DNA of 47,820 nt from a virus. A model generated the notes under the pieces. That model was given only the letters and a program-made list of their open reading frames with translations, did not search any database and had not been told where the DNA came from. Below are positions 1-47,820 of the stretch, piece after piece. The stretch lies in IMG/VR virus record IMGVR_UViG_3300042691_030610, positions 1 to 47,820 of that record. One strand, 5' to 3'. Position numbers and translations under genes: made by a program. Each line of letters opens with the position of its first letter. Position 1 is the stretch's first letter.

Positions 1-199
1 TATCTAGAGTAATTAGATTAAGACTATTCCGATTATGACTCCAGTCGCCTAGAAAAATACCTGTATCACAGCCTGCTTTTTTTGCTTCAGCAATATACCA
101 ATCTACAAATTCTTCGCAATCGTTTAAATGTGTTATACTGTTGGACTTAAGTCCGAAATGGATGTCGGTAAAACACGCTACTTTTTTAAATAGTTTCAT
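1..199 (-). CDS. 47: Metallophosphoesterase, gp47/Mre11-like nuclease subunit (N-terminal fragment)
   Basis: Only the first 66 codons are inside the window; the gene runs off the left edge. Reading from the ATG at 199, residues 11-16 are TDIHFG and residues 51-52 are GD, the first two metal-binding motifs (D-x-H and GD) of calcineurin-like phosphoesterases. The family includes T4 gp47, the Mre11-like nuclease that works with the gp46 ATPase in recombination. Position directly downstream of gp55 matches the 55-47-46 order common in T4-like marine phages, which is why gp47 is preferred over another phosphoesterase. A sigma70-like promoter lies at 223-251. No clear Shine-Dalgarno sequence precedes the ATG. 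The family call is strong; the gp47 identity is inferred because the diagnostic C-terminal part is missing. Confidence 0.7.
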   Translation of the reverse strand, partial: MKLFKKVACFTDIHFGLKSNSITHLNDCEEFVDWYIAEAKKAGCDTGIFLGDWSHNRNSLNLITLD

Positions 200-222
200 A
201 AATTATAGATTTTTCTAAAACA

Positions 223-251
223 AGTATAACGATGTAAAACGCAAAGGTCAA
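223..251 (-). promoter_or_regulatory. Sigma70-like promoter for the gp47-like gene
   Basis: Read on the minus strand, TTGACC (246-251) and TATACT (223-228) are separated by exactly 17 bases. The -35 box overlaps the stop codon of gp55. The predicted transcript start is about 15 bases before the ATG at 199. Confidence 0.7.
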
Positions 252-1150
252 TCAACTTGACTATCGTCGTCATCGTCTGTAGAATCAGTTTTAGGTGCTC
301 TATAATTTTTATATAATTCTGCTTGTCTTGCAGTTTCTTCGGCGTATTCTTGTTGATATTGTCTAGTTAGACTAGGAGTCAATCCTGCTTCTTCTAACAT
401 ATCGTCTCGAATATTTTGATTTTTCTTTTCTATATTGAGTATTCTAGTAAAACTATTTGTTACCGCAGCGGTATAATATGCAAACGGATTTTCAGATTTC
501 GATTCGTCAAACTGTAAACCAATTTGACTTAATTGAAGAATTGCTTGGCCTTTCATTTCTTCAATATAAGTATAACCTCTCCAATTTGCACGTTGGGCAT
601 ATCTGTCTGCTAGTTTTAAGAACATTCGTCCTAGTTCTTCAGTTATTTTTCCGTGATCCTTACTGAATTTTCCTTTAGAAACAGTGCCCTTCCAGTGACT
701 TTTACCTACACATTCTAGTTCATCGTTGTCATCAAATTTCCAATGTTGGAATGCAGGAAAATTAATTTTATCGTGGTTATCTGCTGTAGTTTTAGTAGTT
801 TTTTTACGACCCGGTGCAAGCGGAATGTGATCGTAAGTCATGATTCGAAATACTAAATCAATTTTAGGAATAGTTTTATAATCTTGAATGTAATCTGCAA
901 GTTTAATATTTTTTTCCCCGTTAAGTTTGGCTTTAGCAAATTCTTGCAGGCCTAATCTTTTTGCTCGATTTCTCTTGGCTTCAGCAACAGTTCTTATATT
1001 AATTTTATCAATTCCTGACAAAATTATGTCATGTTGACTGTATTCTTTTTTAGTAAAACTTGAAAAACTGCATTTACTTTTGTGTATTTCGGATAGCAAA
1101 TCTCTATTGTTTAGATATTTTACTTTTTTTATAGGTGCTAATAGAGTCAT
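248..1150 (-). CDS. 55: Late-transcription sigma factor gp55
   Basis: A divergent sigma70-family factor that directs host RNA polymerase to phage late promoters, together with the sliding clamp and gp33 in T4. The N-terminus (YLNNRDLLSEI) resembles T4 gp55 (YVNNKELLQAI). The region from about residue 180 onward (LADRYAQRANWRGYTY, then FDESKSENPFAYYTAAVTNS) matches the gp55 core that contacts RNA polymerase and the -10 element. The protein has 300 residues against about 185 in T4. The extra length is a central Lys-rich segment, about residues 40-170, and an acidic tail with DDDDD. The reading frame extends upstream to a TTG at 1189, but that codon lies inside the -10 box of a promoter (1180-1208), so the ATG at 1150 is chosen. 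A GGA-containing ribosome site lies somewhat far upstream of it. Confidence 0.85.
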   Translation of the reverse strand: MTLLAPIKKVKYLNNRDLLSEIHKSKCSFSSFTKKEYSQHDIILSGIDKINIRTVAEAKRNRAKRLGLQEFAKAKLNGEKNIKLADYIQDYKTIPKIDLVFRIMTYDHIPLAPGRKKTTKTTADNHDKINFPAFQHWKFDDNDELECVGKSHWKGTVSKGKFSKDHGKITEELGRMFLKLADRYAQRANWRGYTYIEEMKGQAILQLSQIGLQFDESKSENPFAYYTAAVTNSFTRILNIEKKNQNIRDDMLEEAGLTPSLTRQYQQEYAEETARQAELYKNYRAPKTDSTDDDDDSQVD

Positions 1151-1179
1151 TGTTTTTATTGTAATTTCCTTCTTGAAAT

Positions 1180-1208
1180 AGTATAGCAATAGGAATTTGC
1201 TATGTCAA
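1180..1208 (-). promoter_or_regulatory. Sigma70-like promoter P1 of gp55
   Basis: TTGACA (1203-1208) and TATACT (1180-1185) on the minus strand with a 17-base spacer. The boxes are near consensus. The predicted start is about 20 bases upstream of the gp55 ATG at 1150. Confidence 0.8.
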
Positions 1209-1212
1209 TATC

Positions 1213-1241
1213 ATTATAAGCGTATTTTATTTATTTGTTAA
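1213..1241 (-). promoter_or_regulatory. Sigma70-like promoter P2 of gp55, tandem
   Basis: TTAACA (1236-1241) and TATAAT (1213-1218) on the minus strand, again with a 17-base spacer, directly upstream of P1. It lies in the divergent interval between gp55 and the structural operon. Confidence 0.65.
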
Positions 1242-1265
1242 ATATAGTATACAAGGAACTATAGA

Positions 1266-2030
1266 ATGTCTTTAAAATCTGAATCACAACTTGACAAGTT
1301 GACCAGAGAATTGTATGAAAATGCTCTCAAACAAATCCCACCTTTCGGGCAACGAATAGTTCCTGGCATTCCTCCCGGAGCAGAAAATCAACCGAGTCCA
1401 AGAGTTGAGGTAGAAGTTACTGCTGTTACAGGAGACAAAGTTATATCTGACAAAAGAGTTAGAATTAAAGTACCTCCTCAATATTTAACTGGTCTCACTA
1501 TGGGATCAGACGGAGATATTGGAAATTTAGGAGGTATTGTTTTTCCATACACACCTATAATTAGTTTTGAATCAAAAGCCGATTATAGTGAATCAAAACC
1601 CTTACATTCAAATTTTTCAATTTATTTTTATCAGAGAAGTTCGATAACACCTATATCAATAAATGGAAAATTTACAGTTGAAAATGAATATGATGCTCAA
1701 AATTATTTGGCAACACAGCATTTGTTACATGCATTGACAAGAATGAAATTTGGATTAGATAGTGATGCAGGCGCCCCGCCTCCTGTTTGTAGGTTATATG
1801 CATACGGCAATAGATTTTTAAATAATGTTCCAGTAGTTATTTCAAGTTATCGTGTTGAATATAATGATGATGTTGATTATTTTGAAAGTAGTTTGTTTGA
1901 AACAGCAGTTCCTACAAGGTCATCTATTCAAATAACTTGTATACCTATGTATAGTAGAAATGAAATGCAAAATTATAGTGTTAATGATTATTTAACTGAC
2001 GACAAATATAAGAATAAAGGATTTGTTTAA
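1266..2030 (+). CDS. Baseplate tail-tube-cap-like protein (gp48/gp54 type)
   Basis: A 254-residue virion protein. The segment from about residue 93 (FPYTPIISFESKADYSES) through the region SINGKFTVENEYDAQNYLATQHL to FLNNVPVVISSYRVEY resembles the tail-tube-cap and junction proteins of T4-like marine phages. These sit between the baseplate hub and the tail tube. The position immediately before gp53, with the hub and spike genes following, supports a baseplate role. An AAGGAAC ribosome site lies at 1254-1260. It is the first gene of the plus-strand late block; a weak late-box resemblance (GTTAAATA, 1237-1244, 6 of 8) lies upstream. The choice between gp48, gp54 and another cap protein is not settled by the sequence. 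Confidence 0.55.
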   Translation: MSLKSESQLDKLTRELYENALKQIPPFGQRIVPGIPPGAENQPSPRVEVEVTAVTGDKVISDKRVRIKVPPQYLTGLTMGSDGDIGNLGGIVFPYTPIISFESKADYSESKPLHSNFSIYFYQRSSITPISINGKFTVENEYDAQNYLATQHLLHALTRMKFGLDSDAGAPPPVCRLYAYGNRFLNNVPVVISSYRVEYNDDVDYFESSLFETAVPTRSSIQITCIPMYSRNEMQNYSVNDYLTDDKYKNKGFV

Positions 2031-2330
2031 ATGTCATTTTATAATAAATCTAGTCCGTATTTTAATACACAAATTGTTAACGGGTATCTTGATGTTATTA
2101 ATTTTAAAGATTTACCATTACAAAAAGATGATCATATATTTGAAATAACTAAAACATATGAAAATAGGCCTGATTTGTTAGCCTATGATTTATATAAAGA
2201 CAGTAACTTATGGTGGGTATTTTCTGTTAGGAATAAAAGTTTGCTAAAAGATCCAGTGTATGATTTTGTTGCAGGTAAAAAAATATTTTTACCTAAACTT
2301 TCTACTTTAAAAAGTGTATTAGGAATTTAA
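2031..2330 (+). CDS. 53: Baseplate wedge protein gp53-like
   Basis: A 99-residue protein. The segment RPDLLAYDLYKDSNLWWVF followed by DFVAGKKIFLPK is the conserved core of gp53 and the LysM-like baseplate proteins of myoviruses. In T4, gp53 locks neighbouring wedges together during baseplate assembly. It is about half the length of T4 gp53 (196 residues), as is usual in T4-like marine phages and in jumbo phages. The start codon follows the preceding stop with no gap (TAA then ATG), so translation is probably coupled. Confidence 0.75.
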   Translation: MSFYNKSSPYFNTQIVNGYLDVINFKDLPLQKDDHIFEITKTYENRPDLLAYDLYKDSNLWWVFSVRNKSLLKDPVYDFVAGKKIFLPKLSTLKSVLGI

Positions 2331-2331
2331 T

Positions 2332-5300
2332 ATGGCTGGATATGATTATACGGGATATGAATCGGCTTTTGTTCCTACATCACCGTCATCGCCTGAAATA
2401 GATAGAAAAACAACAAAACCTGCAGATGCAGTAGATAATAAACCTAAAGAAGTTGCAGATTTTAAAAAAACAAATGAAATTACTTTAGGTTCAAATATTT
2501 TAAATGGCTTTAGATCTGTAACATATAACTTTACACTAGCCGGGTTGCCTACTAACTATTTAGAAAATCCAGAAGCATATCGAACAGGTGAATTAGATTT
2601 AATAATCTTAAAATCTGGAGGAAAAGGAAATAGTTCAGTAAAAATAACAAATCAATTTAAAACAGGTTCGATTGCACCTACTACCGTCTCGTCTGGTGGA
2701 GGAAGAGGAAGTGAAGATTTTGCAAAAAGAGATCCTAGAAGATTAGATTTATCCGAAGATGAAAAAAGACAACCTGGTAAAAATTACGGAGAAGAATTTT
2801 TAAATGATTTTAATAAATTCAGCCCGGGCCGATTTGATATGTTTATTGAAAATGTAGAAATAGAAACTTTAATGACATTTACAGAAAATTCAAATTCTAC
2901 ATTACCAACGAAAGTTAAATTTGATGTAATAGAACCATATAGCGTAAACGGATTTATAGAATCATTACATGCTACTGCGGTATCGGCAGGATATACATCT
3001 TATATAAATGCGAGTTATCTTTTAAAAATAGAATTTTGGGGATATCCTGATAATGACCTGACTGAATTTAAATCACCAGTTAAGATTCCAAATTCAGAAA
3101 GATTTTTTCCTATCGGATTTACAAATTTAGAAGTTGAAATTACAGAAAAGGGAACAAAATATGCTTGTTCTGCGGTTCCTTATAACGAAAGAGCATTTGG
3201 GCAGCCTAGTGTATTAAAAAAGCCTATAAAAATGTCAGGAGTTACAGTTAAACAAATTTTAGACAATTTTATAAAAGAATTTAACGATCAAATAAAGCAA
3301 TCAAACAAAGATGCAAATGCACAATCAAAAAATAACGATAGTTATGAAATTGTGTTCAAAGAGCGAAAAGACGGAAAATGGCAAGATGCACCAGAACATG
3401 AAATTGCAAAAAGTAAATTACTAGAATTATATGAAGACAATGTATTGTATAAATTCGCAAATCCTAGTGAAGTAAAAAGTGCATACCAACCGGGGCAGAA
3501 ACCAAAAACATTAAATCCTAGTAGTGCAGTTGTTAACTTTCAAGAAAATACATCTATACACGATGTTATAACTGCGGTTATTCGAGATAGCAAATATGTT
3601 AGAGACATATTGTCGGAGTTAGCCGAAGCAACTACTGCCAAAAAACCTATGGATCGTTACGGATTTATTGACTATTTTTTAGTTAGAGTTGAAACTAAGA
3701 ATAAAACAGAAATTGATCCTAACACTAAACGGCCTTATCAAACTTTTACTTATATAATATCTCCCTATAAAGTTCATTATACTCGAATTCCTACGTATGG
3801 ATCTGTACAAATCAAAGAAGAAGAATTAAAACTATTTGCTATTAGGGAATATAATTATATCTATACAGGTAATAATATAGACATTTTAAACTTTAAATTA
3901 AATTTTAATACTTTATTTTTTGAAGCAATACCTGCATCTTTAGGAGATAAAAATACACCTAATTCGAAAGATTCGACTAAACCAGCAAATGATAGTCAAC
4001 CAAAGATTAAAGGTGTTCCGGCAGAAGATCAAAAAGAAAATACTACTCATGCTTCACCACCGGTGTTGACGGTACCGTCAACAGTTCAAGCAATTGGTGG
4101 AACGGCAGTACCTTATCAAAATTCACCTTACAGTCAAATGGCTAGACAAATGCACGAAGCAATTATTAATTCTCAGGCTAGCATGATAACAGGTAATATA
4201 GATATATTGGGTGATCCTTTTTATTTGGTTACTGGAGGTGTTGGAAATTATAATCCTAAAGAAGTCTCAGGAAAATTTGGTGTAGTAGGGCAAGAAGAAG
4301 CAGACCACACTAAGGGCGAAGTTAACATCGCTATAAATTTTAGAAATCCAATAGATATAAACACATTTGAATCGGGTGGAATGGTTTACTTTGATCCTAA
4401 TAGGGTGGCTTTTAGTGGAGTTTATATGGTCACTAAAGCAGTTAGTTCTTTTAAAAATGGCGAATTTAAACAAACATTAGACATTATACGTAAACCGGGA
4501 CAAATTTTAAAAGAAGAAAAAAATAAAAAAGTTATTAAACCTGAAAATTTATATAAGTCTGTACCAAACGATAGTAATCAATCCGTGGAAGATTCTAAAA
4601 CTTACGCTTCGTCAGGGCAACGTGCTAGTTCGTCCGAAGTGTATGATTATTTTCAAAGAGGATATCCGTCTCCTGGACTACCCGGTGACCCTGATAATTT
4701 TACAAATGCATTAGGTGGCCTAGGCGGTGATAATAATTCTTTTAATAGATTATACGGGTTAACTAATAGAGCAGGTCAATTAGATTCAAATGTAGGAATA
4801 ATAGGTCAATCGTTACCTACAGATTTAACATCAAATTTAAGATTAAATGTTGCAGGACTAGCAAATATAAATCAGTCATCTTTAAGTTCCGCTGCATTAT
4901 TAAATGCTGCTACAAATATATTAGTCGGTAATGCATCTGCAAAACAAGTTGTAGGTAAAATTGCAGGAACAATAATAGGTCAAGAAATTTCTAAAATAAC
5001 ATCAAAATACAATATAGGTTCTGGTATAGGTGAAGGCAAAACAGTTTCGATTGCACCTCAAAATATAATCGGATCCTTAACTGCAAATGATGTAAAATTT
5101 GGCAATACTATAAATGAAGTTTCTTCTCCCGTGGGATTAGTTAATAACATAACAGGTGAAGTTAAAAAATTAGGAACAAATGCAATAGATGCTGTTAATA
5201 AGTTAGGCTCTAATGCTTCGGCTCTCATTAACAATGTAAAAGACAGTGCAGGAACATTCTTAGGGTCAATTTCAGATCCAAATGCCGCTGCTGCAAAATT

Positions 5301-5763
5301 AGGTATTGATGCTGCTAAAATTTCTGGACTATCATCGAACTTAGAAAGTAAATTATCGTCACAGATTTCTAGCATTAAAGAAAATATTCCTGAAAATCTT
5401 AATTTAACAAATGCTGTTGCAGCAGGTGTGGCACTAAATGTTATACCTCTCTCAAAGATACAAAATCTTCCACCTACAGCACCTTTTACTACAGCAGAAT
5501 CTTTTAGAACAATTCCTGATACAGGAAGAATAACTTCTGAAGTAATGACAAATCCATTAAGAGGATTAGGCCAAAATACCAATGTAGTAGATTCTACAAT
5601 TTTAAGAGACAAAACAAATACAGTTAGAACACAAATTTCTAAAATAACAAATATGACTAATATTGTTGATAAAGGAATATCAGGAACTGTGTCTGCTGAA
5701 TTTGGAAGCAATTCAAGTAAAATAAATCCATTAGAAAAATTAATAAATCGAGATCAAGTTTAA
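2332..5763 (+). CDS. Baseplate central hub protein, gp27-like, with a long C-terminal extension
   Basis: A 1143-residue structural protein. Residues up to about 750 look like a folded hub region, with SPGRFDMFIENVEIETLM, TSYINASYLLKIEFWGYP and FREYNYIYTG-like strands that recur in hub proteins beside the spike in marine T4-like phages. The rest (about 780-1143) is rich in Asn, Ser, Ala, Gly and Leu, with helix-like and low-complexity stretches and no recognised domain. Its position directly before the gp5-like spike is that of a gp27-type trimer that seats the spike. T4 gp27 has only 391 residues. The hub role rests on context and partial resemblance. The gene contains a 20-bp perfect palindrome at 4064-4083. 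A 217-codon antisense frame (5058-5711) in the low-complexity part is considered spurious. Confidence 0.5.
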   Translation: MAGYDYTGYESAFVPTSPSSPEIDRKTTKPADAVDNKPKEVADFKKTNEITLGSNILNGFRSVTYNFTLAGLPTNYLENPEAYRTGELDLIILKSGGKGNSSVKITNQFKTGSIAPTTVSSGGGRGSEDFAKRDPRRLDLSEDEKRQPGKNYGEEFLNDFNKFSPGRFDMFIENVEIETLMTFTENSNSTLPTKVKFDVIEPYSVNGFIESLHATAVSAGYTSYINASYLLKIEFWGYPDNDLTEFKSPVKIPNSERFFPIGFTNLEVEITEKGTKYACSAVPYNERAFGQPSVLKKPIKMSGVTVKQILDNFIKEFNDQIKQSNKDANAQSKNNDSYEIVFKERKDGKWQDAPEHEIAKSKLLELYEDNVLYKFANPSEVKSAYQPGQKPKTLNPSSAVVNFQENTSIHDVITAVIRDSKYVRDILSELAEATTAKKPMDRYGFIDYFLVRVETKNKTEIDPNTKRPYQTFTYIISPYKVHYTRIPTYGSVQIKEEELKLFAIREYNYIYTGNNIDILNFKLNFNTLFFEAIPASLGDKNTPNSKDSTKPANDSQPKIKGVPAEDQKENTTHASPPVLTVPSTVQAIGGTAVPYQNSPYSQMARQMHEAIINSQASMITGNIDILGDPFYLVTGGVGNYNPKEVSGKFGVVGQEEADHTKGEVNIAINFRNPIDINTFESGGMVYFDPNRVAFSGVYMVTKAVSSFKNGEFKQTLDIIRKPGQILKEEKNKKVIKPENLYKSVPNDSNQSVEDSKTYASSGQRASSSEVYDYFQRGYPSPGLPGDPDNFTNALGGLGGDNNSFNRLYGLTNRAGQLDSNVGIIGQSLPTDLTSNLRLNVAGLANINQSSLSSAALLNAATNILVGNASAKQVVGKIAGTIIGQEISKITSKYNIGSGIGEGKTVSIAPQNIIGSLTANDVKFGNTINEVSSPVGLVNNITGEVKKLGTNAIDAVNKLGSNASALINNVKDSAGTFLGSISDPNAAAAKLGIDAAKISGLSSNLESKLSSQISSIKENIPENLNLTNAVAAGVALNVIPLSKIQNLPPTAPFTTAESFRTIPDTGRITSEVMTNPLRGLGQNTNVVDSTILRDKTNTVRTQISKITNMTNIVDKGISGTVSAEFGSNSSKINPLEKLINRDQV
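4064..4083. repeat. 20-bp perfect palindrome inside the hub gene
   Basis: TGTTGACGGTACCGTCAACA is identical to its own reverse complement, with its centre between 4073 and 4074. It is GC-richer than the surrounding coding sequence and encodes part of a VLTVPSTVQ stretch. It could be an operator-like site or chance; function unknown. Confidence 0.85.
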
Positions 5764-5764
5764 T

Positions 5765-8083
5765 ATGTCACAAGAAACGCGAAAAATAGGTAAACTAGGA
5801 AATCCTGGGCCATATCTTGCAGAAGTAACTAATCATTTAGATCCTACATATATGGGTGGTTTAGAAGTTGCGTTAGTTAAGGGTACTTCAAACTTTGTAA
5901 ACATTTTAGGAGAAACTTATACAGTAAAATATTTAAGTCCTTTTGCCGGAGTTACTTCTATTAGACACGAAGGAACTAATAGTAGCGATTTTAATGACGT
6001 TCAAAAGAGTTATGGTATGTGGATGATCCCACCAGATGTTGGAACAACTGTTATGGTAATTTTTGTTGATGGAGATCCGAATCAAGGATATTGGTTTGGA
6101 TGTGTAGTTGACAAATTTCAAAATCATATGGTCCCGGGAATCGCTGCATCTAAAAATGTTGCAGTTACTGAAGAACAAAAAAGACGATACGGAACTACAC
6201 TTTTGCCTGTTGCAGAAATGCATAAGAAATCTAGAAAAGGAGACAATCCGAATATTGATTCGGCGTTAAAACCTATACATCCATTTGCTGAAAGATTAGT
6301 AGAACAGGGTTTATTGTTAGATGTAGTAAGAGGTGTAACATCGAGTTCGGCAAGAAGAGAAATACCAAGTGGAGTATTTGGAATTAGTACTCCTGGACCT
6401 TTAGATACATCACCGTCTGCAAAAAAAGCAAATATAGGATATTCTGATAATGTTACAACTGCACCAGTGAGCAGATTAGGCGGAACAACATTTGTTATGG
6501 ATGACGGTGATCCTGAAGGACAAAACGAATTAGTAAGAATTAGAACACGAACAGGGCATCAAATACTTTTACATAATAGTCAAGATTTAATCTATATTGC
6601 AAATAGTAAAGGGACTGCGTGGATAGAGTTAACTAGTAACGGTAAAATAGATATATTCGCACAGGACAGTGTTAGTATTCATACAGAAAACGATTTTAAT
6701 TTTAGAGCCGATAGAGATATAAATTTAGAAGCAGGAAGAAATTTTCATGTTAAAGTCGGAAAAAACATGGAAACGAATATTACAGGATACAATTATCTTA
6801 TAGTAAATGAAGACTCAAAAATTATTGTTAAGAAAAATTATGACCACACTGTAGGAGATTCAGTTAAATTAACTGTTGCTAATAACTTCGATCTCAGTGT
6901 TACAAATAATTCAGTTCAAACAGTTGGCGGAATTTTTGATTTAGGTGTACAAGGAGACATTAAAGTAGGGTCTTCCTCATCGATAAATTTAGGTGCTTCT
7001 AGCAACATTTTAGGAACAGCAGGGCAAATACATTGGAACGGGCCTACTGCTGCATCACCTTCGTCTGCCGCCGCAGCCGAAATTCCTCCAGAATTACCAT
7101 TGTTTTCCTTACCAAATAGAAAAGCATCTGCTACTTGGTTTAATAGCACTTTTTATAAAACAGACAACCTTAAAAGTATTATGCAACGTGTACCGACTCA
7201 TGAACCTTGGCCCCAGCATGAAAATTACAACCCAGTTCAATTTAGTTCAACATCTACTGATGTAACATTAGCCGATAGAGCAAAAGACGGAATTCCTCCT
7301 AATCCTGCAAGTGCTGCGGCTTCTACAAATCCAGATGCAAAAGGACAAGAGCCTGCAAATCCACCAGAAATTGTTCCAGGTACATGTAATCCTGAATATG
7401 CTAAAGCAATTAATGCAAGTTCTTCTCAGCCCGGTATTTCTGCAATAAAAGCAGCATGTGCAAAGTACGGTTTAACAAGTCCTTATGCTATTGCTAGTTT
7501 ATTAGGTATTGCGGGAGGAGAATGTGCTTGGAGACTAGTTGAAGAAAGTTTTAAATATTCTGCCGATAGATTGTTACAAGTGTTTCCGAGTGTGTTTAAG
7601 GGAGACAAGGAACTAGCACAAAAGTATGCAGGCAATCCAGACAATAGTTTACCTGAATTTTTATACGGTTATCAAACATCTAAAGGAAAAGGATTAGGAA
7701 ACACCTTGCCGGGAGATGGTGGAAAATTTATTGGTAGAGGATATATTCAACTAACTGGAAGAAGTAATTATACACGTTACGGACAACTAATAAGTAAAGA
7801 TTTATTAAGTAATCCTCAATTATTGAATACACCTGAAATTGCAGCAGAAGTTAGTGTAAAATATATGTTGGATAGATGTAAAAAAGATCAGAATGATCCT
7901 GGTTATTTCGAATCTGCATGTTCTGCTGTAGGATATAACACACCCGATATTAAGGCTAAGAAAAAAGGTTATTATGAATGCTTTTTAGGTCAGTTACAGG
8001 GTAAAACAGTTGGTACAGGTTCAGGTGGAATACTAACTGACGGGCAAGGAAACCCAGTAAGAACAGGTCCGGGAGGTCAATAA
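5765..8083 (+). CDS. 5: Baseplate hub spike with lysozyme domain, gp5-like
   Basis: A 772-residue cell-puncturing device. Residues 1-130 form an OB-like region (GDPNQGYWFGCVVD). About residues 255-430 hold short alternating strands (IDIFAQDSVSIHTENDF, then INLEAGRNFHVKVGKNME) typical of the VgrG/gp5 triple-stranded beta-helix needle. About residues 539-742 form a glycoside hydrolase family 19 domain: GIAGGECAW with the probable catalytic Glu, EESFKYSADRL matching the family's EN-NYS motif, and the hallmark FIGRGYIQLTGRSNY. T4 gp5 carries a T4-lysozyme-type domain between OB-fold and needle; here an unrelated GH19 muramidase or chitinase-like domain is at the C-terminus. The likely role is cutting host peptidoglycan during injection. 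The start follows the upstream stop as TAATATG. Confidence 0.88.
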   Translation: MSQETRKIGKLGNPGPYLAEVTNHLDPTYMGGLEVALVKGTSNFVNILGETYTVKYLSPFAGVTSIRHEGTNSSDFNDVQKSYGMWMIPPDVGTTVMVIFVDGDPNQGYWFGCVVDKFQNHMVPGIAASKNVAVTEEQKRRYGTTLLPVAEMHKKSRKGDNPNIDSALKPIHPFAERLVEQGLLLDVVRGVTSSSARREIPSGVFGISTPGPLDTSPSAKKANIGYSDNVTTAPVSRLGGTTFVMDDGDPEGQNELVRIRTRTGHQILLHNSQDLIYIANSKGTAWIELTSNGKIDIFAQDSVSIHTENDFNFRADRDINLEAGRNFHVKVGKNMETNITGYNYLIVNEDSKIIVKKNYDHTVGDSVKLTVANNFDLSVTNNSVQTVGGIFDLGVQGDIKVGSSSSINLGASSNILGTAGQIHWNGPTAASPSSAAAAEIPPELPLFSLPNRKASATWFNSTFYKTDNLKSIMQRVPTHEPWPQHENYNPVQFSSTSTDVTLADRAKDGIPPNPASAAASTNPDAKGQEPANPPEIVPGTCNPEYAKAINASSSQPGISAIKAACAKYGLTSPYAIASLLGIAGGECAWRLVEESFKYSADRLLQVFPSVFKGDKELAQKYAGNPDNSLPEFLYGYQTSKGKGLGNTLPGDGGKFIGRGYIQLTGRSNYTRYGQLISKDLLSNPQLLNTPEIAAEVSVKYMLDRCKKDQNDPGYFESACSAVGYNTPDIKAKKKGYYECFLGQLQGKTVGTGSGGILTDGQGNPVRTGPGGQ

Positions 8084-8090
8084 ATACAGT

Positions 8091-8528
8091 ATGCCTTACA
8101 AAAATATTGAAATCAACGTATCGAATTACAGAGAAGAGTTTACTAATGTACGTACTCAGTTTTATCGAGGATTCTCGACAGTAAATTCTTTAAGTGTAAA
8201 CGGTAAACTATATGATTATGAATTAATTAAACAAAATATTCTGAATCATTTCAATACTCGTAAAGGTAGCAGAGTAATGAATCCTACTTTTGGAACAATA
8301 ATTTGGGATTTATTAATGGAGCCTTTAACTGAGCAAATTAAAGAATTATTAGTTAACGATATAAATTTTATCTGTTCTTTTGATCCTAGAGTGGAACCTA
8401 TTCAAATAAAAATTAATGAATATGAACAAGGATACTTAATCGAAGTAACATTAAAACTTAAAAATACTGATCAAACTGAAACATTAAAGTTGGCATTTGA
8501 TCAAAAATTAGGATTACAAGTGCAATAA
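8091..8528 (+). CDS. 25: Baseplate wedge protein gp25
   Basis: A 145-residue gp25-family protein (gp25/GPW lysozyme-like fold, also found in type VI secretion TssE). It joins gp6 and gp53 in the wedge and starts sheath polymerisation. The family's landmarks are present: LKQNILNHF-like helix, TRKGSRVMNPTFGTIIWDLLMEPL, and FDPRVEP in the place of the conserved E-P-R motif. Length is close to T4 gp25 (132). It lies seven bases after the spike gene; the junction includes ATAAATA, which may be a chance late-box resemblance. Confidence 0.9.
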   Translation: MPYKNIEINVSNYREEFTNVRTQFYRGFSTVNSLSVNGKLYDYELIKQNILNHFNTRKGSRVMNPTFGTIIWDLLMEPLTEQIKELLVNDINFICSFDPRVEPIQIKINEYEQGYLIEVTLKLKNTDQTETLKLAFDQKLGLQVQ

Positions 8529-8548
8529 AATACCTATATTATTTTGAT

Positions 8549-8556
8549 AATAAATA
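8549..8556 (+). promoter_or_regulatory. Candidate late promoter before gp6
   Basis: AATAAATA matches the T4 late box TATAAATA at 7 of 8 positions. It lies 15 bases upstream of the gp6 ATG in one of the few non-coding gaps (8529-8571) of the structural block. Confidence 0.4.
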
Positions 8557-8571
8557 TCAATAATAACACAT

Positions 8572-11500
8572 ATGATACCAAGTACTAACAAAAAAATATT
8601 AGTTGCAGAAGATTGGAAAAAAATTTACCAGTCTTTCCGTAATGCTGATTTTCAAAGTTATGATTTTGAAACCCTTCGTAGGACAATGATCACATATCTT
8701 CAGGAAAATTATCCTGAAGATTTTAATGATTTTATTGACAGCAGTGAATATATTGCACTTATTGATCTTATTGCGTTTTTAGGTCAAAATTTAAGTTTTA
8801 GAATAGATCTAAATGCAAGAGAAAATTTTATTGAAACTGCACAGAGACGTGATAGTATTTTAAGATTAGCACAACTTATAAGTTATAATCCTTCAAGAAA
8901 TACTCCAGCAAATGGTTTATTAAAAATAACAGCAATATCTACAACTGATAACGTCTTTGATTCTAACGGAGTTAATTTATCTGACACACCGATAGCATGG
9001 AATGATTCTACAAATCCAGAATGGTACCAACAATTTATTAATATTTTAAATTCCGCTATGGGATCTAATTTTGGAGATCCGTCCGATCAAAAAACAATAG
9101 ACGGTATTCTAACAGAACAGTACACAATTAATAGTTCAACTGAAGACGTTCCAATTTTTAATTTTGCAAAAAGCATAAACGGAACTTCTATGAATTTTGA
9201 AGTTGTTCCTTGTGTGTTTACAAATAAAGATTTTATATACGAACAATCTCCACAGCCTGGATCGCAATTCTCGTTTGTTTATAAAAATGATAATCAAGGA
9301 TCTGCTAGCGCCAGTACAGGTTTTTTTGTACATTTTAGACAAGGATCAATTGGAGTTTCTAATTTTAAATTAGATAACCCTATACCAAACGAAATTGTCG
9401 GGGTTAACATCAATGGCATTAATAATGATGATGTGTGGCTATGGGAACTTGACAAAGATGGTAATTATTTAAATTTGTGGGAAAAAGTACAGACTACATC
9501 AGGATCAAATTACAACACAATTTATAATAGTTTAAATAAAAATATTAGAAAAATATATTCTGTTACTTCTAGAGATAACGATCAAATAGATTTAAATTTT
9601 TCTGACGGAGTCTTCGGCGATCTTCCTAAAGGAGAATTTAGATTATTTTATAGGCAAAGCAACGGGTTAACGTATACTCTTAAGCCTGAACAATTAAGTG
9701 GAATTTTAATACTAGTTCCGTATACAAATTCCTTAGGTCAATCTCATACATTACAACTAACTTTATCATTACAAACATCTGTAGATAATAGTGCACCTAC
9801 TGAGTCGAACATCAATATTCAACTTAAAGCACCACAATCATATTATCTACAAAATAGAGTTATTACAGGCGAAGATTATAATATTGCTCCTTTAGTTATA
9901 GGGGCTGATGTTGTCAAGGCTAAAAGTGTTAATAGAATATCAAGCGGATTGAGTAGATATTTTGATATTTCAGATGTTACTGGAAAATATAGTAGTACAA
10001 ATATTTTTGCTAGTGACGGAATGATTTATAAAGATTCAAAAGAAGAATATTTTGAATTTGAATTTTTTAATAAGAATCAATTGTTGGGTATATTTAAAAA
10101 TAAATTAGAACCTATTGTAGCATCGACTGCAATTAGATCTTTTTATTTTGATAATTATCCTAAAATTGACACAACAGATCAAACTATTTTATGGAACGAA
10201 ATTAACAAAACACCTGGACAAAGTAGAGGTTATTTTTATAATTCTCAAAATATATTTTCTGTCGGTGAATATGTTAACAATGACTTAAGATTTTTAACTC
10301 AAGGTTCGTTAGTAAAATTTATTCCTCCTACAGGAAAATATTTTGATTCTAAAAACAATTTAAAAACAATTCCTACATCCGGTATTCCTTCTTCTGGAAA
10401 AACATATATTTGGTCGGGTGTGTTTCAAGTAATTGGTGATGGATCTAATGGAGGAACTGGAGTATTATCCGACGGAACTGGGCCGATTATTTTAACTAAT
10501 AGAATCCCTTCAGGAGCAGTAATAGCAGAAATAATTCCAAAATATCAATCTCTGTTAACTTTTGCTATAGAAAACGAAATGGCAAATATTTGTTTGTCAC
10601 AACAAAATTTTGGATTAACAATTAATAATTTAACAAGAAAATGGGATATTATTTTTAATTCAAATTTAGATATAACATCTTCTTTTAGTTTAAACAATCA
10701 ATCAAATAATGATAGTCTAGGATTAGATGCAAGTTGGATAATATTATTTGTTTGGGACGGAAAAAAATATAAAGTAAGATATAGAATTTTAAATTATGTT
10801 TTTGAAAGCGACAATGAAACGTCATTCTATATAGATGAAAATTCTGTTAATTATGATTTTTATACAAATACAATAATCAAAGATAAAATTGATGTTTTAT
10901 CTGTAAATCCTAAATCAACATCTACAGTTGCATTAGGTACTAACTATCAATGGCAAATTGATGGATCGATTGTTGAGACTGATGGGTACATTAGACCTAA
11001 TAAAATTAAAGTAAGTTTCTATGACTTTAATAATTCAGGGCAAATTAATGATCCAGATTCGTTTGATAATATTGTTGATCCTTTTAGTATAAACGGTGAT
11101 ACAGGATATAGAGATAAGTTTTTATACTTCAAAAAAACTTCAGACGGAACAGATTATAAATTAACTGCCGATGAAATAATTGCATATCCTAACGAAGAAG
11201 TATTTTTTGTTGAAAACTTTGATATCTCGTTAATTGAAAATAATTCCTTGTATTATTTTTATGATTCTAATATAGACATTGTAAAATATTGGTCAACACT
11301 AACTAATTCTTTAGTTGTTACAGATCAATATTTTGGAAAAGTAGGAAGATCGAATTTAAAATTTCAATACTTACATAATACAACTAGTCAAAGAAGAATA
11401 GATCCAAGTAAATCGAACATTATAGATATATATGTATTAAGTTTATCTTACGACCAAGAATTTAGAAATTGGTTATCCGGTACTGTAACAACAGAACCAC

Positions 11501-11991
11501 TAACACCGACTTCACAAACATTAAATCAAAAATATAAATCTAAATTAGATAATATTAAATCAATAAGTGACGAAGTAATATTTCACCCTGTAAAATATAA
11601 AGTTTTATTTGGTAATAAAGCAAATGTTAACTTACAGGCAACTTTTAAAGCAGTTAAAAACTCTACAGTCTTAACTAGTAATACTGATTTAAGAGCAAAA
11701 ATACTTACTGCTATAAATGATTTTTTTGCTTTAGAAAATTGGAATTTTGGACAAAGTTTTTATTTTAGTGAGTTGTCGGCGTATGTTATGAACTTACTAA
11801 CACCTGATATAACAAATTTTGTAATAGTACCTACTAATGGATCAACATTCGGTAGTTTATATGAAATATCCTGCCAAGAGAATGAAATTTTTATTAATGG
11901 TACAAATATAGATAATATAGAAATTATTGATGCTATAACAGCATCTCAATTAAATTTAACAACTTCTATTATAACATCGACTGGAACTTAA
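8572..11991 (+). CDS. 6: Baseplate wedge protein gp6
   Basis: A 1139-residue protein whose N-terminus (FQSYDFETLRRTMITYLQ, then EDFNDFIDSSEYIALIDLIA, LDARENFIETAQRRDSILRLA-like helices) matches gp6 of T4-like phages, the protein that forms the inner baseplate ring and whose core is related to the P2 J protein family. The middle section is Asn/Asp-rich beta-type sequence, and the C-terminus (VKYKVLFGNKANVNLQATF to DLRAKILTAINDFF) fits the conserved gp6 dimerisation region. It is much longer than T4 gp6 (660). Order gp25-gp6 is as expected. No strong Shine-Dalgarno sequence precedes the ATG. Confidence 0.85.
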   Translation: MIPSTNKKILVAEDWKKIYQSFRNADFQSYDFETLRRTMITYLQENYPEDFNDFIDSSEYIALIDLIAFLGQNLSFRIDLNARENFIETAQRRDSILRLAQLISYNPSRNTPANGLLKITAISTTDNVFDSNGVNLSDTPIAWNDSTNPEWYQQFINILNSAMGSNFGDPSDQKTIDGILTEQYTINSSTEDVPIFNFAKSINGTSMNFEVVPCVFTNKDFIYEQSPQPGSQFSFVYKNDNQGSASASTGFFVHFRQGSIGVSNFKLDNPIPNEIVGVNINGINNDDVWLWELDKDGNYLNLWEKVQTTSGSNYNTIYNSLNKNIRKIYSVTSRDNDQIDLNFSDGVFGDLPKGEFRLFYRQSNGLTYTLKPEQLSGILILVPYTNSLGQSHTLQLTLSLQTSVDNSAPTESNINIQLKAPQSYYLQNRVITGEDYNIAPLVIGADVVKAKSVNRISSGLSRYFDISDVTGKYSSTNIFASDGMIYKDSKEEYFEFEFFNKNQLLGIFKNKLEPIVASTAIRSFYFDNYPKIDTTDQTILWNEINKTPGQSRGYFYNSQNIFSVGEYVNNDLRFLTQGSLVKFIPPTGKYFDSKNNLKTIPTSGIPSSGKTYIWSGVFQVIGDGSNGGTGVLSDGTGPIILTNRIPSGAVIAEIIPKYQSLLTFAIENEMANICLSQQNFGLTINNLTRKWDIIFNSNLDITSSFSLNNQSNNDSLGLDASWIILFVWDGKKYKVRYRILNYVFESDNETSFYIDENSVNYDFYTNTIIKDKIDVLSVNPKSTSTVALGTNYQWQIDGSIVETDGYIRPNKIKVSFYDFNNSGQINDPDSFDNIVDPFSINGDTGYRDKFLYFKKTSDGTDYKLTADEIIAYPNEEVFFVENFDISLIENNSLYYFYDSNIDIVKYWSTLTNSLVVTDQYFGKVGRSNLKFQYLHNTTSQRRIDPSKSNIIDIYVLSLSYDQEFRNWLSGTVTTEPLTPTSQTLNQKYKSKLDNIKSISDEVIFHPVKYKVLFGNKANVNLQATFKAVKNSTVLTSNTDLRAKILTAINDFFALENWNFGQSFYFSELSAYVMNLLTPDITNFVIVPTNGSTFGSLYEISCQENEIFINGTNIDNIEIIDAITASQLNLTTSIITSTGT

Positions 11992-11992
11992 T

Positions 11993-14900
11993 ATGGCACA
12001 AAAAAAGTCTGTTAATTTATTACCAGAGTATTTTAAAACAGATAAAAATTCAAAATTTTTATCAAGTGCTCTCGATCCTTTAATACAGACTCCTGATATT
12101 GAAAGAATAGACGGATATATTGGAAGTAAATTAGTTCCTAACTATAATGTAGAAAAAGATTTTTATCTAAATTCAGATTTTTATTTAAGAAATAACTATT
12201 CTTTTGAACCGGCTTTGGTTATTAAAGATTTGAATTCAGAAGTAAATGACGTCATTGCATTAGATGATCTAATTAATGAAATTAAAGTACAAGGCGGAAA
12301 AAATAATAACCTTGATAGGTTATTTAGATCAAAATCATATTCCTATGATCCTCCTATAGATTGGGATAAACTTGTTAATTATTCTGAGTACTATTGGTTG
12401 CCATCAGGGCCCGAGCCAATTATTTTTGATAACACAACTATAAACATATTTGTTAGTTTGTTAGGTCAACAGACTTATACATTTCCTTTTTATATTGATC
12501 CAGACACAGGAGAAAATTTTAAATTAAGTAACGGAATGAAATTAGTATTCACTGAAACAGTGACAAATACTAATACTACTGTTTTTTCTAATGTTGAATA
12601 TATTGTTGAAGGTGTAGGAAGTTCTATAGAACTTGTTAGGTTTGATTTGTTAAAACCAAACGAAGATGTATTACAAGTTTATAATGAAACATTTGACAGT
12701 GACACATTTGATGAATTTCCGTTCGATGGTGATAGCAAATTACCTATAGTACCTGAATATGTAACTATTAATAAAGCAAGTAAAGATTTAAATCCTTGGA
12801 CAAGATATAATCGTTGGTTCCATAAAAATATAATTGAAGTTACTGCAAAAATTAATAATGAAATTCCTACATTTCCGAATAATTATAAATCAAAGAGACC
12901 GATTATAGAATTTAAACCTAGTTTACAACTTTTTAATTTTGGAAAAACTGGAATTAAAAATGTAGATTTAATCGAAACAAGTTCACCAACTGCTTATAAT
13001 GATATAAATGGATCTTTTGGTTATTATATTGACGAAGTTCTATTAGAAGAAGGTCATAGAATAATTTTTAATAATGAAAGAAATTTAAATAGATTAGGAA
13101 AAATTTATACAGTTACTTTTGATTATTCCGGGTCTTCGCCTATTATTAATTTAATAGAAGATTATATTCCAAATGAGTTAGACTCAATATCTATTAATTT
13201 AGGAAAAAATAACACAGGTAAAAATTATTATTATAATAGTGAAACTCAAAAATGGATTTTATCACAAGAAAAAACAAAATTTAATCAAGCACCATTGTTT
13301 GATCTTTTTAACAAAGAAAAAATAAGTTATACAAAACTAGCAGATAAAAATAACTTTGTTGGAAATAAAATTTTTGGATATGACGAAGGATCTGGCATAA
13401 TAGATTCAGTACTAGGGTTCCATGTAAATAAAGTTAACGGATCTGGTATAGGTAGTTATAAATTTAAAAATTATTTTATGTCTGATGTCATTACAATTAC
13501 ATCAGGCGGCGTAAGTAAAAATATACCTACAGGTGTAACTTATATAAAAGATAACACAAATGATTTAGACACACTTTTAAATGTTTGGAATAATAATTTT
13601 CAAAATTTAAAATTACCAATAATAGAAATTCAAACGTTAACTGAAAATACTAATACACTTTACGTTAATTCTATTAATAATGTAGGTACATCGACATTAC
13701 AAACAACTGTATATAAAAAGAATACAAAAATTGGTAATTTTACATTAACTGCAACAAATGTAATTAATTTACCTACAACATTAAATGTAAATGATGTTGT
13801 TCAATTAAAGATAGTTACAGATAAAACTCCTAATAGTTTAGGTTACTATGAAACACCGATTAGTTTATCAAATAATCCCTTAAACGGACCTATTTCAGAA
13901 ATTACATTTACAGAATTATCAGATCATTTGCACTCGATAGTTAATAACTTATCTACATTTGAAGGTGTTTTTCCAGGTGAATCAAATCTAAGAGATTTAA
14001 AAAATTATGCGGAATACGGTACTAGATTAGTTATTAATTCTAATCCTATTTCTTTTGCACAATTTTTTATAGGTAAAAAAGAACATAATTTAATTGATGC
14101 TGTAAGGACCGCGGCAAACCATTATAATCAATTTAAAATGGGTTTGTTAAATTTATTAAGTACTGTTAATGTTGATGACTTGCCTAAAAATTCACTAGAT
14201 GAAATATTAATACAAATTAATAAAAATAAAAATATTAATTCGGCATATTATAATTCTGATATGTTAGGGTATGGTCCTAATAAATTAATTGCTTCTTATT
14301 CTGTAATCGACAATAATGTTACTGAGTATGCATTGAGTAATACATTTGATAATACACAATTAAATTATAACTCTGTATTAATATATCTTAACAATGATCA
14401 GTTAGTTCACGGTAAAGATTATACATTTAGTGAATTAGGTGATTATATTACTGTTACTTGTAATTTAAACATAGATGATGTTATAGATATAGTTTATTAC
14501 CCAAATACTTTATCGTGTTATGTTCCGTTAACTCCTTCTAAATTGGGACTATATCCAAAATTTGTACCTCAAATAATTGAAGATACATCATATGCAGGTA
14601 GTTCCGTATGGATGATTCAAGGGCACGACGGTAGTTTAATAAAAGCATACGGTACATATGATCCTAGTAATGAAGTTGTAGATTATAGAGATAGTATAAT
14701 ATTAGAATTTGAAAAACGAGTTTACAATAATATAAAGGTAACGTACAATAAAAATATTTTTGATGTATTTTCTGTTGTCTCAGGAAAATATAGAAATACA
14801 AATTACCTGATTAACGAAGTTAACGATGTTTTACAGAAAGATTTTATATCTTGGGCAGGCACATATAACGTAGATACAATCACTAATTCTACCTTTGATG

Positions 14901-17900
14901 AAAGCAATTATAAAACCTGGAATTATAAAAATTCTGTAACAGTTGACGGAAATATAATATCAGGAACTTGGCGCAGCATTTATAATTATTATTATGATAC
15001 AGATCGCCCTCATACTCATCCATGGGAAATGTTAGGTCATGCAGAAAAACCTTTATGGTGGGATGATTACTATAGTTGGGTTCCCGGTTCTAAAAGAACT
15101 GCTTTAATTAATGCTATTGCAACAGGATTAGTTGAAGAACCTCCTTCTACAGTAGTGGATGTAAATTATGCTAGACCAGATTTTTCATCTATAGTACCAG
15201 TTGATAATTCAGGAAACTTAAAAGAACCTCATACTTTCTTAGTTACAGATAATGGTTATTTAGACAAACAAGAAAAATGGAATTTTGGTGACTTTTCTCC
15301 TGCAGAAGTTGCATGGAGAAGAAGCAGTTATTATCCATTTGCATTAAATTGTTTAGCAGCAATTTTATATCCTTGTGATTATGCATCAACAATGTTTGAT
15401 TTAAGTAGAACAGAATTTAATAAAATAAATCAACTTACTTATTTAGAAGATGACTTATATTTAGATCCAAGGAAATTAATTTTAAACGACGGTGATAGTT
15501 TAACTGCTGGCTACGGTAATTATGTAGTTGAACGTGGAAAACAAAGATATAAAGATTATATTTCAAAATTATCAAACGATTTATCTTATATTGATTATAA
15601 TTTATTTTATAAATTTGGCGGGTTTACTAGCAAAGAAAAATTACAAATAACTATTGATTCTATAGATCCTGTTTCACGTAATTCAGGTTCTATACTGCCT
15701 TATGAAGATTATAAATTACATTTTAATGTAAGCAATCCTATTGATAGTGTTAGTATATCTGGAATAATTATACAAAAAATTAACGGAAAATTTTCAGTCA
15801 AAGGGTATGATTCAATAAATCCTTATTTCACAATTTTTAAACCTTTAAAAAATTTAGCATCAAGTACTATAACAGTTGGTGGAAAATCAGAATCGTTTGT
15901 TGAATATAATAGTTCAACTTATGATACCAATAAAAAATTAAATGCACAAGATTTAACAACAGCAAATTCTGTTAATTCAAAGTATTATAAACAAGGTCAA
16001 ATTGTTCGATATAATAATCAATATTATAGAGTAAAAATTAATCATACTCCGGGATCTACATTTGAATCTACGTTATATCAACAATTACCATCTTTGCCAA
16101 TCAAAGGCGGAGTAACTGTACAATTAAGTTCAAGATTTCAATCAGATGAAACTTTGATAACTTATGGTACAGAATTTAATTCTATTCAAGACGTCTATGA
16201 TTTTATTATTGGATACGGAGAATGGTTAAAATCTAAAGGATTTGTTTTTGATACATTTAATACTAATTTTAATAAAATTATAGATTGGAGTTTTTCAGCA
16301 CAAGAATTTTTATTTTGGACGACACAAAATTGGGCCGATGGCAATGTAATAACATTAAGTCCATTTGCTAATTATTTAAGTTTTACATCAGTTGATTCAG
16401 TAGTAGATAATATTTTTAATTCGGATTATGATTTTACTATATTAAATGCAGACGGTAATGTATACGATAAAAATAATTTAACATTTGAAAGAGATGGCAA
16501 CAGTTGTGTTATTAAAACTACAAATGAGTTAGATGGCTTATTCTTTGCTAATATTAGAACTATACAAAAAGAACATAGTTTAATTTTTAATAATAAAACA
16601 ATTTTTAATGATACAATATATGCAATTGAAACAGGATATAGACAACTTAGAGTGAAATTGTCCGGGTTTAGGACAAAAGATTGGAATGGAGATTATTTTA
16701 GCCCAGGCTTTGTTTATGATGCAGTATCTATTAGCGATTGGGAACAATTTAAATCTTATTTGCCAAATTCAGTAATTAGATATAACAGTAATTATTATCA
16801 AGCAATTGGAAAAATAAACGGCGCTGCAACTTTCGACTTTTCACAATGGGTTAAGTTAAATGAAAAACCATCTGCAAAATTAATTCCGAACTTTGATTAT
16901 AAAATAAATCAATTTGAAGATTTTTATAGTTTAGATATTGATAATTTTGATTATAATCAACAACAAATGGCTCAGCATTTAGTTGGGTATACGCCAAGAA
17001 AATATCTTAATAACATTTTTACAAACGCAATTAGTCAATATAAATTTTATCAAGGGTTTATTAAAGAAAAGGGCACCAGAAACTCTATTAACAGACTTGA
17101 TAAGGCTGTTATTTTTGATAAGCAATCGACAATTCAATTAAATGAAGAATGGGCATTTAGAGTAGGTAGTTATGGTAGTTATTCGACATTCAACGAAATT
17201 GAATTTAATTTAGAAGAAGGGTCTTACCTTGAAAATCCTTACATAATAAAACTAGTTGATACTTTACCGACTAATGAAAATCCTTTAATAAATTATGTAA
17301 AAACTGATGAGTTATTAATTACTCCGGACAATTATATTACTACTTCTACATTTAATGTTTATGAAAGTACATTTGATGATAATAATTTAGTTTTATTAAA
17401 TGCAGGATATGTAAGATTAGATGATGTAACTGCAACAGCATATAATAAAAATAGTATATTAGATATTGCAAACATTGATTCGATTGCCGAAGGTTCTGTT
17501 ATTTGGACAGGATTTTTAGAAAACGGTGATTGGGATGTGTTTAGATATGCAAAACAAGATGCAAAAATTGTAGGTGTCTACGTAAGTGCTCCTGCAATAG
17601 ACATTACATTTGTGACAGATATATATCACGGATTATCAAAAGGAGATTTGATCTCTGTTAAAGGGTTTAATGAACAAGTAAATGGGATTTACAAAGTTAA
17701 AAATGTTACTAAAATTAATCAATTTACTGTAGAGTCATCATTAACTACAATTGTAGACGAAGATTTACTTTCTCCTGGAGTATTGTTTAAGTTTGAATCT
17801 TGTAGATATGCTAACATCGATTTATTAAAAGATGATAACCGAATATTAAAATTAAAAAATCAAGATAAAATTTGGGTCGATAGAAATTTAGACGGCAAGT

Positions 17901-20900
17901 GGAATGTAATACAAAAACTTGATAATTTTAATTACAGGACATACGAGTCAATTAATACCTACGGTGGTCAACAGTTAGGTACTGATATTTTTTACGACGA
18001 AAATACTAACATAGTATTATTTTCTTCTCCTGGAAAATGGAGTGATGAAAGTTTTAGTTATGGTTCTGTTTCTGTTTATGAAAAAACAGCAACTAGTTTA
18101 GAAAAAAAATACGAGTACGTATTAAATGAATCAACATTAACATATTGTAATTCTTTATTGCCTTCAGAATTTGGTTATTCTTTGGCCTACGACATTTCTA
18201 AGAAATATTTCTTCGCAGGAGCCCCGTCTGCAAGTAATGTTAGAGCAGGTAGTGCAACTGGTGTTGTCTTAAGCACAGGAACCGGTACAATTAAATCATT
18301 TGAAAATGAAGGTATTGTAAAAATAAGTATTAGGAAACCAAATGGTAATCAAGATATAACAAAAGCAGTATTAGTTCATCCTAACGCTTTAACTACTTCA
18401 TCGGCATCACATGCTAGATTTGGCCATTCATTATATATAACTCAAGTACCTAACACAACAGCAACAACATTATTAGTTAGTGCACCTGGTGATAATTTTT
18501 ATGCAGGCGCAGGATCTGTTTTTGCATATTCGATTACAACCGCTTCTGAAATTACTATTTCAGCACATCCTACAGGGATTAATGTAGTTAGTACAACTAC
18601 AATTAGTTTAACCACTGGTAGTCAATGGGGTCATAGTATTGCTGGAGATAAATTAGGTAATCAAATCGCAATTTCTGCTCCTAATTATTATTCTACAATA
18701 ACCGATCAATATGGTGTAGTACAGATTTTTAATAAAAATTTAACATGGAAACAAACTTTATTACCTGAAGAAAAATTAGAAGGAAATTTCGGAAGTGCAA
18801 TTGAAGTTTCAAAGTCCGGAACATATTTGTTAGTTTCTGCACCTAATTCAAGACCTAGTAATAATTCATTTGGTACCGTTTTTGTATATAAATTAAATTC
18901 TTCTAATAGTTATGATTTGTTCCAAACAATTAATAATCCTGTAAGTAATACAGATTTAAAATTTGGATATAAAGTATCTATTAACGAAAATGAAGATTCG
19001 TTAGTAATATCATCTGTTGGTACTAACATATCAAAATTTAAAAATTTCGATACTAACTTAGAAAATAGTACAACATTTGATTCTAATACAACTAAGTTTT
19101 ATGATAAAATACCCGATTCTGGAACAGTACACGTTTATTCTAAACTAGGTAACTATTTTATAAATTCTGCAGAATTGTATGATGCTGAAATTTTAGAAGG
19201 TAGTAAATACGGAGCGCAAATAGTTTCTAATAATAATTCTATATTAATAGGGGCGCCTTCTTATAAAGGTGTTGGTATAAATTCTGTTAATATTTTATCA
19301 ACAATAACTGTTTCTGTTTCTACAACTCTGTATGTCGAATTCACTCCACCTACTAATGTAAACGGATCAGTACCGACTGCAATTATAACATATAAAAATA
19401 ATAACGGAGTTAACAAAACTGTAGATCAAATTTTAATCACAAATCCTGGATCAGGGTATTTGTATCCTCCATCTTTAGTATTAAAGGATCAATTAGGAAG
19501 TGTTGTATCAACTAATTCTATTGTTTATTTAGAAGAAGATAATTCTAAAGTTTATCAATTTAATAAAATAGATAGCAGTATAAATGGATTTAAAATTTTA
19601 AGAGAACAAGATAACACTGTTGATATAGATACGATTAAAAGAATTACATTAATAAACAATTTTAAAGAAGAAATAATTGATTATCTAGATGTCATAGATC
19701 CAGTAAAAGGAAAAATTGCAGGGGTTGCTGAACAAGAACTAAAATATAAATTAGCAGCAGATCCCGCAGTTTATTCTATAGGAATTGCTGGTACTATAAA
19801 TGATAGCCAATCTAGTTGGATCGACGATCATGTTGGCGAATTATGGTGGGACTTAAGCACTGCTAAGTTTTTATGGTACGAACAAGGCGACGAAATATTT
19901 AGAAAAAATAATTGGGGAAAATTGTTCCCGGGTGCAACTATTGACGTTTACGAATGGGTAAAATCATCTTTATTACCAACTGAGTGGGCGGCCCAAGCAG
20001 ACACTAATGAAGGGTTAACACAAGGAGTAAGTGGACAACCAAAATATCCTGACAATTCAGTTATTTCTGTAAAACAGATGTATAACAACGTAACAGGTTC
20101 TTTTGAAAATGTTTATTATTATTGGGTAAAAAATAAAGTATTAATTCCTGATGTACCAAATAGAAGATTAAGTTCTCTTCAGGTAGCATCATATATTGCA
20201 GATCCTGTTGCAAACGGATTAAAATTTGCATCAATTTTATCTGCAGAATCAGTGGCATTTTCAAATATTCAACAGACATTAATTGGAAATAGAATTAATG
20301 CAAATATTGTAATTGATAAGATTAATAATGTTATACCTAAACATACAGAATGGGTATTAATGGAAGAGGGAAATAAAAAGGATGTACCTACAACATTATT
20401 AGAAAAGAAATTAATCGATAGTCTGTTAGGTCACGACTTTTTAGGGAACTCCGTTCCAGATCCAACATTATCTTATAGAAATAGATATGGCCTAAGTATT
20501 AGACCACAACAGACTTTGTTTAAAGATAGAAACGAAGCATTACGAAATGTTATAGAATTTGCTAATTCTGTTTTAATTAAAAATAGAATAACTGGGTTAT
20601 ATAATTTTGATACCCTTTTAAAAGAAGAACCGATTCCTGCCGAAAATAGCGGCGAATACGATGAAATATTAAATGATAATTCGGAATTAGAATTATATGA
20701 AACTGACCAATTGGTTAGAGCAGAAGTAGAATGTTTTGTTAGTAACGGTAAAATTAGAAATGTAATAATTAATAATCCTGGGTATGGCTATACGTTACCA
20801 CCTGAGATAAAAGTACTTTCCGATAATCAATCTGCAAAATTCTTAACAGTCATTGATAATGAAGGAAGATTAATTGACGTTATTGTAGATAATCCAGGAC

Positions 20901-23900
20901 TTAATTTTGCAGAAGCACCTGACATACAAGTAAGGTCTCATACAGTTATTATTGCAAATGATTCGACAGCAGGAAATAAATGGTCTAAAAACGTTTTTGA
21001 TTATACTTCAAAAGTGTGGCTAAAACAAAAAACACAAGCCTATAATACTCCGTTATACTGGGAATATGTTGATTGGAAAGATAATAGTTTTATTCAATTT
21101 AAAACTTTAAGTTATGTAGTCTCGAGTTTATATGAATTATCTACTTTAGAGGATAATGTTAAAAATGGAAATTACATTAAAGTTAAAAATGGTGGCAACG
21201 GATATTACATAATATTAGAACGAATAGCATCTGATGCTCCGTCAAATTTTATTAAAAATTATAATTTAGTTTATAGTGAAAATGGAACAATTCAAATAAA
21301 AGATACTGTGTGGAATTTTAACTTGTCGAATTATGCGTATGATAAGTTAACGTTAGATGAAACTTTATACGATCAAATACCAGATTTAGAAATACAATAT
21401 ATTTTAGAAGCCTTAAAAAATGATATTTTTATTAAAGAACTTAAAGTTAATTGGAATTTATTATTCTTTACGGCCGTAAAGTATGCATTAACTGAACAAA
21501 AATTATTAGATTGGGCATTTAAAACTTCATTCGTATCTTTAAAAAATACGTTAGGAGATTTAACACAAAAGCCTATATATAAATTAGATAACGATGAATA
21601 TTTTGAAGAATATATTAAAGAAGTAAAACCTTATAGAACAAAAATAAGAACTTCTACAGGCGCTTATTCTTCTCTAGAAGATTCTAGGGTAAATGTTACT
21701 GATTTTGATTTACCATTTTATTTTAATGAAAGTACAAATAAGTTTGAACCTGTAACAATAGGAAATTCATTGATGAATGAATATCCTTGGAAATCATGGT
21801 ACGACAATTATACATACGAAATTGAAGAAATTATTGTTGCAGAACAAGGATCTGGTTACACTCAAAGACCTACAGTTATAATAGTTTCTCAACCAGGTGA
21901 TACCGGGGTAGGAGCAACGGCTGAAGCATATTTACGTAGTGGAAAAATATATAGAATTGTTTTAACTAATCCTGGCTCCGGGTATACAAAAAATCCTTAT
22001 GTAGTCATTTCAGGTGGTGGACCAAATGTAACTAAAAATGCAACTGCATCAGCAGCATTAAAGAGCAATGTTATAAGAAAAAATGTTATTGGAATTAAAT
22101 TTGATCGATATAGTGTTGCACCAGAAATTAATTTTGATTCTGTATTTGATACATTTATTTGTGATGGGGTTTCTGAAGAATACGAATTAACCTGGTACGC
22201 TAACCCTTATAAAGAAACTATAGTTCCAAAACTTGACGGAAAATTAATTTATTCTGCCGATTATACTATAATTTTTGATCGTGCAAATAAAATTTCTAAA
22301 TTTAAATTTTTAAATTTTGTTCCTAATAACGGACAATTGTTTGAAATAACTTACGAAAAAAATATTAATCTTTATAACGCTATTGATAGAATAGAAAATT
22401 ATTATAACCCTGACGATAATATGGCAGGTAAAGATTACGCGATATTAATGTCAGGATACGATTATCCAAATACAGTTATTCAAGGGTTACCTTTTAAATA
22501 TGCAACTCCTTGGAATCCTACTTATAATCCTTACGAAAATTTCGTATGGGACGATTTAATCGAAAATTATACATCTGCAAAATTAATTTCAGATGCAAGT
22601 GTAGGAACGTCGACTTTATTTTTAAATAGCGTCGATAATATAGTTCCCGGACAAGTTGTTAATGTTATAAGCACATCGACTAAAAAAATAAGAAAAACAA
22701 CAGTAGTTGAATCAGTTTCTACTACAAATAATTCAATTGTAATATCTACTCCAATTTATAATTTAAAACTAGTTAAGTCATTAGGAACTAGCATAGGGTC
22801 TACAATTGTTGTTCAAACAAAAAATAATTTTTATGGTGCAATTGAAAAAGGTGATATTGCATTTGTTTCTAATATAACATCTAGTGGGTATAATGGACAA
22901 TATGTTGTTAGTAAGATAGAAAATAATAATACTTTATTCCTAACGGCAACAAGTGTATTAAGTTCTACGACTGCAATTTTAACAACATCGTCTCAAATTA
23001 AAATCTCGTCAATTTTAGAAAATATTGATTCAGATAATGTGTTGTTTAATAAATTTGTTAACACGGTCACAAATGTAAGTAGTACATCTTCAATAATTTA
23101 CTATAAATTAACAGATATTGTTACTTCAACAGTATTTGTTAACGGGGTTCAAATTGGAATGATATCAACGCCGTCGACTGAATATTATGAGTTATTTTCT
23201 GGACCAAACAATAATACAAATATAAATGTATATAATTTAACAGCATCAACAAGTACAATTGTTGCATCATTTTATACTAACCCCACTGTAGAATTTTGGA
23301 ATATTAATACATTATATTCACAGGTAGATACTGGATTAGAAGGTGGATCTTGGGCGGGCAGTAACTTCTTAGGTGCCGAAGGTATCGACCCAGAAGAATT
23401 TATTGTAGACGGTGAAAAGTTATTAAGTCAAAATGTAGGTTACGGTCCTGAAGAATTAGTAAATGGCCATGTATTAGATAGTTTAGGTATTAATGTATAT
23501 ACAAGGTCTGACGATACAAGTGCATTAGTAATAACGGGAGCGTATCCGGCTTTACCTGGGAGCATAACATCGTTTACATTAGGATATATGCCAATTGCTT
23601 GGGCAGGAATAATGGTTTATTCTGAAGGACAAATATTTGAAAGGATTAATGACCTATCATTTACAAAAAATAATCAATATTATGTTGAAGGAAATACGAT
23701 ATACACTGCTCCGCAACCTTCTAATGGAAGGATTGGGTATACAATAATAACTTCTGGAGGAGAAAATGTTTTAGATAGCAATATCGTTGTGTCGAATACT
23801 TCTACAGCACTAGTTGAAAGTTTAGCAAGTATAGATGATGTAAAACATGCGTATGTTCTTGTTAACGGCGAAGAAATTAGTGAAATTAATACAACAACAA

Positions 23901-25567
23901 GTTATGGATTTATGTTGACTGCTACTAACGAAATGAATAACAGAGCATGTGTAAAAGTTTATAATTTACCTTCGGGGACAAATACAATTGAAGCATGGTT
24001 CTTTAGTTCGCCGTACGATAAATTCAATAGAGTAAATGAAGAATATTTTACAATAACATCGCCACAATCTACATTTATATTATCAAAGCCACCTGCAACT
24101 TTAGAGCCTGCAAGTCCTCAAGCAATAGTAGAATTAGGAAGCAATACTTCTAATACTAGACGTAGGTTATTACCTCCTTGGGTAAGTTATTATGAAATTG
24201 AAGATAACAATCAAATTTTTGATATAGACAATAAAAATGTTAGACCTTCGGGATATTATACAGCAGATCAAGTAAAAGTTTATGCCAACGGTGTAGAACT
24301 TATTTCTGGTTTTGATTATACAGTTAATTTAGTTAATAACACTATTACATTGACTGAAAATTTACTTCAAAACGGTGATGCTATTGCAATAATGACAACA
24401 AAAGACTATGAATATATTATTTCTGGTAATATATTACAATTAGCAACACCTGCTTCGTCGGCTACTTTAAAAGTTATGTCATTTACAAATCATGATAATC
24501 TTTTAATGAAAACAGAAAAATTTAATCAAAATGGAATTAACAGGTATGTGTTAGACAGACCAGTATTGAATGATAACTATGTTTGGGTATTTGTAAATGG
24601 TATTCCGTTAGTACACAGATATGATTTTGAAGTATTGGACGATTTACACACTATTCAATTTAGCGAATGGGTCATAACAAATTCTGGTGATTCGATTATG
24701 ATAACTACAGTTAACATACCATCTAATAACAATATAGTTTTAGGTTTTAGAATATTTAAAGATATGTTTGATAAGTTAACATATAGAAGAATAACAGAAT
24801 ATCACTCAACTATGTTAACTAAAGATTTGTATGTTTTTGACACTGAAATACAAGTTGAAAATGATGATAAATTAATTACTCCTGATCCTATTAGAAATAA
24901 ACCCGGAGTTATCATTGTTGATGGAGAACGTATAGAATTTTTTGAAAAAGCAGGGAATGTTTTAAAACAATTAAGACGTAGTACATTAGGAACTGGTCCT
25001 GCTACAGTTTCTCAAGCCGGTACAACTGTAATAGATCAAAGTATACAACAAAAAGTACCGTATAACGAGCAAACATATGTTCAAACTATTAAGACAACAA
25101 ATAATTCTATCTATCCTATAAGTACTGTAACAACAACAGCAACAGGGCAAGGAATTGTATTAACTCCTAACATCGACGCTGTAAATCAAATCGTTGTTTA
25201 TTACGGCGGAAGACAATTAAGAAAATCACCGTTAGTTGTTCATGATATAGATATTTCATATAACCCAACGGATGAAAGTTTAACCACGTATCCTCCTGAA
25301 TTTACAGTAAATACTTTAACACAAGAATTAGTTTTAAATTTGAATGAAACGATAACAACCGGGACGTTAATAACTGTGATACAGAAAAAAGGATATATAT
25401 GGACAGGTACAGAATCGTTGTTAACAAGCGAAGTTAAGCAAGCAGAATTTTTAAGAAAGAAAACTGCTGTTCTCCCTGATGTATATTATTATGGAGGGCC
25501 TAAAGAATTATTAGATAGTTCTTATTTTGCATTAACTGATGAAAATGATAATCCGTTAGAGGAATAA
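11993..25567 (+). CDS. Giant baseplate/tail structural protein (gp7 position) with beta-propeller
   Basis: An uninterrupted 4524-codon frame, over a quarter of the window. The N-terminus (NLLPEYFKTDKNSKFL, then IERIDGYIGSKL) is like the large structural protein encoded after gp6 in marine T4-like phages; T4 has gp7 (1032 residues) there. Motifs in order: PHTHPWEMLGHAEKPLWWDD near residue 1010; seven FG-GAP-type repeats at about 1990-2426; G-x-GY-x-x-P motifs near 2484, 2928, 2967, 3284 and 3326; and a recurring module with VNG followed by DY at about 794, 3412, 3714, 3953, 4093, 4196 and 4400. Near 4270-4310 is VDGERIEFF-LRRSTLGTG, common in phage adhesin-like proteins. No enzyme motif was seen. 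It probably decorates the baseplate periphery or contacts the cell surface. gp7 equivalence is by position only. Confidence 0.6.
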   Translation: MAQKKSVNLLPEYFKTDKNSKFLSSALDPLIQTPDIERIDGYIGSKLVPNYNVEKDFYLNSDFYLRNNYSFEPALVIKDLNSEVNDVIALDDLINEIKVQGGKNNNLDRLFRSKSYSYDPPIDWDKLVNYSEYYWLPSGPEPIIFDNTTINIFVSLLGQQTYTFPFYIDPDTGENFKLSNGMKLVFTETVTNTNTTVFSNVEYIVEGVGSSIELVRFDLLKPNEDVLQVYNETFDSDTFDEFPFDGDSKLPIVPEYVTINKASKDLNPWTRYNRWFHKNIIEVTAKINNEIPTFPNNYKSKRPIIEFKPSLQLFNFGKTGIKNVDLIETSSPTAYNDINGSFGYYIDEVLLEEGHRIIFNNERNLNRLGKIYTVTFDYSGSSPIINLIEDYIPNELDSISINLGKNNTGKNYYYNSETQKWILSQEKTKFNQAPLFDLFNKEKISYTKLADKNNFVGNKIFGYDEGSGIIDSVLGFHVNKVNGSGIGSYKFKNYFMSDVITITSGGVSKNIPTGVTYIKDNTNDLDTLLNVWNNNFQNLKLPIIEIQTLTENTNTLYVNSINNVGTSTLQTTVYKKNTKIGNFTLTATNVINLPTTLNVNDVVQLKIVTDKTPNSLGYYETPISLSNNPLNGPISEITFTELSDHLHSIVNNLSTFEGVFPGESNLRDLKNYAEYGTRLVINSNPISFAQFFIGKKEHNLIDAVRTAANHYNQFKMGLLNLLSTVNVDDLPKNSLDEILIQINKNKNINSAYYNSDMLGYGPNKLIASYSVIDNNVTEYALSNTFDNTQLNYNSVLIYLNNDQLVHGKDYTFSELGDYITVTCNLNIDDVIDIVYYPNTLSCYVPLTPSKLGLYPKFVPQIIEDTSYAGSSVWMIQGHDGSLIKAYGTYDPSNEVVDYRDSIILEFEKRVYNNIKVTYNKNIFDVFSVVSGKYRNTNYLINEVNDVLQKDFISWAGTYNVDTITNSTFDESNYKTWNYKNSVTVDGNIISGTWRSIYNYYYDTDRPHTHPWEMLGHAEKPLWWDDYYSWVPGSKRTALINAIATGLVEEPPSTVVDVNYARPDFSSIVPVDNSGNLKEPHTFLVTDNGYLDKQEKWNFGDFSPAEVAWRRSSYYPFALNCLAAILYPCDYASTMFDLSRTEFNKINQLTYLEDDLYLDPRKLILNDGDSLTAGYGNYVVERGKQRYKDYISKLSNDLSYIDYNLFYKFGGFTSKEKLQITIDSIDPVSRNSGSILPYEDYKLHFNVSNPIDSVSISGIIIQKINGKFSVKGYDSINPYFTIFKPLKNLASSTITVGGKSESFVEYNSSTYDTNKKLNAQDLTTANSVNSKYYKQGQIVRYNNQYYRVKINHTPGSTFESTLYQQLPSLPIKGGVTVQLSSRFQSDETLITYGTEFNSIQDVYDFIIGYGEWLKSKGFVFDTFNTNFNKIIDWSFSAQEFLFWTTQNWADGNVITLSPFANYLSFTSVDSVVDNIFNSDYDFTILNADGNVYDKNNLTFERDGNSCVIKTTNELDGLFFANIRTIQKEHSLIFNNKTIFNDTIYAIETGYRQLRVKLSGFRTKDWNGDYFSPGFVYDAVSISDWEQFKSYLPNSVIRYNSNYYQAIGKINGAATFDFSQWVKLNEKPSAKLIPNFDYKINQFEDFYSLDIDNFDYNQQQMAQHLVGYTPRKYLNNIFTNAISQYKFYQGFIKEKGTRNSINRLDKAVIFDKQSTIQLNEEWAFRVGSYGSYSTFNEIEFNLEEGSYLENPYIIKLVDTLPTNENPLINYVKTDELLITPDNYITTSTFNVYESTFDDNNLVLLNAGYVRLDDVTATAYNKNSILDIANIDSIAEGSVIWTGFLENGDWDVFRYAKQDAKIVGVYVSAPAIDITFVTDIYHGLSKGDLISVKGFNEQVNGIYKVKNVTKINQFTVESSLTTIVDEDLLSPGVLFKFESCRYANIDLLKDDNRILKLKNQDKIWVDRNLDGKWNVIQKLDNFNYRTYESINTYGGQQLGTDIFYDENTNIVLFSSPGKWSDESFSYGSVSVYEKTATSLEKKYEYVLNESTLTYCNSLLPSEFGYSLAYDISKKYFFAGAPSASNVRAGSATGVVLSTGTGTIKSFENEGIVKISIRKPNGNQDITKAVLVHPNALTTSSASHARFGHSLYITQVPNTTATTLLVSAPGDNFYAGAGSVFAYSITTASEITISAHPTGINVVSTTTISLTTGSQWGHSIAGDKLGNQIAISAPNYYSTITDQYGVVQIFNKNLTWKQTLLPEEKLEGNFGSAIEVSKSGTYLLVSAPNSRPSNNSFGTVFVYKLNSSNSYDLFQTINNPVSNTDLKFGYKVSINENEDSLVISSVGTNISKFKNFDTNLENSTTFDSNTTKFYDKIPDSGTVHVYSKLGNYFINSAELYDAEILEGSKYGAQIVSNNNSILIGAPSYKGVGINSVNILSTITVSVSTTLYVEFTPPTNVNGSVPTAIITYKNNNGVNKTVDQILITNPGSGYLYPPSLVLKDQLGSVVSTNSIVYLEEDNSKVYQFNKIDSSINGFKILREQDNTVDIDTIKRITLINNFKEEIIDYLDVIDPVKGKIAGVAEQELKYKLAADPAVYSIGIAGTINDSQSSWIDDHVGELWWDLSTAKFLWYEQGDEIFRKNNWGKLFPGATIDVYEWVKSSLLPTEWAAQADTNEGLTQGVSGQPKYPDNSVISVKQMYNNVTGSFENVYYYWVKNKVLIPDVPNRRLSSLQVASYIADPVANGLKFASILSAESVAFSNIQQTLIGNRINANIVIDKINNVIPKHTEWVLMEEGNKKDVPTTLLEKKLIDSLLGHDFLGNSVPDPTLSYRNRYGLSIRPQQTLFKDRNEALRNVIEFANSVLIKNRITGLYNFDTLLKEEPIPAENSGEYDEILNDNSELELYETDQLVRAEVECFVSNGKIRNVIINNPGYGYTLPPEIKVLSDNQSAKFLTVIDNEGRLIDVIVDNPGLNFAEAPDIQVRSHTVIIANDSTAGNKWSKNVFDYTSKVWLKQKTQAYNTPLYWEYVDWKDNSFIQFKTLSYVVSSLYELSTLEDNVKNGNYIKVKNGGNGYYIILERIASDAPSNFIKNYNLVYSENGTIQIKDTVWNFNLSNYAYDKLTLDETLYDQIPDLEIQYILEALKNDIFIKELKVNWNLLFFTAVKYALTEQKLLDWAFKTSFVSLKNTLGDLTQKPIYKLDNDEYFEEYIKEVKPYRTKIRTSTGAYSSLEDSRVNVTDFDLPFYFNESTNKFEPVTIGNSLMNEYPWKSWYDNYTYEIEEIIVAEQGSGYTQRPTVIIVSQPGDTGVGATAEAYLRSGKIYRIVLTNPGSGYTKNPYVVISGGGPNVTKNATASAALKSNVIRKNVIGIKFDRYSVAPEINFDSVFDTFICDGVSEEYELTWYANPYKETIVPKLDGKLIYSADYTIIFDRANKISKFKFLNFVPNNGQLFEITYEKNINLYNAIDRIENYYNPDDNMAGKDYAILMSGYDYPNTVIQGLPFKYATPWNPTYNPYENFVWDDLIENYTSAKLISDASVGTSTLFLNSVDNIVPGQVVNVISTSTKKIRKTTVVESVSTTNNSIVISTPIYNLKLVKSLGTSIGSTIVVQTKNNFYGAIEKGDIAFVSNITSSGYNGQYVVSKIENNNTLFLTATSVLSSTTAILTTSSQIKISSILENIDSDNVLFNKFVNTVTNVSSTSSIIYYKLTDIVTSTVFVNGVQIGMISTPSTEYYELFSGPNNNTNINVYNLTASTSTIVASFYTNPTVEFWNINTLYSQVDTGLEGGSWAGSNFLGAEGIDPEEFIVDGEKLLSQNVGYGPEELVNGHVLDSLGINVYTRSDDTSALVITGAYPALPGSITSFTLGYMPIAWAGIMVYSEGQIFERINDLSFTKNNQYYVEGNTIYTAPQPSNGRIGYTIITSGGENVLDSNIVVSNTSTALVESLASIDDVKHAYVLVNGEEISEINTTTSYGFMLTATNEMNNRACVKVYNLPSGTNTIEAWFFSSPYDKFNRVNEEYFTITSPQSTFILSKPPATLEPASPQAIVELGSNTSNTRRRLLPPWVSYYEIEDNNQIFDIDNKNVRPSGYYTADQVKVYANGVELISGFDYTVNLVNNTITLTENLLQNGDAIAIMTTKDYEYIISGNILQLATPASSATLKVMSFTNHDNLLMKTEKFNQNGINRYVLDRPVLNDNYVWVFVNGIPLVHRYDFEVLDDLHTIQFSEWVITNSGDSIMITTVNIPSNNNIVLGFRIFKDMFDKLTYRRITEYHSTMLTKDLYVFDTEIQVENDDKLITPDPIRNKPGVIIVDGERIEFFEKAGNVLKQLRRSTLGTGPATVSQAGTTVIDQSIQQKVPYNEQTYVQTIKTTNNSIYPISTVTTTATGQGIVLTPNIDAVNQIVVYYGGRQLRKSPLVVHDIDISYNPTDESLTTYPPEFTVNTLTQELVLNLNETITTGTLITVIQKKGYIWTGTESLLTSEVKQAEFLRKKTAVLPDVYYYGGPKELLDSSYFALTDENDNPLEE
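17962..19270 (+). repeat. Seven FG-GAP-type repeats encoding a beta-propeller
   Basis: Seven units of about 60 residues, each opening with a [FWY]G-x-[SA] type motif and carrying SAP or GAP plus a G-x-V-x-[VI]-[YF] strand: LGTDIF near 17965, FGYSLA near 18169, FGHSLY near 18418, WGHSIA near 18627, FGSAIE near 18790, FGYKVS near 18961 and YGAQIV near 19210. This pattern is known from integrin-alpha type seven-blade propellers. Confidence 0.75.
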
Positions 25568-25568
25568 A

Positions 25569-26378
25569 ATGCCAAAAGTAACACAAATTTCATTTATTAA
25601 TACCGCAACAACAAATACAAGTTTTGTTGTATCCGATAGTTCTTACGTTAGAAGAATAAATTATCAAAAATTAAAAGAATCTTTAATTAGCGATATTATA
25701 GCATCTGGCGGAGCAATTGGCCCGACTGGTCCTCAAGGAACAAGCGGATATAGCGGTAGTAGTGGATATAGCGGATATAGCGGACTTCCTGGAAGTGGCG
25801 GAGGTGGAGGCGGCGCAGGTGAAGGCACTAGCGGATACTCTGGAATATCTGGATATTCTGGTATTAGCGGTTATAGTGGATATTCGGGAATTGGTGTACC
25901 GTCAGGAGGTACAACAGGGCAAGCATTAGTTAAATTATCGAATACAAATTATGATACTGGATGGGCTCCTGTCTCAGGAGGCGGTGGTGGTGTGGGACTA
26001 ATGTCAAGGGCCGATGTTGTTGTGACTACCCCGAGTATAGCAAATAACGGGACAGCAGATATATCATTTACTGGTTACAAAGGTTATATTCTGTATAAAA
26101 TTGCAACTTCACATGCATCTTTTGTTACATTATATTCTGATATATCTAGCAGAACCAATGATGCTTCGAGAACAGAGGTAACCGATCCTGTACCAGGTGC
26201 AGGAGTGATCGCCGAAATTATAACATCAGGAAATCAAACAATTAAAATGACTCCTGCTGTAGTTGGATTTAATAATGAATCGACTCCGACAACATCTATA
26301 CCAGTAAGAGTAAAAAACTTAAGTGGTAGTTCAGCGGCTATAACCGTTACACTAACTTTATTAGGAATTGAACAGTAA
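25569..26378 (+). CDS. Collagen-like tail fibre protein
   Basis: A 269-residue protein. Residues 1-45 form an attachment region. About residues 51-113 are Gly-X-Y triplets (GPTGPQGTSGYSG, then repeats of SGYSG and SGISG), split by a run of glycines. The C-terminal domain (about 135-269) is beta-rich, beginning LMSRADVVVTTPSIANNG and ending LTLLGIEQ, and resembles trimeric heads placed after collagen-like stalks in marine phage fibres. A collagen-type triple helix makes a rigid trimeric stalk, so a role as fibre or receptor-binding spike is likely. The start follows the giant gene as TAAAATG. The stop codon TAA and the ATG of the protease gene overlap as TAATG. An alternate-frame 70-codon frame inside the repeat is an artefact of repetitive codons. 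Confidence 0.75.
   Translation: MPKVTQISFINTATTNTSFVVSDSSYVRRINYQKLKESLISDIIASGGAIGPTGPQGTSGYSGSSGYSGYSGLPGSGGGGGGAGEGTSGYSGISGYSGISGYSGYSGIGVPSGGTTGQALVKLSNTNYDTGWAPVSGGGGGVGLMSRADVVVTTPSIANNGTADISFTGYKGYILYKIATSHASFVTLYSDISSRTNDASRTEVTDPVPGAGVIAEIITSGNQTIKMTPAVVGFNNESTPTTSIPVRVKNLSGSSAAITVTLTLLGIEQ
25719..25893 (+). repeat. Collagen-like Gly-X-Y repeat region
   Basis: Repeated 9-base codon triplets for G-Y-S, G-I-S and G-S-S, interrupted by a polyglycine run near 25795-25820. Repeats of this kind expand and contract easily by recombination. Confidence 0.8.
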
Positions 26379-28225
26379 TGGATAATCATAAAACATATAA
26401 TGTTGTTTTACATGATCATTGTGATCAAGATGATTTTTTGAATGAAACTCTTGATGATCATTGTCATTGTGTAAACACATGTGATCATATACCAAACGTT
26501 CTAGTAATGAAATTAAGTCCAGAAGCGGCTGAAGAATTAAAAAATAATCCTTCAGTTAAGTTTGTGGGAGAATTATTGACCCCGTATTCACCGGATCTTC
26601 CTCCCCTTTTTTCTAAAACAAGAACATTTACAGGGCAACTTCCGCCTTTTTCACAAGATCCTAAAGAGTACGGGCCCTTACAATTTTATTATCTTAATAA
26701 CCAAATTAATTCAAACGGTCTTAAGATAGGAACACATAGATGGACAGGCACCCCGCCTCCTATTAATGATGATGCAACTTCTATAAATGGAAGATATATG
26801 TCATATTGGACAGGAAAAGATATTGATATAGTATCAATAGAAGTACCAAGTACTACTTTATATAGTCATCAACATCCCGATTTTATAAAAGTAGATGATC
26901 CGTTAACCAGCAAAGTTATACCTAAAAATTGGTCAGGAGCAGGAATAACTAGTCTTAGGAATACTGCTCAAGTAGGATCTCCTGCAATTTTAACTTCTCA
27001 TGCAATGGGAGTTCTTAGTGCCGCTGCAGGAACATATTGTGGTTATGCAAAAAAGTCTAATTTATATGTTCTATATATTGATAATAATGATGTTGTATCA
27101 TGTATAAATGCTGTTATAAATTTTCATAATTCAAAAGGAATAAATCCAGTAACTGGTGTAAAAAATCCTACGATATTAATACATGAATATCAATATCTTA
27201 ATAGTAATTATCATTTATGGAAAGTCGAAAATATAACAGAGATTAGATATTATAATACATCAACTGGTAGTCTTGAAATTATTAATCGACCTGTAGGAGG
27301 TTGGGGAAATGATTTTACTCCTTTTACATCTCGTAATTTTAGCATTAAAAGAGTTAATGAAAATGGAAATTATCATTGGTGTGCTGCATCCGGCTGGATC
27401 CTTCCGGAAGTTGCAATAAAACAATCAATTAGTTCTGCCGTAACTGCTGGAATTGTAAATGTCGTTCCGGCAGGAAATGATTGCGGAGTTTTTGGAAAAG
27501 ATAATGAATTAAACTATAATGCAAGACTTCTTATAGAACCCGGTCCTTCGTTATTTACTACTAATCGATCAGGACAACTTGTTAATATTAGTAGTGGCAC
27601 TATAACATCAGAATCTATCGCTTTTCCTTTTAGAGCAGTCGGACCTGCAGGTGTAGATACCGCAATTGATGTTGCAGCGGGTCAAAATTCAGAAGCACAT
27701 CCTGTCCTTGACAGTTATTCGTGTCGAGGTACATCTATAGACATAGTAGGACTTGGTAGCAATACATTTACAGCAGCACCTGGGACTTTATACGCTGACG
27801 GTAATTATTGGGGGATGTTTTCTGGAACTAGTTGTGCAGGACCGACAGTTGCTGGTATTCTGGCATGTTTGATGGAAAAGTATCGTTATTATAACGGATC
27901 TTGGCCAACTCCAAAACAGGCTAAAGAAATTTTGTTAGTTGAATCTAAAAAGAATATTTTAGTTGATACAACATCAACAACATGGAATAATGTTCCTCCT
28001 GCTTCTGTTCAAATTAGAGCATCAAATTTAGCAGTTGGACCGGTTAATCTTTTGTTAACTTATGACGGACTAGCAATAAATGGTGGCCTATCCGGAAACG
28101 AATTATTAGCAACTACAAATAAACGAGTGTTTATTGATAATAATATTGTTAAAAATAAAGTTAATAATGGAACAAGGCCTGCGCAAGGGCAAATATTTCC
28201 ACGAAGTAAAATAAAGGTATCTTAA
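26378..28225 (+). CDS. Subtilisin-like (S8) serine protease of the tail region
   Basis: A 615-residue subtilase. Residues 7-66 resemble an inhibitor-I9 propeptide (YNVVLHD, then VLVMKLSPEAAEELKNNPSV), but a His/Cys/Asp-rich insertion (H12, H14, C15, H28, C29, H30, C31, C35, H37) sits inside it. The catalytic domain shows His208 in SHAMGVLSAAAG, the oxyanion Asn367 in VPAGNDCG, and Ser485 in SGTSCAGPTVAGILA. The usual Asp position, in a strand like VIDSGI, appears as IVSIEV with Glu155. No signal peptide is seen. Placed between fibre genes, it may mature fibre proteins, or ride on the virion and digest host surface protein; this is inference. If the Asp to Glu change is not compensated, the enzyme may be weak or inactive. 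Confidence 0.8.
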   Translation: MDNHKTYNVVLHDHCDQDDFLNETLDDHCHCVNTCDHIPNVLVMKLSPEAAEELKNNPSVKFVGELLTPYSPDLPPLFSKTRTFTGQLPPFSQDPKEYGPLQFYYLNNQINSNGLKIGTHRWTGTPPPINDDATSINGRYMSYWTGKDIDIVSIEVPSTTLYSHQHPDFIKVDDPLTSKVIPKNWSGAGITSLRNTAQVGSPAILTSHAMGVLSAAAGTYCGYAKKSNLYVLYIDNNDVVSCINAVINFHNSKGINPVTGVKNPTILIHEYQYLNSNYHLWKVENITEIRYYNTSTGSLEIINRPVGGWGNDFTPFTSRNFSIKRVNENGNYHWCAASGWILPEVAIKQSISSAVTAGIVNVVPAGNDCGVFGKDNELNYNARLLIEPGPSLFTTNRSGQLVNISSGTITSESIAFPFRAVGPAGVDTAIDVAAGQNSEAHPVLDSYSCRGTSIDIVGLGSNTFTAAPGTLYADGNYWGMFSGTSCAGPTVAGILACLMEKYRYYNGSWPTPKQAKEILLVESKKNILVDTTSTTWNNVPPASVQIRASNLAVGPVNLLLTYDGLAINGGLSGNELLATTNKRVFIDNNIVKNKVNNGTRPAQGQIFPRSKIKVS

Positions 28226-28242
28226 AACTGTAAAAAAGTGTT

Positions 28243-28250
28243 TATAAATA
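28243..28250 (+). promoter_or_regulatory. Late promoter, exact TATAAATA
   Basis: An exact match to the T4 late box lies in the 60-base gap after the protease, 35 bases before the ATG at 28286. A second, 7-of-8 copy (GATAAATA) is at 28273-28280. It probably drives the tail-fibre set 28286-32980. Confidence 0.6.
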
Positions 28251-28285
28251 AACTATTAATAAAATTATAACGGATAAATATCATT

Positions 28286-28939
28286 ATGCACAACAAAAAC
28301 GCTATTCCTGAAGAAAAAAATTTACAGCCAACGAAACCTAACGAAAAAGGTGCATTTGCTGTTCAAGGTCATATTAAAATTTATGATCCTATATCTAAAG
28401 AAGTTTTTGTTAATAAAAGAAATGCAATTCACTATGAAAATTTTTCCATAGCACTTGCACAAAGTATAAGCAATCAAGGTGAAGGTATGATTGCCGAAAT
28501 GGCATTCGGTAACGGTGGAACACGTATAGATTCAACAGGAATCATTACGTACCTAACGCCTAACACAGTAGGATCAAATTCGACATTATATAATCAAACG
28601 TATTACAAAACAGTTGATTCAAGAAATGCTTATTCATTAGATCCTGCTAGAAATTTTATGGAAGTGAGACATATTCCTGGAGTAGTATATTCAGATGTTT
28701 TAGTTAGTTGTTTGCTAGATTTTGGCGAACCTAACGGACAGTTAGCATTTGATAATGCTACGTATACTGAAGATAGTTTTGTTTTTGATGAACTAGGACT
28801 AAAGTCTTACAGTCCTGCAGGACCAAATGAGGGAATTTTGTTAACCCATGTAATTTTTCACCCTGTTCAAAAATCATTAAACAGAATGATACAGGTTGAT
28901 TATACAATTAGAATTCAAAGTTTGAGTGCAGGAAGTTAA
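28286..28939 (+). CDS. Virion structural protein of the tail-fibre cluster
   Basis: A 217-residue protein without a recognised enzyme motif. It resembles small structural proteins found beside tail fibres in marine T4-like phages: GHIKIYDPISKEVFVNKRNAIHYENF near the start, then AEMAFGNGGTRID, and a C-terminal FDELGLKS to LLTHVIFHPVQKSLNR. The pattern suggests a compact beta-rich domain, possibly a baseplate adaptor for the fibres encoded next. It is first after a late promoter and one base separates its stop from the next ATG. Confidence 0.6.
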   Translation: MHNKNAIPEEKNLQPTKPNEKGAFAVQGHIKIYDPISKEVFVNKRNAIHYENFSIALAQSISNQGEGMIAEMAFGNGGTRIDSTGIITYLTPNTVGSNSTLYNQTYYKTVDSRNAYSLDPARNFMEVRHIPGVVYSDVLVSCLLDFGEPNGQLAFDNATYTEDSFVFDELGLKSYSPAGPNEGILLTHVIFHPVQKSLNRMIQVDYTIRIQSLSAGS

Positions 28940-28940
28940 A

Positions 28941-30704
28941 ATGGCTGTTTATACACTAAATTTTTCAGATCCTACTAAAAGTACTAATATTGTTGTTCCA
29001 GATATGGTGTCTGGTACAGGAATTAATAATTATGATACAAGTTTAGAATTAGTAGGTTCGGGGTACCCTAATTACGGAAATCCTACCGCACAAAATTTTT
29101 TAAAATTACTAGAAAATTTTGCAGGACCGCATTCTCCACCAAACGCAATAGAAGGTCAACTTTGGTACGATACAAGTAACTCTGATAGAAAAACTTTAAA
29201 AGTTAATAATGGATCAGTTACTAGTACAAGATGGCGTCCTGTAAGCGGTATATATCAACAATCAAATGACCCAGTAATTGACTTTTCGTCTATAGTAACC
29301 GACGGCGACTTGTGGGTAGATACTAATTCTAATTTATTAAAATTACGATATGCAGGAGGATGGACAAATGTTGGGCCTTCTACAACATCGGGTGTTAACA
29401 AAACTGGTAGTGAAACAACAGTAATTGAAAGTACAACCGGTAATTTTTACCCTGTAATATTAAATTGGGTCAATGGTTATGTAGTTGAAATTATATCTTA
29501 TAATGAATTTACTCCAAAAAATGTTATTGATGGTTTTTATAATTTAAAAATAGGAACTAACTTAACAGGAAAAGTAGTTTCTAGGTATAATGGCATTGCA
29601 GATAAAGCATTTGCACTTCAAACTCCTTCTGGTGCTGTAATAAACGCAACTGATGTTCTTAAAAATAATGCAACAAGTCAAACTCATACAGGTACCTTTA
29701 TTGTTGAATCTGGTAACGGATTGATAGTTAAAAATACATCATTTAATAAATCTGTAAAAGTTTATAACGATGTAAATGGTAGTTTTGTTGATTTAAGCGA
29801 TACTTCGTCTTTATTAAGAGTAGGAGTAGGATTAAATTCTTATATTAAATTTAACGGACTTCATAAAAATGTTGGAATTAATACATCAACTACATCAGCA
29901 TCGCCTACATTAGATGTTAATGGACAAGGGAGATTTTTAGGTACATTAACAATAACAGTAAATTCTTCAGCCACATCATCAATAGTTACGAATGGTAGAA
30001 TTGTTGCAAACGGTTCTCTCAATGTAGGAAATGTATTATCTGTTACAGGAGATTCTCGTTTATACGGTCCAGTAACAATCGGTACTTCAACAAATGCAGG
30101 AATTTCAATTTTAATTCCGGCTGTAAATAATTCATTTGATATAGGTACTACATCTACTTCTTTTAGAAATATTTACGTAAGTAATATTGGAAATACTAAT
30201 ACATTTACTACATTATATGGCGCAGTTATTGGATCAGCAGAGCGACTAACTTATGCTAGGTCTTTTAGTATAACAGGTCCTATACAAGCCAGTGCAATTC
30301 CTTTTAACGGAACTGCTAATGTTACTTTTTCTTCGAGTGTAACACCAAGTTTAATAACTAGTTTATCTGAGTCAACAAGTACAACGGCAACGCAAACACT
30401 AATAATTTGTAATACAGCAACGTTGCCGTCACCGACTCTGCAAAAAATAAGTAAAGAAGTGTTTCTTTCTGATGTTTATGCTAGATTATTGCCTATTGGA
30501 TCTATAATTTCATATAGTACATCTACTGTTCCTTCTGGTTTCTTACTTTGTGACGGAACTTCGAAGAGTCAAATAACGTATAGCAATTTATATTCAATTA
30601 TTGGTAATACATACGGAGGAAGTGTAGGAACATTTAGAGTTCCAGATTTAACAACAGCAACAGTTGCAAATGGAATACCAATTTTTTATATCATAAAAAC
30701 TTAA
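28941..30704 (+). CDS. Tail fibre/adhesin with N-terminal attachment module and C-terminal tail-collar domain
   Basis: A 587-residue protein. Residues about 30-110 (LVGSGYPNYGN, NFLKLLENFA, IEGQLWYDTS) form a module shared with the next two proteins, probably for attachment to the baseplate. The middle is Ser/Thr/Asn-rich fibre sequence. The last 80 residues (LLPIGSIISYSTSTVPSGFL, then LCDGTSKSQITYSNLYSIIG and TFRVPDL) are a phage tail-collar domain as in T4 short tail fibre gp12. The frame extends back to a GTG at 28926 that would overlap the previous gene, but the ATG at 28941 has GGAAG a few bases upstream and fits the TAAAATG junction, so it is chosen. Confidence 0.75.
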   Translation: MAVYTLNFSDPTKSTNIVVPDMVSGTGINNYDTSLELVGSGYPNYGNPTAQNFLKLLENFAGPHSPPNAIEGQLWYDTSNSDRKTLKVNNGSVTSTRWRPVSGIYQQSNDPVIDFSSIVTDGDLWVDTNSNLLKLRYAGGWTNVGPSTTSGVNKTGSETTVIESTTGNFYPVILNWVNGYVVEIISYNEFTPKNVIDGFYNLKIGTNLTGKVVSRYNGIADKAFALQTPSGAVINATDVLKNNATSQTHTGTFIVESGNGLIVKNTSFNKSVKVYNDVNGSFVDLSDTSSLLRVGVGLNSYIKFNGLHKNVGINTSTTSASPTLDVNGQGRFLGTLTITVNSSATSSIVTNGRIVANGSLNVGNVLSVTGDSRLYGPVTIGTSTNAGISILIPAVNNSFDIGTTSTSFRNIYVSNIGNTNTFTTLYGAVIGSAERLTYARSFSITGPIQASAIPFNGTANVTFSSSVTPSLITSLSESTSTTATQTLIICNTATLPSPTLQKISKEVFLSDVYARLLPIGSIISYSTSTVPSGFLLCDGTSKSQITYSNLYSIIGNTYGGSVGTFRVPDLTTATVANGIPIFYIIKT

Positions 30705-30705
30705 T

Positions 30706-31689
30706 ATGCCTTATTTAATATATAACAATGATGGAACAGTTTTAGTAACTTTGTCAGATCAACAAGTTGATTCTGTTACAACTAGTCTCGATTTGATAGG
30801 TAAAAATTTAAACAATTACGGACAATATTTTAATAATAATTTAGTCAAATTGTTAACAAATTTTGCATCCGAAGATGAACCAAGAAGTCCGCAAATAGGT
30901 CAATTATGGTATAATAAAACTTCAGATAAACTTACAGTTTTTAATGGAGTATACTTTACTTCTGCATACGGTACACATGTTGCAGGAACACAACCATTAA
31001 CAACAAGTACAGGTGATTTGTGGTATGATACAATTAATAGTCAATTATTAATTTGGAACGGAACGTCATACAAGTTAATCGCACCGGCAAATTCCGGACT
31101 ATATGGAAAATTTGGAATAGAAAAAACACCAACAACAGTGTTAACTGATGGTACAAATATACCTAAAAATGTTTCTTTAATTTACTCGTTTGGCAGTAAT
31201 GTAGGATTAATTACAACGTCGTCGTTTACAATGTCTACAGCATCGTCATCTTTATATTTAGGAGTCAATAATCCAACATCTGTTGTAGACGGAATTACTC
31301 TTTTAAATGATATTGATATAAAAGGTGATTTGTACCTACAAGGGAATATTAAAACTCCACTTTCGTTTTTAACAACAACATATGATATAACACCTTATGG
31401 TGATACGCAAGACGCAGTTGCATCAACATCAACAAGACAAACAAGAATCACAGATGGAAATAATGCAATAAGATTTGATATGCGAAAATTATTTCCAGTC
31501 GAAACAATATCAACTCTTAGTCAATATTCATATGCATTAGGTTCAGAATTAAGAGTTCTTTGTAATTATAATACAACTATTTCTGTAAGAAGATTTATAT
31601 TAGATGATAGACTAGGTCCATATGACTGGGAACCGTATGATCTTTATTATAATACGTGGACAACAGTGCATAATAATATAGTCATATAA
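30706..31689 (+). CDS. Tail fibre-like protein, paralogue of the flanking genes
   Basis: A 327-residue protein. Its N-terminal half repeats the module seen in both neighbours: LIGKNLNNYGQYFNNNLVKL, then IGQLWYNKTSDKLTVFNG and a second LWYDTINSQLLIWNG unit. The C-terminal half has mixed beta-type sequence ending in LYYNTWTTVHNNIVI and no tail-collar domain. It probably binds the same baseplate site as its neighbours and may be a fibre or an adaptor. Joined to the previous gene by TAATATG. Confidence 0.6.
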   Translation: MPYLIYNNDGTVLVTLSDQQVDSVTTSLDLIGKNLNNYGQYFNNNLVKLLTNFASEDEPRSPQIGQLWYNKTSDKLTVFNGVYFTSAYGTHVAGTQPLTTSTGDLWYDTINSQLLIWNGTSYKLIAPANSGLYGKFGIEKTPTTVLTDGTNIPKNVSLIYSFGSNVGLITTSSFTMSTASSSLYLGVNNPTSVVDGITLLNDIDIKGDLYLQGNIKTPLSFLTTTYDITPYGDTQDAVASTSTRQTRITDGNNAIRFDMRKLFPVETISTLSQYSYALGSELRVLCNYNTTISVRRFILDDRLGPYDWEPYDLYYNTWTTVHNNIVI

Positions 31690-31699
31690 GGATGTCAAT

Positions 31700-32980
31700 A
31701 TGCCGTATATTTTAAATAAAACAAATGGGTCTATTGTTGCAGTAGTACAAGATGCTGCCTTAGATAAAACTACGGATCTAACTTTTTTAGGAAGAAACTA
31801 CGCAGGTTATGGTGAAGTTCAAAATGAAAATTTTTTAAAATTATTAGAAAACTTTTCCAATACAACTCCTCCTACAAAACCTATAGAAGGACAAGTTTGG
31901 TTTGATAGTAGAAATAAAAAAATAAATTTTTATGATAACTCTAATTGGAAAAGTATTGCTAATCTTGAAGTAAGTAAAACAAATCCGGCTGCAAACAAAA
32001 CTTTTGTAATTGGTGATTTTTGGTATAATAACGACGATTTACAATTATACGCCTATACTGGTTCAGAATTTTCTTTAATAGGACCTCCTTCCGGTGACGA
32101 TTTAAAAGCAGGGTGGAGAGGTTCTAGAGAGTATAGTGTTACAGACGGTTTAGATTCTCCAAAATATAATTTAAAGGCTGTGTTAACAGAAGCAGATGAA
32201 GTTATTGCCTTAGTATCTGCCGAATCATATACAGTATCCGATCCGTCAGGTGCTGAAAAAGAACCGACATTTCCAATTTTTGCATTTCAATCTGTTGTTA
32301 AAAAAGGAATTACACTAATAGGTTCTAATCCAGACACAGGAGTTTCGGAAAATAATGGAATATATTTTTGGGGATCTGCTGCTCATTCGTTGCTTTCAAA
32401 TACGGCAACATATGCAATATCTTCATCCGGCGTAACATTTACAAATAATACAAATACAAATTTTGCATATAATTTATCCTTTTTTAATGGAGCAAATTCT
32501 AATTCAACTTCATCTCTGTATATAGATAGAACAGGATTGACATATAACCCTGCTATAAAAACTTTAAAAACAAGTTATTTTGACGGAATAGCAACCGCTG
32601 CATATTATGCAGATTTAGCAGAACGATACGAATCCGATCAAATTTATGATTATGGTACCGTAGTAGCAATCGGAGGAAATAAAGAAATAACAGTAACATC
32701 AGTTCGCGCTGATACGGCTATTGCTGGTGTTATTTCTAAAAATCCTGCTTATATGATGAATGCGTCTGCTGGAAATAATGAAACGCATCCGTATATCGCT
32801 TTAAAAGGTAGAGTACAATGTAAAGTACTAGGACCGATAAAAAAAGGAAGTTTGCTAGTTTCTAGTAATAAGCCTGGGTATGCAGAAGAAATAAAATTAA
32901 ATGATCATCCTTCTGCTGTTATTGGTAAAGCACTTGAAGACTTTAACGGCGAATTAGGGATGATTGAAATTTTAGTTTAG
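31700..32980 (+). CDS. Tail fibre protein with N-terminal attachment module and C-terminal YADLAERY-type domain
   Basis: A 426-residue protein. Residues 20-90 carry the shared module (LGRNYAGYGEVQNENFLKLLE, shortened here; then IEGQVWFDSRNKKINFYDNSNW). From about residue 300 a conserved C-terminal domain begins with YADLAERYESD, continues GTVVAIGGNKEIT and GVISKNPAYMMN, and ends VIGKALEDFNGELGMIEILV. This domain is widespread at the ends of marine phage fibres and resembles peptidase G2-like chaperone/autoprocessing domains; cleavage activity is not shown. AAGGA precedes the ATG with proper spacing. It closes the plus-strand structural block; only four bases separate its stop from the convergent thyA stop. 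Confidence 0.7.
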   Translation: MPYILNKTNGSIVAVVQDAALDKTTDLTFLGRNYAGYGEVQNENFLKLLENFSNTTPPTKPIEGQVWFDSRNKKINFYDNSNWKSIANLEVSKTNPAANKTFVIGDFWYNNDDLQLYAYTGSEFSLIGPPSGDDLKAGWRGSREYSVTDGLDSPKYNLKAVLTEADEVIALVSAESYTVSDPSGAEKEPTFPIFAFQSVVKKGITLIGSNPDTGVSENNGIYFWGSAAHSLLSNTATYAISSSGVTFTNNTNTNFAYNLSFFNGANSNSTSSLYIDRTGLTYNPAIKTLKTSYFDGIATAAYYADLAERYESDQIYDYGTVVAIGGNKEITVTSVRADTAIAGVISKNPAYMMNASAGNNETHPYIALKGRVQCKVLGPIKKGSLLVSSNKPGYAEEIKLNDHPSAVIGKALEDFNGELGMIEILV

Positions 32981-32984
32981 TAAA

Positions 32985-33872
32985 TCACACAGCCATAGGA
33001 GCCTTAATAGAGTCGTGGCTGGTGTAATTTACAAGTGATATATCGTTCATAGTAAATTTTGTAATATCATCAATTGCCGAATTTAAATTTAGTGTTGGTA
33101 AATTTAATGGTTTTCTTGATAATTGTTCTTTAACTTGATCTAGATGATTTAAATATATATGAGCATCGCCTAGAGTTATTGTTAAATCTCCTACTTCAAA
33201 GTTACATACCTGCGCTAACATGTGTGTAAATAATGCGTATGATGCAATGTTAAAAGGCACTCCAAGAAACATATCTGCACTACGTTGATACATCTGACAA
33301 CTTAACTTATTATTTGAACTCACGTAAAATTGTGCCATCATGTGACAAGGAGGCAATGCCATTATATCAAGTTCACCTGGATTCCACGCTGTGATAATGT
33401 GTCTTCGGCTGTACGGGTCAGTTTTAAGACCGTCAACTAATTCAAGTAGTTGATCGTGATTTTGTAAAATAACTTTATTAATTCTTATTAGAGGTTTACG
33501 CCATCTACGCCATTGTACTCCGTAGACTCTACCTAAGTCACCTGGATGACGTTGTAGTTTTTTCTTAACCCAATATGGAGCAGTTGCATTGTCAGTCCAG
33601 ATAGTTTTTTTATCGCTATATCTTTCACCGTGTAAAATTTCTCTCAATCGATATTCATCACCACTGCCTTCGATAAACCATAGTAATTCACTTACTACAG
33701 CACGCCATGCAAGTTTTTTAGTAGTAATTGCTGGGAATCCTTGACTTAGATCAAATTTCATTTGCAAACCAAAAATACTTTTAGTACCGGTACTAGTACG
33801 ATCCGGGCGTTCGTCGCCGTTCTCTAAGATATTTTTTAGTGCATTAAGATAAGAGTATTCTGGATGAGTCAT
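32985..33872 (-). CDS. thyA: Thymidylate synthase ThyA
   Basis: Converts dUMP to dTMP using methylene-tetrahydrofolate, supplying thymidine for phage DNA. All landmarks are present in 295 residues: the N-terminal RTSTGTKSIFG, the active-site Cys176 in ALPPCHMMAQF, RRHIITAWNP, and QRSADMFLGVPFNIASYAL. The Asn in PFNIASY favours dUMP; phage dCMP hydroxymethylases usually carry Asp there, so a hydroxymethylase is unlikely. The start ATG overlaps the frd stop by four bases (ATGA), giving a coupled pair in which DHFR regenerates the folate that ThyA oxidises. It ends four bases from the convergent fibre gene. Confidence 0.96.
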   Translation of the reverse strand: MTHPEYSYLNALKNILENGDERPDRTSTGTKSIFGLQMKFDLSQGFPAITTKKLAWRAVVSELLWFIEGSGDEYRLREILHGERYSDKKTIWTDNATAPYWVKKKLQRHPGDLGRVYGVQWRRWRKPLIRINKVILQNHDQLLELVDGLKTDPYSRRHIITAWNPGELDIMALPPCHMMAQFYVSSNNKLSCQMYQRSADMFLGVPFNIASYALFTHMLAQVCNFEVGDLTITLGDAHIYLNHLDQVKEQLSRKPLNLPTLNLNSAIDDITKFTMNDISLVNYTSHDSIKAPMAV

Positions 33873-34363
33873 TTTGTATATTCTTTTATAGTATAATTAA
33901 CTGGGGTGCTATATTTTAACAGTTCTTTAACATTTTTAAAATTATTTTTGATGTAATTAGAATTAAAAAATTTATTGCAGTTATAATGTTCGTTTATTTC
34001 AGTTATATAAAATTTATCAATTTCGTTAAGGTAGATATTATATATTTCACTACCTCCTATAATAAAGATTTCTTTATCTATATATTCTAATTGACAAAAA
34101 TTTAATGCACTTGATGGATCGCTAAATGTATGATCTGCTCCGTTGTTTCCGGAATAATCATGAGTTCTTGATAAAACAATGTTAATTCGATTTGGTAAAG
34201 GTTTACAATTTAGACTTTTCCATGTTGTAGACCCCATAATTACGATATTATTAGTAGTTACATTTTTAAAAAAAGACATGTCACCCTTAAGGTGAGGCCA
34301 GGGCATTTGACCATTAAATCCAATGCCCTGGTTGCTATCTACAGCAACAATACCATTTATCAT
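33869..34363 (-). CDS. frd: Dihydrofolate reductase
   Basis: Reduces dihydrofolate to tetrahydrofolate with NADPH, restoring the cofactor used by ThyA. A 164-residue protein with the family features in order: INGIVAVDSNQGIGFNGQMP with WPHLKGDMSFFK, the NADPH-binding IVIMGSTTWKSL, NIVLSRTHDY, and EIFIIGGSEIYNIYL. Genes flank it with four-base ATGA overlaps on both sides, so it is the middle of a coupled unit. An inverted repeat (34298-34331) lies within the first 66 coding bases. Confidence 0.95.
   Translation of the reverse strand: MINGIVAVDSNQGIGFNGQMPWPHLKGDMSFFKNVTTNNIVIMGSTTWKSLNCKPLPNRINIVLSRTHDYSGNNGADHTFSDPSSALNFCQLEYIDKEIFIIGGSEIYNIYLNEIDKFYITEINEHYNCNKFFNSNYIKNNFKNVKELLKYSTPVNYTIKEYTK
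34298..34331. repeat. 10-bp inverted repeat in the 5' coding part of frd
   Basis: CCAGGGCATT (34298-34307) and AATGCCCTGG (34322-34331) are perfect reverse complements around a 14-base loop. The folded mRNA could slow or modulate frd translation, or the match may simply follow from the conserved DHFR residues. Confidence 0.6.
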
Positions 34364-34929
34364 TCCGCTTCTACTTTTTTTGTTTTTGACTTTGCTTTAG
34401 GAGGATCAATCTCGTCTGCTTCCTTACGTAGCCTTGCTGCTTCTTTATATAAAGCATCGGCACGTGATCGCATTTCAGAAGGAGTCAATGAAAATGTTTC
34501 GCTAGTATTACTTTTTTCTACAACTTTGCTTTCGGAAACTTCGGGAGTAGTAACAACATTAGTTGTATCATTTACCGTAATTCCTTTTTGTTTTGCAATC
34601 AAATCGTTTAGTTCATTTAATGGCAACTGTGTTTGACTGTTCGGAGTCATTAACACCATCGATGTAGGAACCTTTTTGATATGTCCATTTACATGCAAAT
34701 ATTGAAGTACATTGTTACCATCGGGGAATTTTCTTACAGCCAATAGTTCTGCCAATTCATTAGCCTCTTGACCAGATGGACCTTCGATAATTGACATCAA
34801 CGCATCGTGATGTGAATCGATTAATCCGTTAGTACCTACCACTAAGCAATTGTTAGGTTCGTTTGGTACTGTTCTGTAAAGAACAACAATTCTTGCAGAA
34901 TTGTTCTTCATTTTACCTACATGTTTCAT
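34360..34929 (-). CDS. Conserved phage protein of unknown function
   Basis: A 189-residue soluble protein not assigned to a family. Residues 1-110 look folded (ARIVVLYRTVPNEPNNCLVV, then DSHHDALMSIIEGPSGQEANE, LAVRKFPDGNNVLQYLHVNG). Residues 110-189 are low complexity, with Thr/Val/Ser followed by a charged helix (PSEMRSRADALYKEAARLRK) and a Lys/Ala-rich tail. AAGGAG lies well placed before the ATG. It sits upstream of frd in the same operon with an ATGA overlap. The DHFR and ThyA neighbours do not by themselves imply a metabolic role. Confidence 0.7.
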   Translation of the reverse strand: MKHVGKMKNNSARIVVLYRTVPNEPNNCLVVGTNGLIDSHHDALMSIIEGPSGQEANELAELLAVRKFPDGNNVLQYLHVNGHIKKVPTSMVLMTPNSQTQLPLNELNDLIAKQKGITVNDTTNVVTTPEVSESKVVEKSNTSETFSLTPSEMRSRADALYKEAARLRKEADEIDPPKAKSKTKKVEAE

Positions 34930-34939
34930 AGAAATCTCC

Positions 34940-35164
34940 TTATTTGGTTTCTTGTTGTGATTGTTGTTGTGCTGTAATTGCTGTTAAAAACGCACTTAAT
35001 TTATCATACACATTTCCAACCGCAGAAATTTCTGAAGCAGTAAATGTTCCTCTTTTAACAGCAACATCTACTAAAGACCTTAAATTGGCAAGATCCGTTA
35101 CAGTAAGTTCCGGAGGCTGTGTAGGCTGTGGTGCAGTTTGTGTGTTATTTTGTGTTTCATCCAT
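34940..35164 (-). CDS. Small conserved phage protein
   Basis: A 74-residue protein: a Gln/Pro/Thr-rich N-terminus (about 20 residues), then a predicted helical segment with LTVTDLANLRSLVDVAVKRG and FTASEISAVGNVYDKLSAFL, and a Gln-rich tail. Short proteins with this helical core occur in many T4-like marine phages; function unknown. It lies ten bases upstream of the next gene and directly after the 97-residue gene, with an AGGA site ahead of the ATG. Confidence 0.7.
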   Translation of the reverse strand: MDETQNNTQTAPQPTQPPELTVTDLANLRSLVDVAVKRGTFTASEISAVGNVYDKLSAFLTAITAQQQSQQETK

Positions 35165-35165
35165 T

Positions 35166-35459
35166 TTAGTATTCCTTTTTATTTTTGTGTAAAAGTGTGC
35201 AACCTAATGTTAGCATGGTCATTTCTCGCGGATCTTCTAATCCAATTTCTAATACTTGAATAAGTTTTTTATTCGAGTCTAACGAATATTTTGTTTTTAT
35301 TCCGTATCTACAGTTTAGATTATATTCGATCCAATGCTCTAACCTTTTAGTATCTATCTTATGGTCTATGCAAACTTTAGCAAAATGATTAGGTATAAAT
35401 GATAATTTTTTAACACCTAATACATTTAACGCACTTACTTCATTTTTACATAGAGCCAT
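35166..35459 (-). CDS. Small protein of unknown function
   Basis: A 97-residue protein without recognised motifs. It contains LSFIPNHFAKVCIDHKIDTK, RLEHWIEYNLNCRYGIKTKY and REMTMLTLGCTLLHKN, suggesting a small mixed alpha/beta fold. A candidate late box on the same strand (35473-35480) lies just before it, and AGG is 7-9 bases before the ATG. Confidence 0.6.
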   Translation of the reverse strand: MALCKNEVSALNVLGVKKLSFIPNHFAKVCIDHKIDTKRLEHWIEYNLNCRYGIKTKYSLDSNKKLIQVLEIGLEDPREMTMLTLGCTLLHKNKKEY

Positions 35460-35471
35460 AAAATACCTACT

Positions 35472-36728
35472 TTATTTATAATAGGCAACCTGGCCGAATG
35501 GCGGAATTATGGAATCGTTTCCGTGAATAATAAACAAAGTATCGCAGTACTCTTCGTCTCCCCACGACCCACATGGATATCCATCTGTAAACATGATGAA
35601 TTTTTTTGGTTGAAGATCTTCATGCTTCATATAACGCCAGTTAGCATCAAAATCGGTACCACCACCGCCTTTCGGTTCGTATTCCATAATATCGTCAGCA
35701 GTATCACCGGTATATCGAACATAGTTATATACTTCAGTATCGAAGCACCACAGATCAAGATTAAAATCTACATATTCGTCCATAATACCTTTAACTTCAC
35801 TTAGAAAGTCTTTAGCCATTACGTCTGAAATACTACCACTCATATCAATTGCTACACTAACATCAATAGTTTCTTCATTCATCATGCCGGGCAAAATTGC
35901 ACCACTGTGTTGGCTTTTACGATTCGGCCGGCTAAAACTAAAATTACTTTTCAGAATACTTTGAATATTCATTCGAAGCAATTGTCGCCAATCCATTTTA
36001 GGCTCAGTAAGATCCTTAATCATACGCTGAATACCTGCAGGTACTTTTCCTGCACCTGCACTTTGAGCAGCGGCAATCATTGCTTCTTTAATTTCGTCTC
36101 GAATCTTTTTACGATCTTCGGGGCTTAACTTAGGGCGGCCCTTGCCGTCTTTCTCCTCACCACTGCCGTCGCCGTTACCGTTTTCGCCGTCGCCGTCGAG
36201 GTGTTCATCGAGAAGTTCTCCTAGATCGGCAATACTAATTTTTTCAGCATTATCGTATAGGTCTTGATAAATTTCTTCGTAACTTTTACCACGATACTTG
36301 TCGTTTTGAAAAATTTGAATAAAATTAGGAACAGCACCAATTCTCTCGTCTTTTAAGATTTGATTAACGGCATAGTCAGCGGCAATGTTTGACAACTGTG
36401 GATCACGACTTTCACGACGGCCCATATGATCAAAAATATTATGTAGGACTTCGTGAGCGAATCCGAACTCACATTCTTTAGGAGTAAGTTTATTAACAAA
36501 GCCGTTATTGTAATAAAAATTACGACCGTCGGTTGCTAAAGTAGCACACCAATCGCTAGCGTCGATCATTTTCATCCGAGTAGCAAGATTTCCAAAAAAT
36601 GGATGACGTAGTAGTAGACCTACTCTGGCTGTAATTAGTTTGTCGAGAATTTTTGCTTTCTCAGCAGAGTTAAATTCTTTTCCTGCCCAATCTTGTTTTT
36701 TAGACTTTTCTTGTTTCATTACAGCCAT
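35472..36728 (-). CDS. VWA-domain protein with HExxH metallopeptidase-like motif (DUF2201 type)
   Basis: A 418-residue protein. The N-terminal domain contains HEVLHNIFDH at residues 92-101, an HExxH zinc motif with a possible third ligand. A flexible Asp/Gly/Asn/Glu-rich linker lies near residues 165-205. The C-terminal von Willebrand A domain has the full metal-ion-dependent adhesion site: DMSGS at 295-299, Thr358 in GGTDF, and Asp382 in FTDG. Such proteins pair with MoxR ATPases, which remodel partner complexes; the MoxR gene lies directly upstream. The target in phage infection is unknown. The ATG at 36728 has AGGAG six bases upstream. The gene has its own promoter (36753-36781) and a terminator separates it from MoxR. 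G+C looks higher than in the structural block. Confidence 0.85.
   Translation of the reverse strand: MAVMKQEKSKKQDWAGKEFNSAEKAKILDKLITARVGLLLRHPFFGNLATRMKMIDASDWCATLATDGRNFYYNNGFVNKLTPKECEFGFAHEVLHNIFDHMGRRESRDPQLSNIAADYAVNQILKDERIGAVPNFIQIFQNDKYRGKSYEEIYQDLYDNAEKISIADLGELLDEHLDGDGENGNGDGSGEEKDGKGRPKLSPEDRKKIRDEIKEAMIAAAQSAGAGKVPAGIQRMIKDLTEPKMDWRQLLRMNIQSILKSNFSFSRPNRKSQHSGAILPGMMNEETIDVSVAIDMSGSISDVMAKDFLSEVKGIMDEYVDFNLDLWCFDTEVYNYVRYTGDTADDIMEYEPKGGGGTDFDANWRYMKHEDLQPKKFIMFTDGYPCGSWGDEEYCDTLFIIHGNDSIIPPFGQVAYYK
35473..35480 (-). promoter_or_regulatory. Possible late promoter, exact TATAAATA on the minus strand
   Basis: TATAAATA, read on the minus strand, begins next to the stop codon of the VWA gene and lies 13 bases before the ATG at 35459. 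An exact eight-base match in AT-rich DNA can arise by chance, and the leader would be very short. Confidence 0.35.
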
Positions 36729-36752
36729 AATAAACTCCTGTTGTGATATACA

Positions 36753-36781
36753 ATTATATATTCTTTTTAATCAAAATGCAA
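36753..36781 (-). promoter_or_regulatory. Sigma70-like promoter for the VWA gene
   Basis: TTGCAT (36776-36781) and TATAAT (36753-36758) on the minus strand, 17-base spacer. It begins two bases past the terminator of the MoxR gene, so the VWA gene can be transcribed separately. Confidence 0.7.
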
Positions 36782-36783
36782 GT

Positions 36784-36803
36784 AAAAAAGGCCCTTACGG
36801 GCC
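36784..36803 (-). terminator. Rho-independent terminator after the MoxR gene
   Basis: On the minus strand GGCCC, loop GTAA, GGGCC is followed by six T. It starts five bases after the MoxR stop codon. Confidence 0.85.
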
Positions 36804-36807
36804 CATT

Positions 36808-37893
36808 TTAACCTTCCATTGCACTGATAATGTACTTACCGTACTTATCATGGAATCGATCAAAGTTCTTCAACTTTGAGGCATCAAACGGCAATTGATA
36901 ATTAGTCAACGCAGTCTTTGCACCCATAACAACAATCTCAGTCGGGAAGTTATCCATCATGAAGCCGAAGAAGTTATCTGCCATAGCATCCCAAGACTTG
37001 ACCTTCTTACGATCTGCTTCTTGCAGTTCATAGCACAGGCTAATAGTCAATGAATACATGGCTGAAATTTCTTTAATTTCGCACTTTGCAACCTTGCCAG
37101 AAAGAATGTCTTCTGGCTTAGGCATCTGCTTGGCAACCTTACGGTGAGCCATAAACTTAACAGCAAGGCCTTCACCTACTGCACCTGACACTAGATCAGT
37201 TAGTGTGCTTTCGCTAACATCATCTTCTTCTAGAAGTTCGCTAACAAATGACCATGAACGGGGAGTTGCAAAACTCTTGCTAGCACTCTTAGGATCAAAA
37301 TCATAGAGGTCTTGTTTAGCAAAACCGACATAACCTACAACTTGCTCGTGAACGCGATTCTTAACAGCCCATGAATGCCAATCTTCGTAATCTACACGAA
37401 GTTCGAGGTGTAGGAAACGATTTGCAAGCGGAGCAGGCATACGATATGTAACGCCCTTATCGCTTTCACGGTTGCCAGCAGCAACAATACTAACCTTAGG
37501 AGGTAGTTGATAAGCACCTACCCGACGATTTAGAATTAGTTGATAGGCAGCAGCCTGTGTAGCAGGTGCAGCAGAATTAAGTTCGTCAAGAAACAGAATA
37601 CTGTCATCGTCCGGATCAGACGGAAATTCCATCGGAGGAGCCCATTCCATAGAGCCTTTACTAGCATTATAAAATGGAATACCTTTAATATCAGTTGGTT
37701 CCCAAAGAGAAAGGCGAACGTCAATAACACGCCGACCTTGCTCTTCACCAAGTTGCTTAACAATATCACTTTTACCAATTCCGGGAGGACCCCACATAAA
37801 AACTGGACGATTCTTTTTCATGCACTTACGAATAGCAGTCTTTGCCTCGTTAGGGCTAACAGTACGATTTGCAGTCATCTTATCAGCAGCCAT
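36808..37893 (-). CDS. MoxR-type AAA+ ATPase
   Basis: A 361-residue ATPase. Walker A is GPPGIGKS (35-42), Walker B FLDELN (about 101-106), sensor 1 is the Asn near residue 141 in VAAGNRESD, and RMPAPLANRFLHLEL carries the arginine-finger region. It belongs to the MoxR/dynein-like AAA+ branch whose members load or activate VWA-domain partners; such a partner is the next gene. The C-terminal third is helical and not further assigned. A strong promoter (37947-37975) precedes it and a terminator follows it. Codon choice and G+C are visibly different from the AT-rich structural block. Confidence 0.9.
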   Translation of the reverse strand: MAADKMTANRTVSPNEAKTAIRKCMKKNRPVFMWGPPGIGKSDIVKQLGEEQGRRVIDVRLSLWEPTDIKGIPFYNASKGSMEWAPPMEFPSDPDDDSILFLDELNSAAPATQAAAYQLILNRRVGAYQLPPKVSIVAAGNRESDKGVTYRMPAPLANRFLHLELRVDYEDWHSWAVKNRVHEQVVGYVGFAKQDLYDFDPKSASKSFATPRSWSFVSELLEEDDVSESTLTDLVSGAVGEGLAVKFMAHRKVAKQMPKPEDILSGKVAKCEIKEISAMYSLTISLCYELQEADRKKVKSWDAMADNFFGFMMDNFPTEIVVMGAKTALTNYQLPFDASKLKNFDRFHDKYGKYIISAMEG

Positions 37894-37946
37894 ATATCGC
37901 TCTCTTTCTTTAAGTTGATTTAAAATTTGCTTGCCTAAGTGTTAAT

Positions 37947-37975
37947 AGTATAAACTCAAACATCTATTTTGTCAA
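37947..37975 (-). promoter_or_regulatory. Sigma70-like promoter for the MoxR gene
   Basis: TTGACA (37970-37975) and TATACT (37947-37952) on the minus strand with a 17-base spacer. The -35 box is inside the last codons of the upstream gene (stop at 37956). Confidence 0.8.
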
Positions 37976-38360
37976 GTTGCTTTAAAGAGAATTTCTGATG
38001 TGCATGAAAGTATTTTTCTATATTTCCAGAAAATAATACTAATTGAACTGCTGGTTTTTCGCTAAAGAAGAAAATTTTTTTATTTGTAATATAAAATGGG
38101 CAATCAAACGTGTTATCTAGCCAAAGAATAAATCTGTTGTCGACGTAAAATTCGCTAGTTTCAAGTTTTACTTCGTAAAATTTTATATCTGCTTTACTTA
38201 AAATCTCAAAACCGCGAGGAGTTAACCGTAATCCTCCGTGATTTTTTTGTCTCGGATTTTGCCAAATTGCGTGAATCCAATCTTTAAATGATTTATCTGT
38301 AGGCGCTTTAAGATTTAATTTTTCGATAACGTATTGAGTAATTTTAGTTTTTTGGTTCAT
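37956..38360 (-). CDS. Conserved phage protein of unknown function
   Basis: A 134-residue protein. It carries KDWIHAIWQNPRQKNHGGLRLTPRG (split over residues 25-50), then FILWLDNTFDCPFYITNKKI and SEKPAVQLVLFSGNIEKYF, a pattern seen in hypothetical proteins of T4-like marine phages. No catalytic motif is evident. It overlaps the upstream gene by 17 bases, suggesting coupled translation, and its 3' end contains the MoxR promoter. Confidence 0.7.
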   Translation of the reverse strand: MNQKTKITQYVIEKLNLKAPTDKSFKDWIHAIWQNPRQKNHGGLRLTPRGFEILSKADIKFYEVKLETSEFYVDNRFILWLDNTFDCPFYITNKKIFFFSEKPAVQLVLFSGNIEKYFHAHQKFSLKQLDKIDV

Positions 38361-38643
38361 CTATTACTTTTTCGCCGTGTGTTAATTTATATACAGAAAA
38401 ATCAGTTGTATTAAATAGTTTGTTTAATTTTTCAGCAAGATTAAATGCATGTCCGGAATTTGAAAAACTAACTTTTTTATATTTAGGACCAATTTCTTGA
38501 TTAATTAAACTTTCGGTTTTAAGATTAATCGGCTTATCTTTAAAAAATACCGCCCAAATTGCATCTGATTCTAAAATTTGATCTGCCTTAAAGTTTTTTT
38601 TGTTTGTTATTTCTAATAATATCTTCGGTCTTGGGCGGCTCAT
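38344..38643 (-). CDS. Conserved phage protein of unknown function
   Basis: A 99-residue basic protein beginning MSRPRPKILLEITNKKNFKA, with ESDAIWAVFFKDKPINLKTE and GPKYKKVSFSNSGHAFNLAE; the arrangement occurs in hypothetical proteins of T4-like marine phages. The frame extends to a TTG at 38658, but GGAG lies nine bases before the ATG at 38643, which is therefore preferred. It overlaps the next gene by 17 bases. Confidence 0.7.
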   Translation of the reverse strand: MSRPRPKILLEITNKKNFKADQILESDAIWAVFFKDKPINLKTESLINQEIGPKYKKVSFSNSGHAFNLAEKLNKLFNTTDFSVYKLTHGEKVIDEPKN

Positions 38644-38669
38644 ATACGCTTTCTCCAATAGTGCGTATG

Positions 38670-38677
38670 TATTTATT
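38670..38677 (-). promoter_or_regulatory. Candidate late promoter, one mismatch
   Basis: AATAAATA on the minus strand, 26 bases before the ATG at 38643, in the gap 38644-38684. The spacing is like that of the candidate in front of gp6. Confidence 0.35.
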
Positions 38678-38684
38678 TGAGTAT

Positions 38685-38897
38685 TTAAAACTTTCCACCA
38701 TCCATTTTAATTTCAATTTTTTCAGAAACTTTATCTAATTCTGCTTTTGTTAATAGTTTTGATAATAAAACACTTATACTTGCTTGTAAGTCTGTTATTT
38801 CTTGAATCGAAAGAGTTAAGTTTTTTTGATTGCTTCTAATTGCAATTCTAGATTTTTCTAAAAAATTTTCAATTGGTATTAAATTAAGTTGTTTCAT
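38685..38897 (-). CDS. Small protein of unknown function
   Basis: A 70-residue protein, mostly predicted helix: IPIENFLEKSRIAIRSNQ, then LSIQEITDLQASISVLLSKL and LTKAELDKVSEKIEI. The heptad-like spacing of Leu/Ile suggests a helical or coiled-coil dimer. It overlaps the upstream gene by 14 bases. Confidence 0.6.
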   Translation of the reverse strand: MKQLNLIPIENFLEKSRIAIRSNQKNLTLSIQEITDLQASISVLLSKLLTKAELDKVSEKIEIKMDGGKF

Positions 38898-39372
38898 CTT
38901 TACTAACTGTATTTAATTTGTTTTTCATTTCTTGTTCGGTCTTAAACGGGCCGTAAAATTTGTAACGTTCTAACGTAATTAATTTTGGACAAAAACTTTT
39001 AACCCATCCTTTTCTGAATTTAATTACATAATATCCTGCACAATATTGACTTTTACTTTTGCTACTTTTTGCATATAATGGAAGTTTTTTCTTAATATTA
39101 TATACAGAACTGTAGGGTTTAGAATTGCAAGGAAAATCATACACTTTTAATTCGGTAATAGAATTTACTTTTTTAAAAGTAGTCGAGGGCAATGATATTA
39201 AATCAACTCCTAATTCTTTCTTAACTTCGTCAGGATTTTCTAAAAAGAATTTATAACCTTTTTTAAAGAAATTAAATCCTTTTTTATTTTTAGAAATACT
39301 TCCAATTTTTTCTTTATCTCTTTTGAGAATCCATTCTTTATTTGGAATTAAAGTTTTGCTTATTACAGTCAT
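38884..39372 (-). CDS. Lysine-rich protein of unknown function
   Basis: A 162-residue, strongly basic protein with many Lys and Phe/Tyr. Its core includes SKSKSQYCAGYYVIKFRKGW and YKFYGPFKTEQEMKNKLNTV. The latter resembles a short repeat found near the ends of some phage hypothetical proteins, but no family is assigned. The charge would allow nucleic-acid binding. It follows the rnh gene with a four-base overlap, so a link to replication is possible but unproven. Confidence 0.6.
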   Translation of the reverse strand: MTVISKTLIPNKEWILKRDKEKIGSISKNKKGFNFFKKGYKFFLENPDEVKKELGVDLISLPSTTFKKVNSITELKVYDFPCNSKPYSSVYNIKKKLPLYAKSSKSKSQYCAGYYVIKFRKGWVKSFCPKLITLERYKFYGPFKTEQEMKNKLNTVSKDETT

Positions 39373-40361
39373 ATATTATATTTTGAGTTTAAGGGTTCTG
39401 CATAACTTTGCACTTGTTCACTTATTTTTTGCAAGTCGTATTCTGCACAAAATTTTAAAAGTCGTATTCCTACTTGGGGTACATTTTTGTTTTTGTGATC
39501 GATATGTGTAACAACTTCTTTAATAATTTGCTGAACATCATCGGGCTGGAAGTTAAGATCGCACAGTAATCTATTACGATTATAATCGTCAATTACTCTA
39601 TGTTCTACACCTTCATGGTCTACCCATTTTTGTAACATTAAATTATTCCAATTGTATCCGCGTGTTGTTCGATCAGCAAATGCTTCTCTTAGTCCTACTT
39701 TATTCTTAGTACCTTTTTCTCTAACACCGGGGTATGCGCTAAAAATATTATCGCTAGTGTCACCTCTCATGCACTTTTCAAATAAAAGCCATTCTGGATC
39801 AGGAGGTAATTTAACTTGTTTTGTTTTTTTATCAACAACAGGTTTTTTTCTTTCGTCAAAATATCCTTCGTGAGAGATAGTAACACCTAACACACCATTA
39901 TATTGTTTAACGTTATTAGAAATAAGTTGAGCAAAATCACCGTCGGTTGATATGATAACATGATTATCGTTAGGGTGATGTTTAATCCATCCTGCAATTA
40001 GATCGTCTGCCTCAAGGCGAGGATGATGCAAAACTGTAGAATTGGTTTTGTTAATTATAAAGTCTTTAAATTGATCAAAAGTTTCCCAGAATGTTTTATC
40101 TTCTTCTGCTTCTCTAGGAGAAAGTGCTGCTCGAGCATCCGATCGTTGTTTTTTGTAAGGAGCATAGTAATCTTTGCGCCAACTACGACCTTCGAGACAA
40201 AACACCACATGATCGCCATTAAAATCTTTCCATGCTTTTCTAATACTACTTAGAATAGTATGAAGACTCATTCCTACTTTATCTTCTAGACTTCCACGTA
40301 CTACGTGGCGTGCTCTAAAAAAAGTATTTGCAGTATCGACAAGAATATAAGTTTTAGTCAT
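39369..40361 (-). CDS. rnh: RNase H-like flap 5'-3' exonuclease (T4 rnh type)
   Basis: A 330-residue FEN1/5'-3' exonuclease family protein; T4 RNase H (305 residues) removes RNA primers and flaps from lagging-strand DNA. Metal-binding motifs in order: VDTANTFF near the N-terminus, LEGRSWRKDYYAPYKKQR, RLEADDLIAGW, STDGDFAQLIS, and RGDTSDNIFSAYPGV. The second motif has Glu where the family usually has Asp (T4 has AFDNSKSGYWRRD). The start overlaps the upstream stop as TAATG. Confidence 0.88.
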   Translation of the reverse strand: MTKTYILVDTANTFFRARHVVRGSLEDKVGMSLHTILSSIRKAWKDFNGDHVVFCLEGRSWRKDYYAPYKKQRSDARAALSPREAEEDKTFWETFDQFKDFIINKTNSTVLHHPRLEADDLIAGWIKHHPNDNHVIISTDGDFAQLISNNVKQYNGVLGVTISHEGYFDERKKPVVDKKTKQVKLPPDPEWLLFEKCMRGDTSDNIFSAYPGVREKGTKNKVGLREAFADRTTRGYNWNNLMLQKWVDHEGVEHRVIDDYNRNRLLCDLNFQPDDVQQIIKEVVTHIDHKNKNVPQVGIRLLKFCAEYDLQKISEQVQSYAEPLNSKYNI

Positions 40362-40786
40362 TAACTGATCTCTGTTTTTCCATCATCTCGTAGAGCCTTA
40401 TTAACAAAGCCACTACCTCTACGTTCCATGTCAATTCCATTTTCTTTTCCTATGTTCCTACATAGATCTGAAAACCATGAATCAACGATTTCTTCTTCTG
40501 AGGATCCTTTGTAACCTGTTTTAACTAATTCTAAAACAAAATACTCATTCCAGTCAAGTTCAAAAAATCCATTACGGATATTTTCTTTATTGACGTGAGT
40601 TTCGAGAACTGCTACCCAAGGTTCTTTACGCTCAGTGGCTAATTCTTTTGGGGTTAATTTTGCAAGACGTTCTTTTTCTTTTGCTGCATCTGCTGCTGCT
40701 TCTGCTTCAATTTTTGATTTAGTTGCTTCGGCAACTTCATTTTCGATCTTATCGAGCCCAAATAACTTTTTTATAAATTGGTTCAT
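40361..40786 (-). CDS. Conserved phage protein with N-terminal helix
   Basis: A 141-residue protein. Residues 1-50 are a charged Ala/Glu/Lys helix (ENEVAEATKSKIEAEAAADA), probably a coiled coil. Residues 52-141 form a conserved domain with EPWVAVLETHVNKENIRNGF, FELDWNEYFVLELVKTGY and EEEIVDSWFSDLCRNIG; this kind of protein is common in T4-like marine phages, function unknown. It shares one base with the start of rnh (TAATG), so the two are coupled. Confidence 0.7.
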   Translation of the reverse strand: MNQFIKKLFGLDKIENEVAEATKSKIEAEAAADAAKEKERLAKLTPKELATERKEPWVAVLETHVNKENIRNGFFELDWNEYFVLELVKTGYKGSSEEEIVDSWFSDLCRNIGKENGIDMERRGSGFVNKALRDDGKTEIS

Positions 40787-40987
40787 TTATACTTTTCCCC
40801 ATTGTATTTTATTCCAAATACGTTCATTTATATAATAGCAAACCATATACAATATATTGAGAGCAATACTATCTCTAAATGCAGTGAACGGATCTAATCC
40901 CGACATAACAAATATTATACAAGTTAGAAGTATTATAAAAATTCTATAAATTACGGTTTTAACTACACTACGTAATGCAGTTTCCAT
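40787..40987 (-). CDS. Small membrane protein, DUF2061 type
   Basis: A 66-residue protein starting METALRSVVKTVIYRIFIIL. Two hydrophobic segments (about 12-32 and 42-58) and a C-terminal ERIWNKIQWGK match DUF2061, small inner-membrane proteins of unknown function with a conserved R-W-N-x-I-x-W-G end. The frame also allows an ATG at 40999, but the ATG overlapping the queE stop (TAATG) is preferred. Confidence 0.75.
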   Translation of the reverse strand: METALRSVVKTVIYRIFIILLTCIIFVMSGLDPFTAFRDSIALNILYMVCYYINERIWNKIQWGKV

Positions 40988-41841
40988 TAAGTGCCCCATT
41001 CATTCTTAAATAGTGGCACTTGAAGTCGATCACTATAACGTAATCCATGTTTCATTGCAAAGTTAGCAACTGCTCTATTATTTAGAGCATAAACACTTTC
41101 AACACCGCCGACTGGCATTAAATAGCATGGACCTTTAAATCCGGCATCTCTATATATCTTTAGAGTTTCGATAGCCTCGTTAGCATCTTCTTCTATAGCA
41201 ATAACAAATTTAAGATAAGTGTATCCGACTTCTTGATATTCACACACAACTTCAGGCTTAATAGCATCTTCTCTAGTTTCGCCTGAACAACTTAGTTTAG
41301 CACTAACTGAAAAGGTTAATGAGTTATAACCACGACGTTCAATACCCCAATGCCAAAGATAATCTTTAAACTCTTTAGTTAACTTTTGAGTACCGTTAGT
41401 TTCAAAAGTAATCTCTTTGAGATCCTTCATACAAGGCTGTTCAAGCAAGTCAGGATAAGCACGTTGCCAACCAAGTAGAGGTTCACCTCCAGTAATTACG
41501 AGATGTTCGTCTCGCCATTCTTGATACGGTAGTGTTTCGACAATGCTTTTCGCAAGGCCATCGACTTCAACCACAGGTGAAAGGTCTTTGAACCGAGGAT
41601 CCCAACTAGCATAAGAATCGCAACCGGTATGAACAAGAGGTAAATCTCTATACTGTTTAAACTCTGCGACACTATTTGCGATAACATTTCGTTCATTTGA
41701 TTTTTCTCCTTTATGCATTCCAAAGCCATCACAGGTAAAATTACAACCGAATGTTCTTAAAAACACACTAGGAACGCCCATATAGCGACCTTCACCTTGA
41801 ATAGAATAAAATAATTCGCTAATTTTAATTTTACTAGACAT
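40987..41841 (-). CDS. queE: 7-carboxy-7-deazaguanine synthase QueE
   Basis: A radical SAM enzyme that converts 6-carboxytetrahydropterin to 7-carboxy-7-deazaguanine, a step to preQ0 used in tRNA queuosine or in 7-deazaguanine DNA modification. In 284 residues: ISELFYSIQGEGRYMG (the QueE N-terminal signature), C33-NFT-C37, C74 in TGCDSYASW, ITGGEPLLGW for SAM, and ETNGTQ. The CxxxCxxC cluster motif is split: the third Cys is displaced by about 34 residues (F40 in its place, C74 restored in the CDS context). The frame extends to a TTG at 41892, but that TTG is the -35 box of a promoter; the ATG at 41841 has AGGAAC just upstream. Confidence 0.9.
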   Translation of the reverse strand: MSSKIKISELFYSIQGEGRYMGVPSVFLRTFGCNFTCDGFGMHKGEKSNERNVIANSVAEFKQYRDLPLVHTGCDSYASWDPRFKDLSPVVEVDGLAKSIVETLPYQEWRDEHLVITGGEPLLGWQRAYPDLLEQPCMKDLKEITFETNGTQKLTKEFKDYLWHWGIERRGYNSLTFSVSAKLSCSGETREDAIKPEVVCEYQEVGYTYLKFVIAIEEDANEAIETLKIYRDAGFKGPCYLMPVGGVESVYALNNRAVANFAMKHGLRYSDRLQVPLFKNEWGT

Positions 41842-41854
41842 AAATGTTCCTATG

Positions 41855-41862
41855 AATAAATA
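41855..41862 (+). promoter_or_regulatory. Candidate late promoter for the radical SAM gene
   Basis: AATAAATA (7 of 8 to TATAAATA) on the plus strand, 33 bases before the ATG at 41896, in the divergent interval with queE. Confidence 0.35.
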
Positions 41863-41863
41863 T

Positions 41864-41892
41864 AGTATATTAATATTATTTAGGTTTGTCAA
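41864..41892 (-). promoter_or_regulatory. Sigma70-like promoter for queE
   Basis: TTGACA (41887-41892) and TATACT (41864-41869) on the minus strand with a 17-base spacer. The predicted start leaves a leader of about 16 bases including the AGGAAC ribosome site. Confidence 0.8.
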
Positions 41893-41895
41893 GTA

Positions 41896-42759
41896 ATGAA
41901 TAAATTAAATACAGAAATTTTTTGGACTATAACTAATCATTGTAAATCTGAGTGTTCATATTGTCCAAGCCGATTCCGTAATGGTGACGAACCTAAACAC
42001 ATATCTGAATACATAAAAATTGCTCAACTATTAATCGATAATTTTAAAAAACAAAATAGAATTATAAATTGGATATTTAATGGCGGTGAATTACTTGATA
42101 TGTTTGATTTTCCTGAATTACTAAAATTTTGTAAAACATCTCTAGGTAATATAGACCTTACAACAAATGGTGGAAAATTATGGTTAGATTGGTGGGCAAT
42201 TGAGCCTTATATAGATACTTTAAATTTATCATACCATTATTGGCAGAATCCTAATTTAATAAAATTTATTATACAAACTTTTCAAAAAAATAATAAAAAT
42301 GTCAACATAACAGTACCGATTAGACCTAGTAATTATTTTGATAGCGATATGAATAGAGCATTAGAAATAACAAATGAATTTAACATTAATGTAAATAAAA
42401 CTCTTTTATTTAAAGACGGTGCAAGCGAATTAGGATACCTTGATTATACAGAAGAACAGTTTGAAATTGTGTTAGGTAAAGAATGGGTTGAAAATAATCT
42501 CAGAAATCCTCCTAAAACCTATAAAGAAATTCAAGAAATAAAAGTTGCAACTAATCCTAGTTTTACAGGGATATTATGTAATGTCGGAGTTGAAAAATTA
42601 CTAATAGATCCATCTGGCTGGGTACAAGGAAGTTCATGTAATACTTTACACTTAGGAAATATTTGGCATGACGGTTTTCGACTCCCTGATAGACCTAGTG
42701 CATGTAAAATGTTAGCCTGTATCGATCAGCAAGATCAAAAAATTACAAAATTTATTTAA
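41896..42759 (+). CDS. Radical SAM protein with auxiliary-cluster-like C-terminus, unknown substrate
   Basis: A 287-residue radical SAM protein. The SAM-cluster motif is C16-KSE-C20-SY-C23 in NHCKSECSYC, with FNGGELLDM as the glycine-rich SAM motif. The C-terminus has four further cysteines (C228, C248, C270, C275) around LLIDPSGWVQGSSC and CKMLACIDQQDQ, resembling SPASM/twitch auxiliary Fe-S domains of peptide- and protein-modifying enzymes. It is the only plus-strand gene in the minus-strand cluster, divergent from queE and convergent with the HIT gene, whose 3' end it overlaps by 8 bases. No precursor peptide is apparent nearby. Function is not assigned. Confidence 0.8.
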   Translation: MNKLNTEIFWTITNHCKSECSYCPSRFRNGDEPKHISEYIKIAQLLIDNFKKQNRIINWIFNGGELLDMFDFPELLKFCKTSLGNIDLTTNGGKLWLDWWAIEPYIDTLNLSYHYWQNPNLIKFIIQTFQKNNKNVNITVPIRPSNYFDSDMNRALEITNEFNINVNKTLLFKDGASELGYLDYTEEQFEIVLGKEWVENNLRNPPKTYKEIQEIKVATNPSFTGILCNVGVEKLLIDPSGWVQGSSCNTLHLGNIWHDGFRLPDRPSACKMLACIDQQDQKITKFI

Positions 42760-42769
42760 TTTTGTAATT
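42741..42769. terminator. Perfect 12-bp hairpin at convergent gene ends
   Basis: AATTACAAAATT (42741-42752) and AATTTTGTAATT (42758-42769) are exact reverse complements with a five-base loop. On the minus strand the stem is followed by TTTTGATC, so it looks like a terminator for the HIT operon; on the plus strand the T-run is weaker. It lies within the last codons of both convergent genes. Confidence 0.65.
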
Positions 42770-43147
42770 ACCTTTTCCTGGAATAACATTTCTAACACCG
42801 CCAGTTGGATCTTCACAATCCCCTGAACGTCTAGGTATTAAGTGTACATGAGGATACATAATAGTTTGTCCAGCAGTTTTGCCAAAGTTTAAACCTATAT
42901 TAAACCCTTCGCATTTTCCTTCTTCTACTAGCATTAGTCCCTGTGTATAAGCATCATAGAATGCGTCTTGTATAACAGCAGGAGTGTTATATTTAGGAAC
43001 GAAAAGAAGATGCCCCTCTGTAACTGGATACTTATCTTTGTATACAGCAACATGGAAATCTTCTCTTACTAGATTATCCCAAGGTGCACCACTTTCTGCT
43101 AATGTATCTTCCATTTTCATTTTAGATTTTTTAAATGAAAACATCAT
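42752..43147 (-). CDS. HIT-family nucleotide hydrolase/transferase
   Basis: A 131-residue HIT protein. These enzymes hydrolyse or transfer nucleoside-phosphate groups (such as dinucleoside polyphosphates). Landmarks: [20 protein letters not shown] with [21 protein letters not shown], and the triad region [16 protein letters not shown]. Family sequences have His-x-His-x-His; here the first position is Tyr and the other two His, including the nucleophile, remain. The start overlaps the GMP reductase 3' end by 17 bases. Confidence 0.88.
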
Positions 43148-44153
43148 TAATTTGCCGGTTTACACGGATGAATGTAGTGCATTTACTTAATTGTTTTAGT
43201 GTTTGTGCACCAACATAAGTACATGTACTACGCAGCCCTCCTAATGTATCAAGTACAGTTTTTTCTACAGGGCCGCGATATGGAACCTCGACAGTTCGAC
43301 CTTCGCTACTACGATAACTTGCTACACCACCGTGATGTTTTTCCATTGCAGTATCTGAACTCATTCCGTAAAAACATACAGTGTTGTTTTCATGATTTAC
43401 AATACCGCCGCCTTCGTTGTGACCAGCAAACATTCCGCCTATCATAACGAAGTCCGCACCAGCACCAAAAGCCTTAGCAACATCACCAGGACAAGTACAT
43501 CCACCGTCAGCCATAATATGACCACCAAGACCGTGAGCAGCATCGGCACATTCAATAATAGCACTAAGTTGTGGGTAGCCCACACCAGTTTGAACACGAG
43601 TAGTGCAAACGCTCCCAGGCCCAATACCAACTTTAACAATATCTGCACCACGTAAAATTAACTCCTGAGTCATATCTGCGGTAACAACATTACCTGCAAT
43701 AATAGTTTTATTTGGAAATTCTTTTCTTACTTTTGCCACAAAATCTCCAAAATTTTCTGAATAACCGTTTGCTACATCGATACAAATAAATTGTAATTTA
43801 GGTAATGCTGCTACGATAAATTTTAATCGTTCAAAATCTTTATTACTTGTGCCTGTACTAACTGCTATAAATTCGGAAAGTAAATTGTCTCGTTCTTCTA
43901 CCCACTGTTCAAGAGTATATGATTTAATTGTACATGTTAACAGTTTGTGTTTTTGTAGTTCTTTAGCCATAGAAAAAGTACCTACTCCATCCATATTAGC
44001 AGCAACAAGTGGAATGCCTGTCCACGTATTTTTGCTCCATTTGAAGTTGTAGGTACGTTCTAGAGAAACTTCTTTTCTACTTGAAAGTGTGCTACGTTTT
44101 GGTCTAATTAATACATCTTTAAAATCTAATTTAATATCTTCTTCTATAATCAT
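43131..44153 (-). CDS. guaC: GMP reductase GuaC
   Basis: Reduces GMP to IMP with NADPH, redirecting guanine nucleotides. A 340-residue protein (E. coli GuaC 347) with no CBS domains. [18 protein letters not shown] near the start, catalytic Cys183 in [28 protein letters not shown], and [11 protein letters not shown] with [13 protein letters not shown]. The short length and the start favour GuaC over IMP dehydrogenase. Downstream of the cupin-like gene with a four-base overlap, it is in one operon with it and with HIT. Confidence 0.9.
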
Positions 44154-44617
44154 TTGATTGCTTTACTTTTTAAATAAATGTTATTGTGTATCCACTTATC
44201 CTGTCCTTCACTTGATACAAGAAATCCCCATTCTCTTTTTTGAGGTCCTGGCATAAACATAGTCCAACAAGTTACAGACGGATCAAGTTCGATCCTATGA
44301 TAACTAGTTGCACTACAGGTGCGAAAATGTCCCGGGCCACGCCAATGCTTAGTTTCACTGATTTTCTTACCATTATTAGAAAATTCTGGAACCCATTCCC
44401 AGTATCCTCCTTTAAGGATAATAGTTGCGTAAGGCCACGGATGATCATGAACATCATCTGGATCTGATCTTAAAAATTTATGAATAAAAATATTAAATGG
44501 AAAATGTTTACGATCTTTTAAAAAAACATAATATCTTTCCAAATAAGGTTCATTATTTTGACGATCCATAATAACTCTATGGCGCCCTAATTTTTTAAGA
44601 AGTTTTAGTAGAAACAT
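44150..44617 (-). CDS. Cupin-like protein
   Basis: A 155-residue protein. [20 protein letters not shown] with YWEWVPEF resembles the cupin metal-binding motif 1 (H-x-H ... E), and [17 protein letters not shown] a second-motif His. It fits the small beta-barrel cupin-type proteins of marine phages, role unknown. It overlaps guaC by four bases. Confidence 0.6.
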
Positions 44618-44626
44618 GTTTATATT

Positions 44627-45727
44627 TTACATTAAATTTTTTAAAAGTCTATCACAACTAAAGAAATAATTAGTTAGATCTTGTGCTTGTTTATGTACAT
44701 ATGAAACATGCTTGTCATAATTTTCCATCATAGTAGTAATTTGATGACAAACATCTTGACGATGAGTTTCATACTTTTCCCACGATTCTGTCCACTCTGA
44801 AGGATATTTAAATCCTTCATAATACATTTCTTTATATGAAAGTCTATTAGGAACCATAGGAATAGCGTTTACTAGTGCTCCTTCATAACAGCCGATTCCT
44901 AGTGTTTCTTGCAAACTACAACTAAACACAATTTTAGATTGTCCTAGTAATGTATGATATTGCTCTTTAGCGAGAGATTGATCTTGACATACAATAAATT
45001 CATATTGTGGAAGATGTTTAGCAATGTCTCTAAAAATTTCAACTTGCTTTTCTGGAGCAATACGATGTGGAAATAGTACAAGATTTCTTTTTGGAAGATT
45101 AGTATACGGAGCAAGGACATTTTCCATGTATTCCATAGGCCAACCAGTGCGAACAATCTTTTCAAAATTTCCACCAAGTATTTCGTCTAAGTCATCTTCT
45201 AGCCACGGATTAACCATTGGAGAATCGTTAAGAAGATTTCTTACAAACATTTCGATATGAAAGTCTGTAGCAAAATAATTGTAATCAATTGCATGGAAAA
45301 AACTTTGCTCGGCAAATCTTACCCATGGTGCATTGCCAATTAGCCTGCCAAGGAAGTCATGAGGATCATAACTTCCGGCATGCCACAGAGCATGAATCTT
45401 GACAGGGATGCCAAGAAGTTCGCTCATGTATTTTAGATTGATAATGCCCGGGTGCCAAGCGTCAGTAAAAAGAAAATGGTCGCCAGCAGAAATGCGTCCA
45501 TCGCAAAATAGTCTACCCATTGTTTCAACTTGAGCAGACTTGTAGATATTAGTGCCACCAAAATTAAGAAAGGCCCCTGGAGTAGTAGCAGACGGAATAT
45601 CCGTAGGCCCGTCAACAATTTGAACATTATGTCCAGCCTTTTTTAATAGTTCAGGAACATGAGTTTTCCATTGACCTGTATAGCGTGTTTCCACGCTTTC
45701 CAGGTCTACGAGAAATATGTTACTCAT
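44627..45727 (-). CDS. GT-B glycosyltransferase (GT4-like)
   Basis: A 366-residue glycosyltransferase. The C-terminal half has the retaining GT4-like features: FPHRIAPEKQVEIFRDIA, and the E-x7-E motif ETLGIGCYEGALVNAIPMVP (Glu274 and Glu282, numbered from the ATG). The N-terminal half (LVDLESVETRYTG, FTDAWHPGIINLKYMSELLG) fits the other Rossmann lobe. The frame extends to TTG at 45733, but the ATG at 45727 follows the upstream stop by two bases and is chosen. The acceptor is unknown; DNA glucosylation (as T4) or host-surface or glycan modification are alternatives. It is downstream of QueD-like genes, so modified DNA is an interesting possibility. Confidence 0.8.
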   Translation of the reverse strand: MSNIFLVDLESVETRYTGQWKTHVPELLKKAGHNVQIVDGPTDIPSATTPGAFLNFGGTNIYKSAQVETMGRLFCDGRISAGDHFLFTDAWHPGIINLKYMSELLGIPVKIHALWHAGSYDPHDFLGRLIGNAPWVRFAEQSFFHAIDYNYFATDFHIEMFVRNLLNDSPMVNPWLEDDLDEILGGNFEKIVRTGWPMEYMENVLAPYTNLPKRNLVLFPHRIAPEKQVEIFRDIAKHLPQYEFIVCQDQSLAKEQYHTLLGQSKIVFSCSLQETLGIGCYEGALVNAIPMVPNRLSYKEMYYEGFKYPSEWTESWEKYETHRQDVCHQITTMMENYDKHVSYVHKQAQDLTNYFFSCDRLLKNLM

Positions 45728-45729
45728 AA

Positions 45730-45936
45730 TCAATGTTGATCACGATGAGCGTTACGTGCAGCCTTTGATCGCTCACGTTGCCACTCCTTGTATTCTTTAC
45801 TCTTGTAAAGATCCTTGGGGTTAAAAGGAAGCAGGTTAAACCTGCAATGGTCTAGCCAGTCTTCGAGATCGTCAAAGATCTTAGAAACTTCGGGCTTCAT
45901 AACAAGGGTTTTTTGAATGTAATTAGGAATTGCCAT
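45730..45936 (-). CDS. Small conserved phage protein
   Basis: A 68-residue protein beginning MAIPNYIQKTLVMKPEVSKI, with DDLEDWLDHCRFNLLPFNPK and a basic C-terminus (KEWQRERSKAARNAHRDQH). It is seen as a hypothetical protein in T4-like marine phages; function unknown. It ends two bases before the glycosyltransferase ATG. Confidence 0.65.
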   Translation of the reverse strand: MAIPNYIQKTLVMKPEVSKIFDDLEDWLDHCRFNLLPFNPKDLYKSKEYKEWQRERSKAARNAHRDQH

Positions 45937-45954
45937 TTTATTTGATTAAGTTAG

Positions 45955-46338
45955 TTAAATGGTTGAAGGAAATTTAATGAAGCAGCCATTCTCGCCGTCT
46001 TCACTAACGTCGATCCAGATCTCACGACCTGAATATCTTGCAGTAATGGTAGCGTGAAGATCACGACTAATCATTTCGCAGGATTTGTAGTTGAGTTGGA
46101 GTGTACCTTCGTTGTACAGTTTCTCTAACCAACGTTTAAATTGAATGAATTCAATATCACGGTCATCATGAAATACTTCAATATAAACCTTAAAGTGAAA
46201 AATATGTCGATGTGGTGTTCCTAGGAAACTAACATCATATTCATCTCCGGTTTTGAGTTGAGGATCATAATTTGCTGCCGGATACATATGGACACCTTCT
46301 TTACGGAAGGTAACCCAAATCATAGATTGTTCTTTCAT
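45955..46338 (-). CDS. QueD/6-pyruvoyl-tetrahydropterin-synthase-like T-fold protein
   Basis: A 127-residue protein. The layout follows the PTPS/QueD T-fold: H43-R-H45-IFH48 with KVYIEV (like the HGHNY metal strand), DIEFIQFKRWLEKLY (like the D-F-x-x-x-K helix), and CEMISRDLHATI with VSEDGENG at the end. QueD makes 6-carboxytetrahydropterin, the substrate of QueE. The family Cys is not clearly seen, so activity may be altered; a non-enzymatic T-fold protein is possible. ATGA overlap with the 62-residue upstream gene. Confidence 0.5.
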   Translation of the reverse strand: MKEQSMIWVTFRKEGVHMYPAANYDPQLKTGDEYDVSFLGTPHRHIFHFKVYIEVFHDDRDIEFIQFKRWLEKLYNEGTLQLNYKSCEMISRDLHATITARYSGREIWIDVSEDGENGCFIKFPSTI

Positions 46339-46523
46339 TCTTCTTCCGTATTATTAACAGGCTTTTTAGCAGTAGGCTTCTTAACCCCATTTTTAGGATC
46401 AAGTTCTTTTTTCATCATATTATACATCTCCCATAACTTCCAGTCAATGCTTTCTAAAAGTTTGAAGAGTTTTTCTTCTGAAGTTTGTTGTGTTGCTTGT
46501 TTGGTAATTTTTGAATTAATCAT
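46335..46523 (-). CDS. Small helical conserved phage protein
   Basis: A 62-residue protein: a conserved helix EEKLFKLLESIDWKLWEMYN, then a Lys/Pro-rich acidic-ended tail. No function assigned. Both ends overlap neighbours by four bases (ATGA), so it is embedded in a coupled operon. Confidence 0.6.
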   Translation of the reverse strand: MINSKITKQATQQTSEEKLFKLLESIDWKLWEMYNMMKKELDPKNGVKKPTAKKPVNNTEEE

Positions 46524-47047
46524 TTAATAATCTCGTCGTTTTCATATTGTGACCAGTCTGTGAACTTACTACGATCCATTAGTGTATGGAGACTGTGGGA
46601 CCATACACCGGGATTAGTTGCCTTAAAATCCTTGTCATCGATTTTAAGCATTGTATTATAATTCCAAAGACGAATATACGGAATTGGAACTCGAATTTGC
46701 GGAATAAAATTATTGTATTCGTTTAGACCGCAATCATTAAATTCCTCGACTTGACTAATAGGAATATCCAAAGAACACAAGTAACCTTTGTCAAGGAAGA
46801 AGGTAATCATGTCTTCCCAAGCCTTATGTTCGTCATAAGTTTGAGGATTGTAACTATGATTAGCACCAAAGAAAATATGTTGAATTGACTTACGAGTAAC
46901 TTTAGTTAGTTGACTGGCAATTTCCTCTACAGGTCTAATACCAGTAACAAATAAAGTTTCCATTCCGTATGCGGGTGTGTGTTCAACTTCGTTACCTACA
47001 AAATAGATAACATCGTCCGATTCGCCAGTTTGATAATCTCTTTTCAT
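46520..47047 (-). CDS. Conserved phage protein of unknown function
   Basis: A 175-residue protein with VGNEVEHTPAYGMETLFVTG, then IRPVEEIASQL, HIFFGANHSYNP and FFLDKGYLCSLDIP. The pattern resembles a family found in T4-like marine phages, function unknown. The alternation of strands and helices could be a half TIM-barrel or Rossmann-like fold, but this is a guess. It begins the operon that includes the QueD-like gene and has its own consensus promoter (47054-47082). Confidence 0.7.
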   Translation of the reverse strand: MKRDYQTGESDDVIYFVGNEVEHTPAYGMETLFVTGIRPVEEIASQLTKVTRKSIQHIFFGANHSYNPQTYDEHKAWEDMITFFLDKGYLCSLDIPISQVEEFNDCGLNEYNNFIPQIRVPIPYIRLWNYNTMLKIDDKDFKATNPGVWSHSLHTLMDRSKFTDWSQYENDEIIK

Positions 47048-47053
47048 ACAAAA

Positions 47054-47082
47054 ATTATATAGTAATTAGTATCAATTGTCAA
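47054..47082 (-). promoter_or_regulatory. Consensus sigma70-like promoter
   Basis: TTGACA (47077-47082) and TATAAT (47054-47059) on the minus strand, 17-base spacer: full consensus. It overlaps the stop codon of the upstream gene (47072-47074) and drives the genes from 47047 downward. Confidence 0.85.
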
Positions 47083-47820
47083 GATCTTCTGCTAATTTTC
47101 TTAATTCGTCGTCGTCCGGATTAGTTAAATCTAACTCTTCTTGTTGAGTTATTTCAACATCGAACAGATTACCGAATGTATTTTGAGCAGGCCCACCTCT
47201 CAAACGAGCACCTTCTAAACTACGGAGGAAAGGTCCTGCTTCCTCAATCATTTTAAATGCTTCGTCTTTTGATTTAGTATCGAACAATTCTTCAACAAAT
47301 TGGCTAAAATATAGAATGTTTCTCGGAACCCATTCTGAATATTCGTCACTAGCAGAGTTTTTGGCATTTAACTTTTGCCATGCCCGCCAGTTTAATTTTC
47401 CTTGTATTTTAGCAATCTCAATATCCATTAACTGTTGTGCTCGTTGTACAGCAACAATGTGACAGTAGACATTATGACCCATCATGAGGGCATATGAAAA
47501 ACTGTCCCAAGATGTTTTGCCTTCTTTGCCGATTTTGTTTAGCATACCTGGAGCATACCAACAAATATCTCCCATATTTAATCTACGTCCGAATTCTGAT
47601 TCGAAGGGGAAAGGGATTGTGCTTTCGGCAAGTAGTTTGTTATCTGGTGCTTTGTCCATAATAACACTCCAACGTTTCGTAGTGTGCTGGGCATTCGTGT
47701 AGACGAGTCCGTGTGCTGTTGCGATAAACGGTGAGGCGCAGTCAAAAGATATGGTAAGGTTTTCATTAATGTGTTTCCTAATTTGTCGTTGAATTAAAGT
47801 CAAATAGCACGACCAGTCAA
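47072..47820 (-). CDS. C-terminal part of a possible TGT/DpdA-like protein (runs off the right edge)
   Basis: The frame stays open to the right edge: codons before the TTG at 47803 read DWSCY in frame, so the true start lies outside. About 248 residues are visible. SFDCASPFIATAHGLVYTN and a helix with LMMGHNVYCHIVAVQRAQQL resemble the tRNA-guanine transglycosylase family end (HN-x-Y helix); relatives such as DpdA insert 7-deazaguanines into DNA. The end (DLTNPDDDELRKLAEDLDN) is acidic. QueE and a QueD-like gene nearby give context. This identification is weak; it could be an unrelated conserved phage protein. Confidence 0.4.
   Translation of the reverse strand, partial: DWSCYLTLIQRQIRKHINENLTISFDCASPFIATAHGLVYTNAQHTTKRWSVIMDKAPDNKLLAESTIPFPFESEFGRRLNMGDICWYAPGMLNKIGKEGKTSWDSFSYALMMGHNVYCHIVAVQRAQQLMDIEIAKIQGKLNWRAWQKLNAKNSASDEYSEWVPRNILYFSQFVEELFDTKSKDEAFKMIEEAGPFLRSLEGARLRGGPAQNTFGNLFDVEITQQEELDLTNPDDDELRKLAEDLDN

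Follow-up and report, generated by a model that had tools for sequence, protein, structure and literature searches.

In the MoxR/VWA systems CbbQO, NorQD, RavA-ViaA, and midasin, the client is bound at one of its acidic residues by the MIDAS and is then remodelled by the AAA+ ring. The clients of NorQ-NorD and CbbQ-CbbO are NO reductase and rubisco, respectively. MIDAS mutants of CbbO were reported to lose the substrate (PMC4660213). In phages, gp24 and gp25 of N4 were annotated as an ATPase and a vWFA protein in 2009 (PMC2784036), and Iyer et al. (2021) described MoxR together with a metallopeptidase-vWA protein in jumbo phages and proposed a role in virion assembly (PMC7824862). No tested function of the pair in phages of bacteria was found in the literature searched, and no entry on the essentiality of N4 gp24/gp25 was found in the text of the CRISPRi-ART paper.

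The window, i.e., the whole 47,820-base IMG/VR virus fragment analyzed here, carries a plus-strand tail/baseplate block and a row of genes on the minus strand, some for nucleotide metabolism and others unknown, in which a MoxR gene is followed by a VWA gene (Table 1). The tail block includes a 4524-aa ORF (11993-25567, plus strand) without a Pfam domain. Within positions 40987-45733 of the row, QueE (minus strand) and a lone plus-strand radical-SAM gene (41896-42759) are accompanied by IMPDH/GMP reductase (43131-44153) and a cupin 'cysteine dioxygenase' (44150-44617), possibly constituting a purine or deazapurine pathway.

Table 1. Positions of the features discussed, in window coordinates
Feature	Position (nt)	Strand	Residues, motif, or location	Basis
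Tail/baseplate block	1266-32980	+		
Thymidylate synthase and dihydrofolate reductase	32985..34363	-	End of the gene row of the pair	PF00303, PF00186, synteny
Small genes downstream of the pair	34360..35459	-	97 aa, 74 aa (phrog_13789), 189 aa (phrog_15894)	
189-aa protein	34360-34929	-		PHROG match
74-aa protein	34940-35164	-		PHROG match
Zincin-VWA (DUF2201) protein	35472..36728	-	418 aa, phrog_1314	Pfam, PHROG, alignments, AlphaFold2
MIDAS of the VWA protein	35832-35846	-	D295/S297/S299; plus T358, D382	
HEVLH of the VWA protein	36441-36455	-	Residues 92-96	
Promoter-like site	36753..36781	-	TTGCAT-17-TATAAT (9/12), between terminator and VWA start	
Intrinsic terminator	36789..36804	-	GGGCCC-GTAA-GGGCCT then TTTTT, directly 3' of MoxR stop codon	
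MoxR-type AAA+ ATPase	36808..37893	-	361 aa, phrog_1297	Pfam, PHROG, invariant columns, closest solved folds
Walker A of MoxR	37768-37791	-	GPPGIGKS, residues 35-42	
Other ATPase motifs of MoxR			Walker B D103-E104; sensor-1 N141; Arg finger R159; sensor-2 R212	
Sigma-70 promoter	37947..37975	-	Near-consensus TTGACA-17-TATACT, ~54 nt upstream of MoxR start	

MoxR exceeded the curated Pfam cut-offs for both AAA_3 (2.2e-7; 31.3 bits vs. a cut-off of 27) and AAA_5 (1e-6), and was matched to phrog_1297 with an E value of 1.5e-103. A search against NCBIfam gave no hits. Its motif set, comprising GPPGIGKS, FLDE, AAGNR, NRF, and TPRSW, was invariant or nearly so in the alignments, and Walker A and B, sensor 1, the Arg finger, and sensor 2 were all intact. 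In one close-family contig (L036/L096), Walker A was found as GIGKAD (GKA for GKS, Ser → Ala), which may reflect either an error in sequencing or an ATPase of reduced activity. The nearest solved sequence in the PDB was midasin (E 7e-12), and a Foldseek search with the AlphaFold2 model returned NorQ, a component of the NorQ-NorD(VWA) complex, and CbbQ as the top PDB folds, with low TM-scores. In this model, which like that of the VWA protein was of moderate confidence, strands 73-76 and 81-84 were situated where the beta-hairpin insert of the helix-2-insert clade would be expected, between strand 2 and the Walker B strand, with a pLDDT of ~60 over part of it.

The VWA protein was shown to carry a DUF2201_N metallopeptidase domain (PF13203; E 2.6e-43, 149 bits vs. 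a cut-off of 23.2) followed by a DUF2201 VWA domain (PF09967; 5e-14, 52.9 bits vs. 26.4), and matched phrog_1314 with an E value of 1.1e-108. Its motifs HEVLH, AAD, DMSGS, GGGGTDF, and FTDG were likewise invariant or nearly so, and the MIDAS was a perfect DxSxS...T...D, formed by DMSGS, T358, and D382. D118, invariant in the alignments, is a candidate third zinc ligand, and H101 was not universal. Sequence searches identified no solved relatives, and the model (pLDDT 75.5) matched PDB VWA domains including the midasin MIDAS domain, again with low TM-scores (Foldseek). The ORFs, the Pfam domains, and the alignments were thereby in good agreement with the earlier note, which had described a MoxR and VWA/HExxH pair of the remodelling type with intact motifs. 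The label 'HNH endonuclease' attached to phrog_1314 in PHROG and RefSeq was rejected, since Pfam gave only DUF2201_N and DUF2201 and no HNH domain; judging from these domains, the tag is a probable database misannotation. Membership in RavA-ViaA or CobS-CobT was also rejected, the partner matching DUF2201 families only.

Of 142 members in a set made up mostly of close relatives, 141 retained the HExxH, as did 21 of 22 divergent members, among them those of N4, S-TIM5, Thermus phiFa, and Bacillus phage G. The sole exception among the divergent members was Agrobacterium phage Atu_ph07, the member that the 2021 description itself cites, whose VWA protein (ASV44728.2; L005, 9941-11230; an identical copy lies in the IMG/VR record L384) has HQILH with an intact MIDAS, which in the alignment is a natural loss of the catalytic Glu by replacement with Gln. 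Inactive motifs in relatives, which the earlier note named as a refutation if found in both proteins, were thus encountered only at single points, as here in Atu_ph07. Because Atu_ph07 has HQxxH, peptidase activity is not obligatory, and proteolysis cannot be essential to the function there; proteolysis by the VWA protein is probably an auxiliary and dispensable activity.

Among 50,697 phage records, 704 were matched by VWA and 806 by MoxR, comprising RaK2-like, PA5oct-like, and Atu_ph07-like jumbo phages, N4-like podoviruses, rV5-like phages, and cyanophages, and hundreds of relatives were found on environmental virus contigs. MoxR was followed by VWA on the same strand within less than 300 nt in 146 of 155 loci. 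The recurring order in the window family was queE-g141-exonuclease-g162-g70-g104-g134-MoxR-VWA-g97-g74-g189-(DHFR)-thyA, of which the stretch MoxR-VWA-small genes-thyA was common to 121Q, RaK2, CBB, and GAP32, and queE/exonuclease/g104-MoxR-VWA was common to the window family and PA5oct. The pair was homologous and syntenic with those of Atu_ph07, PA5oct, Phosso, and 121Q, and related contigs reach 383 kb with a gp23-type major capsid protein (MCP). In PA5oct (L004, 9163-11924) and phiTE (L008, 9250-9762), homing or HNH endonuclease genes lie between MoxR and VWA, suggesting that an endonuclease has inserted between two genes that are neighbors elsewhere. Also codon-optimized in 121Q is the 189-aa gene, which turns up again close to the pair in RaK2-like phages as well as in PA5oct and Atu_ph07. 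The 'Anti-sigma factor' gene preceding VWA in rV5_ev146 was tried as MoxR and rejected, as it has no AAA motifs. Bacterial genome collections yielded five loci only; the two closest were in metagenome-assembled genomes and are possibly phage contigs. Across five relatives, the dN of MoxR was the lowest of the row in four and near-lowest in the fifth (L032), and its dS was the lowest or among the lowest, while the dS of VWA was saturated like that of the neighbors. By these estimates, purifying selection within the row is strongest on MoxR.

Codon usage of the pair was compared with that of the rest of the window. The departure of G+C and codon use from the structural block, asserted in the earlier note, was statistically confirmed (z = 24.8 for MoxR and 12.4 for VWA), with GC3 values of 0.33 and 0.31, respectively, vs. 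0.13-0.19 in the structural block. Rare Ile, Arg, Leu, and Gly codons accounted for 1 of 79 in MoxR and 15 of 111 in VWA vs. 1897 of 3615 in the other window genes (Fisher p 1e-23 and 3e-17). ATA (0/16), AGA (0/17), and TTA (0/26) were absent from MoxR, which favors CGT, GGT, ACT, GTT, and ATT. At its fourfold sites, 58% of codons were T-ending and only 8% G-ending, so that the shift is not simply 'more G+C'; read from these codons, the deviation of MoxR is a pattern of translational selection and not of GC-rich foreign DNA. The note's 'different ancestry' was not supported. Recent acquisition of foreign genes with donor-like codon use would account for the outstanding GC and GC3 of the pair; however, it was refuted by the T-ending fourfold codons, by syntenic orthologues with the same high GC3 in essentially all relatives, and by the saturated dS of VWA.

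A rare-codon index, by which genes were ranked over whole contigs or genomes, placed MoxR first of 26 genes in the window, at 2/92, 2/66, and 1/40 in window-family relatives, 1/228 in 121Q (0 of 117 codons rare), 2/176 in PA5oct, 2/241 in the genome G019, and 5/229 in Atu_ph07 (a partial sample). In eight ranked jumbo or jumbo-related sets, the MCP, where present, ranked 1-22 and VWA 2-10. Several further top ranks in 121Q and Atu_ph07 went to products known to be abundant, namely tail tube, UvsX, NrdB, and a Clp-like ATPase. Lower and mostly unremarkable ranks were obtained for thyA and for the exonuclease, apart from the exonuclease of G001 (sixth of 92) and that of G008 (fifth of 66). Combining one value per lineage gave p ~4e-6 for MoxR and ~4e-4 for VWA, the lineages being homologous and the values hence not fully independent. 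Codon optimization was modest in N4 and phiTE (MoxR 7/38 and 11/107; VWA 28/38 and 42/107), and given this weak effect, extreme abundance does not extend to every member of the family.

Transcription signals were assessed as consensus matches, from which the timing of expression is deduced. The window contained four exact sigma-70-type sites vs. 0.24 expected, preceding the late sigma factor gene, MoxR, QueE, and a 175-aa ORF, and a scan of the window placed none in the plus-strand structural block. For MoxR, 120 of 141 relatives had a site scoring at least 11/12 no more than 110 nt away (0.6 expected); the corresponding counts were 41 of 126 for VWA (0.6 expected; 66 of 126 at a score of at least 10/12, 4.6 expected) and 35 of 89 for QueE (0.4 expected), while tail-fibre genes had almost none. 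The MoxR terminator has the most G-C pairs and heads the list of terminator-like sites for 32900-47820; a terminator-like hairpin follows MoxR in 117 of 165 relatives, and the phiTE record annotates terminators on either side of MoxR. No strong sigma-70 box was detected upstream of MoxR in PA5oct, Atu_ph07, Phosso, or CBB (scores 8-9 of 12). A T4-type late promoter TATAAATA was tried and found to be of no use, with 2 sites vs. 13 expected by chance. Based on these matches, MoxR and VWA in the window family are probably separate, strong units of the host-RNA-polymerase type, unlike the structural block. The other explanation offered in the note, a distinct expression class, was accordingly strongly supported by the rare-codon ranks, promoters, and terminators. 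The 175-aa ORF (46520-47047, minus strand), which has no family match, is preceded by a perfect TTGACA-17-TATAAT promoter (47082-47054) and ranks second in the window for avoidance of rare codons (4/39); from these features, its product is predicted to be another abundant early protein.

The strong early-type promoter would also fit a host-takeover gene in a phage-borne anti-defence or defence module, and MoxR-VWA pairs are the cores of bacterial conflict systems (PMC7159879). Nevertheless, PADLOC gave no hit, the bpMoxR profile scored 20.4 bits, below its cut-off of 27, and no partner gene of the VMAP, beta-propeller, or FtsH kind was recognized. The bpMoxR/VMAP ternary conflict system was rejected on that score and on the lack of a third VMAP/beta-propeller component in the neighborhood. 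Furthermore, the pair is near-constant and the most conserved part of the row rather than a patchy accessory, so that the anti-defence role listed as a candidate in the earlier note found no positive evidence and is regarded as improbable. A somewhat better, albeit still doubtful, case can be made for a metal-cofactor or activity chaperone of a phage enzyme in the manner of NorQD and CobST, with ribonucleotide reductase or the thymidylate or deazapurine pathway as the client. The recurrence of thyA/ThyX, DHFR, dCTP deaminase, QueE, and DNA polymerase genes nearby, the modelled likeness to NorQ and CbbQ, which are cofactor/activity chaperones, and a weak match of MoxR to the CobS-like phrog_249 (E 9e-7) all speak for it; however, small amounts of such a chaperone normally suffice, as opposed to MCP-like amounts, and the gene neighbors vary, with no single co-occurring client enzyme shown.

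Virion proteomes bear on the published proposal of Iyer et al. (2021), for which Acidianus two-tailed virus p618/p892 provides a precedent (PMC7824862), namely that the pair folds or inserts structural proteins while the zincin trims them. In the PA5oct record, MoxR but not VWA carries an ESI-MS/MS mark. The 'ATPase' gp265c (49.52 kDa) in Table 1 of phAPEC6 was identified via 121Q, by molecular mass and neighboring genes, as the counterpart of gene 563 (MoxR, 49.51 kDa), and no 54-kDa VWA entry stands at its place in that table; a 25-kDa homologue of the 189-aa protein, matched by mass, was detected in phAPEC6 virions with one peptide. Neither MoxR nor VWA is in the virion table of CBB, and the pair is absent from the main text on the RaK2 structural proteome. 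The detection of MoxR and the 189-aa downstream protein in virion preparations is in favor of assembly, as are the MCP-level codon optimization of MoxR and the position of the pair after tail sheath, head-completion, or other structural genes in 121Q, RaK2, CBB, and GAP32. On the other hand, VWA is missing from the virion proteomes of PA5oct, phAPEC6, and CBB, and abundant proteins are likely to co-purify in such preparations. Since the phAPEC6 list also holds thymidylate synthase, a RecA-like protein, and SSB, the detection of MoxR is cautiously read as co-purified abundance; it agrees with high abundance in PA5oct and phAPEC6, and is no proof of a structural role. Assembly is further opposed by the host-type promoter that the window family, in contrast to its structural block, has before MoxR, by the position of the N4 pair in the plus-strand early/middle region, far from the late minus-strand virion genes, by the DNA polymerase, RNA ligase, and glutaredoxin genes around the pair in Atu_ph07 and Phosso, and by the catalytic Glu missing in Atu_ph07. 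Meanwhile, a chaperone for assembly need not be encoded by a late gene, T4 gp31 being an example, and early timing alone leaves virion assembly a serious rival, which we hold to be possible but tentative.

We give a probability of roughly 55% to the reading in which the pair is a phage remodelling machine of the NorQD/CbbQO/midasin type acting on an abundant intracellular target. By analogy, MoxR would form an ATP-driven hexameric ring, on which the VWA protein would dock while gripping an acidic target residue via the MIDAS metal, and the zincin domain may clip the target or merely hold it. Production of MoxR would begin early in infection and be very high, with somewhat less VWA, and these inferred amounts make an abundant complex inside the cell the probable target. 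The codon and promoter evidence suggests a stoichiometric task with an early start, from which we infer that the abundant AAA+/MIDAS machine works before or during replication. The gene context, with nucleotide metabolism, DNA polymerase, and the N4 early/middle region, favors an intracellular target over assembly. As our first guess, held at slightly better than even odds, the target would belong to the host or phage replication and nucleotide machinery; virion parts are the second and clearly less probable guess. A more specific version of the remodelling machine, which we put forward only tentatively, would be an early host-takeover/replication machine made at capsid-protein scale, which stoichiometrically remodels one abundant cellular complex and uses the zincin as a dispensable clipper. 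From the promoter, terminator, and codon data, MoxR is predicted to be expressed from a host-type promoter and, virion proteins aside, to rank among the most abundant proteins during infection; this prediction is testable in PA5oct or 121Q, and the predicted abundance makes a pull-down feasible.

The search for the pair in other phages, called for in the earlier note, revealed it in hundreds of records with syntenic neighbors, and the window pair is a fresh member of an already described kind of gene pair. As in the pairs of Iyer et al. (2021), adjacent genes for MoxR and an N-terminal metallopeptidase-vWA protein were found in a T4-like jumbo phage lineage. The group 2.2 jumbo-phage pair of Atu_ph07 (ASV44729.1/ASV44728.2) belongs to the same families, in the same order and with the same DUF2201_N zincin-VWA fusion, but has HQILH where the window protein has HExxH; the available text gives no expression class or transcription-unit structure for the pair (PMC7824862). 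What is new here is the expression class, the exclusion of a recent foreign origin, the probable misnaming, and the natural variant without the catalytic Glu. N4 gp24/gp25 and the Schitoviridae homologues are likewise an adjacent MoxR ATPase and HExxH/MIDAS protein, whereas the N4 pair lacks extreme codon optimization, has a Walker A beginning with SSPGMGKS, and is carried by a podovirus. The Acidianus two-tailed virus p618/p892 is also a viral MoxR and VWA pair, ORF892 being a weak fold match (rank 50), but it has no peptidase domain and belongs to an archaeal virus with extracellular tail development. NorQ-NorD and CbbQ-CbbO combine a MoxR ring with a MIDAS-VWA adaptor, as is predicted for the window pair, and provide the closest solved folds to the MoxR model, while their NorD and CbbO partners have no DUF2201_N zincin and their sequences are very distant from the window pair. 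Midasin/Rea1, closest to MoxR in sequence in the PDB and with its MIDAS domain among the VWA fold matches, differs as one giant chain with six AAA modules serving ribosome biogenesis. If the host-takeover version holds, which we consider less probable than the general remodelling role, the pair would be the viral equivalent of rubisco activase or midasin and not a virion-assembly chaperone.
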